Shown here one piece after another: positions 1 to 64,000 of a DNA stretch of 64,000 nt. The DNA comes from Deroplatys truncata. Taxonomy: Eukaryota > Arthropoda > Insecta > Mantodea > Mantidae. The translations under genes were made by a program, and so were the position numbers. Under the pieces are notes generated by a model. The model saw only the letters and a list, made by a program, of their open reading frames with translations, was not told where the DNA came from and made no database searches. The DNA is taken from contig CM060984.1 in the NCBI GenBank assembly GCA_030765065.1, positions 104,265,488 to 104,329,487 on the forward strand, in the 5' to 3' direction. Numbering within the stretch: the first letter of the stretch is position 1; the number at the start of each line of letters is the position of its first letter.

Positions 1-439
1 TGGTATCGAGTACAAATGAAATAAGGAAAAGCTATAAGCTGGTTGATCATCGTTACATATTCTTAGTTGAGGATATAAGTATGAAATTGCAATTAAAACA
101 TCACTTTGCACAGGTATGAGAAGAATGAATATTAAATCACTCTATCTTGAACACATCACTTTAAAATAATATGTTTTAAGTATTTCTAATTCTAAAGATA
201 ACAGGCCCGGTTATGGAAGTATATAGATTGCAACAGATATTAAAATTATATATTCCCTCTGGAACGATGTTTTTTTATCCACATATTTTTGTTTACGTAT
301 ACTAGCTCAAATCTATATTTTCTAAATTTATTTAAACCACGAAGTGAACAATTCGATTTCACTGTTAAATGGCTTTAAAGGCAATGAAAGGCAATTCACA
401 GTAAATAGACGCTTTAGATCAATCATGAAATATTATGAC
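1..439. other. AT-rich DNA without recognised feature
   Basis: I see no gene, RNA or repeat that I can name here. Base composition is like the AT-rich background of the window. Confidence 0.5.
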
Positions 440-850
440 ACGGTGTCATTCTCCTCCTTTCTCCCTCAATTCAGTGTAATCGGGTTGGTCAGACTTGATG
501 GCGACACAGTGCTAATGGAATAGAAACTCCTTGGATGATAGGCTAACTGAAGAACAAAACTGGGGGATGGTTAAACCTGTGTTCTCTGCAGTGCCAACCC
601 AAATTTAGCTGGATATAAGTGGTTTACCACATGGAAGAGGTACAAATATCATGCACTCAGTGACTAAGTAATGCAATAGTACCGCTTTATATTCTGAACG
701 CTTATTTCAGAATTTTAGAGGCATCAAAATCCAGAAACTCTGCGGAGGGTAGAGAATAATTCTAATTAAAGAAACATTTTCCGGCCCCAGCCGGGAATCG
801 AAGCTGAGGACTTTGCTTCGAAAGGCAAAAACACTGATCAATTGATTACA
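440..850 (-). mobile_element. tRNA-derived SINE (family G), degenerate
   Basis: Read on the minus strand, a B-box-like element (GCTTCGATTCCCG) lies at about 800-815, which suggests a tRNA-related pol III head at the right end. The left part (about 440-610, containing CTCCTCCTTTCTCCCTC and GGCGACACAGTGCT) is repeated at 6786-6975, so this is an interspersed repeat and not unique DNA. The A box is not recognisable. Joining the two parts as one SINE is inference; they could be separate neighbouring insertions. Confidence 0.45.
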
Positions 851-1165
851 TAACATATTCTATTATCTTTCCTTTCTTGGTTAAGAACCTCACTTATTCA
901 TAATTTGTTATTTCTGTTTTGTACAAATTAAAATTTACCCAAAGTCAAGATATTGCCAGGATAAGCTGCGGAGTTGATCTCACATAGGAGAGATTTAGGT
1001 ATGGGGCAATGAACAGCGTTATCAAAAAATGAGGAATCTTTTTATTTTCCTTAAGTAAAATTATTATTTAAATGGAATTATTCATATTGTTCTCACTTAA
1101 TTACAATACAAATAGCCGAAATTTCTTTATGTCATCTGATATTTAAAAATTACAGTAATACTTTT

Positions 1166-1760
1166 TTACTTTCTGTACCACGTACATATTAAGCACAGAA
1201 GGTATTACATTCCACTCAAAAATGGATACCGAGATTTAACCGGAAATACATGTTTTGAGGCCCCATGAATTACAAAAAAACATTTTTAGAAACAAAAATT
1301 CACGTGTGTGTGTTTACGAACAGCATAGCTCAAAAACCAAATGTGGGATAAATACCAAATTTGGTATTTAAGTTTAATAACATCCACAAATACGACATAT
1401 AGGGTAGTGTGTATCCCCTAACTCAAACTACCGTTTACATGGAACATTATTATAAAGATTTAGTTTTCTCAGAAATGGCTATAACGATTTTGATTAAAAT
1501 GCGATATGTTTTCATGGCAAAGGAAATGCATATCTTGAATTTTCTGGGAAAAACCCCAAAGTCCTCTTCATTCTGAATAAGTTTTGTATAACTCGTAAAC
1601 CGTAAGAGATAAACAAAATTTTATTACACAAAAATTGTAGATCTCGTTAAAACACACAATTAGTCATATACTGTTTTGTCTAGTGAACCATTTCCGAAAT
1701 ATTCTTTGTTATTTGTTTGAATTTTCCAAAATTCTCAAACGGAAAATAATCCACTAAAGC
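1166..1760 (+). mobile_element. HLN repeat copy 1 (DINE-1/helentron-like), older, 3' truncated
   Basis: It starts with a diverged left end (TTACTTTCTGTACCACGTA), followed by the block typical of this family (ATTCCACTCAAAAAT, GGATACCGAGATTT, ACATGTTTTGAGG). A much shortened GTGTGTGT microsatellite at 1304-1311 and the second block follow. Similarity fades after about 1760, so the right end with the hairpin is missing. See the copy at 8366-9151 for the full layout. Confidence 0.7.
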
Positions 1761-1799
1761 ATGCATGGCTTGGTTCATAACACCGGAATACGTTCTACT

Positions 1800-2330
1800 A
1801 TGGACCAGCTATGACCTCATCCTCAATCACTATGTATTTGTATCACTCAACCGCAAGGGAAAGCGTAACAGCCAAACACTTCCATTTTCCATTTTTTTAT
1901 AATTCCAACGAAAATATATTAAAATCCATAAAAAAAAATGCTGGTGAGTTTGTTGTACGCACCCATTTCTAGTTTAAAGCATGACATTTGGAATTACAAT
2001 GCGAAATCCATAACGATTTATCCATGGCCGTTCGCCTCTTCACAAGAGCGGTTTCTACCTCCTCACTAGGTGAGGGCACTCCAACGCGATTCTCAAACTC
2101 TCTCGTGTTATTTCGGTTTTACAGATTTTTATATCCACTATCCTATATAATGAGTTGTACCAACAATACTTCATTCCACCTCCTCTCTTTCCAATATTCA
2201 CGTTTCAAGCGACTTCAATCTTTGTGGGAATAACACAGGTCTAGGAAAAACTACTCCCAATAACGATAATAGAGTGGAGCACTTCATAGAGATTATTTCA
2301 TGAAGAAAGTAATGTTTCAGTAGTCATAAT
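1800..2330. other. Unassigned AT-rich stretch
   Basis: An 81-codon open frame lies on the plus strand at 1988-2233, but it has no recognisable motif and a composition expected by chance. No repeat match to the rest of the window was noticed. Confidence 0.4.
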
Positions 2331-2351
2331 TGAAGTAGGTTGTTGTATTGT

Positions 2352-3212
2352 ATTTCGACTGTTGGGGAGCCGAACTTGAAGTTGGTACTACCGCACGTAT
2401 GGTAAAAAGTTTCCGGTAGCCTTCGCCCCAAATTTAGGAATCAACGTTGTATTTTGAATGTTTCTTTAAATATTATATATTTATGTTTGCCTCGGCTGCG
2501 TCAGTATTAATTTGTAGAGACACGAATATCTTAACAAGGCGTGGTGCGGCTGAATAATGTAGGCTTACACAGATTATAATTTATACTTCATTCCATTTAT
2601 TAATCCTTGGCACGATTTAAACAACACTTCACTGATATAAAGAGAGCTGTGAAATTATTTATTAATTACTTACACTTTTTAACACGTAAACTATTTTTGT
2701 CTCACACTGAATGCGTATTAAACTTCTCGAGGACGCGTCTCGCATCCGGTTAAAAACGCTGTCTGCTAGCAACTGACTTCTGAATTTGTACAATTTGCCC
2801 CACTTCAATTTCTGATTGGCTAATCTACTCCAGTAGAATACTTTCATTTAACTTATGTTTTTTTCTGGTTGTTGATGGGCTATTTTATAAACTGTCTCAA
2901 AAATTACATTATTGTTTCCAAGAATTACCAGTAGCATTATTAAACTTTATAATTCATTATTGCCTCAAGATTACCCCATTGTTAGCAGCTTTTAACCTAT
3001 TATCCTCACAGCTCCTACATATTAAATTACGTAATACATTCACATAACATTATTGAACATGTATACAATAATATAAACATATACAATGACTGTAATATAC
3101 ATTTTTATATATTGTTACTTATACACATATTGCTTTAAGGCGGGATGTTATTATATTTTATATTATATAATTAGACTGAAATCATTTAATTGTTAGAAAT
3201 ACTGCCTCATAA
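2352..3212 (-). mobile_element. LTR of retrotransposon family LTR-A, with primer-binding region
   Basis: About 860 bp is repeated, diverged, at 46110-47065 in the same orientation. On the minus strand the LTR would begin near 3212 (TGAGGCAGTATTT follows the first bases). It would end just before 2380, where the plus strand reads CTGTTGGGGAGCC. That motif resembles the reverse complement of a tRNA-Lys primer-binding site (CGTTGGGCGCCA), which is why I read this as a minus-strand 5' LTR plus PBS. Landmarks shared with the other copy include CGGCTGCGTCAGT, AATGTAGGCTTACACA, CTGATTGGCTAAT and AAGGCGGG. No gag or pol coding was found beside it and no target duplication is evident, so it is probably an isolated, old LTR. 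The retroelement superfamily cannot be named. Confidence 0.6.
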
Positions 3213-6090
3213 TGAAGAATGTGTCTAACCAAACCTTTATGATCAGACAGGCATTCATAGATAAGTGAAAGTTGCTTAATAGCAATATTTTTATAGTTAC
3301 TCAAGAAGTCCAAAACCAATCAACACATGAGCAGGGCTAAAAATTTTGAACCAGACTGTCCAAAGACCGTGTCTCTATGGTGTTTGGTTCTTTAGTTATG
3401 CGTCAAAGCAGATATTAATGAGGGTTGCTGAAAGACCTTGACCATCGTACACCACCATCAGCAGTGTTGTGTTCACGCTCGGTCTATTTGCAAGAGCTTA
3501 GAGAAGTTGAGTTCTGAGATTAGCGAAGTGAAGTCGTGTTAACCTCAGTTCTTATTTTTTTGCTTGTAATTTACATTATGGACGGTGTATTTACACGCGA
3601 AGGTAATCTTTATACAAGCTTAAAGTTTCAAAGCTAGTGTTATAAGTGTGGTGATTTTAATTAATTATTTAACAATGATAAAACCATGCCCGCTGGACTC
3701 AGCACCAAGCGATCGGGGTGAATGTGTATGCTACAAAGGCCGCATCTTGCATTACACTGTGCGTCTCGTTTTTCTCTGTCACACTCACAAACCATCTGCC
3801 AACGCAGCGCTCCTGCTGGTGCTCCTTTGGCTTGCTTCAGGTTCCTTCTCGTTCCGTACGGATTATAGTTCAAAAGATTCGTATTCACTTGGATCAAGAG
3901 AACACCCAACGAGCTATCCACTGTTATGGATATTACAATGACCGGCTGCTACTTGGGTGACGTAACTTAGTAAAAGTGCACTCGCCTATGCTGTGTGCAG
4001 CTCTCGGAAAAGTCGGTGCGGTTAAGGAGGCAGTGGGAACTTCAGGTAACGTTCCCGCCAATGTATTAGGTTCTTTATTCTACATAAGGGCCTAAGGCCC
4101 AGCTTGTAAGTACCTCGGCTATTACAGTCCTTGGCTGTGAATTTGTTTCTTATTCACAAGCTATAAGTGACCACGAGTTGCGGGTGTCAGTTTAAATATC
4201 ATACGCTATGAGGCGTCAGCGTTCTGTTAATCCAGATTCATCACGTACTCTAAATTCAACCATTTCCTGAGTGTTGCATGGCTCCAATAGCTGGGGTTGT
4301 TGCCAGTCCTGGGGCGCTATTCCATTACCTGTGAGATCCAAGTGAATCTCATGGAATAAGTATTGTGGAGCACCTCATGCTCAAAGCATGTGGAATGTGA
4401 TAGGGTACAAGGGATTATTTTCTAGAAGAATGAACGGGTTTCTCTGAAAAAAATAGAACATCGTTTGTCATGTCCAGGAAGAGGTTAAGGGAGTTTCATG
4501 TTTCCGCTGTCCTTTCTTTGCATCCGTTTTGCCGAATACTTAGAATAGAGAGGAGTCGCCAATGCCTGTCATCATGCCACGCACAAAACAGTCCATTTTT
4601 AACAAAGAAATGCTTATCAAAATTTATCTAAAGTAATTTGAGTTACTTGACCGTATGTGAAAACTAGGATTAGCGATTCACTCTTCTCATTTTAATAAAT
4701 GGTTTTGTTTTTATCAAGTTTGTAATGAGACTATTTCCAGATGACAGATACGTAAGATGTAGTGTTATGAGGAATTCAGGTCTCGTGTTTTTATTTTAAT
4801 TGGATTAAATTTTAGATTGTTGCACACTATTCTTTGGACTAAGGTCTGTGAAGATCTTGAAGATTTCATGGAGTATAAAACTTATTTCCCAATCCCTTGT
4901 ATTTTACTACAGTATTGAGCGTGTTATACCTAAGATTCTAAAGTAGCTCACTTTCCGGAAAGGCCCTCCAGTATTCGATGGCTCTTTTCTCCACGCTCTG
5001 CGGGTTATGTATGTTGTGTGTGTTTTTGAAATAACATGATACAGTCAGATTCCACCCAAGGAATTAGGCGTTAAATCATAGTAGATTTTTCGTTCAACAT
5101 AAGCAGTTTTGACCAATCCAATATAAGAACAACTTCAGTTTCAACTAATGTATGAATCTAATTTTATCAAAATAATAATTTTGAATTTTCATAGATAATA
5201 CGGGAAGAGATTTTGAGATTGTTAAATAAGACCGCGAAAACACAGTAGTAGAGAACTTAAACAGATGGATAAAGATCAACTTTTTAGTAGCATTTGTCAT
5301 GAGCATTACACGAATTATTATTATAAAATTTGCAAAACAAAAGTCATTCCCACTTAGGTTCAGTTTTAAAACAAATTATCACGTCACCGCGTGTTGTATC
5401 ACTAGCATTAACTGCTGAGATATAAATCAATATCTACCGCAGATCTGATCTCAAAAGCAAACGAAAAATGAAATAAAAATTCAAAATCTCTGGAGAGCAA
5501 CATTTAGTTTTAAAACAAACTAATGAATGCCTGACACTTGGCCAAGTCTTAAAGCTGCCTTTTGTTTTGAGTCTCTCGCAATCGGAAACCAATGACGGAG
5601 GATGCATAATTATCGGATGTCGATTATCACTTTCTCTGAATCATTAACCTGTAATCGAGCCGCGATTGGTTGATATTCATGGTGTTATTAAACGTTATTC
5701 GTCGATATTGTGCTTATGTCATATGAGTGGATTAGTTTATACAAGTATCGCATTTGCCCTGCAACTAAAAAAGAAAATTTAGAAAGAAAACTGTTCTCAG
5801 ATACAAAATTATAAGAGATATACAATCGCATTAAATTAAATCGTATTCATGGAATACTATCCACGCGGTCAATTTCCTTTTGTAGTTTCATTTCTTTAAT
5901 CATTTTACCAGGACAAGCGTTCCAGAAACTGTCTGCAAGATTAGTCACTTGTGGTGTTGCTAAATATCTCCTTGAAGTACAAAACTTAGTTATTGAAGGC
6001 ACGAGTACATAAAGCTAAAACAAACTTCCGAATAAAGGCTATGTTACGAGTACCAACACAGATTTTACCACAAGAACGATCCATTATTTT
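3213..6090. other. Long stretch without recognised genes
   Basis: There is no convincing gene. The part at 3440-3960 is less AT-rich and has overlapping open frames of 80-97 codons on both strands (3648-3941 plus, 3718-3960 plus, 3661-3921 minus). None has a motif I know, and overlap on both strands argues for chance or an unrecognised repeat. A short ATG frame at 3578 runs into a possible splice donor (CGAAG/GTAATC at about 3600). It could be a first exon, but nothing supports it further. The rest is AT-rich background. Confidence 0.4.
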
Positions 6091-6099
6091 TTGACTAGA

Positions 6100-6362
6100 A
6101 CATTTTACCTCTCCTTCAGCTGTATGGAATCCCATTAATATTTCCAAGCATCCACAGCATCACTCAGCTTCCCTGATCTCATAAGTTCTTCCACTGCTTC
6201 CCTCTTTTGAGTTAGCACACACCTTGGATTCCACATTGACTTCACAACCAATAATTCTGGCCGTTCCTTGTGGATAATAAACTCTGTGAGATTCTATAAC
6301 ATCGATGCCTTCTTCGGGTTTTATTGGTGCTTGCAGTCTTGCTGAAGGATTCAAAGCCATTT
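6100..6362 (-). pseudogene. Protein-like fragment, unrecognised; possible exon or decayed gene
   Basis: On the minus strand a frame starts at ATG 6360 and runs 66 codons to 6160. It begins MALNPSARLQAPIKPEEG and has a balanced, protein-like composition rich in E, K, P and G, unlike the chance frames elsewhere. From about 6215 leftward a different frame also reads well (REAVEELMRSGKLSDAVDAW, then a stop near 6150), predicting an amphipathic helix. The two would join if about 19 bp (GTGTGTGCTAAC...AAAAG) were removed. That could be a frameshift scar or, less likely, a very short intron. A T-run followed by AAG stands just upstream of the ATG and could be a splice acceptor. I do not recognise the family. 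It may be an exon, a processed pseudogene or a transposon fragment. Confidence 0.3.
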
Positions 6363-6785
6363 CTTAAAAAACACCGTGACTTTAGGTTAGAATTTTACCG
6401 GGTATAAAGTGTTTAAAAGACGCTCAAAAATTTATATAACGCTCAGCAACTAAAACCGCTTATTTTCACTTTTAGTATAAATCGAGCATTAAAAGAATTT
6501 TTCCTGTTGAATTTAAGCTAACCACTGCAAATATCTGTATAGAACATCCAACGATTCGGGCTTTAGGCCGTGGTCTAATACATGAAAACATATCTAACGT
6601 TTTGCCCATTACACTACTGAGTATCTTCAGAGATGCGCTGACAATTTAAATAAATTTTCAAGTACCCAATAAGGGAACACCACAGAAAAATTGTCTTGTG
6701 TGAGGAAGCTGAAACAACATTAAACTATTAAAATCGTTCGCAAAGAGCGTACAGAAAACAGGAACATACATTAAAGCAGTCATTT

Positions 6786-6975
6786 CATTTTGTGGCACTG
6801 GGTTTCATTCTCCTCCTTTCTCCCTCCAACGTCTTGTATTGGGAGTGATCGGGCTTTACGGCGACACAGTGCTGCTAGAATGGAGCCTGTTGGACGCTAG
6901 GCAAACCGAAGAACAAACGGGAGGATAGGTAAAATCTCGTGTCCCCTCAAGTGGTAACCCTGCATTAAAGCTCTG
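6786..6975 (-). mobile_element. SINE family G fragment
   Basis: About 190 bp matches 440-615 with moderate divergence (shared TTCATTCTCCTCCTTTCTCC, GCGACACAGTGCT, CTAGGC/CTAACTGAAGAACAAA, GGTAACCCT). The tRNA-like head seen near 800-815 in the other copy is missing, so this is a truncated copy. Confidence 0.5.
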
Positions 6976-7197
6976 AATACAGTGGGCTTAAAAGGGTTAA
7001 AATGTAAATGCACGATAGAAGACAACTTTTCTGTACTAAACTTTCGTCTAACACTTATGGTCTTTTTGATTTATACAAAAAATAAAATCAACGGAACATA
7101 CAAAATTTACCTTATTATTCTATTAAGGACAAATATAATACATATAAAATAGTGGATCAATTTTAAAATATATAAATATAAATTATAAAAAAGCATA

Positions 7198-7505
7198 AAT
7201 CAGCCTTGCGCCGTAGCGTAGTGGGTTGTAGCGTGGCGCTCCCGTTCCCAGTTCTGGAACGCGCGTGGGTTCTCGCCCACTATGTGGGTACGGATTTTTC
7301 GGCCAATGTATAGGATCTGTGCCTACTCATTATGTTGCATTTGAGGAGCTAGGATCGATAATGGTCTGTAGGTCACGAGAGCCAACGTCCCGGCTGGGGG
7401 AAGCATAGTACTCACCAAATCATCTCGCTGTATGACTGGGTGATCATCCACCTATGCCTTACATACATATGTGTGCGTGAGGCCGGCAGCTGTTGGTAAG
7501 TCAAA
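7198..7505 (+). mobile_element. tRNA-derived SINE (family A)
   Basis: The head carries an A-box-like TAGCGTAGTGGG and a degenerate B box within GTGGGTTCTCGCCC, in the order and spacing of a tRNA. A unique body follows (GGATCTGTGCCTACTCA, GGAGCTAGGATCGATAATG, GATGATCATCC, GAGGCCGGCAG). The body is found again at 14800-15020. A SINE lacks coding capacity and would be moved by a LINE. Ends and target duplication are not clear. Confidence 0.65.
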
Positions 7506-8365
7506 ATCCACTAGGCTTTAACTTTTTTAACTGTATAAATCCAGAATCCAGTGGATAACGAAAGTTCTCAGCACATGCTAAATCTCTCAAAAATCTCTCT
7601 TGATCAAAATTGAGGCAAGTTATGCGCAAAATAAAATAAGGATGGTTTTCCATTCAAAACGTTGTATGGTATGAGAGGTATTCAACAAAAATATTTGCCT
7701 TGCAATCCCGAAGGATGACATATCTAAACGCGTAATTTGATACTCCTCGTTATTTCGATAATGTCGGCTTCTTTCTTTCTCTCTCGCTTTCAAAAGCATT
7801 TTCTTCTCTTTATTCTCCTCCTCCTCCTCCTGCTGCATTCCATGGAATACGTTTACTTTCCCGTTCCGGCTCACAGATTCTTCCAGCGTTTCCGGCATCG
7901 CTCCCTTTCTTTTATTCCTCCCGGTATGTAGTTAAAGGCTGCTTTGGAAAGCGTATTTTCTTGCATTATTTGAAATAGTCAGTTTAGTTCTGTATTTTAA
8001 TATTTATTTTATTGTTCAGTGATTCTTCTTTAAGCTTCTCTTATTGCATCATCGTTTCTTACTCGTGCTAATCTGATGCAGCCTTTAGTCCATCTCAGGG
8101 AGTTCAGTTCCACGGACGTATTAGATTAAATTGCTTTTAATAATTAGGTCTCATTCCCAATCAACAAAGTAATCTTTGTAATTACTTGGCATGATTTGCT
8201 TTTTTCTTGTTTTAGTTTTAGCATTCTTTATGTGGTGGCACTAATTCCTTGACTTCGGTTTAATTTAACTTCAATTTAATTATTTTTAAAATATTTTACA
8301 CAGCTATACGCTTAAACTTCGTTGAACTGTATTTTCTGCTGTAACATTTTTGCTTTATAGCCTTT
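7506..8365. other. AT-rich stretch with short (CTC)n run
   Basis: Contains a CTCCTCCTC run at 7814-7833 and pyrimidine-rich DNA around it. The overlapping frames on both strands (7737-7931 plus, 7620-7898 minus) reflect that low complexity. No gene was recognised. Confidence 0.5.
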
Positions 8366-9151
8366 TTACTTTCTCTACTACGTACAGTAAGTAGGGGAAG
8401 TATTGTAATCCACCCAAAAATTCGATACCGAGATTTCACCGGAAATATGTTTTGAGACCCCCTGAATCCAAAAAAAGCATTTTTGGAAACATATCCCTGT
8501 GTGTGTGTGTCTGAACAGCACAACTCAGAAACGAAGTCGGATAAACACCCAACTTGGTATCTTCCAGAGATGCGACACGAAGGTTTTCAAGAAAATCCTC
8601 CCACCCCAGATTACCCTTTACCTGGAACATTTTTCGAAAATTTTAATTTTCTCAAAAATTACTATTTTGATTAAAATGTCATATGGTTAAGATATTTTCA
8701 TGACAAATGAAATGTATATCTCGAATTTTGTGGGAATGTCTACAAAAGTATTCTTCATTGTGAACGACTTTTGCATAACTGGTAAACCATAAGAAATGGA
8801 CAAAATTTTACTACACAAAAAATGTAGATCACGTTAAAATACACAATTTATGTCATTTACGTTTTTTTTGTTGAGCGAACCATTTTCGAGATATTGCTTG
8901 TTATTCCCTTAAATTTTCCAATACTTTTTTTTCAACTGGAAATTCGTTAATTTTTTTTGTCCTGGTAATGCAAAGAGAATGGAATACTCCACATAGCAAC
9001 CAGCTCTTAAAATATTTGACTATCGCTTAAAGCCTAGCAATTCCCCTTGCATCTACAAGAAATTAGCAATAAGATTAACATCTCGATATCTCGATTGTAA
9101 AAATAGTTTGTACAAGAGTAGAGAAAGTCATGTGAGTGTAACACATCAGAT
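8366..9151 (+). mobile_element. HLN repeat copy 2, full length (type copy for this family)
   Basis: This is a near-complete young copy that shows the family layout. The left end TTACTTTCTCTACTACGTA contains the 11-bp sub-terminal repeat ACTTTCTCTAC and a small palindrome (TACTACGTA...TAGTAAGTAG). The first conserved block carries ATTCGATACCGAGATTTCACCGG and TTTTGAGACCCCCTGAA. A (GT)n microsatellite lies at 8500-8510. The long second block includes GATAGACAAAATTTTACTACAC-like and CACATAGCAACCAGCTC-like pieces. The right end has GTAGAGAAAGT, the inverse of the left repeat, followed by a hairpin ATGTG-AGTGTAA-CACAT and CAGATTTT. Block, microsatellite, block, sub-terminal repeats and a 3' hairpin are the hallmarks of DINE-1/HINE elements mobilised by helentrons. 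Orientation is assigned by that analogy. No coding sequence is present. Confidence 0.8.
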
Positions 9152-9219
9152 TTTTATTAAATAGTTTTATGTTTCCGAACTGCACATTCCCTAAGCCGAG
9201 TTTATTATTTTAAAAACCT

Positions 9220-9974
9220 CTTATGTGTTACATTCACATGACTTTCTTTAGCCACTATCGTTTATTTGTATATAACTTCTACACACAATTTTTACGAAAG
9301 ATTATTTTATATCCATGTTAATAGATATAAAGCTTTGCTGGAATAGTTACATTGCACATTTTGTTGAAGGTAAAATAGGGATAGAAGAAACCGAATCGAT
9401 AATCAGAATTTAAAAGTGGCATTAAAATTCTATACCTTTTCCATGAAATTGCGGGCAATAACTGAAAAACGACAAGACAAAAGATCATGAAAATGATTAA
9501 AAATTTAAAGTAAAAATAATTGATATCTCGGAGATGGCTGATGTCACAATAAACGTTATTTGAAAGAAATTGTATGTTTTAAACAGTTTAGCATTCTTAT
9601 GCAATACGCAGGACTTTGCTGAATATTTCCATACATTTCGTCACGTAAATGCCTTAAAGCGATAGTACTTTAATCAAAATTAGTAAGAGCCATTAAGAGC
9701 CGTAGCCATTTTTAGAAAATAAAAAATTTCGAAAAGTATTCCATGTAAAGGGCACTTTGTTCAAAATCTTCGTGTCGCAACTTTTGAAGTTTCCGAACTT
9801 AAAACCATGAAATTTGGTATTTTTCAGGTTTTTCGTTTTGTAGTTATGCAGCTCACTAACAAACATATACATATATTTTTCTGAGAAGCTTTATTTTTAT
9901 TCAATGGTCTTCATAACGGTATTTCCGTGAAATCTCGATATCGAATTTTTGGGTTGCGCGTGGTAGAAAAAGTA
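9220..9974 (-). mobile_element. HLN repeat copy 3, older
   Basis: It lies immediately beyond copy 2, in the opposite orientation. The 3' hairpin end is at the left (TATGTGTTACATTCACATGACTTTCTTTAG) and the 5' end at the right (CGATATCGAATTTTTGGGT, GTAGAAAAAGTAA). Its divergence and the loss of the microsatellite mark it as an old copy. Confidence 0.7.
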
Positions 9975-11292
9975 AAAGGTTAACTTGTCTTTCGGGCTGA
10001 TCCAAAAATCTTATCAGTGGTTGAGCTTCATCTGAGTTGAATATGATGTTGAAATCACTACTCACAATCATTGACATTTTGTCCCGTTCTTTTTCCAACA
10101 ATTCTGCACCATTAATAGCGTAGGCCAATAAAACTATATGAATGAGTTCAATGATGTCATTAACTCTTGCATTTTTTTATATGTACATGACCACCATCAT
10201 AAACATCTGATCATTTTCTATTTGATATTTGGATGTAAAAATGTCACCAATTCCCATACTCAGCAAGCTCAGTGCATCGGCTACATGTACATTTATATCT
10301 ACATTAGGCCTCACGATATTCTTCCTATCATTGGCGTTTCTAACTGTGGAAGGATGATTATACGGGGCGGAATAATAGTCTACATGATCAGTTTGAAACC
10401 TTACATTATTTATAATAAGAAGCTCGCTAATACAATAATAATACTACGTGGTCAGCTAATGACAGTAGAACACACAAGCGTTTACTGCTCCCTATGCTAC
10501 GTCTATGCTACGTCCCTGTCTATGACGTATGCCTCGGAGAGAGTAGAAATGATTCTCCCTCTCTTTCTTTTCAACTGCCGCTTCAAGTCTCTCGATCAAG
10601 CCAACTCGTGCGTTTCGTCTGATCCAAGCCAATTTGCCCTACCGCACCTAAAGAAGTTTCACTTCAAAAATAATAGAAATAAATAGGTCAAAATCTGTTA
10701 ACACGTAGAACTGAGGGAACAGTTCAAGAATATATAAGTAAAACTTGATTGATAATTACAAACATGCTTTGTTCTATGAACCCTACACACTGAGATTATG
10801 ATTACTCCAAATTACTTGCAAAATAGGTGGAAGAAACCCGTTTAAATCGTCGTTAAGAAACACTAGAACTGTAAAGTATTCCATATTGTTTGCTATCCCC
10901 TGTATACGTTACGCGGCCAAAAGTAAAGACTGCTTGAGGCATGGGATATGCCCCCTAATGCATTTTTTGTTACCACCGAACAAACAAATGCAGATGCGAA
11001 TAATTAACATTCTCGTCAAGGACCAATTAGAAGTTCATCCCTCAGGCTAAATTCCGAAAGAAAGCAAATAACATTTTTTTAAAATATTTTCATTTTAACA
11101 TAATGCAAATAGAGAATAACAGCATTTATGCTAAATATGCAAATGGAACGAACGTAGATAATTATGAGTTGGTGCTTTATGAGAATATTAACTTGGCTGC
11201 TCTGAATCTGCATGCTTTAGAAATATGGCAGCAGCGTCAAATTTCTTCCATATTATGGTTTTATGGCAGCACTTCTACTTACTTTCATTTTA
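9975..11292. other. Stretch without recognised repeats; contains a 182-codon chance frame
   Basis: The longest open frame of the window (10138-10686, plus, 182 codons) is here. Its product is rich in I, Y, H and N with no domain, signal or repeat I recognise, so I treat it as chance. Inside it, CTATGCTACGT is directly repeated at about 10492-10514, with a third relative CTATGACGTATG just after. The rest is AT-rich and unassigned. Confidence 0.4.
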
Positions 11293-12152
11293 TTACTTTC
11301 TCTACTACTACTTATAGTAAGTAGAGGAAGTATTGTATTCCAGCAAAGAATTCAATGTCGAAATTTCACGGGAAGGACGTATTTTGATGCCCCCTGAACC
11401 AAAAGAAATTTTAAGTAAAGGTCCATGTATGTCAATGAACAGCATAACTCAGAAACGAAAAGTTCGATAAATACCAAACGTGGTATTAACTTCAGTATAT
11501 TCCATAGATGCGATACAAAGATTTGCAACAAAATAACCCTACCAAAAAATACCCTTTAAATGGATCACTTTTTAAAGAATTTGATTTCTTAAAACTAGGC
11601 TCTAAAGATTTTTATTAAAATACCATATGTTTAAGATATTTACATGAGAAATAAAATTTATGTCTTTAATTTTCTAGAAATATCCTGTAAAGTACACTTT
11701 ACTCGGAAGAAGTTTTGTATAATTTTGTACAACTAATAAGTTAAAAAATAAACAAATAGCACCAAACAAGAACCTAGACATTTTAAAAACACACAATTTA
11801 TTTCAAATAACTTTTTCGTGACATCAGCCATTTCCGAGATATCCATTATATTGCTTCAATTGTTCAGTACTTTGTAAAGCCCTATCGCTGTTCACATGTT
11901 TCTCGCGATGTTATGGGAAAGGTGTGGAATTTTAAAGCCACAGCGGGACCCTTTTAAACACCTGAATAATGATTCGGTTTCCTCAATCACACTTTACCTA
12001 CAAGAAAACGCAATGAAACTTCTGATTCTGCAAATGTTATCTCGATCAACATAAAGCAGATAGAAAAATAAGCTTTTGTAAGAATAGTTTGTAGCAGATA
12101 CATAAAAATAAGTGATAGCGGGTAAAGAAAGTCATGTGAATACAACACATAG
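11293..12152 (+). mobile_element. HLN repeat copy 4, older class
   Basis: The left end TTACTTTCTCTACTACTACTTATAGTAAGTAG and the right end GTAAAGAAAGTCATGTGAATACAACACAT are both present. The interior is of the older class (CGCGATGTTATGG, ACTTTACCTACAAG) and has no long microsatellite. Confidence 0.75.
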
Positions 12153-12339
12153 ATATGTTTTTAGATTTTTCTTAAATTTCTTTGCCTGTCCGTTACAGCG
12201 GATTAAGTATTGACCTGAATCAAATTTTTAATATCAAAATTTTACCACAAATAGAGAAAGATCAAGTATGCTTTGTCGCTTCACTTGAAAATTTTAGTCA
12301 GTAAGGAAAAAATTAAATTGAGTTTATTTATGGACGCTC

Positions 12340-12590
12340 TTTAACTGCTATGGTCCTTAGCGTCCCATTCTATATTGGACGTGAAAGACCGGTAATTTTT
12401 ATCAGGCCTGAGGTTCTTTTACGCGCCGTAAATCTACGACACGGACCACCGGCTTTACTTTCCTTCCGAAGAAAGCTATGCTAAGGAGTTTTACGCCCGT
12501 AAAAAAGGATATCGCCCTCCGCAGGCTTCGAATCCACGACCTCGGGAATCAGAGGCTAGCATGGTAACCACTACATCACACAGAACGACA
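12340..12590 (-). mobile_element. tRNA-derived SINE (family F)
   Basis: On the minus strand the head reads GATGTAGTGGTTACCATG (A box) and GTGGATTCGAAGCC (B box). The body follows with GCGGAGGGCGATATCC, AAAGTAAAGCCG, TCGTAGATTTACGG and AAAAGAACCTCAGGCCTGA. The same body is present at 34680-34865. Confidence 0.65.
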
Positions 12591-13061
12591 AGTTTTAGTC
12601 AATGTGGAATATAAGGATCAAGATGTGGAATACAAGGATAATGAGAATGTGTGTTACTTGTATTGGTTCGTTAAGCTGTCTGTCTTTGGATATCTGCTGT
12701 ATTCTCTTTACAAAAACAAATAAAATAATTTATTGGTTTTTAATCCGGCCAGTCGTTTCCACCGAACAATGGATTTTTGTGTTTAAAGTTATTTATGATT
12801 TGGGACTATATAATCTAAAAGCCAGTTATTTTATGAAGCTAATAAATAGATAATAATAAGGAATAACTTATTAATCATCTGAGAGGAAATTATAGTTTCG
12901 TCTATAGTGCCACGAACATTTGAGACTGAAATGGTCATGTCCTAGTCTTGTAGTATAGTATATAACTATGCTGGTTCAGCAGCGTAGCCAGAAAATTACT
13001 AAGGGGGTTATGTGTAGGGATCCATTTATGAAATAATTTGTACCAATCAAATGAAAAAAAA

Positions 13062-13951
13062 ATCTGATGTGTTACACTCACATGATTTTCTCAAATCTTG
13101 TACAAACTATTTTTACAAACTCTTATTCTCCATCTATTTCATATTAATTGAAATAAACATTTGCAGAAACGATCTTTTGACATGCAAACTGAATTACATT
13201 TTACACATAGCGACCAGTTCTAAAAATGTTTGACTATCGCTTAAGGCATACTATGTTCCCCTTGTTTCGTAATTGCAAGGGCAATATAAAAAGACAGTAG
13301 CCTTTAAGCACAGACATATCTCTTAATAGCTGGTTGCTATGTGCAGCACCAGAAAAATAAATAACGAATTCCCATTTGAAAAAAGTATTAGTGTTGGAAA
13401 ATTTAAGGGAATAACAAGCAATATCTCTAAAATGGTTTATTTAAAAAAATGTATGGAAAATAAATTGTGTATTTTAACGCGATCTAGATTTTTTGTGCAG
13501 TAAAATTTTGTCTCTGTTAAGGTTTACCAGTTATGCAAAAGTCGGTCACAATGAAGAATACTTTTGGAGACATTCCCAGAAAATTCGAGATATACAATTC
13601 ATTTGCCATAAAAATGTCTTAAATTTATGGTATTTTATTCAAAATTGTTACAGCTAGTTTGAGAAAATTAAAGTTTTCGAAAAATGTTCCATGTAAAGGG
13701 TAATCTGGGGTGGGGGAATTTTCTTGAAAACCTTCGTGTCCCATTTCTGGAAGATACTGAACCTAAATACCAAGAGTGGTGTTTATCCGACTGTTCGTTT
13801 CTGAGTTATGCCGTTCACAGACACATACACGGAAATGTTTCCAAAAATGCTTTTTTTGGATTCAGGCGATCTCAAAACATGTATTTCCGGTGAAATCTCG
13901 GTATCGAAAATTTGCAGTACTTCTACTTACTATACATAGTAGAGAAAGTAA
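13062..13951 (-). mobile_element. HLN repeat copy 5, full length with an internal inverted duplication
   Basis: The 3' hairpin end is at the left (TCTGATGTGTTACACTCACA) and the 5' end at the right (TACTATACATAGTAGAGAAAGTAA). A segment around 13200-13265 (CACATAGCGACCAGTTC...TATCGCTTAAGGC...GTTCCCCTTG) is in reverse orientation relative to the rest. It is followed by the normal-orientation version (GCAAGGGCAATAT...GCTGGTTGCTATGTG), so part of the second block is duplicated head to head. Confidence 0.75.
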
Positions 13952-14799
13952 TATGAATAAATTCTGCGTTGAAATATTTAAATAAATCGAAATAAATTTA
14001 AATAAATATTTAAATAAATTAATTCACAGATTAAGGTGCAGCAATTGTAATTAAAATTGCGATGGGATGTTTCGCTAATTCTAAATGGTAAATGTGTGTA
14101 ACATGCGAATTAAGTATGTGTGAAGTATTTTGTATTGCTATAATTTTATTTCCCTACAAAATAGGGTTCTAGTTATGTTCTAAACTGGGAGATATTGCTC
14201 TCATTTGGAAACCACTTAAATTTAGCACTGGAACGAAAACATGACTACGATATCTAAACATGGTTATACTAATGCCATCTCAATTAGTTTCTGTTGCCGT
14301 CACTTTTGTCGATATTGTCTTAGATATGCTGCGTAAATATAACGCTACCAGTGATACGGTTCATCTCATAATAAACAATAAATCTATTTAAGTTAATCAT
14401 TATATGTATTAGGAAGTATCTCGTTCCCGCCAACCTAGAAAAATGCTATTATTTTAACGAAGCAATGTTTGCTATTCATTTTTAGATTTTTTAGTGAGAG
14501 GGGGTGTCCAAACCCAAAACCTCTCCCTAGTTTTGTCCAGCCTCAGTGCTGGATACATATGTACTTAGCAAGTGCTGTTTTTCATTTCTTTAGCGTGGCA
14601 CCGTCGCCTGTAAGTGGCGGTATCTGGTCTGCTTTTGCCTAAGTCAAACCTTAAACGACAGAAACAACGGGCAAGTTTTGCTCTCAGGCATACCCACTTT
14701 ACTCAACTATTTTTTTCAGAGTCCTGCCGTGGAGCTTTGTTACCTGCCGCGGAAAGTGCCCAGTTCCATCACATCCATGAGATTGCGGATTTTAAGTCC
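13952..14799. other. Unassigned stretch
   Basis: It begins with short AAATAAAT repeats and is then AT-rich. From about 14590 to 14800 GC content rises, and a 64-codon plus-strand frame (14614-14808) runs into the SINE that follows. No known motif was found. Confidence 0.4.
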
Positions 14800-15020
14800 C
14801 TGGTATAGGACCGCTGCCCACTCAGCATCGTGAGGAAAGTAAGGAGCTGCGATATGTAGCGATCCCGGTCACGGAGGACAACATTCTGCTTGGGGGATGC
14901 GTGATGCTGGCTAAATCACCTCCCCGTATCGGTTAGATGATCATGCTGTGCGCACGTGGGCGTGAAGCCGGCAGTCGTGTTAGCAGGTTAAGGTCCATTC
15001 ATGGGCTGCAGCGCGACGGG
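14800..15020 (+). mobile_element. SINE family A, 5'-truncated copy
   Basis: It shares with 7198-7505 the order GGTATAGGACC..GCCCACTCA, GGAGCTGCGATATG, GGTCACGGAGG, TTGGGGGATGC, AAATCACCTCCCCGTAT, GATGATCATG and GTGAAGCCGGCAG. The tRNA-like head is absent, as expected for a 5'-truncated retroposed copy. Confidence 0.6.
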
Positions 15021-15404
15021 ATTGTTATTATCTTGTGTTGTTATTTTCCAGCGTAAACCGCTTAAATAACCGTTACGCAGCGTAAATTAATGATCTAAAT
15101 TCCTTTTCGCCTTTTCGCTTCTTTTCTAAGTAACAAAATAGTTCAAACTGTGTTGTATTTTAAGATTAATAGTAACAAATCGAAGGGAAAAAAACTCCTT
15201 TCCTTTGTGTGTGATCTTTGTAGGCCAAACCTTTATTTGCTATATCCTACTGAAGCTTGAAAGAGCTTATGAGTGCGATATGCATATTAGAGATTTTTCC
15301 CCGTAAACTCGTTCTCTGTCTATAATCTAACCGAAATAATAAAAAAATATCCACAATATAGTGACTACAATGATAACATTTGAAGTAACATTATGGTTGT
15401 TTTG

Positions 15405-16376
15405 TTAGCCCCACGTTTGGGAGCCAATTTGCGACGGTATTACTTATAATGTTTGTGTATTTGTGTTTACTTCACGTGGTGAAGCCATTTTGTGACGTGA
15501 TTCTTTATAATGTTTGTTAGCTCCATCTGGTGTTAGCAATTTGCGGCAGTATTAGTGTTTGCTTGAAAGAATGCTACTGTTATTTTATTTAATTTTTGTT
15601 CACTGTCCTCCGGCTAGCTATGATCTTTTGGTCGAGCATTTCTCTTTATACAGGTTGTGTAAACGGAAAGGAGTCATTTATCCAAAGATAACACTGATGA
15701 AGGAATTTGTTTTACACTTTTTATTGTCGAACACTTTCACTATCACATTTACACATTGATCTTGACACTCGCCAAACTGAAACTGTTATAATAACTTCTT
15801 TACTAATCACTCTTAATTCGCGTACTTCAACTTTTTGTATAATTAACTTTATAACACTTCAGATTATTCATAACTCTGCTACGTGTAACCTGCGAATCGA
15901 TAGCCTATGTGAGGTATAATGGACTGGAGCCGACGTGTAACGTACAAATATTTTCGATGAACTGACGAACTGACGGACTCTACCTCTAACCTAGCCTTTT
16001 ATACTCCTACACCCCGATATGCCTAAAGATTATAACTGAGTTGCAATTGGCTAATAAAACGCGCCAACATTAGCGTCTATTTTATATCCAATGAAAATTA
16101 TGAATACATATGCTCTAGGTATAATGTTCCAGCAAATTCTAAAGGAAAACGCGCCAACATTACGTAACTTCCTCGTCTCTAATAATGATAAACAGCTCAC
16201 CCCCTCGCTGCATTATTGCACGCTATTATTGTCAGTTTCAGTAAGGCAGTATAAACCCACTTCTCAACAATAATTACAATCAACAAACATCTCAAATCAA
16301 TGTCACACAAAAATGCATATTCATACTATAATCATTCTTTACATTTAAATAATTTGATAAAAATTACTGCATCACA
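15405..16376 (-). mobile_element. LTR of retrotransposon family LTR-B with triplicated PBS-proximal segment
   Basis: It pairs with 44040-44885 (shared GTCCTCCGGCTAGCTAT, GTAAACGGAAAGGAGT, AAGATAACACTGAT, ACGCGCCAACATTAGCGTC, CATATGCTCTAGG, CCCCCTCGCT, TGTCAGTTTCAGT). On the minus strand it starts near 16376 with TGTGATGCAGTA and runs to about 15560. The left edge reads AGCCCCACGTTTGGGAGCCA, close to the reverse complement of a tRNA-Lys primer-binding site. That PBS-like segment recurs, altered, two more times before 15561. No internal retroelement coding region adjoins it. It is an old isolated LTR, and its superfamily is undetermined. Confidence 0.6.
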
Positions 16377-16426
16377 TTTACACTGAATTAAAGAGAAAAT
16401 TCAAATTTACAAGAGTGCAAAAAAAA

Positions 16427-17473
16427 ACTGATGTGAAACGTTCACATGACATTCCCTACCCTCTATCTTTATTTGTGGATATACAAACTCTTCTTACCAA
16501 AGCTTATTCTATCTACTACTTTTTAATCCAAATAGCTACAGTACACATTACGGTTGGTCGCGTAGCTCAGTTGGTAAAGCTCCTGCCTGCTATGCGATGG
16601 ATTTCGGTTTCAAACTCCGGCTGGAGGGTAGAAATTTTTTTGTAGCCAGGATCATTGCCTATCCTCCCCAGAGTCTATGAAGTATGAATGAGAGTGTAAA
16701 TGTGAGTGTAATTTAATGATTAAAATACCCAAAGGGCAAAAAACCCAACGAAAAGCGAATACGAGTTAACACCATTGCCTTATGTAATAAGTTTGAAAGG
16801 AAAGACCGCCGATAAGACCTATGTAGTTAAAGGCGAGGTATAAATGGAACTCTGAAAACAATACACATTCCGTTATAGATAAAGGGAACAGCTATAGTCA
16901 AATGTTTAAGAACAGCTATATGCTGGCCTTAACATTCCACACTGTTTCCATGCAATCGCGAGAAACAGCTGAATGTTGACAGCACTTTAAAATAACAACA
17001 GAGTATTGAAGAACTCAAATCTTTAATAAAGAATACCTTACGTTTTCGTCTTTCGCATAACGTTTACCAGTTAGATATGCAAGTTTATGCAGAATTTCTT
17101 CCGAATGAGGAGGAATCCAAAGGCTATTCGTAAAACATTCCAGATATACATTTTATCTGTCATGTAAATATCTTTCATTTATGGTATTTTAATCAAAATC
17201 GTTAGTCACTTTTTAGAAACTAAAAATTTTCCAAAACTTTTCCATGTAAAGGGTAGTTGGGGTTTGGGGAATTTTCTTGGGAACCCTTGTGTAGCATCTT
17301 TGGAAGATGCTGAACCTAAATACCAAGTTTAGTGTCTGTCTGGCCTTTCGTTTTTGAGTTATGCTGTTCACACAGGCAGCCTCAAAACATCATTTCCAGT
17401 GAAATCCCGGATCGAATTTTTGGGAGGAATACAACACCTTCTCTACCTACTATGCACGTAGTAGAGAAAGTAA
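16427..17473 (-). mobile_element. HLN repeat copy 6, older, split by a SINE
   Basis: It has the older-class 3' end at the left (CTGATGTGAAACGTTCACATGACATTCCCTACCCTC) and the 5' end at the right (CTACTATGCACGTAGTAGAGAAAGTAA). The element is interrupted at 16555-16861 by a tRNA-SINE. Its own sequence resumes at CATTCCGTTATAGATAAAGGGAA. Confidence 0.75.
16555..16861 (+). mobile_element. tRNA-derived SINE (family B) inserted in HLN copy 6
   Basis: The head is strongly tRNA-like: GGTCGCGTAGCTCAGTTGGT (A box TAGCTCAGTTGG) and GGTTTCAAACTCC (B box), at normal tRNA spacing. A body of about 230 bp follows (GCCAGGATCATTGCCTATCC, CCCAAAGGGCAAAAAACCC). It is bounded by an imperfect duplication of HLN sequence, TACACATTACGG at 16542-16553 and TACACATTCCG at 16862-16872. 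This supports insertion by retroposition after the HLN copy was in place. Confidence 0.75.
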
Positions 17474-18108
17474 AAATGTCACATTTTAGCAATGTTCACC
17501 ATTTAATCTCCCCTTAAACGACAATTTACTGCAGATAAACGCGCTGTAAATGTCTAATGCTGCAAGATAAAACATTAGAACACAACAGAATACAATAGTG
17601 ATATTATGAACTTGTTTGCTTTTAGCCTGAGCCGCAGGGTACTTGCAACTTTTCTACTTACTGGAAACTTTTCCCTTACCTCATTAGCACCACACTCATT
17701 AAGGGCTTTTATGCTTCCATATGAACACGTATCTCATGTTTGTAATTACATTCCGTGGAGTAATGCACGGAATATATTAATGTTGCTTCCATGAGCAATA
17801 TATTAACCTACTTACGTTTGTTTGAAAAAAGAAGGCGCCACAGCCTTAATGGCACAGCCACCCGATTTGTAATCTGGTTGGGTAAGCGCACGAGTATTCG
17901 TGCCATTAATGGATTTCAAACGATGAAACCAATTTCCAGCCATCTAAAATATCAAACGCTGTTATAGCTAATTTGCTTTGCAGATGTGTACACGTTTATG
18001 TTCGAAATGCGTATTTGCATTTTATTTTCATGTACTTTTTTATTATTTTCATTATCTATGCTTTAGAAACCCTTCAATTTTTAATTTTCCTAGCAGCTAT
18101 TGGACTAA
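17474..18108. other. Unassigned stretch around the tRNA-like relic
   Basis: Apart from the tRNA-like piece I see only AT-rich DNA with two 62-codon frames (17606-17794 and 17973-18161, plus) of no recognisable content. Confidence 0.4.
17829..17910 (+). mobile_element. tRNA-like relic (tRNA-Thr-like) or SINE head
   Basis: GGCGCCACAGCCTTAATGGC, CCCGATTTGTAATCTGG and GCACGAGTATTCGTGCC fall in tRNA order. TTTGTAA would be the anticodon loop of a tRNA-Thr (TGT). The anticodon stem has two mismatches and the acceptor stem is not closed, so this is not a functional tRNA gene. It is more likely a SINE head or a decayed tRNA. Confidence 0.4.
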
Positions 18109-18250
18109 GTAAAGAAAGTATTCCATTTCACATTTCGAAAGCAAGATTTCATCGTAAATAATCACATTGAGGTCCTCTGAATCAGATAAAGAAGCATTTT
18201 AGAAAACGATACATGCCTGCGCGTGTGTGTGTAGCTTAAAAACGAATGGA
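18109..18250 (+). mobile_element. HLN fragment (copy 7, left block only)
   Basis: AAAGAAAGTATTCC, GCAAGATTTCATCG, TTGAGGTCCTCTGAATC and GCATTTTAGAAAACGATAC match the first block of HLN. It ends at GTGTGTGTG and a remnant of the following AACAGCATAACTTAAAAACG. Confidence 0.5.
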
Positions 18251-18475
18251 ACTTACTAAGACTATTCCGTGAATAAAATGTAACACATTCTATAAACAAT
18301 AATCACTATCTTAATTGTGATCTTTAAAGTCAGATCACAAATTGTGCCAGCTGTAAGATCAGGCAATCTAAATGAACGAACAATCGAATGTGTTACGGAA
18401 TACAAACCAGTGCTACTAACATGGAATGAGAAAATGGTTAACCTCAAAATTAAGTTAACACATTAAAGACACTTT

Positions 18476-18629
18476 TTACTTTCTATACTACGTATAGTAA
18501 AGGGGAAGCACTGTATTCCACCCAAAAATTCGATACCGAGATTTCACAGGAAATACATGTTTTGAGGTGCACTGAATGCATATAAAGCATTTTTGGAAAC
18601 ATGTCCGTGTGTGTGTCTGCCTGTGTGTG

Positions 18630-18660
<31 letters not shown>

Positions 18661-19138
18661 TATGGCAAATGAATTGTATATCTTGAATTTTCTGGGAATG
18701 TCCCCAAAAGTATTCTTCATTGTGAACGACTTTTGCGTAAGTGTAAACCATAAGAGATAGACAAAATATTATTATACACAAAATGCAGATCGCGTTAAAA
18801 TACACAATTTGTCATTTATTTTGGTTGAGTGAACCATCTTTGAGATATTACTTGTTATTCCCTTAAATTTTCCAATACTTACACTTTTTCTCAAATGCGA
18901 ATTCGTTATTAATTTTTTTTTTGTCCTGGTAATTGAAAGAGAATGGAATACTCCACATAGCAACCCGCTCTTAAATTATTTTACTATCACTTAAAGCCCA
19001 CCAATTCCCCTTGCATCTACAAGAAAATTAGCAATAAGATTAACATCTCGATTAACATGAAGCTAATGGAGAATAAGCGTTTGTAAAAAGTAGTTTGTAC
19101 AAGAGTAGAGAAAGTCATGTGAGTGTAACACATCAGAT
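18476..19138 (+). mobile_element. HLN repeat copy 8, deleted at the microsatellite
   Basis: The left end is intact (TTACTTTCTATACTACGTATAGTA) and the right end is intact with hairpin (GTCATGTGAGTGTAACACATCAGA). The microsatellite is long and mixed (GT, GCGC, GT; about 18606-18660) and is followed directly by TATGGCAAATGAATTG. The normal CTGTGAACAGCATAACTC...TTTTGATTAAAAT segment of about 200 bp has been lost precisely at the repeat. Confidence 0.8.
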
Positions 19139-19370
19139 TTTTTTAAAGAAAACAATGTATTTTGAATCTGACATTTTTTGAATACACATTGATTAAAAAC
19201 ACAATTTTTTAAAAGTTGAAAGTTTAAGGAATCTGCTGGTTTTCGATAGTGACAACTTTAATTGAAGTTGAGGTATAGCAATTTGTAATTCCTCCATATT
19301 TGATGAACAGTGAATTGATTTGTCTGCAGACATGGCTTCAGTGCAGATGCGTTGGCTTGATCTGTTATTT

Positions 19371-19898
19371 TTCACTTTATCTACCACGTACTAAATATGC
19401 ATAGTACGTACTACACTCACCTTAAAGACATGTTTTTGGGACCCCTTAATCCAAAAAAAGACATTTTTAGAAAATGTTCTTGTGTGTGTCTGTGAACAGA
19501 ATAACTTAAAAACGAGAAGGCGGATCAACTTAACTTTTTGTTGAACCTGGTTTTAGGTTCAGTACCATCCACAGATGAGATACAAAGATTTTCAAGAAAA
19601 TTCCAAACCAAACTATCCCTTACATGGAAAATGTTTTTGAATTTTTTTATTTTCTAAAAGAATGGCTCTAACGATTTTGATTACAATACTGTATATTAAA
19701 GATATTTACATGAAAAATAGAATTTTCTGGGAATAATCTACGAATTCCTCTTCTTTCAGAATAATTTTGTATAATCCTGTATAATTAGTAAACGTTTCTG
19801 CAAATGTTTATCTCGATTAATACGAAGTAGTAGAGAATAAGTATTTGTAAAAATAGTTTGTACAAGGGTAGGGAAAGTCATGTGAGTGTAATACATCA
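19371..19898 (+). mobile_element. HLN repeat copy 9, internally deleted
   Basis: It starts TTCACTTTATCTACCACGTACT and ends GGTAGGGAAAGTCATGTGAGTGTAATACATCA. The middle jumps from the TTTTGTATAA...GTAAACG region to TTTCTGCAAATGTTTATCTCGATTAA, so about 250 bp of the second block is missing. Confidence 0.7.
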
Positions 19899-20234
19899 CA
19901 ATGTTTTTATGCATTCTACAGATTAAACCCTATTTTATAGTTTTGGTTTTGGGTTTACAATTTAAAAATAATTAAACTAGTACAGTTATTTACATTTTAC
20001 AATGTTCTGTGGATGTGATGAATAAGTTTTATAAAATACTTATAACAACATCTTCCACTATCTTTTATACAATGGGTTTATAAATTGGTTTAAATGAAGT
20101 TTAAATGAAGTTTCAAACAAACATTTAGCTTTGATTGTTACCTAACCGTCATCCGTTTGAGAATTCTTTATCATACACTTCGTATTACATGATGTTTGTA
20201 ACATGAATACAAATATAATATTCCGTAATGCATT

Positions 20235-20257
20235 AGTAGTAATAATAATAATAATAC
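20235..20257 (+). repeat. (TAA)n microsatellite
   Basis: Short run of about seven ATA/TAA units. Confidence 0.8.
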
Positions 20258-20300
20258 CAACAACAATTGCACGACTGACACGACACAGACTGTATGAATA

Positions 20301-20469
20301 CACTAGACCAAGGGTGGCGAAAACAATTCCTTCCGCGTGTCACCAAATATGCAACACGCACTGCATCACTCACAGCACGTGTAAAACAAAGGGACGGTTG
20401 CAGAGAGGGAACGGCGCCTGCGAGTCAAAATAACTCGCGAAGCACTTTTTCGCCACCTCTGCACTAGAC
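20301..20469 (-). mobile_element. hAT-type MITE with 8-bp target duplication
   Basis: The element is 20309-20461 (153 bp) with terminal inverted repeats CAAGGGTGGCGAAAAC and CAGAGGTGGCGAAAAA. It is flanked by an exact direct repeat CACTAGAC (20301-20308 and 20462-20469). An 8-bp duplication and CA-starting termini fit the hAT superfamily. It is internally related over its whole length to the element at 54199-54358, which lies in the opposite orientation. No coding sequence is present. Confidence 0.85.
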
Positions 20470-20536
20470 AATTCACTAATCACATGATCTCTTACACTGC
20501 TATAGGTAATCTAGTCCAAAGCAGCCTTCGAAGACA

Positions 20537-20941
20537 TTATGCTACCCAAACAAGGCGGCCCCAGGAGAAGAAGGTTTCTCGTGTAACATACTCGTGCAAC
20601 TGCGCCGAGATGGGCGACTGCTTCTGTGTCTGGTCACAATGACGAAGAGCAAGAAACTGGACTACGAACTGACGACCAAGCAGATTTTGTGAGACACCTA
20701 GAATAGACCAAACGACCCGGGAGTATTCGTCTTTGGTAAGAGCCACATTAAATCCGACGCCCTTCCCGTTGGGGAATGAGCACCTGACCTGCCTGACGAT
20801 TTGCTCCGACAAGAATCTATTGTATACAGACAGGGTGGACCATTTAAGTTGAGACTGTACAATATCTCCAAAACTAAGCGTAGTAGAAAGAAACGTCTTT
20901 AATAGCAGTTGCTTGATATTATGGGCGAAAGTAAATGTCAT
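20537..20941 (-). other. 134-codon open frame of unknown nature crossing a MITE edge
   Basis: The frame begins inside the inverted-repeat MITE (20825-21183) and continues about 290 bp into the flank (20537-20825). Because it crosses the element boundary, the full frame is unlikely to be a real protein. The flanking part is less AT-rich than the surroundings and stays open, so a decayed exon or transposon piece there is possible. I recognise no motif. Confidence 0.2.
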
Positions 20942-21183
20942 TAGTTGTATTCTATTTCGAGGGCGTTGTGATGGTCATTTTGGGGTCAATTTAATTTCAT
21001 CATGTTAGTATTTAAAAATTATTTTGACCCTAGAATGACTAGCATAACGTCCTCCAAACAAAACCCGAACAATGTCATTTACTTTCCCCCATAATATCAA
21101 GCAACTTTTATTGAAGACATTTCTTTCTACATCGCTTAGTTTGGAGATATTGAACAGTCTCAACTTAAATGGTCCACCCTGTA
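20825..21183. mobile_element. MITE with long terminal inverted repeats (Tc1/mariner-like ends)
   Basis: The left arm 20831-20945 (CAGGGTGGACCATTTAAGTT...) and the right arm 21065-21181 (...AACTTAAATGGTCCACCCTG) are inverted copies of each other over about 115 bp with few differences. About 120 bp of unrelated DNA separates them. The ends read CAGGGTGG next to TA on both sides (the left side has a small CAGA insertion), as in Tc1/mariner elements. It could form a long hairpin if transcribed. Confidence 0.75.
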
Positions 21184-21768
21184 TACTTGTACAACCACCT
21201 ATTGAAGTAGATTAGCCACTGCATTTAGACTAATGCTTCTCAACGTAGACATGTCCACTAAACTTGCACGAATATTACTTTTAGGCATAGTAATCATAGA
21301 CATTTGTACTAATATTAAAACACGACTAACTACCAGGAATTGCTCAAGTCATTTGTCATGTGCAATTTCTGGTGCGTAATCCAGGACGCGCTCGTATGCA
21401 CTATTTGTCTTTCACAGACTAACCGGATTGCTATGCGGTACCCGACTAAAATGCATGGATACACACATATTACTGCGTACTAACATACAAATAAGTATCG
21501 GATGGTGAACCCACACTTTCAGCTTCGAAAGGAGTTGGGGTAAGGACGTAACCGTCTTTTTCTGTCCCCCAAAACTAACAATAATTAAGCATACAAAACT
21601 AAACCAGGTGGCCTCCATGGAGCAGAAAGATTAATTTTGAACAGAAAAGTTTATATGGAATTATTGTGAAATAATACAAACTTACAAGAAACATTTTAGG
21701 TCCACAAGTCATAGGTAAACATGCGGACTCAAAAGTAAAATGAAATAAATTCATTCATATTCAGTGAC
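21184..21768. other. Unassigned stretch
   Basis: No supported feature. A 68-codon minus-strand frame (21412-21618) has no recognisable motif. Confidence 0.4.
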
Positions 21769-22103
21769 ATGAAACGAAGGTTGAAATTTTATGGACATCT
21801 TAAAGAAATAAACTTAAACAGGCTCATGAAGCAAATAATGGAATTCTATGTAAATAGAAGTGAGCGCAAGAAGATACTGTGAAATGGACTGATGAAGTAA
21901 AATGACAAATTGGTAGTAATTACTCAAGAAGATATCCTAAAGAGAGATATCTTTAGAATCAAAGTCTTGAACTTAATTATCAAGTTGACCAAGTGGACAT
22001 CGAAGAAAAGAACTGGAACATGGACAGACGAGAGAAAAAAGCCCACAGAAAAAGAATGAGAGAACTATGCATTCAAAGGAAAAAAGAAACGTATTTTGCT
22101 TAG
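21769..22103 (+). pseudogene. LINE ORF2 C-terminal fragment (non-LTR retrotransposon)
   Basis: The frame from 21769 reads MKRRLKFYGHLKEINLNRLM and, near its end, RTGTWTDERKKAHRKRM-like sequence followed by a stop at 22101-22103. These two motifs resemble the extreme C terminus of animal LINE ORF2 proteins, downstream of the reverse transcriptase. There are internal stops at about 21880 and 21898 and a one-base shift in an A run near 22035. It is a dead, 5'-truncated insertion. It lies immediately upstream of an HLN copy. The LINE clade cannot be assigned from this piece. Confidence 0.6.
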
Positions 22104-22134
22104 TCCTGTATGGGCTCATTCGTAAAAAAAAAAA

Positions 22135-23443
22135 TCTGATGCTTTACACTCACATGAATCTCTCTACTCTTGTACAAACTATTTTTAGAAACGCTTATTC
22201 TCTGTCTACTGCAAGTTAATCGAGATAAACATTTGGAGAAACTTATTGTTAATTTTCTGGTAGGTGCAAGGGGAATATGGTAGGCTTTAAGCGATAGTCA
22301 AAACTTTTAAGAGCCGTTTGCTATATGCAGCATTTCATTCTCTTTGCATGTCCAGGACATAAAGAAACGAATAACGAATTCCCTTTGGGAAAAGTATAAG
22401 TATTGGAAAATTCCAACAAATAACAAGGAATGTCTCGGAAATGGTTCACTCCACACAAAAAAACGTATGACACAAATTCTATGTTTGTGTAAAAATGTTG
22501 TCTATCTGGGTTTATCAGTTATGCAAAAGCCATTCAGAATCAAGAGGACGTTTGGGGACATTCCCAGAAAATGCAGGATATAGATTTCATTTGTATAAAA
22601 ACATCTTTAGCTTATGACGTTTTAATCAAAATCGTTAGTCATTTTTAAGAGAATAAACATTTTTGAAAAATGTTTCTATAAAGGGTAGTTTGGAGTGAGG
22701 GGATTTCCTTGAAAATCTTCGTGTTGCATCTTTGGAAGATACTGAAGCTAAATACTGTGGCATGTGCACAGATTATGTATTGGTAATGTGCCCTCTGGTT
22801 ACCCAAGTTGAAGGTTGGCAGTTTATCTGAGGAGGGGTGTTTAAGGGGAAACAGTCTCATTGGAGGGGATATGGCGTTAGTGACGCCAAGTTTAACGAGT
22901 TTTCTCAAGTCAGTCTGTTACTAGTCTTCGCGGTGTTCAGGTGAACGGATAGCTGCTCTACGACATGGCGTCCTCGTCCCGGCAGACACATGGGGTAAGT
23001 CTTTGTTGAATAAATCTATTTGTCACTCTTCCTTCCAGCTTTTATTATGGTAGAATAGAATCCTTGCCTCTCCCTTCAGCCAGGAATTATATTAGTGTAA
23101 TTATGTTGTGAATTTTAACTTTAGCTGCGTCCCTTTGTCGGTGCCTCTTAAATTAAAGTTTCCTTTGTTTGAATAACGATCCCTCTCGCAGCGAGTTGCC
23201 CACCACTGAAGTTAAATAATTAATTACAAAATGTGAGGCACGCGACAATACCAAGTTTGGTATTTATCCGACTTTTCGTTTTTGAGTTATGCTGTTCACA
23301 GACATACATCCACACAGAGTTACATACACTTTTTTTTGGAATCAGAGAGCTTTAAAACCTGTATTTCCGGTAAAATCTCGGTATAGAATTTTTGGATGAA
23401 ATGGAATACTTCCCCTACTTATTACACGTAGTAGAGAAAGTAA
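22135..23443 (-). mobile_element. HLN repeat copy 10, split by a solo LTR
   Basis: The left part is 22135-22755 (3' hairpin end TCTGATGCTTTACACTCACA through GAAGATACTGAAGCTAAATAC). The right part is 23248-23443 (ATACCAAGTTTGGTATTTATCC to TTACACGTAGTAGAGAAAGTAA). The two parts join exactly to the uninterrupted family sequence once 22756-23247 and one ATAC are removed. Confidence 0.85.
22756..23247. mobile_element. Solo LTR (492 bp) inserted in HLN copy 10
   Basis: It starts TGTGGCATGTGCACAG and ends GAGGCACGCGACA (TG...CA) and is flanked by ATAC at 22752-22755 and 23248-23251. A 4-bp duplication with TG...CA ends and no internal coding region is what LTR-LTR recombination leaves behind. A GTTGAATAAATC near 23008 could be a polyadenylation signal, which would favour plus orientation. 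A Ty3/gypsy origin is suggested by the 4-bp duplication but not shown. Confidence 0.8.
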
Positions 23444-23489
23444 TAATCATCATAAACAATAATACAGACATTTGAAGTTGCTTTGATTC

Positions 23490-23600
23490 TGCACAAAGCG
23501 AGTTAGCGAGTGGTGTTACGGCTGCGGTTTTCTAACGAAGAGGTTACGAGTTCGAATCCCACTCCATATGTAGATATTTGTAGTAATGCTGTTCTTTACG
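23490..23600 (+). mobile_element. tRNA-derived SINE head
   Basis: GCGAGTTAGCGAGTGGTGTTACGG (A-box region) and an exact B box GAGTTCGAATCCC lie at tRNA spacing. The tail is short and merges into the next SINE. It is not a canonical tRNA because the acceptor stem does not pair. Confidence 0.55.
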
Positions 23601-23649
23601 TGTAAAATACACATATACCACTCCACTTAAAGGTTCATAAATTCTATTC

Positions 23650-23985
23650 ATTCATTCTGTTTAACCTCCTCTTATGTAGGACTTACACCCCCTAGGGCTT
23701 ACAGGCAGGTGCCTGGGGTCAGAGGCCCGTCGAGGAACAGACACACTCATGGAGCAGACAGAATAACCAGGATGGGTGATCAGCCCGATGTAGTAGATGA
23801 AACGAAATGATGGCGAAATGGATGAAAGGTGGAAGAATGGCGGGGGAAACCGGAGAACCCGGAGAAAACACGCCCAGACGCCGCTTTGTCCACCACAAAT
23901 CTCATATGCGGGTCCCTGGGATTGAACCCGGGCCGCCTCGGTGAGAGGCGAGCGGTCCAACCACTCGGCCACGGCTCCGCCGTGA
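23650..23985 (-). mobile_element. tRNA-derived SINE (family C), copy 1
   Basis: On the minus strand it begins GGAGCCGTGGCCGAGTGGTT (A box) and CCCGGGTTCAATCC (B box), a well-kept tRNA-like head. The body follows: TTGTGGTGGACAAAGCGGC, GTTTTCTCCGGGTTCTCCGG, GATCACCCATCC, GACGGGCCTCTG, AGGGGGTGTAAG. A second copy is at 32745-33112 in the same orientation. The 146-codon minus-strand frame running through it is not a gene. Confidence 0.8.
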
Positions 23986-24349
23986 TTAAAATTTGTACCA
24001 GCCCTATAATCGATGCAACATAGAGCTAACATTACCTGCGCGTCGTGCACCACTACTTCAAGAAGCGGATGGGTGTAAGAATGGTGTGGAATACATATCA
24101 ATACTTAAAATAAATGTAAATGTGTCATTTATTTGCACTAAATATGAAAGTTCAATTTTCAGATATGAAACATTGAGGAGAGTGCACCAGTATTCCCTAA
24201 AACGTTAACATAGATAATTTGTATTCCCTAACAGCAATGTGTTATCTACACCAGGCCTCGGGAGGTTATAGGGTAGAAAAAAGAGAAGGAGGGATATAAA
24301 TTGTGTGCAAGACATGTTAGACCAGCTACACTTGTAAAGCGAAAATGGC

Positions 24350-24425
24350 AAGTAAAGTACCCTTTTACCTGCTCAAAATGACCACCATTGATCTCCAAAC
24401 AGCTTAGAACGGCAAACCATTAAAT
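24350..24425 (-). pseudogene. Tc1/mariner-type transposase C-terminal scrap
   Basis: On the minus strand the reading CLEINGGHFEQ appears at 24361-24415. The NGGHFE motif is characteristic of the last residues of DUF4817/mariner-like transposases, also seen at 49026-49110 and 39605-39640. Only this end is recognisable. The upstream catalytic part is absent. Confidence 0.4.
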
Positions 24426-24745
24426 GTCGCGGCCCCCAAAAGATCCCAAGGGAAACACTTTCCGCGTCCTTCAATTACGCCAAGTCAGCCACCGGACGGA
24501 CGTAGCGGGCTCCACAAGAAAAGATTTGGGCAACCTTGCTGCCGAAGCAACAGGCCAATTCAGAACGTATTGAGTGGCCTTGTCCGCCCAAATATATTGT
24601 CATTCTCGCCAGACTGCAACTAAGGGTTTTCCTCTGTAAGGAAATCCACAACTGTAAATGTGAATGCTTAGGAAGGGGGCAGGCGGGCGCGCGCACAAAC
24701 ACCAGTATTTAGTTCTCTGACAATGAACACGAAGGTTATAACATG
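24426..24745. other. Unassigned stretch
   Basis: Somewhat GC-richer (CGGACGGACGTAGCGGG) with one 75-codon minus frame (24475-24702) and no recognisable motif. Confidence 0.35.
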
Positions 24746-24751
24746 GAAAAA

Positions 24752-25591
24752 TCTGATGTGCTACACTCGCATGACTTTCTCTACTCTTGTAAAAACTATT
24801 TTTACAAACGCTTATTCTCCATATGTTTCATGTTAATCGAGATGTTAATCTTATTGCTAATTTTCTTGTAGGTGCAAGGGGAATATGGTATACTTTAAGC
24901 GATAGTCAAATCTTTTAAGAGCTGGTTGCTATGTGGCGCATTGCATTCTCTTTGTATGTCCAGTACGTAAAAAGAATGAATAACGAGTTCCCATTTGAGA
25001 AAAAGTATTGGAAAATTTAACGGAACAACAAGCAATATCTCGAAAATGGTTCACTCAACAAAAAAAATATATATATGACAAATTGTGTATTTTAACGCGA
25101 TCTACATTTTTCTGTAGTAAAATTTTGTCTATCTCTTATGGTTTACCAGTTATGCAAAAGTCGTTCACATTGAAGGATACTTTTGGAGACATTCCCAGAA
25201 AATTCGAGATATACATTTCCTTTGTCATGTAAATATCTTAAATATGTGATATTTTAATCAAAATCGTTAGCCATTTTTGAGAAAATCAACATTTTCGAAA
25301 AATGTTCCATGTAAAGGGTAATCTGGGGTGGAGGAATTTTCTTGAAAACCTCCGTGTCACATCTCTGGAAGATACTGAACCTAAATACCAAGTTTGGTGT
25401 TTATCCGACTTTTCGTTTCTAAGTTATACTGTTCACAGACACACACACACACACACACAGACATGTTTCCAAAAATGCTTTTTTTGGGTTCAGGGGGTCT
25501 CATAACACATATTTCCGGCGAAATATCGGGATAGAATTTTTGGGTGGAATACAATACTTCCCCTACTTACTATACGTAGTAGAGAAAGTAA
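24752..25591 (-). mobile_element. HLN repeat copy 11, young, full length
   Basis: TCTGATGTGCTACACTCGCATGAC is at the left and CTATACGTAGTAGAGAAAGTAA at the right. The (CA)n microsatellite is at 25439-25460. Confidence 0.85.
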
Positions 25592-26110
25592 AAATACGAG
25601 ATATAATCTTAAAATACGCAATTCTTGTTCGATTGAAAATAAAGTCATACATTAGAGAACATGGGTACAGAAATTTTTGAAACATTGCTAATAACTTTAT
25701 AATCCCAATGTTTTTAAAAATATTAAATTCTGGATTTTTAGGACGTACTGGATTGTATTGCGACGCAGTTATGGGCCTCAATTATGGCGCAGAAGGCGTC
25801 GACCCAGAACCACAAAGTGCTAGTTCTTCGACGGAGTTGTGTGGCACAATGAATACTGTACTGCGAGAGATTAGAGAGACATTGTGTTCGTAGCAAGTAA
25901 AGCAGAAGGAAGAGTCTGCTTTGCAAGTGTTTCCTTACTTTGCTATCTTGCGAGGAAAGGTAAAGTGACAACGAATACTTAACTAGATCAAATTAGTGAA
26001 GCGACGGTGAGAACTGAACCAAATAACATTTGTGAACTGATAATGAAAACTATACAAAGTCACAGTATTCTCAGGTATACCTAAGTGTGTGCGTATCGAA
26101 AACTCTTATT
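25592..26110. other. Unassigned stretch with weakly protein-like frames
   Basis: Plus-strand frames at about 25708-25970 read pieces such as TMNTVLREIRETLCS followed by VKQKEESALQVF after a stop. They vaguely resemble the acidic C-terminal part of MADF/BESS-type proteins encoded by some transposons. The support is too thin to call a gene. Confidence 0.2.
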
Positions 26111-26255
26111 TTATTTTCCCTACCACTACCTATATTAGGTAGATGGGGGATTGTATTCCAGTAAAATATCGGATATATTTCACTGGAAATACATGCTTTG
26201 AGGTTAATTGCAACAAAAACCAGCGCGCGCATGTATTTGTGTACATAATTTTTAA
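26111..26255 (+). mobile_element. HLN fragment (copy 12, left block)
   Basis: TTATTTTCCCTACCACTACC, GGTAGATGGGGGATTGTATTCCA, CGGATATATTTCACTGGAAATACATG and TTTGAGG match the first block. It stops at a GCGCGCGCATG repeat, again at the microsatellite position. Confidence 0.6.
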
Positions 26256-26334
26256 TTTTGCAATATTAACACGCATTTTTTGAAGTGCTTAAGTTGATTA
26301 TTTCTTTGGAAAACTAGAAAATTCAATGCCACAG

Positions 26335-26410
26335 GCAGGATTTAAACCACGAGTCTCTCGGTTTCTGTGCCGTTGCTCTAACAGAATTCCCACGGCAACG
26401 TTAAGATGCG
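26335..26410 (-). mobile_element. tRNA-like SINE relic
   Basis: On the minus strand GTTAGAGCAACGGCACAGAAACC and a B-box-like GTGGTTTAAATCC lie in tRNA order. It is short and degenerate. Confidence 0.35.
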
Positions 26411-26813
26411 ACATTAAATTTTCCAACTGACTTACATTTTTCCCGGTAAATGACAAAAACTTTAAGTCCTGGATTTCATAACCATTATTAGGTAGTCTTC
26501 TTCTGAAAAATAAACCTTAATGTGCTTCAAATCTTCCGCTTCTAAACAGAACTTGATACTTAAATTGAATTTTGCATTGCAAGGGATTATTTTCCAGTAG
26601 TTGCTATTGGCACACGACTCAAGACCTAATAATGGTGAAGGTGATTCATCGATTCTTTCGTCGTTGTCAGTCGACAGTCTTGGAGATTTTTGAAGCTGTA
26701 TTTTATGCTGAATTTGTTGAATGTTATTCTGTTATGGTAGAGGAATAAAGAACTCTACATTCATCCTTTGCAAAAATCATATCATGAAAGCTTATATAGC
26801 TATCGTTAAGAGT

Positions 26814-26960
26814 TACCGAGCGAGATGAATCCGCGATATCGTGCGAGGACGGCATTCGGGGATCTCGAGTTTGATCCCCGTCGGGCCGGTCACTCTGACC
26901 TTGGTTTTTCTCCGGATTTTCCTGGTTGGAGGGCGTGGATTATACAATGCCCCCTTTTAT
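26814..26960 (+). mobile_element. SINE head related to family D
   Basis: ACCGAGCGAGATGAATCCGC, GGCATTCGGGGATCTCGAG and the B box GAGTTTGATCCCC are followed by GGTTTTTCTCCGGATTTTCC and TGGTTGGAGGGCG. This matches the start and central domain of the SINEs at 38726 and 55291. After about 26960 the sequence departs from family D. Confidence 0.6.
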
Positions 26961-27750
26961 TACTGTAGGGAAGGGGTTCGGACTCCTTCAGCTACTGTAG
27001 TGCGAGTGCTGCGTACCCCTAACACCCATAGTATTTCTGACTTAACTAGAACTACATCTGAGCCCTCCCGAAGGGGAGCTATTTAGATTGGGTTGGTCTC
27101 AGCATGGTAGTTATTCCCAAAACCCATGGGAGATTGGGGTACGTCTGGGCACAGCCTAAGTGGGGTTGTGAAACGCCTTAATATTCTCCGGCACCAATAT
27201 GGAGAGCTGGTAGACGGTGTGCTAGATGACCATTGCCATCACTGAGGTTCTTCGGGGTTGACGCGCGTAAGTGGTATATGAACTTCCGAAGGAAGGGTTT
27301 TAAAACATTAAATATTGGCTTAATGGAAAAACCCACGGGGGGGGGGGAGTTACTAGGATGACGCCTTCCCCTGGGCATAGGAGGGGAACTTCGGATCTGG
27401 GTACACCTTCGCTCGTATTTGTCCTCCAATTACTGTTACTTTATTTCCTTACCAGGGTCGAAGGACCAGACGAATGGGCGGCGGGCGAGGCACATGACGG
27501 TGGCGTTCGGTGTGTGACGAGCGCTCAGACACCTCTCTGCGAGGAGAGGTTGGCCTGTGGGGGAGTCCCGCCGCCGTCAGCATGTAATATAATATATATC
27601 GTTTATGTCATTTTTATGCTCTTTATGTCCTTCGCTCCATCCTTTTATTCAGGATGTATTACATCCGTATGTTACATCCGAGGATGGTCGCCCTTTATGT
27701 TCTTCGCTTCACCCCTTCCTTCTGCAAGCCTTCCGTGCGCTTAAGCTGCA
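26961..27750. repeat. GC-rich island of unknown origin
   Basis: About 790 bp is clearly richer in G+C than its surroundings. It contains blocks such as GAGCCCTCCCGAAGGGGAGC, a run of eleven G at 27337-27347, and CAGACACCTCTCTGCGAGGAGAGG (able to form a hairpin). Frames exist on both strands (26841-27086 and 27358-27744 plus, 27178-27429 minus) but none shows a domain I know. It may be the 5' region of a LINE or a long SINE; its copy number cannot be judged here. Confidence 0.35.
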
Positions 27751-29410
27751 TTGGGACTGAGTTTTTGAGTGAAAATGACAAAAAATAGTTTATAGACACC
27801 TGTGAATCATTTTGGCCAAACGTATTTAGCGACTTGCCATTTTTAAAAGTCTAGCGACATGATTAAATCACCACAGCGCTGCCACTGGACCCTTTCTGTA
27901 TTTATTTTCTGTTTCACATTTTTGCAAATAAAAGTTATTCCTTACATTTCAGTTTAGCTCTTATTTGAATGCAAATTTGCCTAAATAATTAAAATGTGAT
28001 ATCTAAAGATTAAATCAAACATTTCACAATTGCTTTATTCATAGGCCTACAAGAAATTAATTTATTCTGCAAAACAAGGAAAATTTTAACAGCAACACTT
28101 CATAAAAACAAAAATTTCTCTACAGCTAATGAGTCAACTTCAAATCCATTTATTTTAACTGTACTATCATACTACTCTGACAAATTTTAATGCGCAAAAC
28201 AGCTTTAGAAAATTAGCTTTCCTTATAGTTAAAAATATTTAATGTACTATATGAGAAACTGTTTGAGCTAGACCTTTGAGATTTTACATCGTGATTTCTG
28301 CATTTTCTGTATTAATTGTGTCGATTTTCAAGTGAATAGTTTTAAACTTAAAACACATTACACAATTCAGTCCCAACGTCCCTAAAAGCTGAAAACCTCC
28401 TTCGCTTCCTGAAAGCCATAACCGTTTTTAACGTGAAAACTTGTTTGTGCCCTTAATATACATTTTTCAAAACTAGTAAACGGCATTTCTGCAAATAAAT
28501 AAATAAATAAAAAAAAGACACAGGCCATGGCTTGCTAAATAGCAACCGTATATAGATTAAGTCCTCTTTGCCAGTGACAAGAGGGTAAGTGGCTGATTGC
28601 GTGATGAGATATTGAGTAGTGTTTTCGTCATAGTAAACAAGCACCCCTGTTATCATGGCACTAATTTATATCTATCTCATACACGCACTGTCAGTTATAC
28701 ACCTTGTCGAGTTTGGGTGCTCATTCCATCATATTACATATTATTAAGTTTGGGAGACAAAATTGTAAATACACTTCTGCATTTCTAAAATGCTAATAAA
28801 TATATCTCTATTACTTAAAACCCTTAAATATTAATTGCATATCTCATGACATTTTAAAACTCTGAACCGTCCCTTAAGTTTCCAATTTTTCAGCAAAACA
28901 CTGTCATACTTTAAAATGAAGATTTTCAAACTATATTTATCTTTTCTCGAGCAATATTACCAAATGTAGCTTTTGGAAAAAGTATATTTCTTTTGGCTAA
29001 TTCTACCCAGAGTTTCCTTGAACTCTTGGGTGAAAAGAGCATATTGAGTTTTATTAACATATTCATATTCCGGAAAAACATTTTAGAGCTTAAGGTAATT
29101 CGAACGTTTCCCTCAATACAAGTCTAAAATATTATAATCGAAATAAATCTGTAGAATTTAATTAATAAAACGAAAAATGGAATACACCAAGCCCACCATT
29201 TAAGCCAGGCAGCTTTTTAAAGGATACAGTCAGAGTTTTTCAGAAATTGTCGCCCCAAAATATTCCTTTATAAATAAAATATTAACGTTATGTTTTATTT
29301 TCTGAAAAATCACTCTAGCAACTTTGATTAAACCACAATTAGTCTGAGATTACACGCTTGATATATAAATTGCATGCCCAGAATTGTCTTTAAACATAAT
29401 GCGAGTTCTT
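27751..29410. other. AT-rich stretch without recognised genes
   Basis: No gene. ATTGGGACTGAG at 27749-27760 and its inverse CAGTCCCAAC at 28365-28374 could be ends of a 0.6-kb element, but the match is short. The rest is AT-rich. Confidence 0.4.
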
Positions 29411-29414
29411 GTTC

Positions 29415-29636
29415 ATAGGGATGGGAATCGAGACATAGTTGTGCTACTTTTGTACTGAAAGATTGTACTGTATTGCAATATTTGGTGTCGTGAAGTGTAG
29501 CGCGTGCCTTTCCTGCCAATAGCGAACCGGTTTTACTTACCGTCCCGACTTCGCATGTCTCGGTTCCCATTCCTACAGCCAATGGCGAAACGGTTTCACC
29601 GGACGTCACGAATTCACACGTCTCAGTTCCCTCGCT
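29415..29636. mobile_element. Candidate hAT-like MITE with internal duplication
   Basis: The left end is CATAGGGATGGGAATCGAGACAT. The right end read in reverse is CATAGCGAGGGAACTGAGACGT. The right half carries a second, inner copy of the end (TAGGAATGGGAACCGAGACAT in reverse) because about 63 bp is tandemly duplicated (CCAATAGCGAACCGGTTT / CCAATGGCGAAACGGTTT). GGGATGGGA-type ends occur in hAT elements. The flanking duplication is unclear (TTGTTCAT against TGTACATT). Confidence 0.45.
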
Positions 29637-29639
29637 ATG

Positions 29640-30394
29640 TACATTCTCGAAGAATGTTTATAGCCCGAAAAACATAAAAGACAAGCTTACTTCGGAACGT
29701 AACAATGTCCACTTTTTCCCTAACATTAGCCTTTTCGAAATATTTACTTTGTTCACTTAAGTGGAAACTTAAAAATCAGCAATGTTAAATTTCCTAATTT
29801 CATGATCGAATTATCTCAATAACGAATTAAGGACGTATATGCTTACGTCGTTAGCCTACTTACATGACGTCGATAATTTAGAAATATTATATACATAATA
29901 ATCAATATTATATAATGCTTATCATTAAAACCTATCAGAAAATAATATTATAAAAAAATAAACAACCACCCCATTAACACCAAAGTAGATCCACAATTCT
30001 TTTAGGCCTGAATTTTCCTGAATTTTCATTTATCTACCTGCTGTAATTTCTGAGAAAATGAGACATTTATATCAGGAAATGCCATTTATGAAATAAGTAG
30101 CTCAAAGCAAAAATTGTGAAGATATGTTGCATATGTTTGTAAAGAAAAGTGTTATGGATTTGTAATAATAAGTTTTTCTTATTTAGATGACTTCAAAAAG
30201 TGTATATCCGGTTATTAAATTATAGTTTTGTGTAAAATGCAATACTTCCTCCGCCTTAGGGATGTTTTTGAGAGAAACTAAGATGGAAAGATGAATCGGG
30301 CTTGAAAAATATAATGGCCTGTATAAGAATATAAATATAACATGGCATGTATAAGAATCACGGATGTTCGGCTCTCCGTGTCGAAGCTTTGGAC
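29640..30394. other. AT-rich stretch
   Basis: No feature that I can support. Confidence 0.5.
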
Positions 30395-30465
30395 ATACGA
30401 GATAAGAGCATCGGCACGGGAAATGAGGACCCTTGACTCGAACCGCGACCGTGGCATTGAATTTG
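30395..30465 (-). mobile_element. tRNA-like relic
   Basis: On the minus strand a B-box-like GCGGTTCGAGTC is preceded by a degenerate A-box region (CCGATGCTCTTATC lies on the wrong side for a perfect tRNA). It is a weak SINE-head remnant beside HLN copy 13. Confidence 0.3.
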
Positions 30466-30466
30466 T

Positions 30467-30916
30467 ATTTTCTCTATTACTTACCTATAGCAAGTAGAGG
30501 CAGTAATGCATTCCGCCCAAAAACTCACACCAAGGACTAATCAGAATTACAGATTTGAGACTCCCTGAATCCAAAAAGGTATATTTAGAAACAAGCCCCA
30601 GTGTGTTTGTGAACAGCATAACTTAAAAACAAAAACTCCGTTAAATACCGAACTCGTATTTAAATACAATGTCCTCCGAAGACGGGACACGAAGATTTTG
30701 AATCAAACCCCTCCACCCAAAACTACCCCTTACATGTGAAAATGTTCGTTATTTATTTTCTCAAACATTTCTTTAAGTATTGTGATTAAAATACCATGAT
30801 ATTTACATGAAAATTAGGTAAAATGTGTACTCTGAATTTTCTTGTGTAGACCTCTTCATTCTGAATTACATTTATATAATTGGTAAACCGTAAAAGATAG
30901 ACAAGGACTTACCACT
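30467..30916 (+). mobile_element. HLN repeat copy 13, 3' truncated
   Basis: It starts TTTTCTCTATTACTTACC and keeps the first block and part of the second (GTGAACAGCATAACTTAAAAAC, CTACCCCTTACATG, GTAAACCGTAAAAGATAGACAA). It is cut at 30916, where a copy in the opposite orientation starts. Confidence 0.7.
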
Positions 30917-30921
30917 AAAAC

Positions 30922-31634
30922 ATCCGATGTGGCACATTCACATGTCTATTCCCATTTATCTTTTATTAGTGGGTATACAAATTATTCCTACTAAAGCTAT
31001 TTTTCTTCTTTTCCACATTTTAATCCAAATAAACCTTTGCAGAAATAGCTACATTACACATTTCATTATAGATACAAAGGGAATATGGATAGTCAGATAT
31101 GTAAGAACTACAACATATATGCAGACCTTAAAAATCCACACTGTTTCCATGCAGTCGCGAGAAACAACTGAATGTTGAAAGGACTTTTAAGAGAATGACC
31201 AAGAATGAAAAATTCGAGCATTTAATAACGGATATATCAGAAACGGTTTATACCACAAAAAAACTTATTTTAAATGGATTGTGTCTTTTAAAGAGATCCA
31301 CATTTCTTGTACAGTACGTCTTCGTCTATCCCTTAACGTGTACCAGTTATACAAGAAGATTACACAGAATTTCTTCCAAATGAATTGGACTTCACAGGCT
31401 ATTTCCAAAAAATTCAAGATACACATATTATTTTTCATGTAAATGTGTTTGATATATGGTGTTTTAATAAAAATTGCTACAGCTGGGGTGGGGGATTTTA
31501 TTGAAAATCTTTATGTCGCATCTTTGGAAGGTATTGAACTTAAATACCATGTTTGGTGTTGATTGGACTTTTCGTTTTTGAGTTATGCTGTTCACAGAGA
31601 CCACACACACGCCCACACGGACATTTTTCTACAA
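30922..31634 (-). mobile_element. HLN repeat copy 14, broken at the microsatellite
   Basis: The older-class 3' end is at the left (TCCGATGTGGCACATTCACATG). The copy proceeds normally to CTGTTCACAGAGACCACACAC and stops. The next HLN copy, in the same orientation, begins within 30 bp. Confidence 0.75.
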
Positions 31635-32316
31635 ATCTGAAGTATACATTCACATGATTTCTTCTCCCTCTATAGTTTATTAGTGGTTACACAAATTATT
31701 CTTACTCAAGCTTATTTTTCTATCTACTACATTTTAATTCAAATAAACCTTTGCAGAAATAGCTGCACTGCGCATTTGCTATAGTTACAAATAGAACACC
31801 GATAGTCAATTCTTTAAGAACTGGACGCTATATCCTGGCCTTAAAATTCCATACTGTTTCCATTCAATCCTTAAAAACAACTGAATGCTGAAAGACTTTA
31901 AGAGAATGGCCAAGAAATGAATAATTCGAACTTTTAGTAAAAGATATTTCAGATACCGGTTATGCCAGAAAAAAACTGATTTTAAATAAATTCCGTGTTT
32001 TAAAGAGATCTCAGTTTTGTGTAGTATATTTTCGTCTATCGCTTAACGTTCACCAGTTACATAAGAATTCATAGACTATTCCTCGAAAATCCAAGATATG
32101 CATTTTGTCATGTAAATGCCTTTAATATATGGAACCTTACTCAAAATCGTTAAAGCTATTTTTAGAAAATAAATTTAGAAAAGTCTTACATGTAAAGAAC
32201 AGTTTAGGCTGGGGGATTTTGTTGAAAATCTTCATGTTGCATCTTTGGAAGATATTGAACCTAAATACAAGTTTGATATTTATCCGACTTTTCGCTTTTG
32301 AGTTATGGTATTCACA

Positions 32317-32353
<37 letters not shown>

Positions 32354-32593
32354 AAACGTCTTTTTAAAAAAGTTTTATTTGATTTCAGGGGCCCTCAAAA
32401 CGTGTATTTTGAAGAAATCTCAGTATCCAATTTTTGGGTGGAATGCAATACGTCTCCTGGTTACTCTATGTATAGAGAAAGTAAATTTTTTTATTCAGGG
32501 GCCCCAAAACATGTATTTCAGGTGTAATGTTGATATCGAATTTTGTGTGGAATGCAATACTTCCCTTACTTACTATGCGTAGAGAGAAAGTAA
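31635..32593 (-). mobile_element. HLN repeat copy 15 with duplicated terminal block
   Basis: It runs from TCTGAAGTATACATTCACATGA to CTATGCGTAGAGAGAAAGTAA. It has a long (CA)n at 32319-32350. The terminal block is present twice in tandem, at about 32392-32484 and 32492-32593, each with GGGGCC..CAAAAC, ATGTATTT and a GAGAAAGTAA end. Confidence 0.8.
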
Positions 32594-32596
32594 AAA

Positions 32597-33200
32597 TGTA
32601 GATATGGTTATAGCTCACAATTTATGTAAAACGTTTTATGAGTTAACTACTTCCGAGTTATCAATTACTTATACTTTTTTTTCAAGTGGTAAACCCTATT
32701 CGTTTTTTCTCATGGTCGTGCAAAGGACCGTCACATAGCTACACTTCTTCTTTCTCTATTTACCCTTCCCGTTGTTGGGGCATAACACCCTCCCTAGACT
32801 TTCAAGTGGGTGTCTGGGGCCAGAAGCCTGTCGGGGAACTCATCAGAGAGAATGTCAGAATGTGTGATCAACCCGAAGCTTGGTATGAGACCGAGGAGCA
32901 GATGCTACGAAATGGTGAGATGAATGAAAGTAAAGATGATATGGAGCAATTGGTGGAATGAATGACGACGGAAACCGGAGATCCTAGAGAAAACCCGCCC
33001 AGATGCCGCTTTGTCCACCACAAAACCCATATGCGGTTCCCTGGGATTCAACCCGGGCCGCCTTGGTGAGAGGCGAGCTGTCTACCCACTTGGCCAGGGC
33101 GACGCTTATCACATATCTAAGCGCTATTTAAACACCTATCACTTTAGCCTAATGCATCCTTCTTATACCTACAAAGGAATGTTTAAATGTATAATGAAGG
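32597..33200 (+). mobile_element. HLN fragment (copy 16) split by a SINE
   Basis: TGTAGATATGGTTATAGCTCACAATTTATG, TCCGAGTTATCAATTACTTATACTTTTTT and TGGTCGTGCAAAGGACCGTCACATAGC are second-block HLN sequence. It is interrupted by the SINE at 32745-33112 and resumes as TCACATATCTAAGCGC...ACCTACAAAGG. Confidence 0.6.
32745..33112 (-). mobile_element. SINE family C, copy 2, inserted in HLN
   Basis: It matches 23650-23985 from the tRNA-like head (GGGTTGAATCCC B box read on the minus strand) through GGTGGACAAAGCGGC to the 3' part (GTTGGGGCATAACACCC). HLN sequence TCACATAGC / TCACATATC on either side looks like the target duplication with one change. Confidence 0.75.
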
Positions 33201-33224
33201 TTTGTCTTTCTTAACAATAAGGAG

Positions 33225-34025
33225 ATAGATACATTCACATGACTTTCTCTACCCTCTATCTTTATTAGTGGGTATACAAACTATTCTTAATAAAGCTTAT
33301 TTTCCTATGTACTACATTTAATCTAAATAAACCTTTGCAAAAATAGCTACATTGCACATTTCGTTATAAATACAAAGACAACAGCGATAGTCAAATGTTT
33401 AAGAACTGCACGCTATATGCTGTTCTTAAAATGCCATACTGTTTCCATGTAATTGCGAAAAACAACTGAAAATCGTTGGGACTTTAAAAGAATAACAAGT
33501 ATGAACAATTTGAACCTTTAATAACGAATATCTCAGAAACGGTTTATGCAACAAAAAACTTATTTCGAGTAAATTGTGTGTTTTAAAGAGATCTACATTT
33601 TTGTGTGTTACAAGTTATAAAGATTATATAATACTCCTCCCGAATCAGGAGAACTTCCTAGGTTGCTTCCAGAAAATTCAAATTCATTTCATGCAAATAT
33701 ATTTCATATAGGTATTTTAATCAAAATCGTTTTAGCCATTAAAAAAATTAAAGTTTTCGAAAAATATTCCATGTAAAGGGTAGTTGAGAGTGAGGGGGAT
33801 TTTCTTGAAAAACTTTGTGTTGCATCCTCGGAAGATATTTAACTCAAATACCAAGTTTTGTATTTATCCGACTTTTCGTTTTTGAGTTATGCTGTTCACA
33901 TAGAGACACAGGCACGGACATGTTTCCAAAAATGCTTTCTTTGGACTAAGAGCACCTCAAAACATGACTATTTCCGGTGAAATATCGATATCGAATTTTT
34001 GGGTGGAATATAATACTTCCTCTAC
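33225..34025 (-). mobile_element. HLN repeat copy 17, older class
   Basis: ACATTCACATGACTTTCTCTACCCTCTATC is at the left. The right end is cut within the terminal hairpin (TACTTCCTCTACTACAAG), so the final GAGAAAGTAA is missing. Confidence 0.75.
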
Positions 34026-34679
34026 TACAAGTCTGATTAAAGTTGCCGTATACACGTAATTCACGGAAATTACATAGCGCTATATTATAATAAATATAGG
34101 ACAGCAGTTTTAGCCTGTTCTGAAACAAATCTGACACTTTAACTTTGTCGTATATATATTAAGAGCAACTGCTGCTATAAAACGTAACTAGTAAAGGCAA
34201 TTAGCTTTGCCGTACGTGTTAGGCCAAAGACGGGAGGTAGCTAACGCTACCCCCGATTATAGAAACAAAAGCAGTAATACCAACATCAAAGGCAAGCAAT
34301 ATAATATCGTGCTGCGCTCTATTTGTGATCCCTTAACTCTCTCGAGCGGAAGTAATATAAAATTAAATCCCACGGTGCTAATGTGTTGCAAAATATAGAG
34401 CCGAGGATCGTGCGAGTTTGTTCCAAAAATTATGAAGCAAAATATGAGCTGTACTGCGTCGTTCGCCGCCGGAAGTTCAGTTATCTGTTACTCCTGTGTG
34501 CCGAGAGGTTATTATCGTCGCCTTTAGAGCTTTACACCGGCAGAGAAAGCGCAACTTGGCTTCTCACTTTAGCTACAAGTGAAAGTGTCTGCAAATTTTG
34601 AAAAGAAGTTTCATTGTTACGCTGTAACAGAAGCCTTCGTGTTCTACAGATTTTACATAGGAATGGAATCACTTAAACT
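34026..34679. other. Unassigned stretch
   Basis: It contains a short palindrome-rich part (GGGAGGTAGCTAACGCTACCCCC at about 34240) and a 72-codon plus frame (34383-34601) with no known motif. Confidence 0.35.
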
Positions 34680-34865
34680 TAGGGATCCGCCTAGTTCCCG
34701 AGGTCGCGGGTTCAAACCCGCAGAGGGCGATAGATTTTTTTCGGGCTTAAAAATCTATAGCATCGCTGCCTTGAAGGGAAGTAAAGCCGTGTTTCCGTGT
34801 CGTAAATTTACAGCACACAAAAGAACCTCAAGCCTGACAAAGAGGTAGGTATCCGGTTAGTTCAG
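34680..34865 (+). mobile_element. SINE family F, copy 2
   Basis: GAGGTCGCGGGTTCAAACCC (B box) is followed by GCAGAGGGCGATAG, GGGAAGTAAAGCCG, TCGTAAATTTACAGC and AAAAGAACCTCAAGCCTGA. All are shared with 12340-12590 in reverse. The A-box part is decayed. Confidence 0.6.
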
Positions 34866-36208
34866 TATTCAAAAGAACTGTCAGCAGATTCGAGCAATGC
34901 GGCTCCAGATATCGAAATGTCCGAGAATTCTGAATCTTTATTTTCTTTTTATACTTCATATAGTAATAATCGCGGTTTCTACATAATCCTTACGCAAAAT
35001 TTACGCAAAGTTCAACAAATTTAAATGTTTTATTCGATAGATTATGCATTTGAAAACATGTTTCCAGAGTATTATGTTTGCACTCTGCCTCGTAAGTGCA
35101 TTTAAAAATCTAAATACCTAAGCGTTGCAATTGCGACATCACCCTTTCCCTCCCCCATTTTCAGATCAGGCAAAATATTACTTTACTCACATTTAACTAA
35201 TATTGAATTAAAGCATTAAAAGCTTTTGGAGAATTTTAACAGGCCAGAGTTGCAAATTTTCTGTTTAGAAGTAGCCAAATCAATAGAGAATTATCACTTC
35301 TGTGCTATGGAGTTGTCCGGTTTTGATTGTAAGTACTACTTCAGAAATTGCCATTAGTGATTGAAACAAATAGGTTGGACAAGAAAAGAGCTAGAGAAGA
35401 TGCGGAAGATACCAGCTATTTATCTGGATCATTCTAACTTAAACAGAGGCTTGTGTAACAAAATATTATTTACTCCTCTAATTTTCCGTAAATAACATTT
35501 TTCAATAAATATTTATATTTTTCTGAAAAGTATTTGATAACACTGATTAGTCCAATGCCAATAAGATTTAAGTGTATGGAACTAAAATAATACAGATATT
35601 TTTGTACCACATGATTATATACAGTGAAAAATATTTATAAAATTTTCAAACATTTAAAAGTTTGACAAAAAAATTAAAATGAACTGCATATAAAAATTAT
35701 ACTGCTAAATCTTGTATTCATCTATATATAAGAAAAGTATAAAATTGCAGCATGATTTCATGATTAGTTTTGTAGAAAAAGGTTCATTTACAAGTAAGAA
35801 TTTTAAAATTTAAAATTTAAGAAAACAATTAAATTGTATTCTGGGTTAAAAAATTTGAGAATGTTTCTTATACTTCCTATAATACATAAGAAAATTTAAT
35901 TTCTGTACAATGAATAGTGTGGTAAATATAAATTATTTTGCATGACATTGTAATTAAGTATGCATCCCCACTTAAGCACATACAACACTTTTCGGCTAGC
36001 CTAATTCTTGTCAGTTTGTAGTTGCAACAAAATGACTATAAAGGAGGGACTTGAAATTACCAAATTTTTTATTACTGCAAATATTGCTCCTACTGTTTAC
36101 AACAGTCTATTGCTGCAATGAGATGTATACAAGCTAGCTTCGAGTAAATATAATAAGCAATGGCAAAAAAATAACATTTTAAATTATATATTTTGAAATA
36201 TGCATTTT
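34866..36208. other. Very AT-rich stretch
   Basis: No gene or repeat recognised. There are many short A/T runs. Confidence 0.5.
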
Positions 36209-37246
36209 TACTATCTCGACTAAATACTTACAGTAAGTAGAGGAAGCAAAATTGTAACCAATTTTGGAAGCAATTTTGCTTCCAAAACAAGCACGTTTAG
36301 AAAAAGGCCCTTGTGTGTGAATAGTATTTCTGAAAATCGAAAAATCGCTTCAATACTAAATGTGATATTTAAATTCAGCCTCTTCCAAGGATATGACACG
36401 AAGATTTTCAAGAAAATTTCCCCATATACAAGTATTGTTTACGTCAATAATTTCACTAAAATTTTGACTTTATCAAAAATGGCTCTAACAATTTTGATTA
36501 AGATGCCATAGATTTAAGATATTTCCAGGAACATGAAATGTAAATCTTGAATTTTCTGGGAATAGCCTTTTGAAGTCCTCTTCATTCTGAATGTTATATA
36601 GTTGGTAAACCGTAAGAGATAGACAAAATCTTACTACATAAAAATAGAAAAATGTAGATCTCGTTAAACTACATAACTTATGTCACATATTTTACTTTTG
36701 CGCTATTTTAGAGGTATCCCTTGTAGTTGGTTTAAATTTTGAAATATATACACTTTCTTCAATTGAGAAGTACTTTTTTTTTCTTTTTTTTAAACCTTCC
36801 TGGTGATGCAAAGAAAACGGTATTTCAAAGCCATCACATAGCGACCAGCGACCATTGCTTAAGCCTTATTCCAATTGTACCTACAAGGAAATATGTAATA
36901 AAACCACCTCTACAAATTTTTATCTCAATTAACATGAAATGGGTAGAAGAATAGACTTTTTAAGAACAGTTTGTTGAAGAATGGATAGGAAGATATGCGA
37001 ATGTAACGCCTAAGAACTTTTTTCGCCTGGTCATACAAAGAGTACGGCATTTCAAAGTCAGTACTTAGAGACACGCTCTTTAAACATGTGACTATCGTTT
37101 TATCTACCGTAGACTACAATGAAATATGTAAATGTGAATTGAACGTTTATGCTATTAACAAGAAGTAAACAGAGGGTAATGTTGTTTATAAGAATAGTTT
37201 GTGGGAGAGTGAGTAGAAAAAAAATGAGGTAAGTAGAATACATAAG
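36209..37246 (+). mobile_element. HLN repeat copy 18, older, with small palindromic insert
   Basis: It starts TACTATCTCGACTAAATACTTACAGTAAGTAG and ends GAGTAGAAAAAAAATGAGG...ACATAAGATTTT. Near the start GGAAGCAAAATTG / CAATTTTGCTTCC forms an imperfect inverted repeat (36242-36287). The right part (36900-37246) contains a second copy of the AACATGAA..TAGAAGAATA section, so the 3' portion is partly duplicated. Confidence 0.65.
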
Positions 37247-37661
37247 ATTTTAACTATATATATATATATATTAGACTCGGAACAGATACTGTATATACAA
37301 ACGTAAAAACCTAAAGGACAATGTACATCTTCTGATAAAAATCCATCCTTTCTTAGAATTTAATTTTAGACTATCTTGCCGACATTTCATCATCCCATAA
37401 CATCGTATTCTTTATCTGATTGTTGAAAGCATTCTTGGTAACAGAAATCAGTCAATGAACAAATACTACAAGAATAAGAAGTAAAATAGGAAAGCATTAA
37501 GTTTTGTTGAGATTAAATGTAAAAAAAGAGATTATGAGGAGGTCAGTAATTTGGCTGGCCAAAATACGTTACACGTATTTCACTAGATCTGGAGAAGATT
37601 TATTTTGGAAGAGGTAACGCCTGTTTTGTATTTCAATGCGCTCCTAAAGATAAGCAAATAA

Positions 37662-38516
37662 TCTGATGTGATACATTCACATGACTTTCTCTACGCTCTA
37701 TTGTTTGTAAGCAAGTATAGAAACTATTCTTACTAAAGCTTATTTTTATATCTACTACGTTTTAATCCAGGTAAACCTTTGTAGAAATAGCCGCAATCCA
37801 CATTTCGTTATAGATATAAATATAACAGCTATAGTCAAATGTTTAAGAACTGGACGCTATATGCTGGCCTTAAAATTCCATACCATGTAATCGCCAGAAA
37901 CAACGAAAATCGATGGGACATAAAACAATAACGAAGTATTGAGTAAATCAAACCAGTAATAATGGATACCTTGGAAATAGCTGATGACACAAAAAAGTTA
38001 TTTGAAATAAATGGTGTGTTTTAAAGAGGTCTACAGTTTTTGTGCAGCACGTTTTCGTTTATCGCTTAACGTGTACCACTTACACAAAATTACACAAAAT
38101 TCCTTCCGAATAAAGACTTCATAGCTATTCCCAGAAAAATCAAGATAAGAATTTTATTCTTCGTGTGAATATATTTCATATATGGTATTTTAATCGAAAT
38201 CGTTACTATCAGTTTTTAGAAAATAAAAATGTTCGAAAAATGTTCCATGTAAAGGGTAGTGGGATGTGAGGATGTTCTTGAAAATCGTCTTGTCGCATCC
38301 TTGAAAGATGCGAAACTAAAGTACCGGGTTTGGTACTTGTGCAACTTTTCGTTTTTTAATTATGCTGCTCACAGATACACAGACAGGGATATGTTTAAAA
38401 AATGTTTCACTTGGATTGAGCGGGTCTTAAAACATGTATTTCTGACGTCTCGGTATATAATTTTTGGGTGGAATGCAATTTCTTCACTACCTACTATATA
38501 CGTGGTAAAGAAAGTA
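37662..38516 (-). mobile_element. HLN repeat copy 19, older class
   Basis: TCTGATGTGATACATTCACATGACTTTCTCTACG is at the left and ATACGTGGTAAAGAAAGTAA at the right. The microsatellite is reduced to ACACAGACAGG. Confidence 0.8.
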
Positions 38517-38717
38517 AAAATATATCTCTCGGTATGGTTTTGGAGTATTACTGAGCCTAATTGCATTTTCCCTAAGAGAAAGGAATGCATACAAATTATA
38601 AATGCCTTACTGCAGAACTTATATCTCGGTGGGTTTTAGTGATTCCCAACACACGCTGTAATGAAAAATAATGGCATTTTATGATCGCATTTTTTTGCTT
38701 AGTAGGGTAGTATACTT

Positions 38718-39222
38718 CTATATCACCGAGTGAGATAAATCCGCGGTAACTTGTGAGGCTCGCATTCGGGGAGCCCAGGATCCGTTCCCGTTGACCGCCC
38801 ATTCTTAGGTTTTTCGTGGTTTTTCCTGGTTGGAAGGCGAATGCTGGGGTAGGTTTCATTTACCACGATTTCCTTTCCATAATTTCCCTTTCATTCCGTT
38901 TCATTCTCATTTTTCAGGCGTGCTTCTAGGTTTCGTGGCATATGGCGGTGTCGGGCACATCGGGTGAATGCGTGTTCAAAGGAAAGAGTTCTCTCCATGG
39001 ACACTAGAGGGCTACTTGGTCGACGGGACGTTCACCTCCCGCAGGATGGTACTTCGAGCCTGGAACTCTTAGGGACTTACGCGCGTCTCTGTGGCCTGTG
39101 GTTCCTTCACTTTATTCCTTCCTCATGTGGGGTGTTAGCCACAATAAATCTACGTAGGTCGCAGTGCACGAGGTGTCCCCTTCCGTTGTATAATCTATAC
39201 CTATATCTATGGTCCTATATCA
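38718..39222 (+). mobile_element. Complete SINE (family D) with target duplication
   Basis: The element is 38726-39214 (489 bp), flanked by CTATATCA at 38718-38725 and 39215-39222. It starts CCGAGTGAGATAAATCCGCG with a decayed B box (GGATCCGTTCCC). The central domain has GTGGTTTTTCCTGGTTGG and GGCGAATGCTGGGG. The 3' half has TGGCGGTGTCGGGCACATCG, GGCTACTTGGTCGACGGG, GTCTCTGTGGCCTGTGGTTC and ACAATAAATCTACGTAGGTC. The tail is TATAATCTATACC. The same body occurs at 53378-53857 and 55291-55765. The 99-codon frame in it is fortuitous. Confidence 0.85.
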
Positions 39223-39501
39223 GCAAACCACTTGCGTATTTCAATGGACGATTAACAAGTTAAAGAAATTAATTACAACACCTTAGAACTACGATATTCC
39301 AAGAGAACACGTTTGCTTTAAAGACAGTTGCTGCCCAACATATAAGTGCATTGATTAAACAAAAATCTATTTTTCCAGTGGCTCCGTTGAAGATAAGCAT
39401 AACAGTATAACCTATTATAACTTCAGTTTGCTACTGCAGGGATACTTATTAGCTTCGCCATGTTCACTATTTATTATCCTGAATTTTAATGTATTTATAT
39501 A

Positions 39502-40001
39502 CGGTGTGGTTAATAAAGAAGGAACAGAATTTAAATATTTATTTCTAATGAACGACAATAGATGGCGACACATGTAATTCATCACTGAACAGAGGAAATT
39601 TCAAAAATTTATTTTATATGTTCAAAATGTTCACCATTTGCTATGCGAGGACAACCAGTGTTTTTCCGCTTGCATACGCAACCATCTTCTACGAATTTGT
39701 TGTATCAGTTGTAAATTTTTTATGACGAGGTAATTCTTTGTTGAACTTACAACTAAATGCATGCTACAAAGAAACAATAGATTCACTTTTTGCATACTGC
39801 AGCACACAAAACGACTTTTCCTGTGGCGTTGCCATTTTCTCGTAAACTCAGCGTCACTGTAGGCGCTGAATGGAACTAATAGGTGGGAGCTTAAAACTAT
39901 GAGCTTGCCTCTATTCAATGATGTTTCGTATGTGTTGCTATCTGTTATCGTTCATTAAAAATGAATATGTATAAGCGGTCCCTTCTTTGGGAATAACCCT
40001 G
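39502..40001 (-). mobile_element. Deletion derivative of a DUF4817 mariner-type transposon
   Basis: The terminal inverted repeats are diverged but long: inside them AATGAACGACAATAGATGGC (left) matches AATGAACGATAACAGATAGC (right, reversed). The outermost bases are flanked by TA. On the minus strand the N terminus is readable from about 39865 as MATPQEKSFCVLQYAKSESI, with a stop soon after. The C terminus is readable at 39600-39645 as NGEHFEHIK then stop. These are the two ends of a DUF4817 transposase. The catalytic middle, roughly 300 codons in full elements, is missing, so it can only have been moved by a relative. Confidence 0.65.
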
Positions 40002-40511
40002 TATTTTTACCTGCCTGGCCGTCGCTACGCATTAAACAACTCACAAAACGGAGGCATCGAGTCGACATTTTATGAGATTGAAGAACATTTTTCGAACATT
40101 TCAAATCGATACAGAATTAAGTGTATTTTATGTGGAGAGACTAATGAAATTTACAACTTCCAGAGAAGCTGCTGCACGAAACTGATTGTATCTTATTTAC
40201 AACAGCTAGAAGGAAATCTGGCTTAAATCGGTACAAAATTAACGTAGTTATATGAAGTACATTATACAGAACTAAAAGCTTCCAAAGCTTTGTGAGTACA
40301 TTTCAGATTTAGATGGAAACGTCGTAAACTTAGGTATTTTATTCAAGAACCTATTAAAATGAAGGACTTTTAGGTGAATATAGGAAAGCTCTTTAAAATT
40401 GTATAATTTGTAGGATTGTTTTCCAAAATTCGGTAATAAATTTTAACCCTGTAATTTACACTACAAAATGACTAAGCCTGAAATTCAGCGCTTCACGTAT
40501 ATTTAAATATT
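40002..40511. other. Unassigned stretch
   Basis: A 79-codon frame (39987-40226, plus) starts at the edge of the transposon and has no known motif. The rest is AT-rich. Confidence 0.4.
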
Positions 40512-41298
40512 TTACTTTCTCTACAACGTATAGTAACTAGGGGAAGCATTGCGTCCCACCAAAAAATTTGATACCAAGATTTCACCTGAGATATATGTTT
40601 TGAGGCCCCTGAATAAAAAAGAATTTTTATAAAAAGGTTCGTGTGCGTGTCCTTGTGTCTGTGAACAGCACAACTCAAAAACGAAACGTCGGATAAATAC
40701 CAAAATACCCTTTGCATGGAACATTTCTTGAGAATTTTGATTTTTTCAAAAATGGCTCTAACGATTTTGATTAAAATATCATATGTTTAAGATATTTTCA
40801 TGGCAAATGAAATTTATAGGCTTCTTAAATTTTCTGGGAATGTCCCCAAAGGTCCTCTTCATTCGGAATGAATATTGCATAACTGGTGAAGAGATAGAGA
40901 TAGACAAAATTTTACCACACAAAAAATGTAGATCTCGTTAAAACACAATTTAAGATATATACATTTTTTCGTCGAGTGAACCATTTCCTAGATATTCCTT
41001 GTTATTTGTTTGAATTTTCGAATACTTATACTTTTTCTCAAATAGGAATTCGTTATTAGTTTTTTTTTAATCTCCTGGACAGGCAAAGAGAACGGAATGT
41101 TCTACACAGCAATTAGCTCTTAAAAGAGTTGCCTATCGCTTAAAGTCTACCACATCCCACTAGCACTATAAAAAATTACCAATACGATAGTTTCCGCAAA
41201 TTTTTGTACCTATTAGCATGAAGTAGATGAAGAATAAGCGTTTGCAAAAGTAGTTTGTACAAGAGTAGAGAAAATCATGTGACTGTAACACATCAGAT
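40512..41298 (+). mobile_element. HLN repeat copy 20, young
   Basis: TTACTTTCTCTACAACGTATAGTA is at the left and GAGTAGAGAAAATCATGTGACTGTAACACATCAGA at the right. Its microsatellite is short (GTGTGCGTGTCCTTGTGTCTG). Confidence 0.85.
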
Positions 41299-41424
41299 TT
41301 TCTAAGTTGTGTTATTACTCCTATGTTTTGAAGCTAACGCAAAGAAGCTACAAAACAGCTGTTTCTACATGTGAAATATAGAAGATATTTTTAGTTACTT
41401 GGAACAACGGCTTGACAAACAAAA

Positions 41425-41743
41425 TCTGTTGTTACACTTACATAATTTTCTCTACTCTTGTACAAACTATTTTTCCAAACGCATATTCTCCATATGCTTC
41501 ATGTTAATCGAGATATCGAGATGTTAATGTAGTGCTAATTTTCTTGTAGATGCAAGGGGAATTTGTAGGGTTTAAGCGATAGTCAAATATTTTAAGAGCC
41601 GGTTGCTATGTGGAGTATTCCATTCTCTTTGCATTACCAGGACAAAAAAAATGAATATCGAATTCCCATTTGAGAAAAGTATAAGCCTTGAAACATTTAA
41701 GGGAATACCAACAATATATCGAAAATGATTCACACAACAAAAA

Positions 41744-41791
<48 letters not shown>

Positions 41792-42302
41792 TATTTTAAC
41801 GCGATCTACATTTTTTGTGTAGTAAAACTTTGCCTATCTCTTATGGTTTACCAGTTATGCAAAAGTCGTCCACAATGAAGAATACTTTTGGAGACATTCC
41901 CAGAAAATTCGAGATATACATTTCATTTGCCATAAAAATGTCTTAAAGTTATGGTGTTTTATTCAAAAACGTTAGAGCTAATTTTGAGAAAATTAAAATT
42001 TTCGAAAAATGCTCCATGTAAAGGGTAATCTGGGGTGGGGGATTTTCTTGAAAACCTTCGTGTTGCATCTCTGGAAATACTGGACCTAAATACCAAGTTT
42101 GGTGTTTATCCGACTGTTCGTTTCTGAGTTATGCTGTTCACAGACAGACACGCGCACACAGACACACACACGGACATGTTTCCAAAAATGCTTTACATGC
42201 ATACAGTGAACCTCAAAACATGTATTTCCTGTGAAATCTCGGTATCGAATTTGGGTGGAATGCAATACTTCCCCTATTTACTATACGTAGTAGAGAAAGT
42301 AA
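41425..42302 (-). mobile_element. HLN repeat copy 21, young, with (AT)n expansion
   Basis: TCTGTTGTTACACTTACATAATTTTC is at the left and CTATACGTAGTAGAGAAAGTAA at the right. In addition to the usual CA-rich microsatellite (42141-42175), the normally short AATGTATATGACAT site has grown to (AT)n at 41747-41788. Confidence 0.85.
41747..41788 (+). repeat. (AT)n microsatellite inside HLN copy 21
   Basis: About 21 AT dinucleotides, at a site where other copies read GTATATGACATAAATTG. Confidence 0.9.
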
Positions 42303-42322
42303 TGCTGTCAGAGTCGCTTTGA

Positions 42323-42465
42323 AACGCAAACGGGAAGAGAAGGTTGTGTGAACGTTAACAGATTAGATCGTTTTATGTTCGTTTAGCATACTTTGTATAG
42401 CTAACCCGTATATTATTGCACATCGGTTATGAATCCTTCAACACAACCTAAATCCCGTTTGCGTT
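42323..42465. mobile_element. Small MITE (about 143 bp)
   Basis: The left end is AACGCAAACGGGAAGAGAAGGTTGTG. The right end reversed is AACGCAAACGGGATTTAGGTTGTG, an inverted repeat of about 30 bp with a small gap. The target duplication is not evident and the superfamily is unknown. Confidence 0.6.
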
Positions 42466-43103
42466 AATCCTATAGATTTACCACCGACAAAACTGTTCAC
42501 GTGATGACAGCTGACGCATCCCGCAATACACATGACGCGATAAAGGTAAAATAGTATGGATGTCACCACAACGGCTGTCAACACAACTTTAATGAACTTG
42601 TTAAAATTATTTATTATTCTGTGAGCAGTATACGATAGTTTTACGTTCAGCCATTCTCGAAAGATATGCACTGATGCAAAGTGAATAATGGCTTCATTAT
42701 ATTCAGGAAAAATAACCAAAGCGCTGCTCGTTTGAATAAATTATCCTGAAAGAATTGGAAGCACTATCGAAGCGTGCTTCATGACAAGGAATATCCAAGA
42801 TTAATTTTTGTTATCAGGTTGGCATTTGGGCACAAAGAGGCTGCACTAACTACGTCCATAACAAGGGATGCAAATAAAACAGTGAAGACTACAGCAGGTC
42901 TACAAGCTAGGATTACAATTACATACATGGATCGAAAGAACAGCTACTAAACTGAGGCTCTTTTTCTTCTTCTCCTCTCTTTCCTCATTAACTACGCCAA
43001 CTGACTGTTTCATCTTCAATTGCTCCTTCCATCATTATCCTGGCCTTTCTAAATTCCTTATTTTTAGTTTCTGTGTTCAGTTTATCTAGGCAAACTTGTT
43101 GCC
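42466..43103. other. Unassigned stretch
   Basis: A 93-codon minus frame (42438-42719) overlaps the MITE edge. It has a hydrophobic stretch and cysteines but no family I recognise. Probably chance. Confidence 0.35.
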
Positions 43104-43802
43104 TTAAGGAGAGATTAAAAGCTATATTCCGTCAAGTTAAATCTGATAAATTCATAATGCATTATCTCAAAAACTATTTCAGATATAAGACTGAAATTCT
43201 TACAGGATGTAGATGCATGCCTTCTTAGTTCACCCTTCTTTTATCCAGTAGGTTTGTTTCTAAGCTAAGAGTATTTTCTTAATTATATTATCTTTTTATT
43301 AAACTTTGTCAGCATTTGTGTCTTTAAAGCGACCATCCATGTTATTAAAAGGTAGATCCACCACAGCTCTTAGAGATTTCTTTATCCTAACATTTAATTT
43401 ATCTTCTACAGTTTCTGAGAAAACGGGCCATTTATACCAGAAAATATCCACATAAAAATCTATTCAAAGAAAACATATTTGCAAAGAAGGAACCACATGG
43501 CTTGAGCACACAGAAGCATCTAGGTATAGTTAACAATAGCACTAATTTAAAGTGCAACAATTCCCCTAAATTCCCTTTATCTCCCTACTACAAAGTTGCA
43601 GGAGTTATGATTTGTTACTGTGAAATGATTAAAAATTCATGGTAAAAATTGTAAGTGCAATACTATTATTGAAAGGTGTTTAGAAACAGTGTTGTGTCTA
43701 TGTTTAACATCAAATTAAAGAGGAAATTGTGATAAATAAGACTGCATAAAAAACTAAAATTGACTTTTTTGTTGCACTTTTCTCCATTTAGTCTCCCCTT
43801 AA
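43104..43802. mobile_element. TTAA-flanked non-autonomous DNA transposon
   Basis: The element is 43108-43798 (691 bp) between two TTAA (43104-43107, 43799-43802). The inverted ends are GGAGAGATTAAA (left) and GGGGAGACTAAA (right, reversed). TTAA duplication is the hallmark of piggyBac-type insertion, although the ends lack the usual CCC start, so the superfamily is tentative. The interior is AT-rich and non-coding. Confidence 0.5.
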
Positions 43803-44039
43803 TAGTAGTATCGTACTACTTAGGTGTCATTAAATTCAATATCCATTGGTAACATATTTTTCTACCCTCCAAGCACCCAAGAATTGGATCTCGCTGCCTC
43901 GCTTCCCAAACTTTTTAGACTATTGGTTACCTGCCAAACGAAACAATGTTTTTTCATTTGTCTGGACTTCATTTGTGATTTGACTTTACAACTGTCGCGG
44001 TAATATATTCGTGTTATCTTATTTGCTTGGCGCCTGTTA

Positions 44040-44885
44040 TTGTTTTATTATTTTAAGATTTTGGGTTCTTTGTCCTCCGGCTAGCTATTATTACTCAGTC
44101 GAACAAATATCTCTAAGCAGGGCGTGTAAACGGAAAGGAGTTGTTACTAAAAGATAACACTGATAAAAATTTATTTTCACACCTTTACTGCCGTCACACT
44201 TAATAGTTTACATCTTAAATCTTTATACACGCCTGACTGAAACTGCTATATTTCCGAATGTAATTACTGTCGTAATAGTTGTCGCGTACTTCACAATTTG
44301 TAACTAACTTTACGACGTGAGAGATTCTTCCAAACTGTATTATGTGCACTTCACGATAGATTCTTCTAGACTGCGCGACGTATACCTCGCGAATGATTCC
44401 ATAGAACTGCGTGATGTGTACCTCGCGAGATTCTTTAGAACTGCGTGATGTGTACCTCGTGAATGATTCTGTATATCTGCGTGAAACATGCTTATGGCTC
44501 GAGAATATATACTCCTTCAACACGAAATGCCTAAACATTATAATAGAGCTACTATTGGTTACCAAATCGCGCCAACATTAGCGTCTGTTTTGTCAGCCAA
44601 TCATAATTACTAACACATATGCTCTAGGGAAAATATTCCCTCCATTTTTAAAGAAAGGCACGCTACCCTGACGTCATTTGTTTGTCTCTTCTTAGTGATA
44701 AACAACTCGCCCCCTCGCTTCATTGTTACCCACTCTATTGTCAGTTTCAGTGAGGCCGTGTAAACTTATTTCCTAACAATGCTTATGGCTAACAAACATC
44801 TAAAATCATTGTCATACAATAATGTTAGTTTACACTACAATCACTCTGGCATTCACAGTGTTGTGATATAAAATACTGCCTCACA
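44040..44885 (-). mobile_element. LTR of family LTR-B, copy 2, with internal tandem repeats
   Basis: It is the diverged counterpart of 15560-16376. The right end TACTGCCTCACA gives TGTGAGGCAGTA as the LTR start on the minus strand. It contains a tandem repeat at 44315-44485 that the first copy lacks. The 116-codon minus frame there (44215-44565) is a product of that repeat. No PBS or coding region is recognised at its left edge. Confidence 0.6.
44315..44485. repeat. Tandem repeat, about 44-bp unit, about four copies
   Basis: The unit is roughly GAACTGCGTGATGTGTACCT plus CGCGAATGATTCT. It degrades toward the left (GACTGCGCGACGTATACCTC, then AACTGTATTATGTGCACTTC). Confidence 0.75.
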
Positions 44886-45019
44886 ACAATGCTGCATTTA
44901 AATTGACAGACCGACCACAACTTATACAAATCAGTTGGTAAACGCCCTGGGTCATATGACTATAGGGCCCCCAGAAGACGGAAGAGCTACCGTCTCCCAA
45001 GGAAGCCATGAAATCGCTT

Positions 45020-45565
45020 GCGTAAGGGCTACCAATCCACCTCACTCTCCCCAAGTTAAGCTGTATTGGGCCTGGTCACTAGCTGAATGATCTTTCAGCG
45101 GCGACAGGCCCAATAGCCTACTTGAATACCCCCAACTTAAGCCAGCATTGTGCTTGGTCACTAACTGGACGACTGACCGTTCAGCGGTGATGATCCGCCC
45201 TCTTATTAGCTTGGTAACCCCTAATCCTCTACCTACATCCTATCTTGCTTCGTTGCCTATCGGCCTGCTTGTTTTCACAACCACGCAAGCGGTTGTAGAA
45301 CTTAAGCGGTATTGGGCTTGGTTGTCACCTGAACGCTTGCCCGCTCGGGTGATTCGCCAGGACTCAGCCAATGACAGCACAGGAAGCAATGCTCAGCCCA
45401 CTGACACCCGACATAAAAGTTTGCGAAAACTGAAAACCTATTATATCATACAGATAAAGCCGTGCTGTGGCGATTTTACATTCTGCACAGGTAAACCTGG
45501 GCGACCTGCTCTCGATTGCTGGATTGCTGGATTACTCACTAGCTGATCATTTAGCTGCTCTCAGT
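45020..45565 (+). repeat. Degenerate array of 5S-rRNA-like sequences
   Basis: AAGTTAAGCTGTATTGGGCC then TGGTCACTAGCTGAATGATC (45053-45092) lines up with the internal promoter region of animal 5S rRNA (AAGCTAAGC..CGTCGGGCCTGGTTAGTACTTGGATG), mostly by transitions. Diverged relatives follow at 45134-45180 (AACTTAAGCCAGCATTGTGC), 45299-45340 (AACTTAAGCGGTATTGGGC) and about 45536-45565 (CTCACTAGCTGATCATTTAGC). Spacing is irregular (about 86 and 161 bp). None is an intact 5S gene. It may be a decayed 5S cluster or a 5S-derived SINE array. The 132-codon frame here is not a protein gene. Confidence 0.55.
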
Positions 45566-46109
45566 TCAAAACTTTTTAAGATTATAAAACGATCTGACGA
45601 AGACATTCAGGGCCAAAGATAGAATTTCTATGGTAATTACCAGGCATAGGAATTTCTAAGAAATCACAGGTAACTATCCAACCATCGTACAGTCTTTTGG
45701 CTTTGGAGGCAGCACTCAAACTGGTTTTTATCTGCCTATCTTGCTGCTGTCCGTGTTCTTTCTAGGATAATGGCTTGAAGTTGATAACTCCAAGCCAACT
45801 GCTTAAGAATTCTTATGTCTGGAAATTACTGTTCTTCGAGCTCCCCTCTTTCTACCATAAGCCCGGTAGCAATAATGTGTATAGCGATTGCTTCCCCTTT
45901 ATTCTTAATTTATCGAGTATATAATATTACAACCTGTCCATTAGATATATGTAACCTCTTCTTCCTCCAGTCACGGTTTAGATCAAAGCTTGCTCCGTTC
46001 TCACACTTCACATCGTTTCCTTGATCGTTCGATTGATCGTCGTTGAGATAGTATTATCTTTTACGTTATGAGCACCATGTTTAAGTGCCAATTTAAAGGT
46101 TGCATTGTA
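45566..46109. other. Unassigned stretch
   Basis: No recognisable gene or repeat. A 69-codon plus frame (45815-46024) looks random. Confidence 0.4.
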
Positions 46110-46264
46110 GTTTAGTTCCACTGTTGGGGAGCCCAACTTAATGAAGTAACTGCCCCATGTATGGTACAAAGTTTCCGGTGGCCTTCGCCCCAACGTTCAC
46201 TTTCCAGTAGTCTTCGCCTCAGTGTTTTAGAATCAACTTTGTAATTTGAATGTTTCTTTAAATA

Positions 46265-46303
<39 letters not shown>

Positions 46304-47065
46304 TGTTTCGGCTGCGTCAGTGTTAATTTGTAGAAATTTGTAGTATCTCCTATCAGGCGGTGATGCGGCTAAAGAATGTAGGCTTACACAAATTATAATT
46401 TTTACTTCACTCCTTTTATTAATCCTTCACACGATTAAATAACACTTCACTGATATAGAGAGCTGTGAGATTATTTATTAATTACTTGCACTTTTTAACA
46501 CTTAAACTTTATAATATTCTCGCCGTAATGAATTTTATATGTCTCGCACTGAATACGTATTGAACTGCTCAGGAACGTTGCCGTCTAGCGTCCGGTTGGG
46601 AACGCTGTCTATTAGCAACTGGCGTTTACCGCTTAAATTTGTAAATTTCTCTATTTCTCTATTTTCTGTCTCTGATTGGCTAATTTTTCTCCAATGGAAT
46701 ACTTTTTTTCACTTTCAGGTTTTTCTAGTTTTTAATTGGCTATTTATAAACTCTTTTAAATATTGCATTATTGTTCCAAGAATTACTAGTAGCATTATTA
46801 AACCTTCCAATTCATTATTACCTACAGGTTACCTCATTGTTAGCAACTTTCGGCCTCTATTCTCACAGCTCCTACATTGTTAAATTTCCTAATACATTCA
46901 CATAACATTATTATACATGTACACTGTAATATAAACATACAATGACTGTAATATACACTTTTTATATATTGTGGTACACACATTGTTTTAAGGCGGGCTG
47001 TTATTATATTTTATATTATATAATTAGACTAAAATCATTTAAGTTTTAAAAATACTGCCTCATCA
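46110..47065 (-). mobile_element. LTR of family LTR-A, copy 2, with (AT)n expansion
   Basis: It is the counterpart of 2352-3212, with CTGTTGGGGAGCC at the left (PBS-like) and ACTGCCTCATCA at the right. An (AT)n tract at 46266-46300 replaces the short TATATATTTATG of the first copy. The left part has an extra CCTTCGCC-containing duplication (46178-46222). The 114-codon plus frame 46539-46883 lies wholly in the LTR and is not a gene. Confidence 0.65.
46266..46300 (+). repeat. (AT)n microsatellite
   Basis: About 17 AT units inside the LTR-A copy. Confidence 0.9.
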
Positions 47066-47084
47066 TACTTTAGGTTTGTAGCTG

Positions 47085-47480
47085 AAGGCTTGTCTAGGGA
47101 TTCGTTCTCCTATCATTCTTTATAAGTGTCTTTTCCATTCCTGTCTATGCTTAGTAATTTAGTCTAAGATGGACTGTACACCTACTTCCTTTCTAATCTC
47201 CTCATTCCTTAGATGTTCTTCCCTTGTGCATCCTTTGACTGAGCGTAAACTGCTGAAATGTACTGTTACGTTTTTATTTAATTGTCCATGCCTCACTTCC
47301 ATACAGAATGACAGGCATGGCCATATTTGAACGGAATCTTAACTTTGTCTCATTTCTAAATTTATTTTTAAACATCTGGTGAAATTGTAACTTGTGAAAT
47401 CTAAACCTGCATATCCTTTACTTCCCCTAAGAATATTATTCCGTGCCCCTAGTTTTCTAGTTGCAACGCTATTATTTCTA
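47085..47480 (-). pseudogene. LINE ORF2 fragment (C-terminal to reverse transcriptase)
   Basis: On the minus strand the reading MPVILYGSEAWTIK at about 47320-47280 is followed, after a stop and frame change, by RSVKGCTREEHLRNEEIRKE and HRQEWKRHL with further stops down to about 47090. LYGSEAW and the RNEEIRKELG-like block are landmarks of animal LINE ORF2 proteins. Further upstream (47470-47400) ARNNILRGSKG appears, a motif of the same region in some LINEs. There are several stops and shifts, so it is dead. It abuts the LTR-A copy. Confidence 0.7.
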
Positions 47481-48149
47481 CTTTATTTATATACTAAAAG
47501 ACTAGTAATACACGAGATAAAATTATCTGAGATTTAGTGTTTTACATTATGAGCATGAAATCTCAATCTTATATATCAGAGTGATAGAGTTGATGATAAT
47601 TGTATTAATAGAAATTATATAATAAAAACAATAATAACAATAATACCGTAAACGCAGCCTAAACCGAACCATCTATACACCGGAAACCTGGATAAACGGA
47701 AAACAAACCTCAGAACAGATCTATTTCTAATGTTAAATAGTACTCTAAACAGAAAAACGCCTAATGCGGAAATGGAATAATTTTCTAGAACCGTTTGATA
47801 AATAACCTGACTAAGACGGATTTATAGGCGTAATATATAGCTAAGCGATAATTTCTTAACGTTATAGTCATTAATTTTGAGCGCGACTGTACTTTCACCA
47901 AAGTTTTAAAGAACCGTGCATGTGACATTAAACTTGGCACAAGTTATGTGGGGACAGAGAAACTGCAATTATAATATGCAAGTTGAAAATACAGCAAACA
48001 TATTTGAACATATTTTTTATTTACAGACTTTTATTTTAAATTATTCACATTTTTGTGCTGTGTTTTATTAAAATTCAACCTTTTGTAAGACGGAAAATTT
48101 TGAACACCGAAAAACAGAACGCACGAGTTGCGTTTTGGACAGGTTTTAC

Positions 48150-48180
<31 letters not shown>

Positions 48181-49025
48181 TAGTTATCTTGCATTCACAA
48201 TATATGTAATTTATTTTGCAAGCTATGTGGTGATTAGAAGAGCATAAGCCGTAGTAGTTTGAGAAAGAAAGAAAAAAGAACTTATGGTTTTATTTCTACT
48301 GCTAGAATTCAAAGAGGTTCTATTCTTTCTCAGCACCGTTCCTTTGAAAACCAAGGGAAATGTGCCAGCGTTTCTGTGATTAAGTCACCATGAAAAGCCT
48401 GTATTAATTTGACACTGCCTCGTCGCCAGTTCATGGTCTCTTTGCTTCAAGAGGAATCCAATCTAGTGGTATTGCATGGGGTTCATGTCGGTTTAAAACA
48501 ACATTATAGCCTTTAAGTGTAACCGGCTGTATAAAATTTTTTCATTACTTGTATTAACTTGTGTTTGTCAAATGCGCGGGAGTCGTTGGATTTCCTCAGC
48601 CAACGATTTCTATTAAAGGACAATGGATTTCCTGCGCATCTAGAAGTCTTAAAATGCGCTTTGGTTTAGTATGTACTTATTCATTGCTTTAGATTCAATA
48701 TTCCCATAACACAAAGAAACTGTTGACAACTAGGCACACTTATAGTCTATGGCCCTCGTTATTTGGGAAAAAAAGTATTTGAATCGTCATTGGCTACATG
48801 AAACATACAAAATGTAAATAAATATGTATTACAAAGCTCGGTGGTAGGTAGATGTGTACCTGTGACCATATTTAGTTAATAAACCCATACACAGAAACGC
48901 CTTCTTTGCGTGATAGGGTCTCTGAAATATGAAAGAGGATGTAGGCAGTACGTATCCTAAAATATAGGAGATAAGTAAAAAATAAAGCAGATATGCCCTA
49001 AGTGAGCAGATATGATTTCAATAAG
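47481..49025. other. Unassigned stretch with a (TAA)n microsatellite
   Basis: The microsatellite is at 48151-48180. The rest is AT-rich with no gene or repeat that I recognise. Confidence 0.45.
48151..48180 (+). repeat. (TAA)n microsatellite
   Basis: Ten ATA/TAA units. Confidence 0.9.
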
Positions 49026-49391
49026 CTAATACAGGAGCTCAAAATGACCACTGTCAACTGCGATACTTTTTATGTATCGTCTGATTACGTCATGTCGGGT
49101 TTTGGAAAGAATTGAAAGAATTGAAGCCTGTCCGCAGAGGTCCACAGGGATGTTTTTTAGGACTAAGCTGCATGTTTAAATTAAACGCCTCACCGATCTT
49201 AGAAACACGTTGTGGGCTGGGTGAAGCCTGTTAGGGTAACGTTGTTGATAGGGCCGGCAAAGCTCTCTTAGTTCCTTCAGGCTTTCCCATAGATTAGAAG
49301 CATGTCGGTATATTTTGTATTTGTGTACAAGGCAGCCACTGTTCATTACCACTTGACGGTAGCATATAAATGAATATTGTATTCTATTCAA
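49026..49391 (-). pseudogene. DUF4817-type transposase, internally deleted
   Basis: On the minus strand YQQRYPNRLHPAHNVFLRSV (about 49250-49190) is the signature of the N-terminal DNA-binding DUF4817 domain. Within 100 bp, and after a stop, comes the C-terminal end: RHDVIRRYIKSI, then DSGHFELLY and a stop at 49026-49028. The catalytic core between them is absent. It is a decayed internal-deletion derivative, related to the elements at 39502-40001 and 24350-24425. No terminal repeats could be defined. Confidence 0.65.
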
Positions 49392-50760
49392 CAGAATACC
49401 ACCGCAAACACTGCAGATATGCTGAAGGATTGCTATACATCACGCCTGAAGCTATAACAATGGTACCTAATTAATGAATGGACGCGCGTACCTGTCGCGG
49501 AGTCCATGGTTTGTTTACCTATGGTTTTCTCCCTTCTCTTTTCGAGAGCTTCAGCGCTTATACAGTTTCTGGACGTGGGTTTGTAAACAAGACATGATTA
49601 CATTGTACAAATCTACCAGCGAGCCTTGTAAGATATAGCCGATATGATATCACTGTTTCTCGAGAATCATGTTGTAAGTGCAATCCTGAGATATATTAAT
49701 GTCATAGGTGTAAACATTTAAGCAATAGGAAGGCAAGAAGCAGCACATATACTTAGATTAACCAATCATGTGTGGAACATAATTTCACAATTATGTGTAG
49801 CTTTTCGTGAATTTTATACAAGTAATTTAAGAGCTTTTAATTAGTATAAGTGCATTTATAAATTATAATTTAACATGCTCCATGTGTAGAAATGCATTGA
49901 AGTTTATATTTTATTCACAATATTTCGTATTGATTTAAAAATACGCTTACTTATCACTAAAATAAGTGCTAAACAGTTTTAGATCTAATTATTGCACCAC
50001 TTATCCTTAAATTTGCACCCAAATAGGTGAAAAAGTGTTTCAATTAAACATTTCATACACCAAAAACGTATAGCAAGGTTTCCCTTAGAAAATCAAAATC
50101 ATGAGTTACAAATACAATTACGGTCCTCGTGGATATGGTCACTGGGGTGTTTGACCTCAGTGCTACGTTGCACATAGGACCATGGTTTCGAGTTGCCCAT
50201 GTGTGCTGTGTCCGTGTAAATGTGTATGTGCGTGAGAAGTAAATATACAGTAAAAGCGTAATATCGGAAAATCAGGATAAAAAAGAACATGAAAGGGAAA
50301 AAAACGAAAAATAAACATATTAGGACACATGTTGACATTAACGCTTAATGAGTCAGGTCATATCCCAATCTAAAAGTATGTATGAAAAATGACACAGCGC
50401 TTGCATGAAGAAATGAGCAAATGAGTTTTTAATGCTCTGCATACAGTTGCCTAAATACGTCGCAAGAACTGGATTCCACTTATTCTGTCCAGATATTTAA
50501 ATACAACACACTGGAATTTACTATCTGTCGACGAGAAATTCAGTAAATAAGGCTATCAAAAATTTTATTAGAAGGAATTTAATATATCTGTCCTGGGACA
50601 CAAAGCCAAATCGTTAATCAAATTTTAATGTTTCATCTTGGGAATCTTCATAGAGGAAACAAGCATTATGTTTTTGTTCATTTTATCATTAAGCATTACC
50701 CTTTGAAAATAGTATACTCAATCCCTCCATCCAGTTGAATAGCTGCAAGTGAAAAAGCTG
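49392..50760. other. Unassigned stretch
   Basis: AT-rich, with one 79-codon minus frame (50099-50338) without recognisable content. No repeat match noticed. Confidence 0.45.
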
Positions 50761-50764
50761 TTGT

Positions 50765-51085
50765 TCGACATACCATAGAGAAAATGTAAGATATCTATCT
50801 CCTTACAGCATTGTAAAGACTAGCTTAAAAGGCAGTAAGCGAGACAGAGATTCCATGTGGTCCTAAAACAGTTCACAGTATGATTCGCCGTTAGTGGCTA
50901 ATCTGCCAAGCATGTAATGTTACAAGGATCACCCTTTATAGATCCAGAAAGGCGTGAACATTAATTTTCCGGTCGACCGATTCGTACGGAATTCCTTTGG
51001 TTTAGTCAACGAAGAATATTGCCATTCCTTACTGGTTCGCTGACTGGAAGTAGTAAGCTCAAGCATTCTCTGTCAGTGATGCAGA
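50765..51085 (-). pseudogene. Mariner transposase relic (catalytic-region side)
   Basis: On the minus strand EWQYSSLTKPKEFRTNRSTG followed by KLMFTPFWIYKG is readable at about 51035-50935. It resembles the segment of mariner transposases around the second catalytic aspartate (usually GKVM.TVFWD). Here the aspartate position reads I, so it is inactive. A weak continuation (TNGESYCELF, about 50905-50876) follows. Stops are present. It lies in the opposite direction to the mariner N terminus at 51580. Confidence 0.55.
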
Positions 51086-51436
51086 AATCCATTTTCAATT
51101 TCATGACACATGCCATTTTCCACAAAACTTCTTTCAATTTATAGCTTGGTTACCCACTAGCTTGGTGGTTCCTGAAATCCAAATGCCGATTAAATTAATT
51201 TCATTGACCTCCCCATATTCTTTATGAAATTACTGTAAAATTGTATAGAAGATCTTTATGCTGAATTCTCTGCCTTACATCTAATATCTGAAATGTCTTC
51301 AAACCCCGTGATAACCTAATTACAGAAGAAAATTACCTTGATGTTCACGAACATCTTACGAAACGACGACGGATGTTTTATTCCGGACATATTAAAACCC
51401 ATAACCTTTCAAATTCTAGAAATTCTATATAACTTT

Positions 51437-51960
51437 AAGAAAATAAGAGGGTTATCCAGGAAGTAACGACCATCGCTATCGGGCTTCCATCCAAGGTCGA
51501 ATGGCTTCTCAACGTCTTCTCTCATTGTTTTGTGAGCTTCAGACGAAACAAATCATAATTGTACTTTGTGATTGTTCAAAATGAACTGTGTGATACAAAG
51601 TCCCGCCGAATGTGAGGTGAGAAGTATTGGATTTTTAAATGTCTAAATGTTGAAACCCACAGAAATTTATCATAAACTAAAGGAAGTGTAGGTGATACAG
51701 AAGGGAATGAAAGAAATGTGAAAAATTGTTGTTAAGCATTCAACAATGGACGAACAAAGGACATATCTACCCAGACATTCACTCATCACAGATTATTTGA
51801 AGAATACGGTGAACAACAAATCGTGTATGACATACGTGTGACCTTAGATCAGTTACAGATTTATTTCACAAAATGTTTACGTTCTTTGCTTGGTGAAATT
51901 ATCTCTGAACCTATTGGCTTAATGGATTGTTGACAGCCGACTACAACACGCGAATTCTAA
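51437..51960 (+). pseudogene. Mariner element, 5' part with transposase N terminus
   Basis: A mariner-like terminal sequence GGTTATCCAGGAAGTAACGA lies at 51449-51468. The transposase starts at 51581 (MNCVIQSPAECEVRSIGFLN). After an in-frame stop it continues with LKPTEIYHKLKEV and DEQRTY, corresponding to the first helix-turn-helix region of mariner transposases. At least three stops interrupt it. No right terminal repeat is seen before the HLN copy at 52054, so the element is truncated. Confidence 0.65.
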
Positions 51961-52053
51961 AGCTCGTGGACAGATATGACTAATGCTTAAAGAATAAAGG
52001 TGGTGATTGTGTAAACAAATAAAGTAAGTTCAATTTTGTAAGTGACAGGCTTT

Positions 52054-52856
52054 TTACTTTCTCTGCTATGTATAGTAAGTAGGGGGAAGTATTGAATTCC
52101 ACCCAAAAATTCGATAGCGAGATTTCACAGGAAATACATGTTTTGAGGTGCACTGAATGCATATAAAGCATTTTTGGAAACATGTGTGTCTGTCTGTGAA
52201 CAACATAACTCAGAAACGAACAGTCGGATAAACACAAAACTAGATGCGAAATGAAGGTTTTCAAGAAAATCTCCCCACCCCAGATTACCCTTTACATGGA
52301 ACATTTTTAGAAAATTTTAATTTACTCAAAAATGGCTCTAACGATTTTGAATAAAGCACCATAAGTTTAAGACATTTTATGGCAAATGAATTGTATATCT
52401 CGAATTTTCTGTGAATGTCTCCAAAAGTATTCTTCATTATGATCGACATTTGCATAACTGGTAAACCATAAGAGATAGACAAAATTTTACTACACAATAA
52501 ATGTAGATGGCGTTAAAATACGCAACTTATGTCATACATTTTTTTGTTGAGTGAACCTTTTTCAGATATTGCTTGTTATTCCCTTAAATTTTCAATACTT
52601 ATACTTTTTCTCAAATGGGAATTCGTTATTCCGTTTTTAGTGTCCTGGTAATGCAAAGAAAATGGAATACTCCACATAGCAACCAGCTCTTAAAATGTTT
52701 GACTATCGCTTAAAGCCTACCAATTCCCCTTGCATCTACAAGAAAGTTAGCAATAAGATTAACATCTCGATTAACATGAAGCATATGGAGAATAAGCGTT
52801 TGTAAAAATAGTTTGTACAAGAGTAGAGAAAGTCATGTGAGTGTAACACATCAGAT
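52054..52856 (+). mobile_element. HLN repeat copy 22, young, full length
   Basis: TTACTTTCTCTGCTATGTATAGTAAGTAG is at the left and GTCATGTGAGTGTAACACATCAGA at the right. The first block is closest to copy 8 at 18476 (both read GAGGTGCACTGAATGCATAT, unlike most copies). Confidence 0.85.
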
Positions 52857-53370
52857 TATTTTAAATAAAATATTATCCTGAATACACTAAAGCCAAACGG
52901 TCCTTACTTCCTCGTATCCCTTAATGGAATACTTGGGTAATTTTAAGTAATCGCAGCATTGAAACTTTAAGCTCCTCTTTGGTACTGTAGTTATTCAGTA
53001 ACATAAAGGCTACACAGCTTTCGCATAATATAAAACCTTGACAAAAATATTTAATGAAATAGAGTAAAACTGTTGAATATGAGGACCCACTCCCTGTCCA
53101 GAAATTTAAGCATTTTTGAAATGGTACATAGTCTGTAGCCATTGAGAGGAATAATCTGAACTATTAATTATAAATATCGTTTAAGAGTTTCTGATATTGC
53201 GCTAGTCACAATTTACTCTAATTTAATCATTTAGCATACGCTGGTAATGAACTAGGTTACAATAATCATAAGAAGTACAGTAATAGTTTCTTACATAAGA
53301 GTTAAGATGTTTTTGGCATCCAGAAACATCGTCACATACCTCTGTAGTATTAGAATAAATTGTATTCAAA
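52857..53370. other. Unassigned stretch
   Basis: AT-rich. A 73-codon minus frame (52921-53142) has no known motif. Confidence 0.45.
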
Positions 53371-53371
53371 T

Positions 53372-53864
53372 ATAATGCTATAGGTTATTCAACGCAGGGG
53401 AACATCTTGCGCGCTAGGAGCTGCCTAGATCTATCGCGGCTACAACCCCCAGAAAGAAGGGATGAGGTGAAGGAACCACAGGAAGATAAAGGCCACCGAG
53501 ACGTACGGAAGACCCTAACATTTCCAAGCCTGCAGAGCCGCCAAGAGAGGGAGATAAACAACCCACCAATCAAGCAGCCTTCTGGTGCCCACGGGGAATA
53601 CTCATGCATCCGCGCCATCTGTCCGACACCGCCATGCGCCAGAAAAACTTAGAAGTACACCTGAAAGATGAGAAGGGAACGTAATAAAAGGGAAACGATG
53701 GAAAGAATATCGTGTTAGAAAAGAAACCATCCCAACATTCGCCTGCCAATCCCGCGGAAAACACAAAAACCCATAAGTTAGAGTGGACATTTGGTGGGGA
53801 TCGAAACCGGGACTTCCCAAAGTGACTCGCACACGTTACCGCTGCGCTACCTCACCCAATAATG
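53372..53864 (-). mobile_element. Complete SINE (family D body, different tRNA head)
   Basis: The element is about 53378-53857 (480 bp), flanked by ATAATG (53372-53377, 53859-53864). On the minus strand the head is GGTGAGGTAGCGCAGCGGTAACG (A box) and CCGGTTTCGATCCCC (B box). It is followed by the same central domain and 3' half as 38726-39214 (TTGGCAGGCGAATGTTGGGA, GGCGGTGTCGGACAGATGG, CGGTGGCC, CGATAGATCTAGGCAGC). The head differs clearly from the other two family D copies. Minus-strand frames of 64-77 codons in it are not genes. Confidence 0.8.
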
Positions 53865-54050
53865 TTATGTTATACACTGCGCACATTTATATTTCAATAA
53901 ATCTTAACTAAAGAAATAGCTATTCCATATCAATATCGTATTATTATAAACATTGACTGTATTGTTTTGCTGTGCCATGTTTTCTTAGTTGCTACTTGTG
54001 AACCATTTATATGTATTGCTTGGGTAGAAATATCTCAGGATTTTGTCTTA

Positions 54051-55067
54051 TTACTTTCTCAACCACATGCCTAGTAGGTAGAGAAGGTATTGTATTCCAC
54101 CCAAAAAATCAATATCGAGATTACACCGGGAATACATGTTTCGAAGTCTCCTGAACCCCCAAACAAGCTTTAAGAAAAATCTGTGTGTTTGTGTACAGCA
54201 GTGGTGGCGAAAACGTGACTCGCGAGTCATTTTGACTGACTCGCAGGTGCACGTTCCCTCTCTGCAACCGTTCATTTGATTTTCACATGCTGCTGAGTGA
54301 TGCAGTGCGTGTTGCATATTTGGTGACTCGCGGAAGGAAGTCGTTTTCGCCACCCTTGGTGTACAGCATAACTCAACAACGAAAAATAGGATAAATACCA
54401 AACCTGTTATTTAGGCTTACTACCTTCCAAAGATGGAACACGAAGATTTTAAGGAACATTCCTCCACATCGAACTACTCTTTACATGGAACATTTTTCGA
54501 AATTTATTATTTTGTAAAAATAGGTTATCGATTTTGATTAAAATACCACACATAAAAGGTATTTACATGACAAATAACATGTGCTTTTGAATTTTATGGG
54601 AATAGAATATGAAGTCCATTTCATTCGGAAGCAATGTTGTATAATCTTGCATAATTTTTTAACGTTAACCTATAGAAAAACGTACTTCACAAAACATGTA
54701 GATTTCTTTAAAACACACAATTTATTTCAAATAAGTTTTTTGTGGCATAACCGTTTCTGCGATATACGTTATTAGAGATTTGAATTGTTCATTTTTTGTC
54801 ATTATCTTAAGTACCTTCAACATTCAGTTGTTTCTCGCAATTGCATGGAAACCGATGGAATTTTAAAGCTAGCATATATCCTCCAGTTCTTGAATATTTG
54901 AGTATCACTGTCCTCTTTGTATCTATAACGAAATGTGTAATGCAGCTATATCTGCAAGGGCTTATTTGGATTAAAATGTAGTGAATAGAAAAATAAGCTT
55001 TAGAAGAATACCTTGTATACCCACTAATAAACAATAGAGTGTAGGGTATGTGAATGTATAACATAGG
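54051..55067 (+). mobile_element. HLN repeat copy 23, older, split by a hAT MITE
   Basis: It starts TTACTTTCTCAACCACATGCC and ends GTAGGGTATGTGAATGTATAACATAGG. Family sequence is interrupted at the microsatellite/CTGTGTACAGCATAAC junction by 54199-54358. It is of the older class (GTATACCCACTAATAAACAATAG). Confidence 0.8.
54191..54366 (+). mobile_element. hAT-type MITE with exact 8-bp target duplication, inside HLN copy 23
   Basis: The element is 54199-54358 (160 bp) with ends CAGTGGTGGCGAAAAC and CAAGGGTGGCGAAAAC (reversed). GTGTACAG is duplicated at 54191-54198 and 54359-54366. It is similar along its whole length to the element at 20309-20461, reversed (shared CGAGTCACCAAATATGCAAC and GGTTGCAGAGAGGGAACG when read on the minus strand). 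Confidence 0.9.
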
Positions 55068-55290
55068 AAATTTTTTACGCAATTTTCTGTGGAATAACTA
55101 CACGAATTATTTTCCACTCTATGGCATTCTTCACCAATATGTTTATTTGTGACTCCAGTATGTATGTATTGTACGTGCAAGCCTTGTAAATCCATATTAG
55201 TGAGGTATTTTGTTCATCTGAACTGAAATAAGGCGTATTATAACCTATGTCCATTGGGAATAAAACTACTTTGTAATGAATAAAGAATAC

Positions 55291-55765
55291 AGAGCGAGAT
55301 GGCTCCGTGGTAACATGTGAGGCTCGCATTCGGGAGGTACCGGTTCGATTCCCGTCGAGCACCCAGTCTAACCTTGTTGTTTCCGTGGTTTTCCTGGTCA
55401 GTAGGCGAATGCTGGAGTGGTTTCCTCTCTAACACGATTTCCTTCCCATGACAGTGCCGAATAGATAGCGCGGATGCTTGCTCAAAGGAAAAAGTATTCC
55501 TTGTGGACAATAGTGGGCTGCTTGGTCGAGGGGTCGTTCTTTATCCTATGTAGGCAGCCTCAGCAGTGGGACGAATTTTGGAGCCAGTAACTATTTGGGG
55601 CTTCCCCGCGTCTCTGCGGCCTGTCTGCTTGATGCCTCCTGTGGTTGCTTCACTTTATCCCATCCTCTTGGGGGATGTGGTAGACACAATAGATCTATGC
55701 AGGTCGCAGGGCGCGAGGTGTACCCCTCCATTACATAATCTATAGCTTCACTTGTACCTGTGGAG
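55291..55765 (+). mobile_element. SINE family D, copy 3
   Basis: The head AGAGCGAGATGGCTCCGTGG (A box) and CCGGTTCGATTCCCG (intact B box) is followed by GTGGTTTTCCTGGTCAG, GGCGAATGCTGGAGTGG and TAACACGATTTCCTTCC. The 3' half is as in 38726-39214, ending ATAATCTATAGC. AAAGAATA (55282-55289) and AAAGAATT (55766-55773) probably are the target duplication. It has the best preserved pol III promoter of the family here. Confidence 0.8.
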
Positions 55766-55857
55766 AAAGAATTATACCTTCTGTTGAATGGTTTCCAAGA
55801 CTAACAGATAAGTTTTCGCTCTTACTAATATTAATACAAATTTAGCGAAGCTAAACT

Positions 55858-56190
55858 GATATTATACATTCACATAACTTTCTCTGCCCATTACCGTTTA
55901 TGTTTACATAGCATCTGCAAACTATTCTTGTTAAACGTTAACCTTTGCAGAAATAGTCTCATTACATATGGATACAAGGTGGAACAGGAAACCAAGACGA
56001 TAGTTAAATGTTTAAAAGTGTCTCACCATTTATACTCGCCTTTAAATTCCATATTCCTTCCATGACTTCGGGAGAAATGTCAAAAAATACAGTACTGAAA
56101 TATTCCAAACAATAAGTACGAAATATCTCTGAAATTGTTGATGCCACAAAAGGTTATTTAAAATAAATTGTGTGTTATAAACAGATGTAT
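55858..56190 (-). mobile_element. HLN fragment (copy 24), older
   Basis: TATACATTCACATAACTTTCTCTGCCC runs through AACCTTTGCAGAAATAG and TAAATTGTGTGTTATAAACAGATG. Only the 3'-side part of the second block is present. Confidence 0.65.
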
Positions 56191-56331
56191 CCTCTTGAAC
56201 CTTGAGCACTCTGGGCAATTAAATGTTTATCACATCTTTGTTCACCATCAACTTCATTAATTTTTTACTAAATTCTATACATTTGTAATTGGTGGAAAGT
56301 TTGTGCAGGGTAGGAATTAACAGCTACATTT

Positions 56332-57876
56332 TTACTTTCTCTACTATGCATAGCAAGCAGAAGTATGCATTCCACTCAAAAATTCGATACCGAGCTTTCA
56401 TTGGAAATACATGTTTTGAAGGCCGCCTAAATGCAAAGAGCCTGTTTATCAAAATCTGATGTGTTACACTCACATGAATTTCTCTACTCTTGTGCAAACT
56501 ATTCTTACAAACGCTTACTCTCCCTCTACTTCATGTTAATCAATATACACATTTGCAGATACTATCGTATTACAAATTTTCTTGTAGGTGCAAGGGGAAT
56601 ATGACAAGTTTTAAGCGATAGTCAAATCTTTTAAGAGCTGGTTTCTATGTGCAACATTTCATTTCTTTGCATATCCAGGACATAAAAAAACAACGAATAA
56701 CGAATTCTCATTTGAGAAAAAGTATAAGTATTGGAAAATTCAAACAAATAACAAGGAATATCTCGGAAATGGCTCACTCGACAAAAAATGTATATAACAT
56801 AAGTTGTGTGTTCTAACGCGATCTACTTTTTTTTCTTTAGTAAAACTTTGTCTATCTCTTACGGTTTACCATTTATACAAAATTGATTCAGAAAGAAGAG
56901 GACTTTTGAGGATATTACTAGAAAATTAAAGATATACATTTTGTCATAAAAATATCTTAAATACTTTAGCCAACATCGTTAGCAATTTTTGAGAAAACCA
57001 AAATTTTCCAAAAATGCACCATGTAAAGTGTAATATGGGGTTGAAGAATTTCCTTTAAAATCTCCGTGTCACGTATTTGAAAGATACTGAACCTAAATAC
57101 CAACTTTGGTATTTATCCGACTTTTCGTTTTTGGGTTATGCTGTTCACAAACACACGGGCTTTTTTTGGACTCGGGGGCTCCAAAACCTGTATTTATGAT
57201 GAAGTCTCAATATCGAACCTACTATATGTAGTAGAGAAAGTAACTCAAAAACGAAAAGTTGATTAAATACCAAACTTTGTATTTAGGTTCAGTATCTTTC
57301 AAAGATACGAAACCAGACTACCCTTTACATGAAACACTTTTCGAAAATTTTGATTTTCTCAAAAATGGCTTTAACGATTTTGATTAGAATATCATATTTA
57401 AGATATTTTTGTGAGAAAATCTATATCTTGAATTTTATGGAAATATCCCCAAAAGTCCTCTTCCTTTCTGAATAGCTTTTGCATAATTGGTAAACCGTAA
57501 CACCTGGACAAAAAATGTAGATCTCGTTAAAAGCGCAATTTATGCCACATCATTTTTTTTTTGGAATGAATAATTTCCGAGATATTCCTTGTTTTTTTTA
57601 TTTTCCAACATTTATAGATTTTCTCAAATAGGAATTCGTTATTCTGTTTTATGTCCTGGACATACAAAGAGAATGAAATGCTCCACATAGCAACCAGCTC
57701 TTAAAAGATTTGACGTTAAAGCCTACCTTATTCCCCTAGCACCTACAAGGAAATTAGCAATAAGATACATTCTGCAAATGTTTATCTCGATTAACATAAA
57801 GTAGGCGGAGAATAAGCGTTTATATAAATAGCTTGTACAAGAGTAGAGAAACTCATGTAGGTACAACACATCAGAT
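56332..57876 (+). mobile_element. HLN repeat copy 25, split by another HLN copy
   Basis: The left part is 56332-56452 (TTACTTTCTCTACTATGCATAG to about the microsatellite). The right part is 57244-57876 (CTCAAAAACGAAAAGTTG to GAGTAGAGAAACTCATG...ACACATCAGA). A copy in the opposite orientation sits between them, and the microsatellite segment of the outer copy has been lost. Confidence 0.75.
56455..57243 (-). mobile_element. HLN repeat copy 26, nested in copy 25
   Basis: TCTGATGTGTTACACTCACATGAA is at the left and CTATATGTAGTAGAGAAAGTAA at the right. It is nearly full length, but the microsatellite is reduced to ACACACGGG and the terminal GGGTGGAATACAATACTTCCCC is deleted. Confidence 0.8.
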
Positions 57877-58670
57877 TTTTGTAGGTAGGCGTGGATCGTA
57901 TCTTATGTTTCTTATGACTCAAATCTGAAACTAATTACCTCACAGTGGCGTTTACCGTTTTGCAATCTATTCTACTGTGTTGTATTATACCTGTAACAGA
58001 ATTTTGAATAACAACACCACCACCATCATTACGAGGCTCTATTAGATTTGCAGCTACCATATACATTTTCCTGTTTTCCAATAATGTTAATTTCAGTTTG
58101 GGAATATCAGCAGGTGCGCAGTCAGCTAATCAGCAACGTTTTGAAGCCGGCAACGCAGCAAATTGTTATAATCGGTAGCTCCGCTTTCCCTTTCTATACC
58201 TCCTGTGCGTTCAGAGGGGGAGGCTGTCCACCGTTCCTATGTATACAAAAAGCACTGGTACATCACCTATGGTAATGGTATACTTTTCTACCTACTGCTA
58301 CTTAAGTGGCGCCAGATAGTATTCACTTTAAGAAATAGTAAAATCAATGGACAGAAAATTATTTGTAGTATGCAGAAAGAGCAAACTGTGTTACAGTTTA
58401 CTTGTCCTGGTGTTCTTTTCTTCAGATTCTTCAATTTTATTAACTTTATAGCTTTTAGAAAAGATAACCTCCTTTACAACCTTTTTAAGCGTGGTGTTTA
58501 CAAAATTAGAATGTCTCTATTAAAGTAACATGAAATTAGAACATTTCAAATGTCTTTAATAGAGAAATTTTAATATAAATCCTGAGTTTACAGTTTTTTT
58601 CTTCCCTTAGATCAAAGTATTGTTTTCACCCCAAAAGCTTCATCCGGGTTTCCCCATCCACCATCCTATA
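57877..58670. other. Unassigned stretch
   Basis: Two overlapping plus-strand frames (58048-58275, 58205-58528; 75 and 107 codons) show no recognisable domain. The sequence is AT-rich with no repeat match noticed. Confidence 0.4.
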
Positions 58671-58671
58671 T

Positions 58672-60206
58672 TATTATATTCCTTATACAAACTATTCTTA
58701 CAAAAGTAACTTATTTTTATACTTCATTTCAATCGAGATAAACCTTTGACTAAACTGCGGATTATTATGCGCTCCCCAATACATCACAAAAAATTCTAAT
58801 GTGTTACCCTCACATGACTTTCTCTACTCTTGTACAAACTATTTTTACAAACGCTTATTCTCCATATGCTTCATGTTAATCGAGATATCGAGATGTTAAT
58901 CCTATTGCTAATTTTCTTGTAGATGCAAGGGGAATTGGTAGGCTTTAAGCGATAGTCAAATATTTTAAGAGCTGCATTACCAGAACAAAAAAATGAATAA
59001 AATATTTTATCCCATTTGATAAAAAAGTATAAGTATTGGAAAATTTAAGGGAATAACAAGCAATATCTCGAAAATGGTTCACTCAACAAGAAAAATGTAT
59101 ATGACATAAATTGTGTATTTTTACGCGATCTACATTTTGTGTGCAGTAAAATTTTGTCTATCTCTTATGGTTTACCAGTTATGCAAAAGTCGTTCACAAT
59201 GAAGAATACTTTTGGAGACATTCCCAGAAAATTAAAGATATACATTTTATTTGTTATGAAAGTAACTTAAATATATGGTATTTTGATCAACATCGTTAGG
59301 GCTATTTTTGAGAAACTTAAAATTTTCGAAAAATGTTCCATTTAAAGGGTACTTTGGGGTAAGAGGATTTTCTTGAAAGCCTTCGTGTCGCATCTCTGGA
59401 AGATACTAAACCTAAATACCAAGTTTGGTGTTTATCCGACTGTTCGTTTCTGAGTTATGGTGTTCACAGACACACACGGACATGTTTCCAAAAAATGCTT
59501 TTTTTGGATTCAGGTGGTCTCAAAACATGTATTTCCTGTGAAATATCGGTATCGAATTTTTGGGTGGACTACAATACTTCCCCTACTTACTATACGTAGT
59601 AGAGAAAGTAATAAATAGTGACAGCTCTAAAACAATCCAAATAATGAAAAGTTAAAACCAAGGCCGATGCATTACTCATAAATACTTAATGCCACATCAT
59701 CTTTTACTGGACATTAATTGTGTGTTTTAATGAGATCTACATTCTGGGTGTTCAAATTCGAGTTAACCCATGTGATTTACTAGTTATTATGCAACATTCA
59801 TTCCGAATGAAGAGGACTCGGGGACAATTCACAGAACATTCTAGATATACATTTTATTAATAATGTAAATGTCGTAAACATATTGTAGTTTAATCAAATT
59901 GGCTAGAGCTATTTTTAAGAAACAAAACGTACCAAACACTGTTCTATGTAAAAGGAGTTTAAGGTGTGTATTTCCTTGAAAATCTTCATGTCACATCTTT
60001 GGAGGCTACTGAATCTAAATATCAAGTCTGGTATTTATTCAACGTTTCCTTTTTGAGTTATGTTGTTCATAGATATACACGGGCCTTATCCTAAAAATGA
60101 TTCTTTTTGGATTCAGTGGTTCTCAAAACATGTATTTATGGGAAAATCTGGGTATCGAATTTTTGGGTGGAATGCAATACCCACTGGATACGTGGTAGTG
60201 AAAGCA
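58672..60206 (-). mobile_element. HLN repeat copy 27, old, split by a young HLN copy
   Basis: The left part is 58672-58787 (ATACAAACTATTCTTAC, ATCGAGATAAACCTTTG). The right part is 59616-60206 (ATTGTGTGTTTTAATGAGATC to GGGTGGAATGCAATACCC, CGTGGTAGTGAAAGC). Both parts are clearly more diverged than the copy between them. Confidence 0.7.
58794..59611 (-). mobile_element. HLN repeat copy 28, young, nested in copy 27
   Basis: TCTAATGTGTTACCCTCACATGAC is at the left and CTATACGTAGTAGAGAAAGTAA at the right. All blocks are present, with a short ACACACACGG microsatellite. Confidence 0.85.
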
Positions 60207-60213
60207 AAAAATG

Positions 60214-62256
60214 ATTTCCTTAAGTGAGGGCACGATATTGCTATATCGCGATACTCGATACCGATACTGATTTTTGATCACCGATATTCGACACTCGATA
60301 AAACTTTATAAAAAACTGTAAAGGCGATAACTTGTTCATTGAATTATGCTCTTATTATTAGTTTTCTGTGTAAGTATAAACGTATGTAACCAGTTCTGTA
60401 TTGTGCGCTAATTCTGAAATTCTTTCTGCTTGACATTCTCCAATTGGCAGTATTTTTTATCTGATAATATCACAATTATATGTCCCATATTGTTAGGCTA
60501 GGATAATAATAATTCTTTGCTTCCTCTTTTATGTAGGTAGCTATATGTTGTGCTGAAAATTATGTTTTAAAGAATTTTCTATCCATAGAAAAATAAATAC
60601 TAGAAATTCTTCTTTATTCTGCAATCTTGCAAATACAAACTAATATCTATACATTTTACATGGAAATCAAAGAACTAAAAATCTGATGTGTTACACTCAC
60701 ATGACTTTCTCTACTCTTGTACAAACTATTTTTACAAACGCTTATTCTCCATATGCTTCATGTTAATCGAGATGTTAATCTTATTGCCAATTTTCTTGTA
60801 GATGCAAGGGGAGTATGGTAGGTTTTAAGCGCTGAATGCTATGTGGCGCATTCCATTCTCTTTGTATGTTCAGGACACAAAAAAATCAATAACGAATTTG
60901 AGAAAAAGTATAAGTATTGAAAATTTAAGGGAATAACAAGCAAGATCTGGAAAATGGTTCACTCAACAAAAAAAAATGTAAATTACATAAATTGTGTATT
61001 TTAACGCGATCTACATTTTTGTGTAGTAAAATTTTGTCTATCTCTTATGGTTTACCAGATATGCAAAAGTCGTTCACAATGAAGAATACTTTTGGAGACA
61101 TTCCCAGAAAATTCCATATATACATTTCATTTCTCATGAAAATATCTTAAACATATTTTAATCAAAATCGTTCGAACCATTTTTGAAGAAATTAAAATTT
61201 TCGAAAAATGCTCCATGTGAAGGGTAATTTGGGGTGGGCGAATTTTCTTGAAAACATTCGTGTCCCATCTCTGGAAGATACTGAACCTAAATACGAAGTT
61301 TGGTGTTTTGTTGTTCACAGACACTCGCACCCACACACACGGACATGTTTCCAAAAATACTTTTTTTGGATTCAGGGGGTCTCAAAACATGTATTTCCGG
61401 TGAAATCTCGGTATCGAATTTTTTAGTGAAATACAATATTTCCCCTACTTACTATACGTAGTAGAGAAAGTAAAAATAATTGTGTGTGTTTGTTATACCA
61501 TTCTATTATTATTTGTAACCACCACATAACGTACATAGTTTTTCATCCGGTAATAAGTAATCAGTCATAACAGTCGGAAATATAGTAAATTTGTGGATTA
61601 AGTCTCTCTACTACCCACCCTCATGCCCTAGCCTATACATACATATTTAATAAAAAGGCATATTAGATAAATTAAACACTTTGAAGAAAAAATCAAGGAA
61701 GTGTTATGTGAAATACAGAGATATAAAGGAGTTAAAGATTTTTGTTTAAAAACACGAGCATTCATCAACGAACAAATGTTTCCATTCGCTTTATTATGTC
61801 GTATCATTTGTGATTTGTTTCTCCTGGGTTCACACATTTTGGTCAGCGGAATAGGTAAATGTATTGGCTGAGTGTGATTCACAATCCAGACTACTGCACA
61901 AATTACTTAGAGCGTCAGCTAAATCAATTGCATTCAGAACTCAGTTAACGCTGCATATTACACGAGAATCTCTACTCTTTCTCCCATTGTTTTGCGTGTT
62001 TCCGTTTAGACAGAGGAGTCTATGGAATGCTGCATTCATCGCAGTCAAGGTCAATCAAGCACTGTAGTCCAACAACTCTTTGGGGACACGTGCGAGACAA
62101 TAACATGAAGTCTCGACTCTTTCATTCCTTATCTAACATAAAGCTAAACGCAACAACTTCCATAATGCAGAACTTAAAAATATAAAAGTATCAAAGGTTT
62201 ATATCAAAGTATTATACATACTTCGATACCATCGAGGTCCCATCCCTAATTTCCTA
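60214..62256. mobile_element. Candidate hAT-like element of about 2 kb with an HLN copy inside
   Basis: ATTTCCTT (60214-60221) and ATTTCCTA (62249-62256) bracket 60222-62248. The ends are AAGTGAGGGCACGATATTGC and, reversed, TAGGGATGGGACCTCGATGG, followed on both sides by CGATA-rich sequence (CGATACTCGATACCGATAC at the left, CTTCGATACCATCGAGG at the right). GGGATGGGA-type ends with an 8-bp duplication fit hAT. After removing the HLN copy at 60682-61473 about 1.2 kb remains. No transposase motif is recognised. Confidence 0.5.
60682..61473 (-). mobile_element. HLN repeat copy 29, young
   Basis: TCTGATGTGTTACACTCACATGAC is at the left and CTATACGTAGTAGAGAAAGTAA at the right. The CTGAGTTATGCTG piece before the microsatellite is deleted (GTTTTGTTGTTCACAG). 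It lies inside the hAT-like element. Confidence 0.85.
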
Positions 62257-62909
62257 CATTGAACCACCACATTATGTTTTCACAGCCGCCTCTGCGGACC
62301 CGTTTTTCAACGTTATATTGCACAGCGTTCCCAGACAAATGCAATGCGAGAAGGCGTAAGAGAAAGCGCAGCAAGATTCAGACAACTATATTCTGAATTT
62401 GATTGATGCGACGTGAATTTAAATTGCAAATTTCTTTCGCTTTGGTTTGTCGCTTGGCTTGATTTCTTGAACAGAAGCACCTATGGAGCTACAAAAGCAG
62501 TCGTCTGTGTACCGCAGCAGCAGACATTTTCGATTCACAGTGTTCAGGCCTGGTGGGATTCTACGCGCAATGAGCGACGGAGGCTTTCAACTCTTCTGCT
62601 CACTCGGAAGAGAAATGGTCGACCTTCTCTGTACCCCTTTTAGACTCGAGATCTTTTGGAACGTAAGTCCAACACTCTCTGCTCGGTGATTACACTTTTG
62701 CTGTCTACAAACCACACCGCTACTGCTCTTTCTCTTGCTTTGATGCCAAGCTTTAGTTACGACTACTCAAATCAGTAACGGCGCAAACCGCTTGTAGCAT
62801 TTCACAGTATCATATCTCCTTTAACCTGAATTTTAGTGCCTGAAAATAGCAAATTTTATCCATTATATATCGGGCTATTTAGAGGATTGCAGCATGTTAC
62901 GCGCAAAAC
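62257..62909. other. Unassigned stretch, GC-richer in the middle
   Basis: Frames at 62413-62643 and 62483-62689 (plus) overlap in different phases with no known motif. No repeat partner noticed in this window. Confidence 0.35.
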
Positions 62910-62912
62910 AAT

Positions 62913-63135
62913 TTGGTGTGTTGCATTCACATGAATTTCTCTACTCACTCTGCTACAAGATATTTTTAAAACGCTTATTATTCCAGCTACTTCTTGTTAA
63001 TCCAGAGAAACTTCAATTCACATTTACACATTTCGTTGTTCGATACAGTAGGTAAAGCAATAGTCAGACTTTTAAAGGGCTGTTGTTATGTCATGGCTTT
63101 GACATTCCATGGTCTTTACAGGACCACAAGAAAAA
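62913..63135 (-). mobile_element. HLN fragment (copy 30), old
   Basis: TTGGTGTGTTGCATTCACATGAA, TTAAAACGCTTATTATTCC, TTGTTAATCCAGAGAAAC, GCAATAGTCAGAC and TGACATTCCATGGTCTTTACAGGACCACAAGAAAAA match the 3'-side part. It ends where a young copy starts. Confidence 0.65.
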
Positions 63136-63138
63136 AAA

Positions 63139-63985
63139 TATGATGTGTTACACTCACATGACTTTCTCTACTCTTGTATAAACTATTTTTACAAACGCTT
63201 ATTCTCCATATGCTACATGTTAATCGAGATGTCAATCTTATTCGTAATTTTCTTGTAGATGCAAGGGGAATATGGTAGGTTTTAAGCGATAGTCAAATAA
63301 TTTAACGCTAGTGGCTACGTGGCGCATTCCATTCTCTTTGCATGTCCAAGACATAAAAAAATGAATAACGAATTTGAGAAAAATTCTAAGTATTGGAAAA
63401 TTTAAGGGAATAACAAACAATATATCGAAAACGGTTCACTCAACAAAAGAAATATATATGACATAAATTGTGTATTTTAACGCGAACTACATTTTGTGTG
63501 TAGTAAACGTTTGTCTATCTCTTATGGTTTACCAGTTATGCAAAAGTCGTTCACAATGAAGAATACTTTTGGAGACATTCCCAGAAAATTCGAGATATAC
63601 ATTTCATTTCAAATGACAATATCTTAAACATATGATATTTTAATCAAAATCGTTAGACCATTTTTGAGAAATTTAAAATTTTCGAAAAATGTTCCATGTA
63701 AAGGGCAGTCTGGGGTGGAGGAATTTTCTTGAAAACCTTCGTGTCGCATCTCTGGAAGATATTGAACCTAAATAACAAGTTTGGTGTTGATCCGACTGTT
63801 CTTTCTGAGTTATGCTGTTCACAGACACACACCCACACACACACACACACGGACATGTTTCCAAAAATGCTTTTTTTTTGGATTCAGGGAGTCTCAAAAC
63901 ATGTATTTCCGGTGAAATCTCGGTATCGAATTTTTGGGTGGAATGCAATACTTCCCCTACTTACTATACGTAGTAGAGAAAGTAA
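63139..63985 (-). mobile_element. HLN repeat copy 31, young, full length
   Basis: ATATGATGTGTTACACTCACATGAC is at the left and CTATACGTAGTAGAGAAAGTAA at the right, 15 bp before the window end. The (CA)n microsatellite is at 63823-63850. It either inserted into or replaced the rest of copy 30. Confidence 0.85.
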
Positions 63986-64000
63986 TATGTTATGTGTTAT

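Follow-up and report, generated by a model that had tools for sequence, protein, structure and literature searches.

About one third of the window, the whole 64,000-nt stretch of Deroplatys truncata DNA analysed here, is made up of a dispersed repeat of about 0.8 kb. Matches to two consensuses, A (854 nt, built from 10 copies) and B (872 nt, from five), form 46 non-redundant stretches that total 21,640 nt, or 33.8% of the window. Once interrupted pieces are joined, 29 copies or fragments remain, equal to 32.9% of the window; five short or weak consensus matches (7022-7080, 18078-18239, 26109-26202, 29167-29397 and 30159-30281) lie outside this count. The original prediction of a dominant family with about 31 copies or fragments, occupying about a third of the window, agrees with these figures, and the copy at 8366..9151 that it included is real, with borders in T-runs at ~8363-9155.

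Several searches delimit the family. With the copy at 8366-9151 as query, 47 matching stretches (18,904 nt, the query itself counted) are found. When the reversed window is compared with consensuses A and B, 8 matches appear, and all 5 that were listed fall in the (GT)n tract. The 11-bp motif ACTTTCTCTAC occurs 44 times in the window with at most one mismatch, compared with a mean of 1.37 and a maximum of 5 in 100 shuffles, which makes it about thirty times commoner than in shuffled sequence. Searches of the window with fixed 32-nt end sequences yield 21 left matches (two overlap at 11290) and 21 right matches; the reversed window yields no match. The sequences that bound the family are TT(T/A)TTACTTTCTCTAC on the left and GTAGAGAAAGTCATGTGA...CACATCAGATTTT on the right.

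Element anatomy

The reference copy at 8363..9155 (+) is a complete member of subfamily A with a K2P distance of 0.039 to consensus A; its left end reads TTTTTACTTTCTCTAC and its right end GTAGAGAAAGTCATGTGAGTGTAACACATCAGATTTTT. All of its features lie on the plus strand. Five Ts precede the 5' subterminal inverted repeat (subTIR) ACTTTCTCTAC at 8368..8378, and the inverted repeat GTAGGGGAAGT (8391..8401), which starts 12 nt past the 5' subTIR, folds back on it to form a left-end hairpin. A (GT)n microsatellite at 8499..8509 separates two conserved blocks. The 3' subTIR GTAGAGAAAGT (9118..9128), 26-27 nt from the right border in this family, is followed at 9130..9146 by a hairpin of the form ATGTG-loop-CACAT, ~9 nt from that border.

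Consensus A has the same order throughout: 5 nt (usually TT(T/A)TT), the 11-bp subTIR, a loop and GTAGGGGAAGT, then a block of ~100 nt, (GT)n of variable length and a long second block, and finally the 3' subTIR, the ATGTG...CACAT hairpin, a few nt and a T-run. The subTIR pair ACTTTCTCTAC / GTAGAGAAAGT is present in both consensuses after 5 nt. Its arms match perfectly in 5 of the 21 copies with two ends and have at most one mismatch in 13 of the 21; the copies at 54048 (+), 32596 (-) and 32485 (-) have 5-7 mismatches, with a decayed or misplaced 3' arm. Pure GT runs, measured within nt 80-260 of each copy, are up to 34 nt long and are absent from some copies. The architecture first described for the family, with an 11-bp sub-terminal inverted repeat, a palindrome near the left end, a hairpin directly after the right repeat and two conserved blocks around a (GT)n tract of variable length, is thus recovered in all its parts.

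The two hairpins were assessed in alignments of 22 left ends (the copies at 9977 (-), 19369 (+), 34031 (-), 57246 (-) and 60210 (-) and the weak piece at 18078 (+) were left out) and of 22 right ends, 20 of them distinct (without 34031 (-), 36205 (+), 37018 (+) and 54048 (+)). Pairing between GTAGGGGAAGT and the 5' subTIR in the 12-bp left hairpin holds in 87.3% of 260 cells, against 49-62% in slid controls; the 5-bp right hairpin is paired in 89.9% of 99 cells (controls 5-57%). Two pairs of the left hairpin are changed on both sides, which 158 of 500 shuffles also reach, while its covariation score is reached by 13 and its share of paired cells by 31 of 500. No pair of the right hairpin is changed on both sides, and all 500 shuffles reach the observed values. 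Single folds of two left ends surpass those of shuffled sequences (z -3.3 and -4.3), and those of two right ends are unremarkable (z 0.2 and -1.0). Because compensatory changes are scarce in the left hairpin and lacking in the right one, the alignments speak for conserved arms more strongly than for folding.

Copies in the window

Besides the reference copy, complete copies of subfamily A lie at 24747..25594 (-) and 60677..61476 (-). Both ends are also present in the subfamily A copies at 40509..41301 (+), 41421..42305 (-; with a (TA)n tract at 41747-41788), 52051..52861 (+), 58789..59614 (-) and 63133..63988 (-). Further members of this subfamily are found at 13057..13954 (-), at 18473..19143 (+), where there is an internal deletion, and at 22129..23446 (-), where a solo-LTR-like insertion (22756-23247) splits the copy. 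Subfamily B is represented by copies at 9206..9977 (-), 11290..12163 (+), 16419..17476 (-; broken at ~16535-16858 by an insertion that is tRNA-like by eye), 33211..34031 (-; 5' subTIR lost) and 37656..38520 (-), the last of which is complete and belongs to B over its length.

The remaining copies include one without a right end at 1163..1745 (+), one with an internal deletion at 19369..19906 (+) and two old pieces side by side at 36205..37251 (+; 36205-37017 and 37018-37251). Fragments of the 3' part lie at 55853..56189 (-) and 62906..63132 (-), the latter adjoining the copy at 63133-63988, and a fragment of the 5' part lies at 59630..60210 (-). The copy at 54048..55077 (+) is split by another element, and copies sit within copies at 30462..32725 (+) and 56329..57880 (+); these are described below. 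Tandem repeats inside the copies comprise (CA)n at 32313-32351, the (TA)n tract mentioned above, a 25-bp unit in 1.9 copies at 56081-56126 and a 109-bp pair at 32384-32594.

Insertion into T-runs

Flanks and subTIRs were tested in the 21 of 29 copies with both ends located; those at 1163 (+), 30462 (+), 34031 (-), 36205 (+), 37018 (+), 56189 (-), 60210 (-) and 63143 (-), in which an end is missing or unclear, were omitted. The three copies with a decayed 3' subTIR have a right anchor that could be off by a few nt. On the left flank, T occupies position -2 in 21/21 copies and position -1 in 20/21, and the T excess is gone from -6 outwards; on the right flank, T predominates over seven positions. 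The ends read TT(T/A)TTAC...ATTTT and abut T-runs. Canonical Helitrons begin with 5' TC, end with 3' CTRR and insert between A and T, according to PMC4067079. Derivation of the family from canonical Helitrons, which share the rolling-circle logic, a 3' hairpin and the lack of a target-site duplication (TSD), is very improbable, since its ends are not of the TC...CTRR type and its target is a T-run instead of A|T.

Consistent TSDs had been named as one sign that would refute a helentron-like family, and at the 21 copies they are absent. The mean longest word common to both flanks is 1.62, as it is in permuted pairings (1.62; 255 of 500 permutations at or above the observed value), only words that contain at least two non-T bases being counted. 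The longest words at single copies are TTAAAGA (18473 (+)), TTTTGA (57246 (-)) and TTCAT (13954 (-)), and the average is no higher than under permutation. Flank words at the permuted level indicate that there is no consistent duplication, save possibly one of Ts alone. Insertion between T and T without duplication, as originally predicted, is shown at the level of insertion into T-runs without a consistent duplication.

Two nestings of copy within copy lie in runs of poly-T/poly-A, and no other sequence there is duplicated. In the three-level nest at 30462..32725, the plus-strand outer copy (30462-30916 and 32597-32725) is split by a minus-strand copy (32596-30917) in the run that corresponds to CACAAAAAATGTAG of consensus A, and the minus-strand copy is itself split by a third copy (32485-31633, also minus) in the run GCATTTTTGG. 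This arrangement explains the 109-bp tandem repeat at 32384-32594. At the junctions of both clean nests, a few nt of the outer copy deviate from the consensus. At 56329..57880, where an outer copy (56329-56450 and 57244-57880) surrounds an inner one (57246-56451, minus strand), ~40 bp of the outer copy are missing at the junction. The insertion site of the copy at 58789-59614 was sought by alignment and none was made out, and the copy at 63133-63988 has just 12 nt of flank left on one side.

Two inserts of other kinds serve as positive controls. Within the copy at 54048..55077, an element at ~54195-54358 with the end CAGTGGTGGCGAAAACG, which we take to be a hAT-like MITE, has GTGTACAG on both sides, an 8-bp duplication. 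A 492-bp TG...CA segment at 22756-23247, in the copy at 22129..23446, has ATAC on both sides, a 4-bp duplication, and is probably a solo LTR. Both names are assigned from features typical of these families, as are the lengths of 8 and 4 bp, which were picked from several overlapping shared words. These duplications demonstrate that the approach can detect TSDs where they exist. They bear on whether the family could instead consist of MITEs of a DDE cut-and-paste transposon, a class with which it shares short length, high copy number, inverted repeats and a non-coding nature, and to which such elements were previously assigned (PMC4067079). This reading is highly unlikely: the family's inverted repeats are subterminal, with an asymmetric placement, and none of 21 copies shows a TSD while the MITE-like insert in one of them has one.

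Two apparent similarities between flanks were considered and rejected. A common 3' flank of the copies at 19369 (+) and 56329 (+) (19796-20065 with 57770-58030) is partly the element itself, and the aligned flanks past the element end are unrelated by eye. A supposed transduced flank in the copies at 38520 (-) and 54048 (+) (38363-39211 with 54200-53367) is, by eye, a SINE-like repeat set apart from the end of the element.

Coding capacity and the autonomous partner

The longest stop-to-stop frame anywhere in the window encodes 184 aa. The longest frames of the two consensuses, 95 and 106 aa, are antisense and occupy corresponding positions. Across 29 copies, changes in the longest consensus frame number 322, 321 and 269 at codon positions one to three, with no third-position excess, and in-frame stops occur in 20/29 copies (frameshifts not counted). 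The lack of a third-position excess and the in-frame stops together give no sign of a gene in the family, in keeping with the original view that it has no coding capacity. The further statement that an autonomous helentron partner is absent from the window also holds, at least for an intact one, given the 184-aa maximum.

Pfam searches of 40 of the 75 frames of at least 80 aa, mostly outside the copies, listed no Rep, helicase or endonuclease. The lowest E-values, 0.0016 for DUF4817 (49179-49439, minus strand) and 0.0059 for PDU_like (55075-55428, minus strand), both fall below the curated cut-off. No Rfam family reaches its gathering score in the window. The sub-threshold DUF4817 match lies in an 87-aa frame at 49179-49439 (-); DUF4817 is a helix-turn-helix domain, and the frame may be a transposase remnant.

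Subfamilies and age

The family comprises at least two related subfamilies, A and B. Thirteen copies lie at K2P distances of 0.04 to 0.15 from consensus A; A is also the better match for another six (0.22 to 0.36), and B for ten (0.14 to 0.25). Several of the copies compared had themselves been used to build the consensuses. Divergence of young A copies from their consensus is fairly even from end to end (0.03 to 0.11 in bins of 60 nt). Identity between A and B is 91% over the left 360 nt (320/353 aligned), 72% over the following 420 nt (286/397) and 86% over the last 74 nt (64/74), a regional contrast that may be partly noise because consensus B was built from five old copies. Such a pattern could arise if the subfamilies were modular, with lineages that bred in each other's T-runs and swapped their left module when rolling-circle replication switched templates; we regard this as a speculative and rather improbable scenario.

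Class assignment and comparison with described elements

The family is very probably one of non-autonomous rolling-circle elements of helentron type (DINE-1-like HINEs). According to PMC4067079 and PMC7492417, such elements are non-coding, insert into T-rich sequence without a TSD and carry subTIRs, a microsatellite, a 3' palindrome and an inverted repeat nested in the 5' subTIR. Against these descriptions, the mantis family has an 11-bp subTIR after 5 nt (at least 11 bp, close to the 5' terminus, is described), a short inverted repeat 12 nt from the 5' subTIR (3-22 bp is described) with its 5' side nested in it, a 3' stem-loop, no coding capacity and T-rich insertion without TSD, a duplication of Ts alone being possible. 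The helentron-associated layout originally proposed is thereby supported, save for one spacing: the 3' subTIR lies 26-27 nt from the 3' terminus instead of ~38-60 bp, a distance that the consulted part of PMC4067079 gives as a description of mite families and not as a stated class criterion.

We infer a single-strand route driven by a Rep/helicase enzyme. The copies would carry only the signals needed for recognition by a Rep/helicase encoded at another locus of the genome: the subTIR and fold-back repeat at the left end and, at the right end, the T-run, the corresponding subTIR and a hairpin as the presumed termination mark. The enzyme would nick the T-rich end and peel off one strand as far as the 3' hairpin, and the peeled strand would then be joined into a T-run elsewhere with no duplication of the target. 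The partner might be of Helitron2 type, with Rep/helicase, no endonuclease and asymmetrical terminal inverted repeats, in place of an endonuclease-bearing Helentron, and copies would work alike in either case. Both ends of Helitron2 elements carry palindromes, and the endonuclease is lacking (PMC4067079); non-coding copies cannot separate the two partners. The combination of subTIR, nested inverted repeat, microsatellite and T-run is, however, the layout described for Helentron partners in PMC4067079 and PMC7492417, which leaves a Helitron2 partner unlikely, though deserving of some weight.

Three described systems come closest to the family in layout. Like the present family, the HINEs of the mite Metaseiulus occidentalis are non-coding, carry a 3' palindrome as well as subTIRs a few nt inside the 5' end, enter T-rich targets without a TSD and, in some copies, contain microsatellites (PMC4067079); they differ in the position of the 3' subTIR (38-60 bp from the end, compared with 26-27 nt here) and in subTIRs that are themselves palindromic without a separate inverted repeat, which is present in this family. 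Drosophila DINE-1/INE-1 elements share the subTIRs, the separate short inverted repeat whose 5' side falls within the 5' subTIR, the microsatellite, the 3' stem-loop, the TT preference and high copy number, but their subTIR is 13 bp instead of 11 bp; the likeness is one of layout (PMC4067079). Cg_HINE of Crassostrea gigas has a subTIR of 11-12 bp, a complementary inverted repeat of 7-12 bp, a microsatellite in the left part, a 3' palindrome and a T-rich target without TSD; unlike this family, it contains a central array of satellite-like units (PMC7492417).

Exact patterns of the ends and of the block after the microsatellite have 0 matches in viral contigs, and the right-end pattern has 0 in prokaryote genome contigs, results that say little because the scans were exact and the collections rarely hold animal DNA. 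In full-text literature searches with three end sequences, the matches listed concern unrelated subjects, judged by titles and the starts of abstracts, which does not establish that the family is unpublished. The motif does not occur among the matches listed for helentron/helitron literature, and no HINE or helentron from Blattodea or Orthoptera appears by title among the matches listed for those orders.

The window contains an ordinary, if dense, HINE population and a new family of a known element type, and the picture of the HINE class is unchanged by it. In this population, nested copies serve as empty sites, and they are consistent with T-run insertion that leaves no duplication. The description is useful for annotating this genome, because such repeats are easily misfiled as MITEs.

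Other repeats in the window

A dispersed repeat that is tRNA-derived-SINE-like by eye occurs in three copies, at 38521-39211 (+), 53367-54046 (-) and 55289-55747 (+), at which ARAGORN makes no tRNA call. ARAGORN does report a tRNA-Val (CAC) at 23907-23980 (-), possibly the head of another SINE, within a longer open frame. A frame at 23661-24104 has no relative in viral contigs. Dispersed repeat pairs outside the HINE copies link 2312-3213 with 46077-47066, 15558-16392 with 44022-44901, 29749-30114 with 43096-43476, 414-600 with 6771-6960, and 12398-12548 with 34695-34841. A tandem repeat with a 36-bp unit in 3.6 copies lies at 44359-44484.
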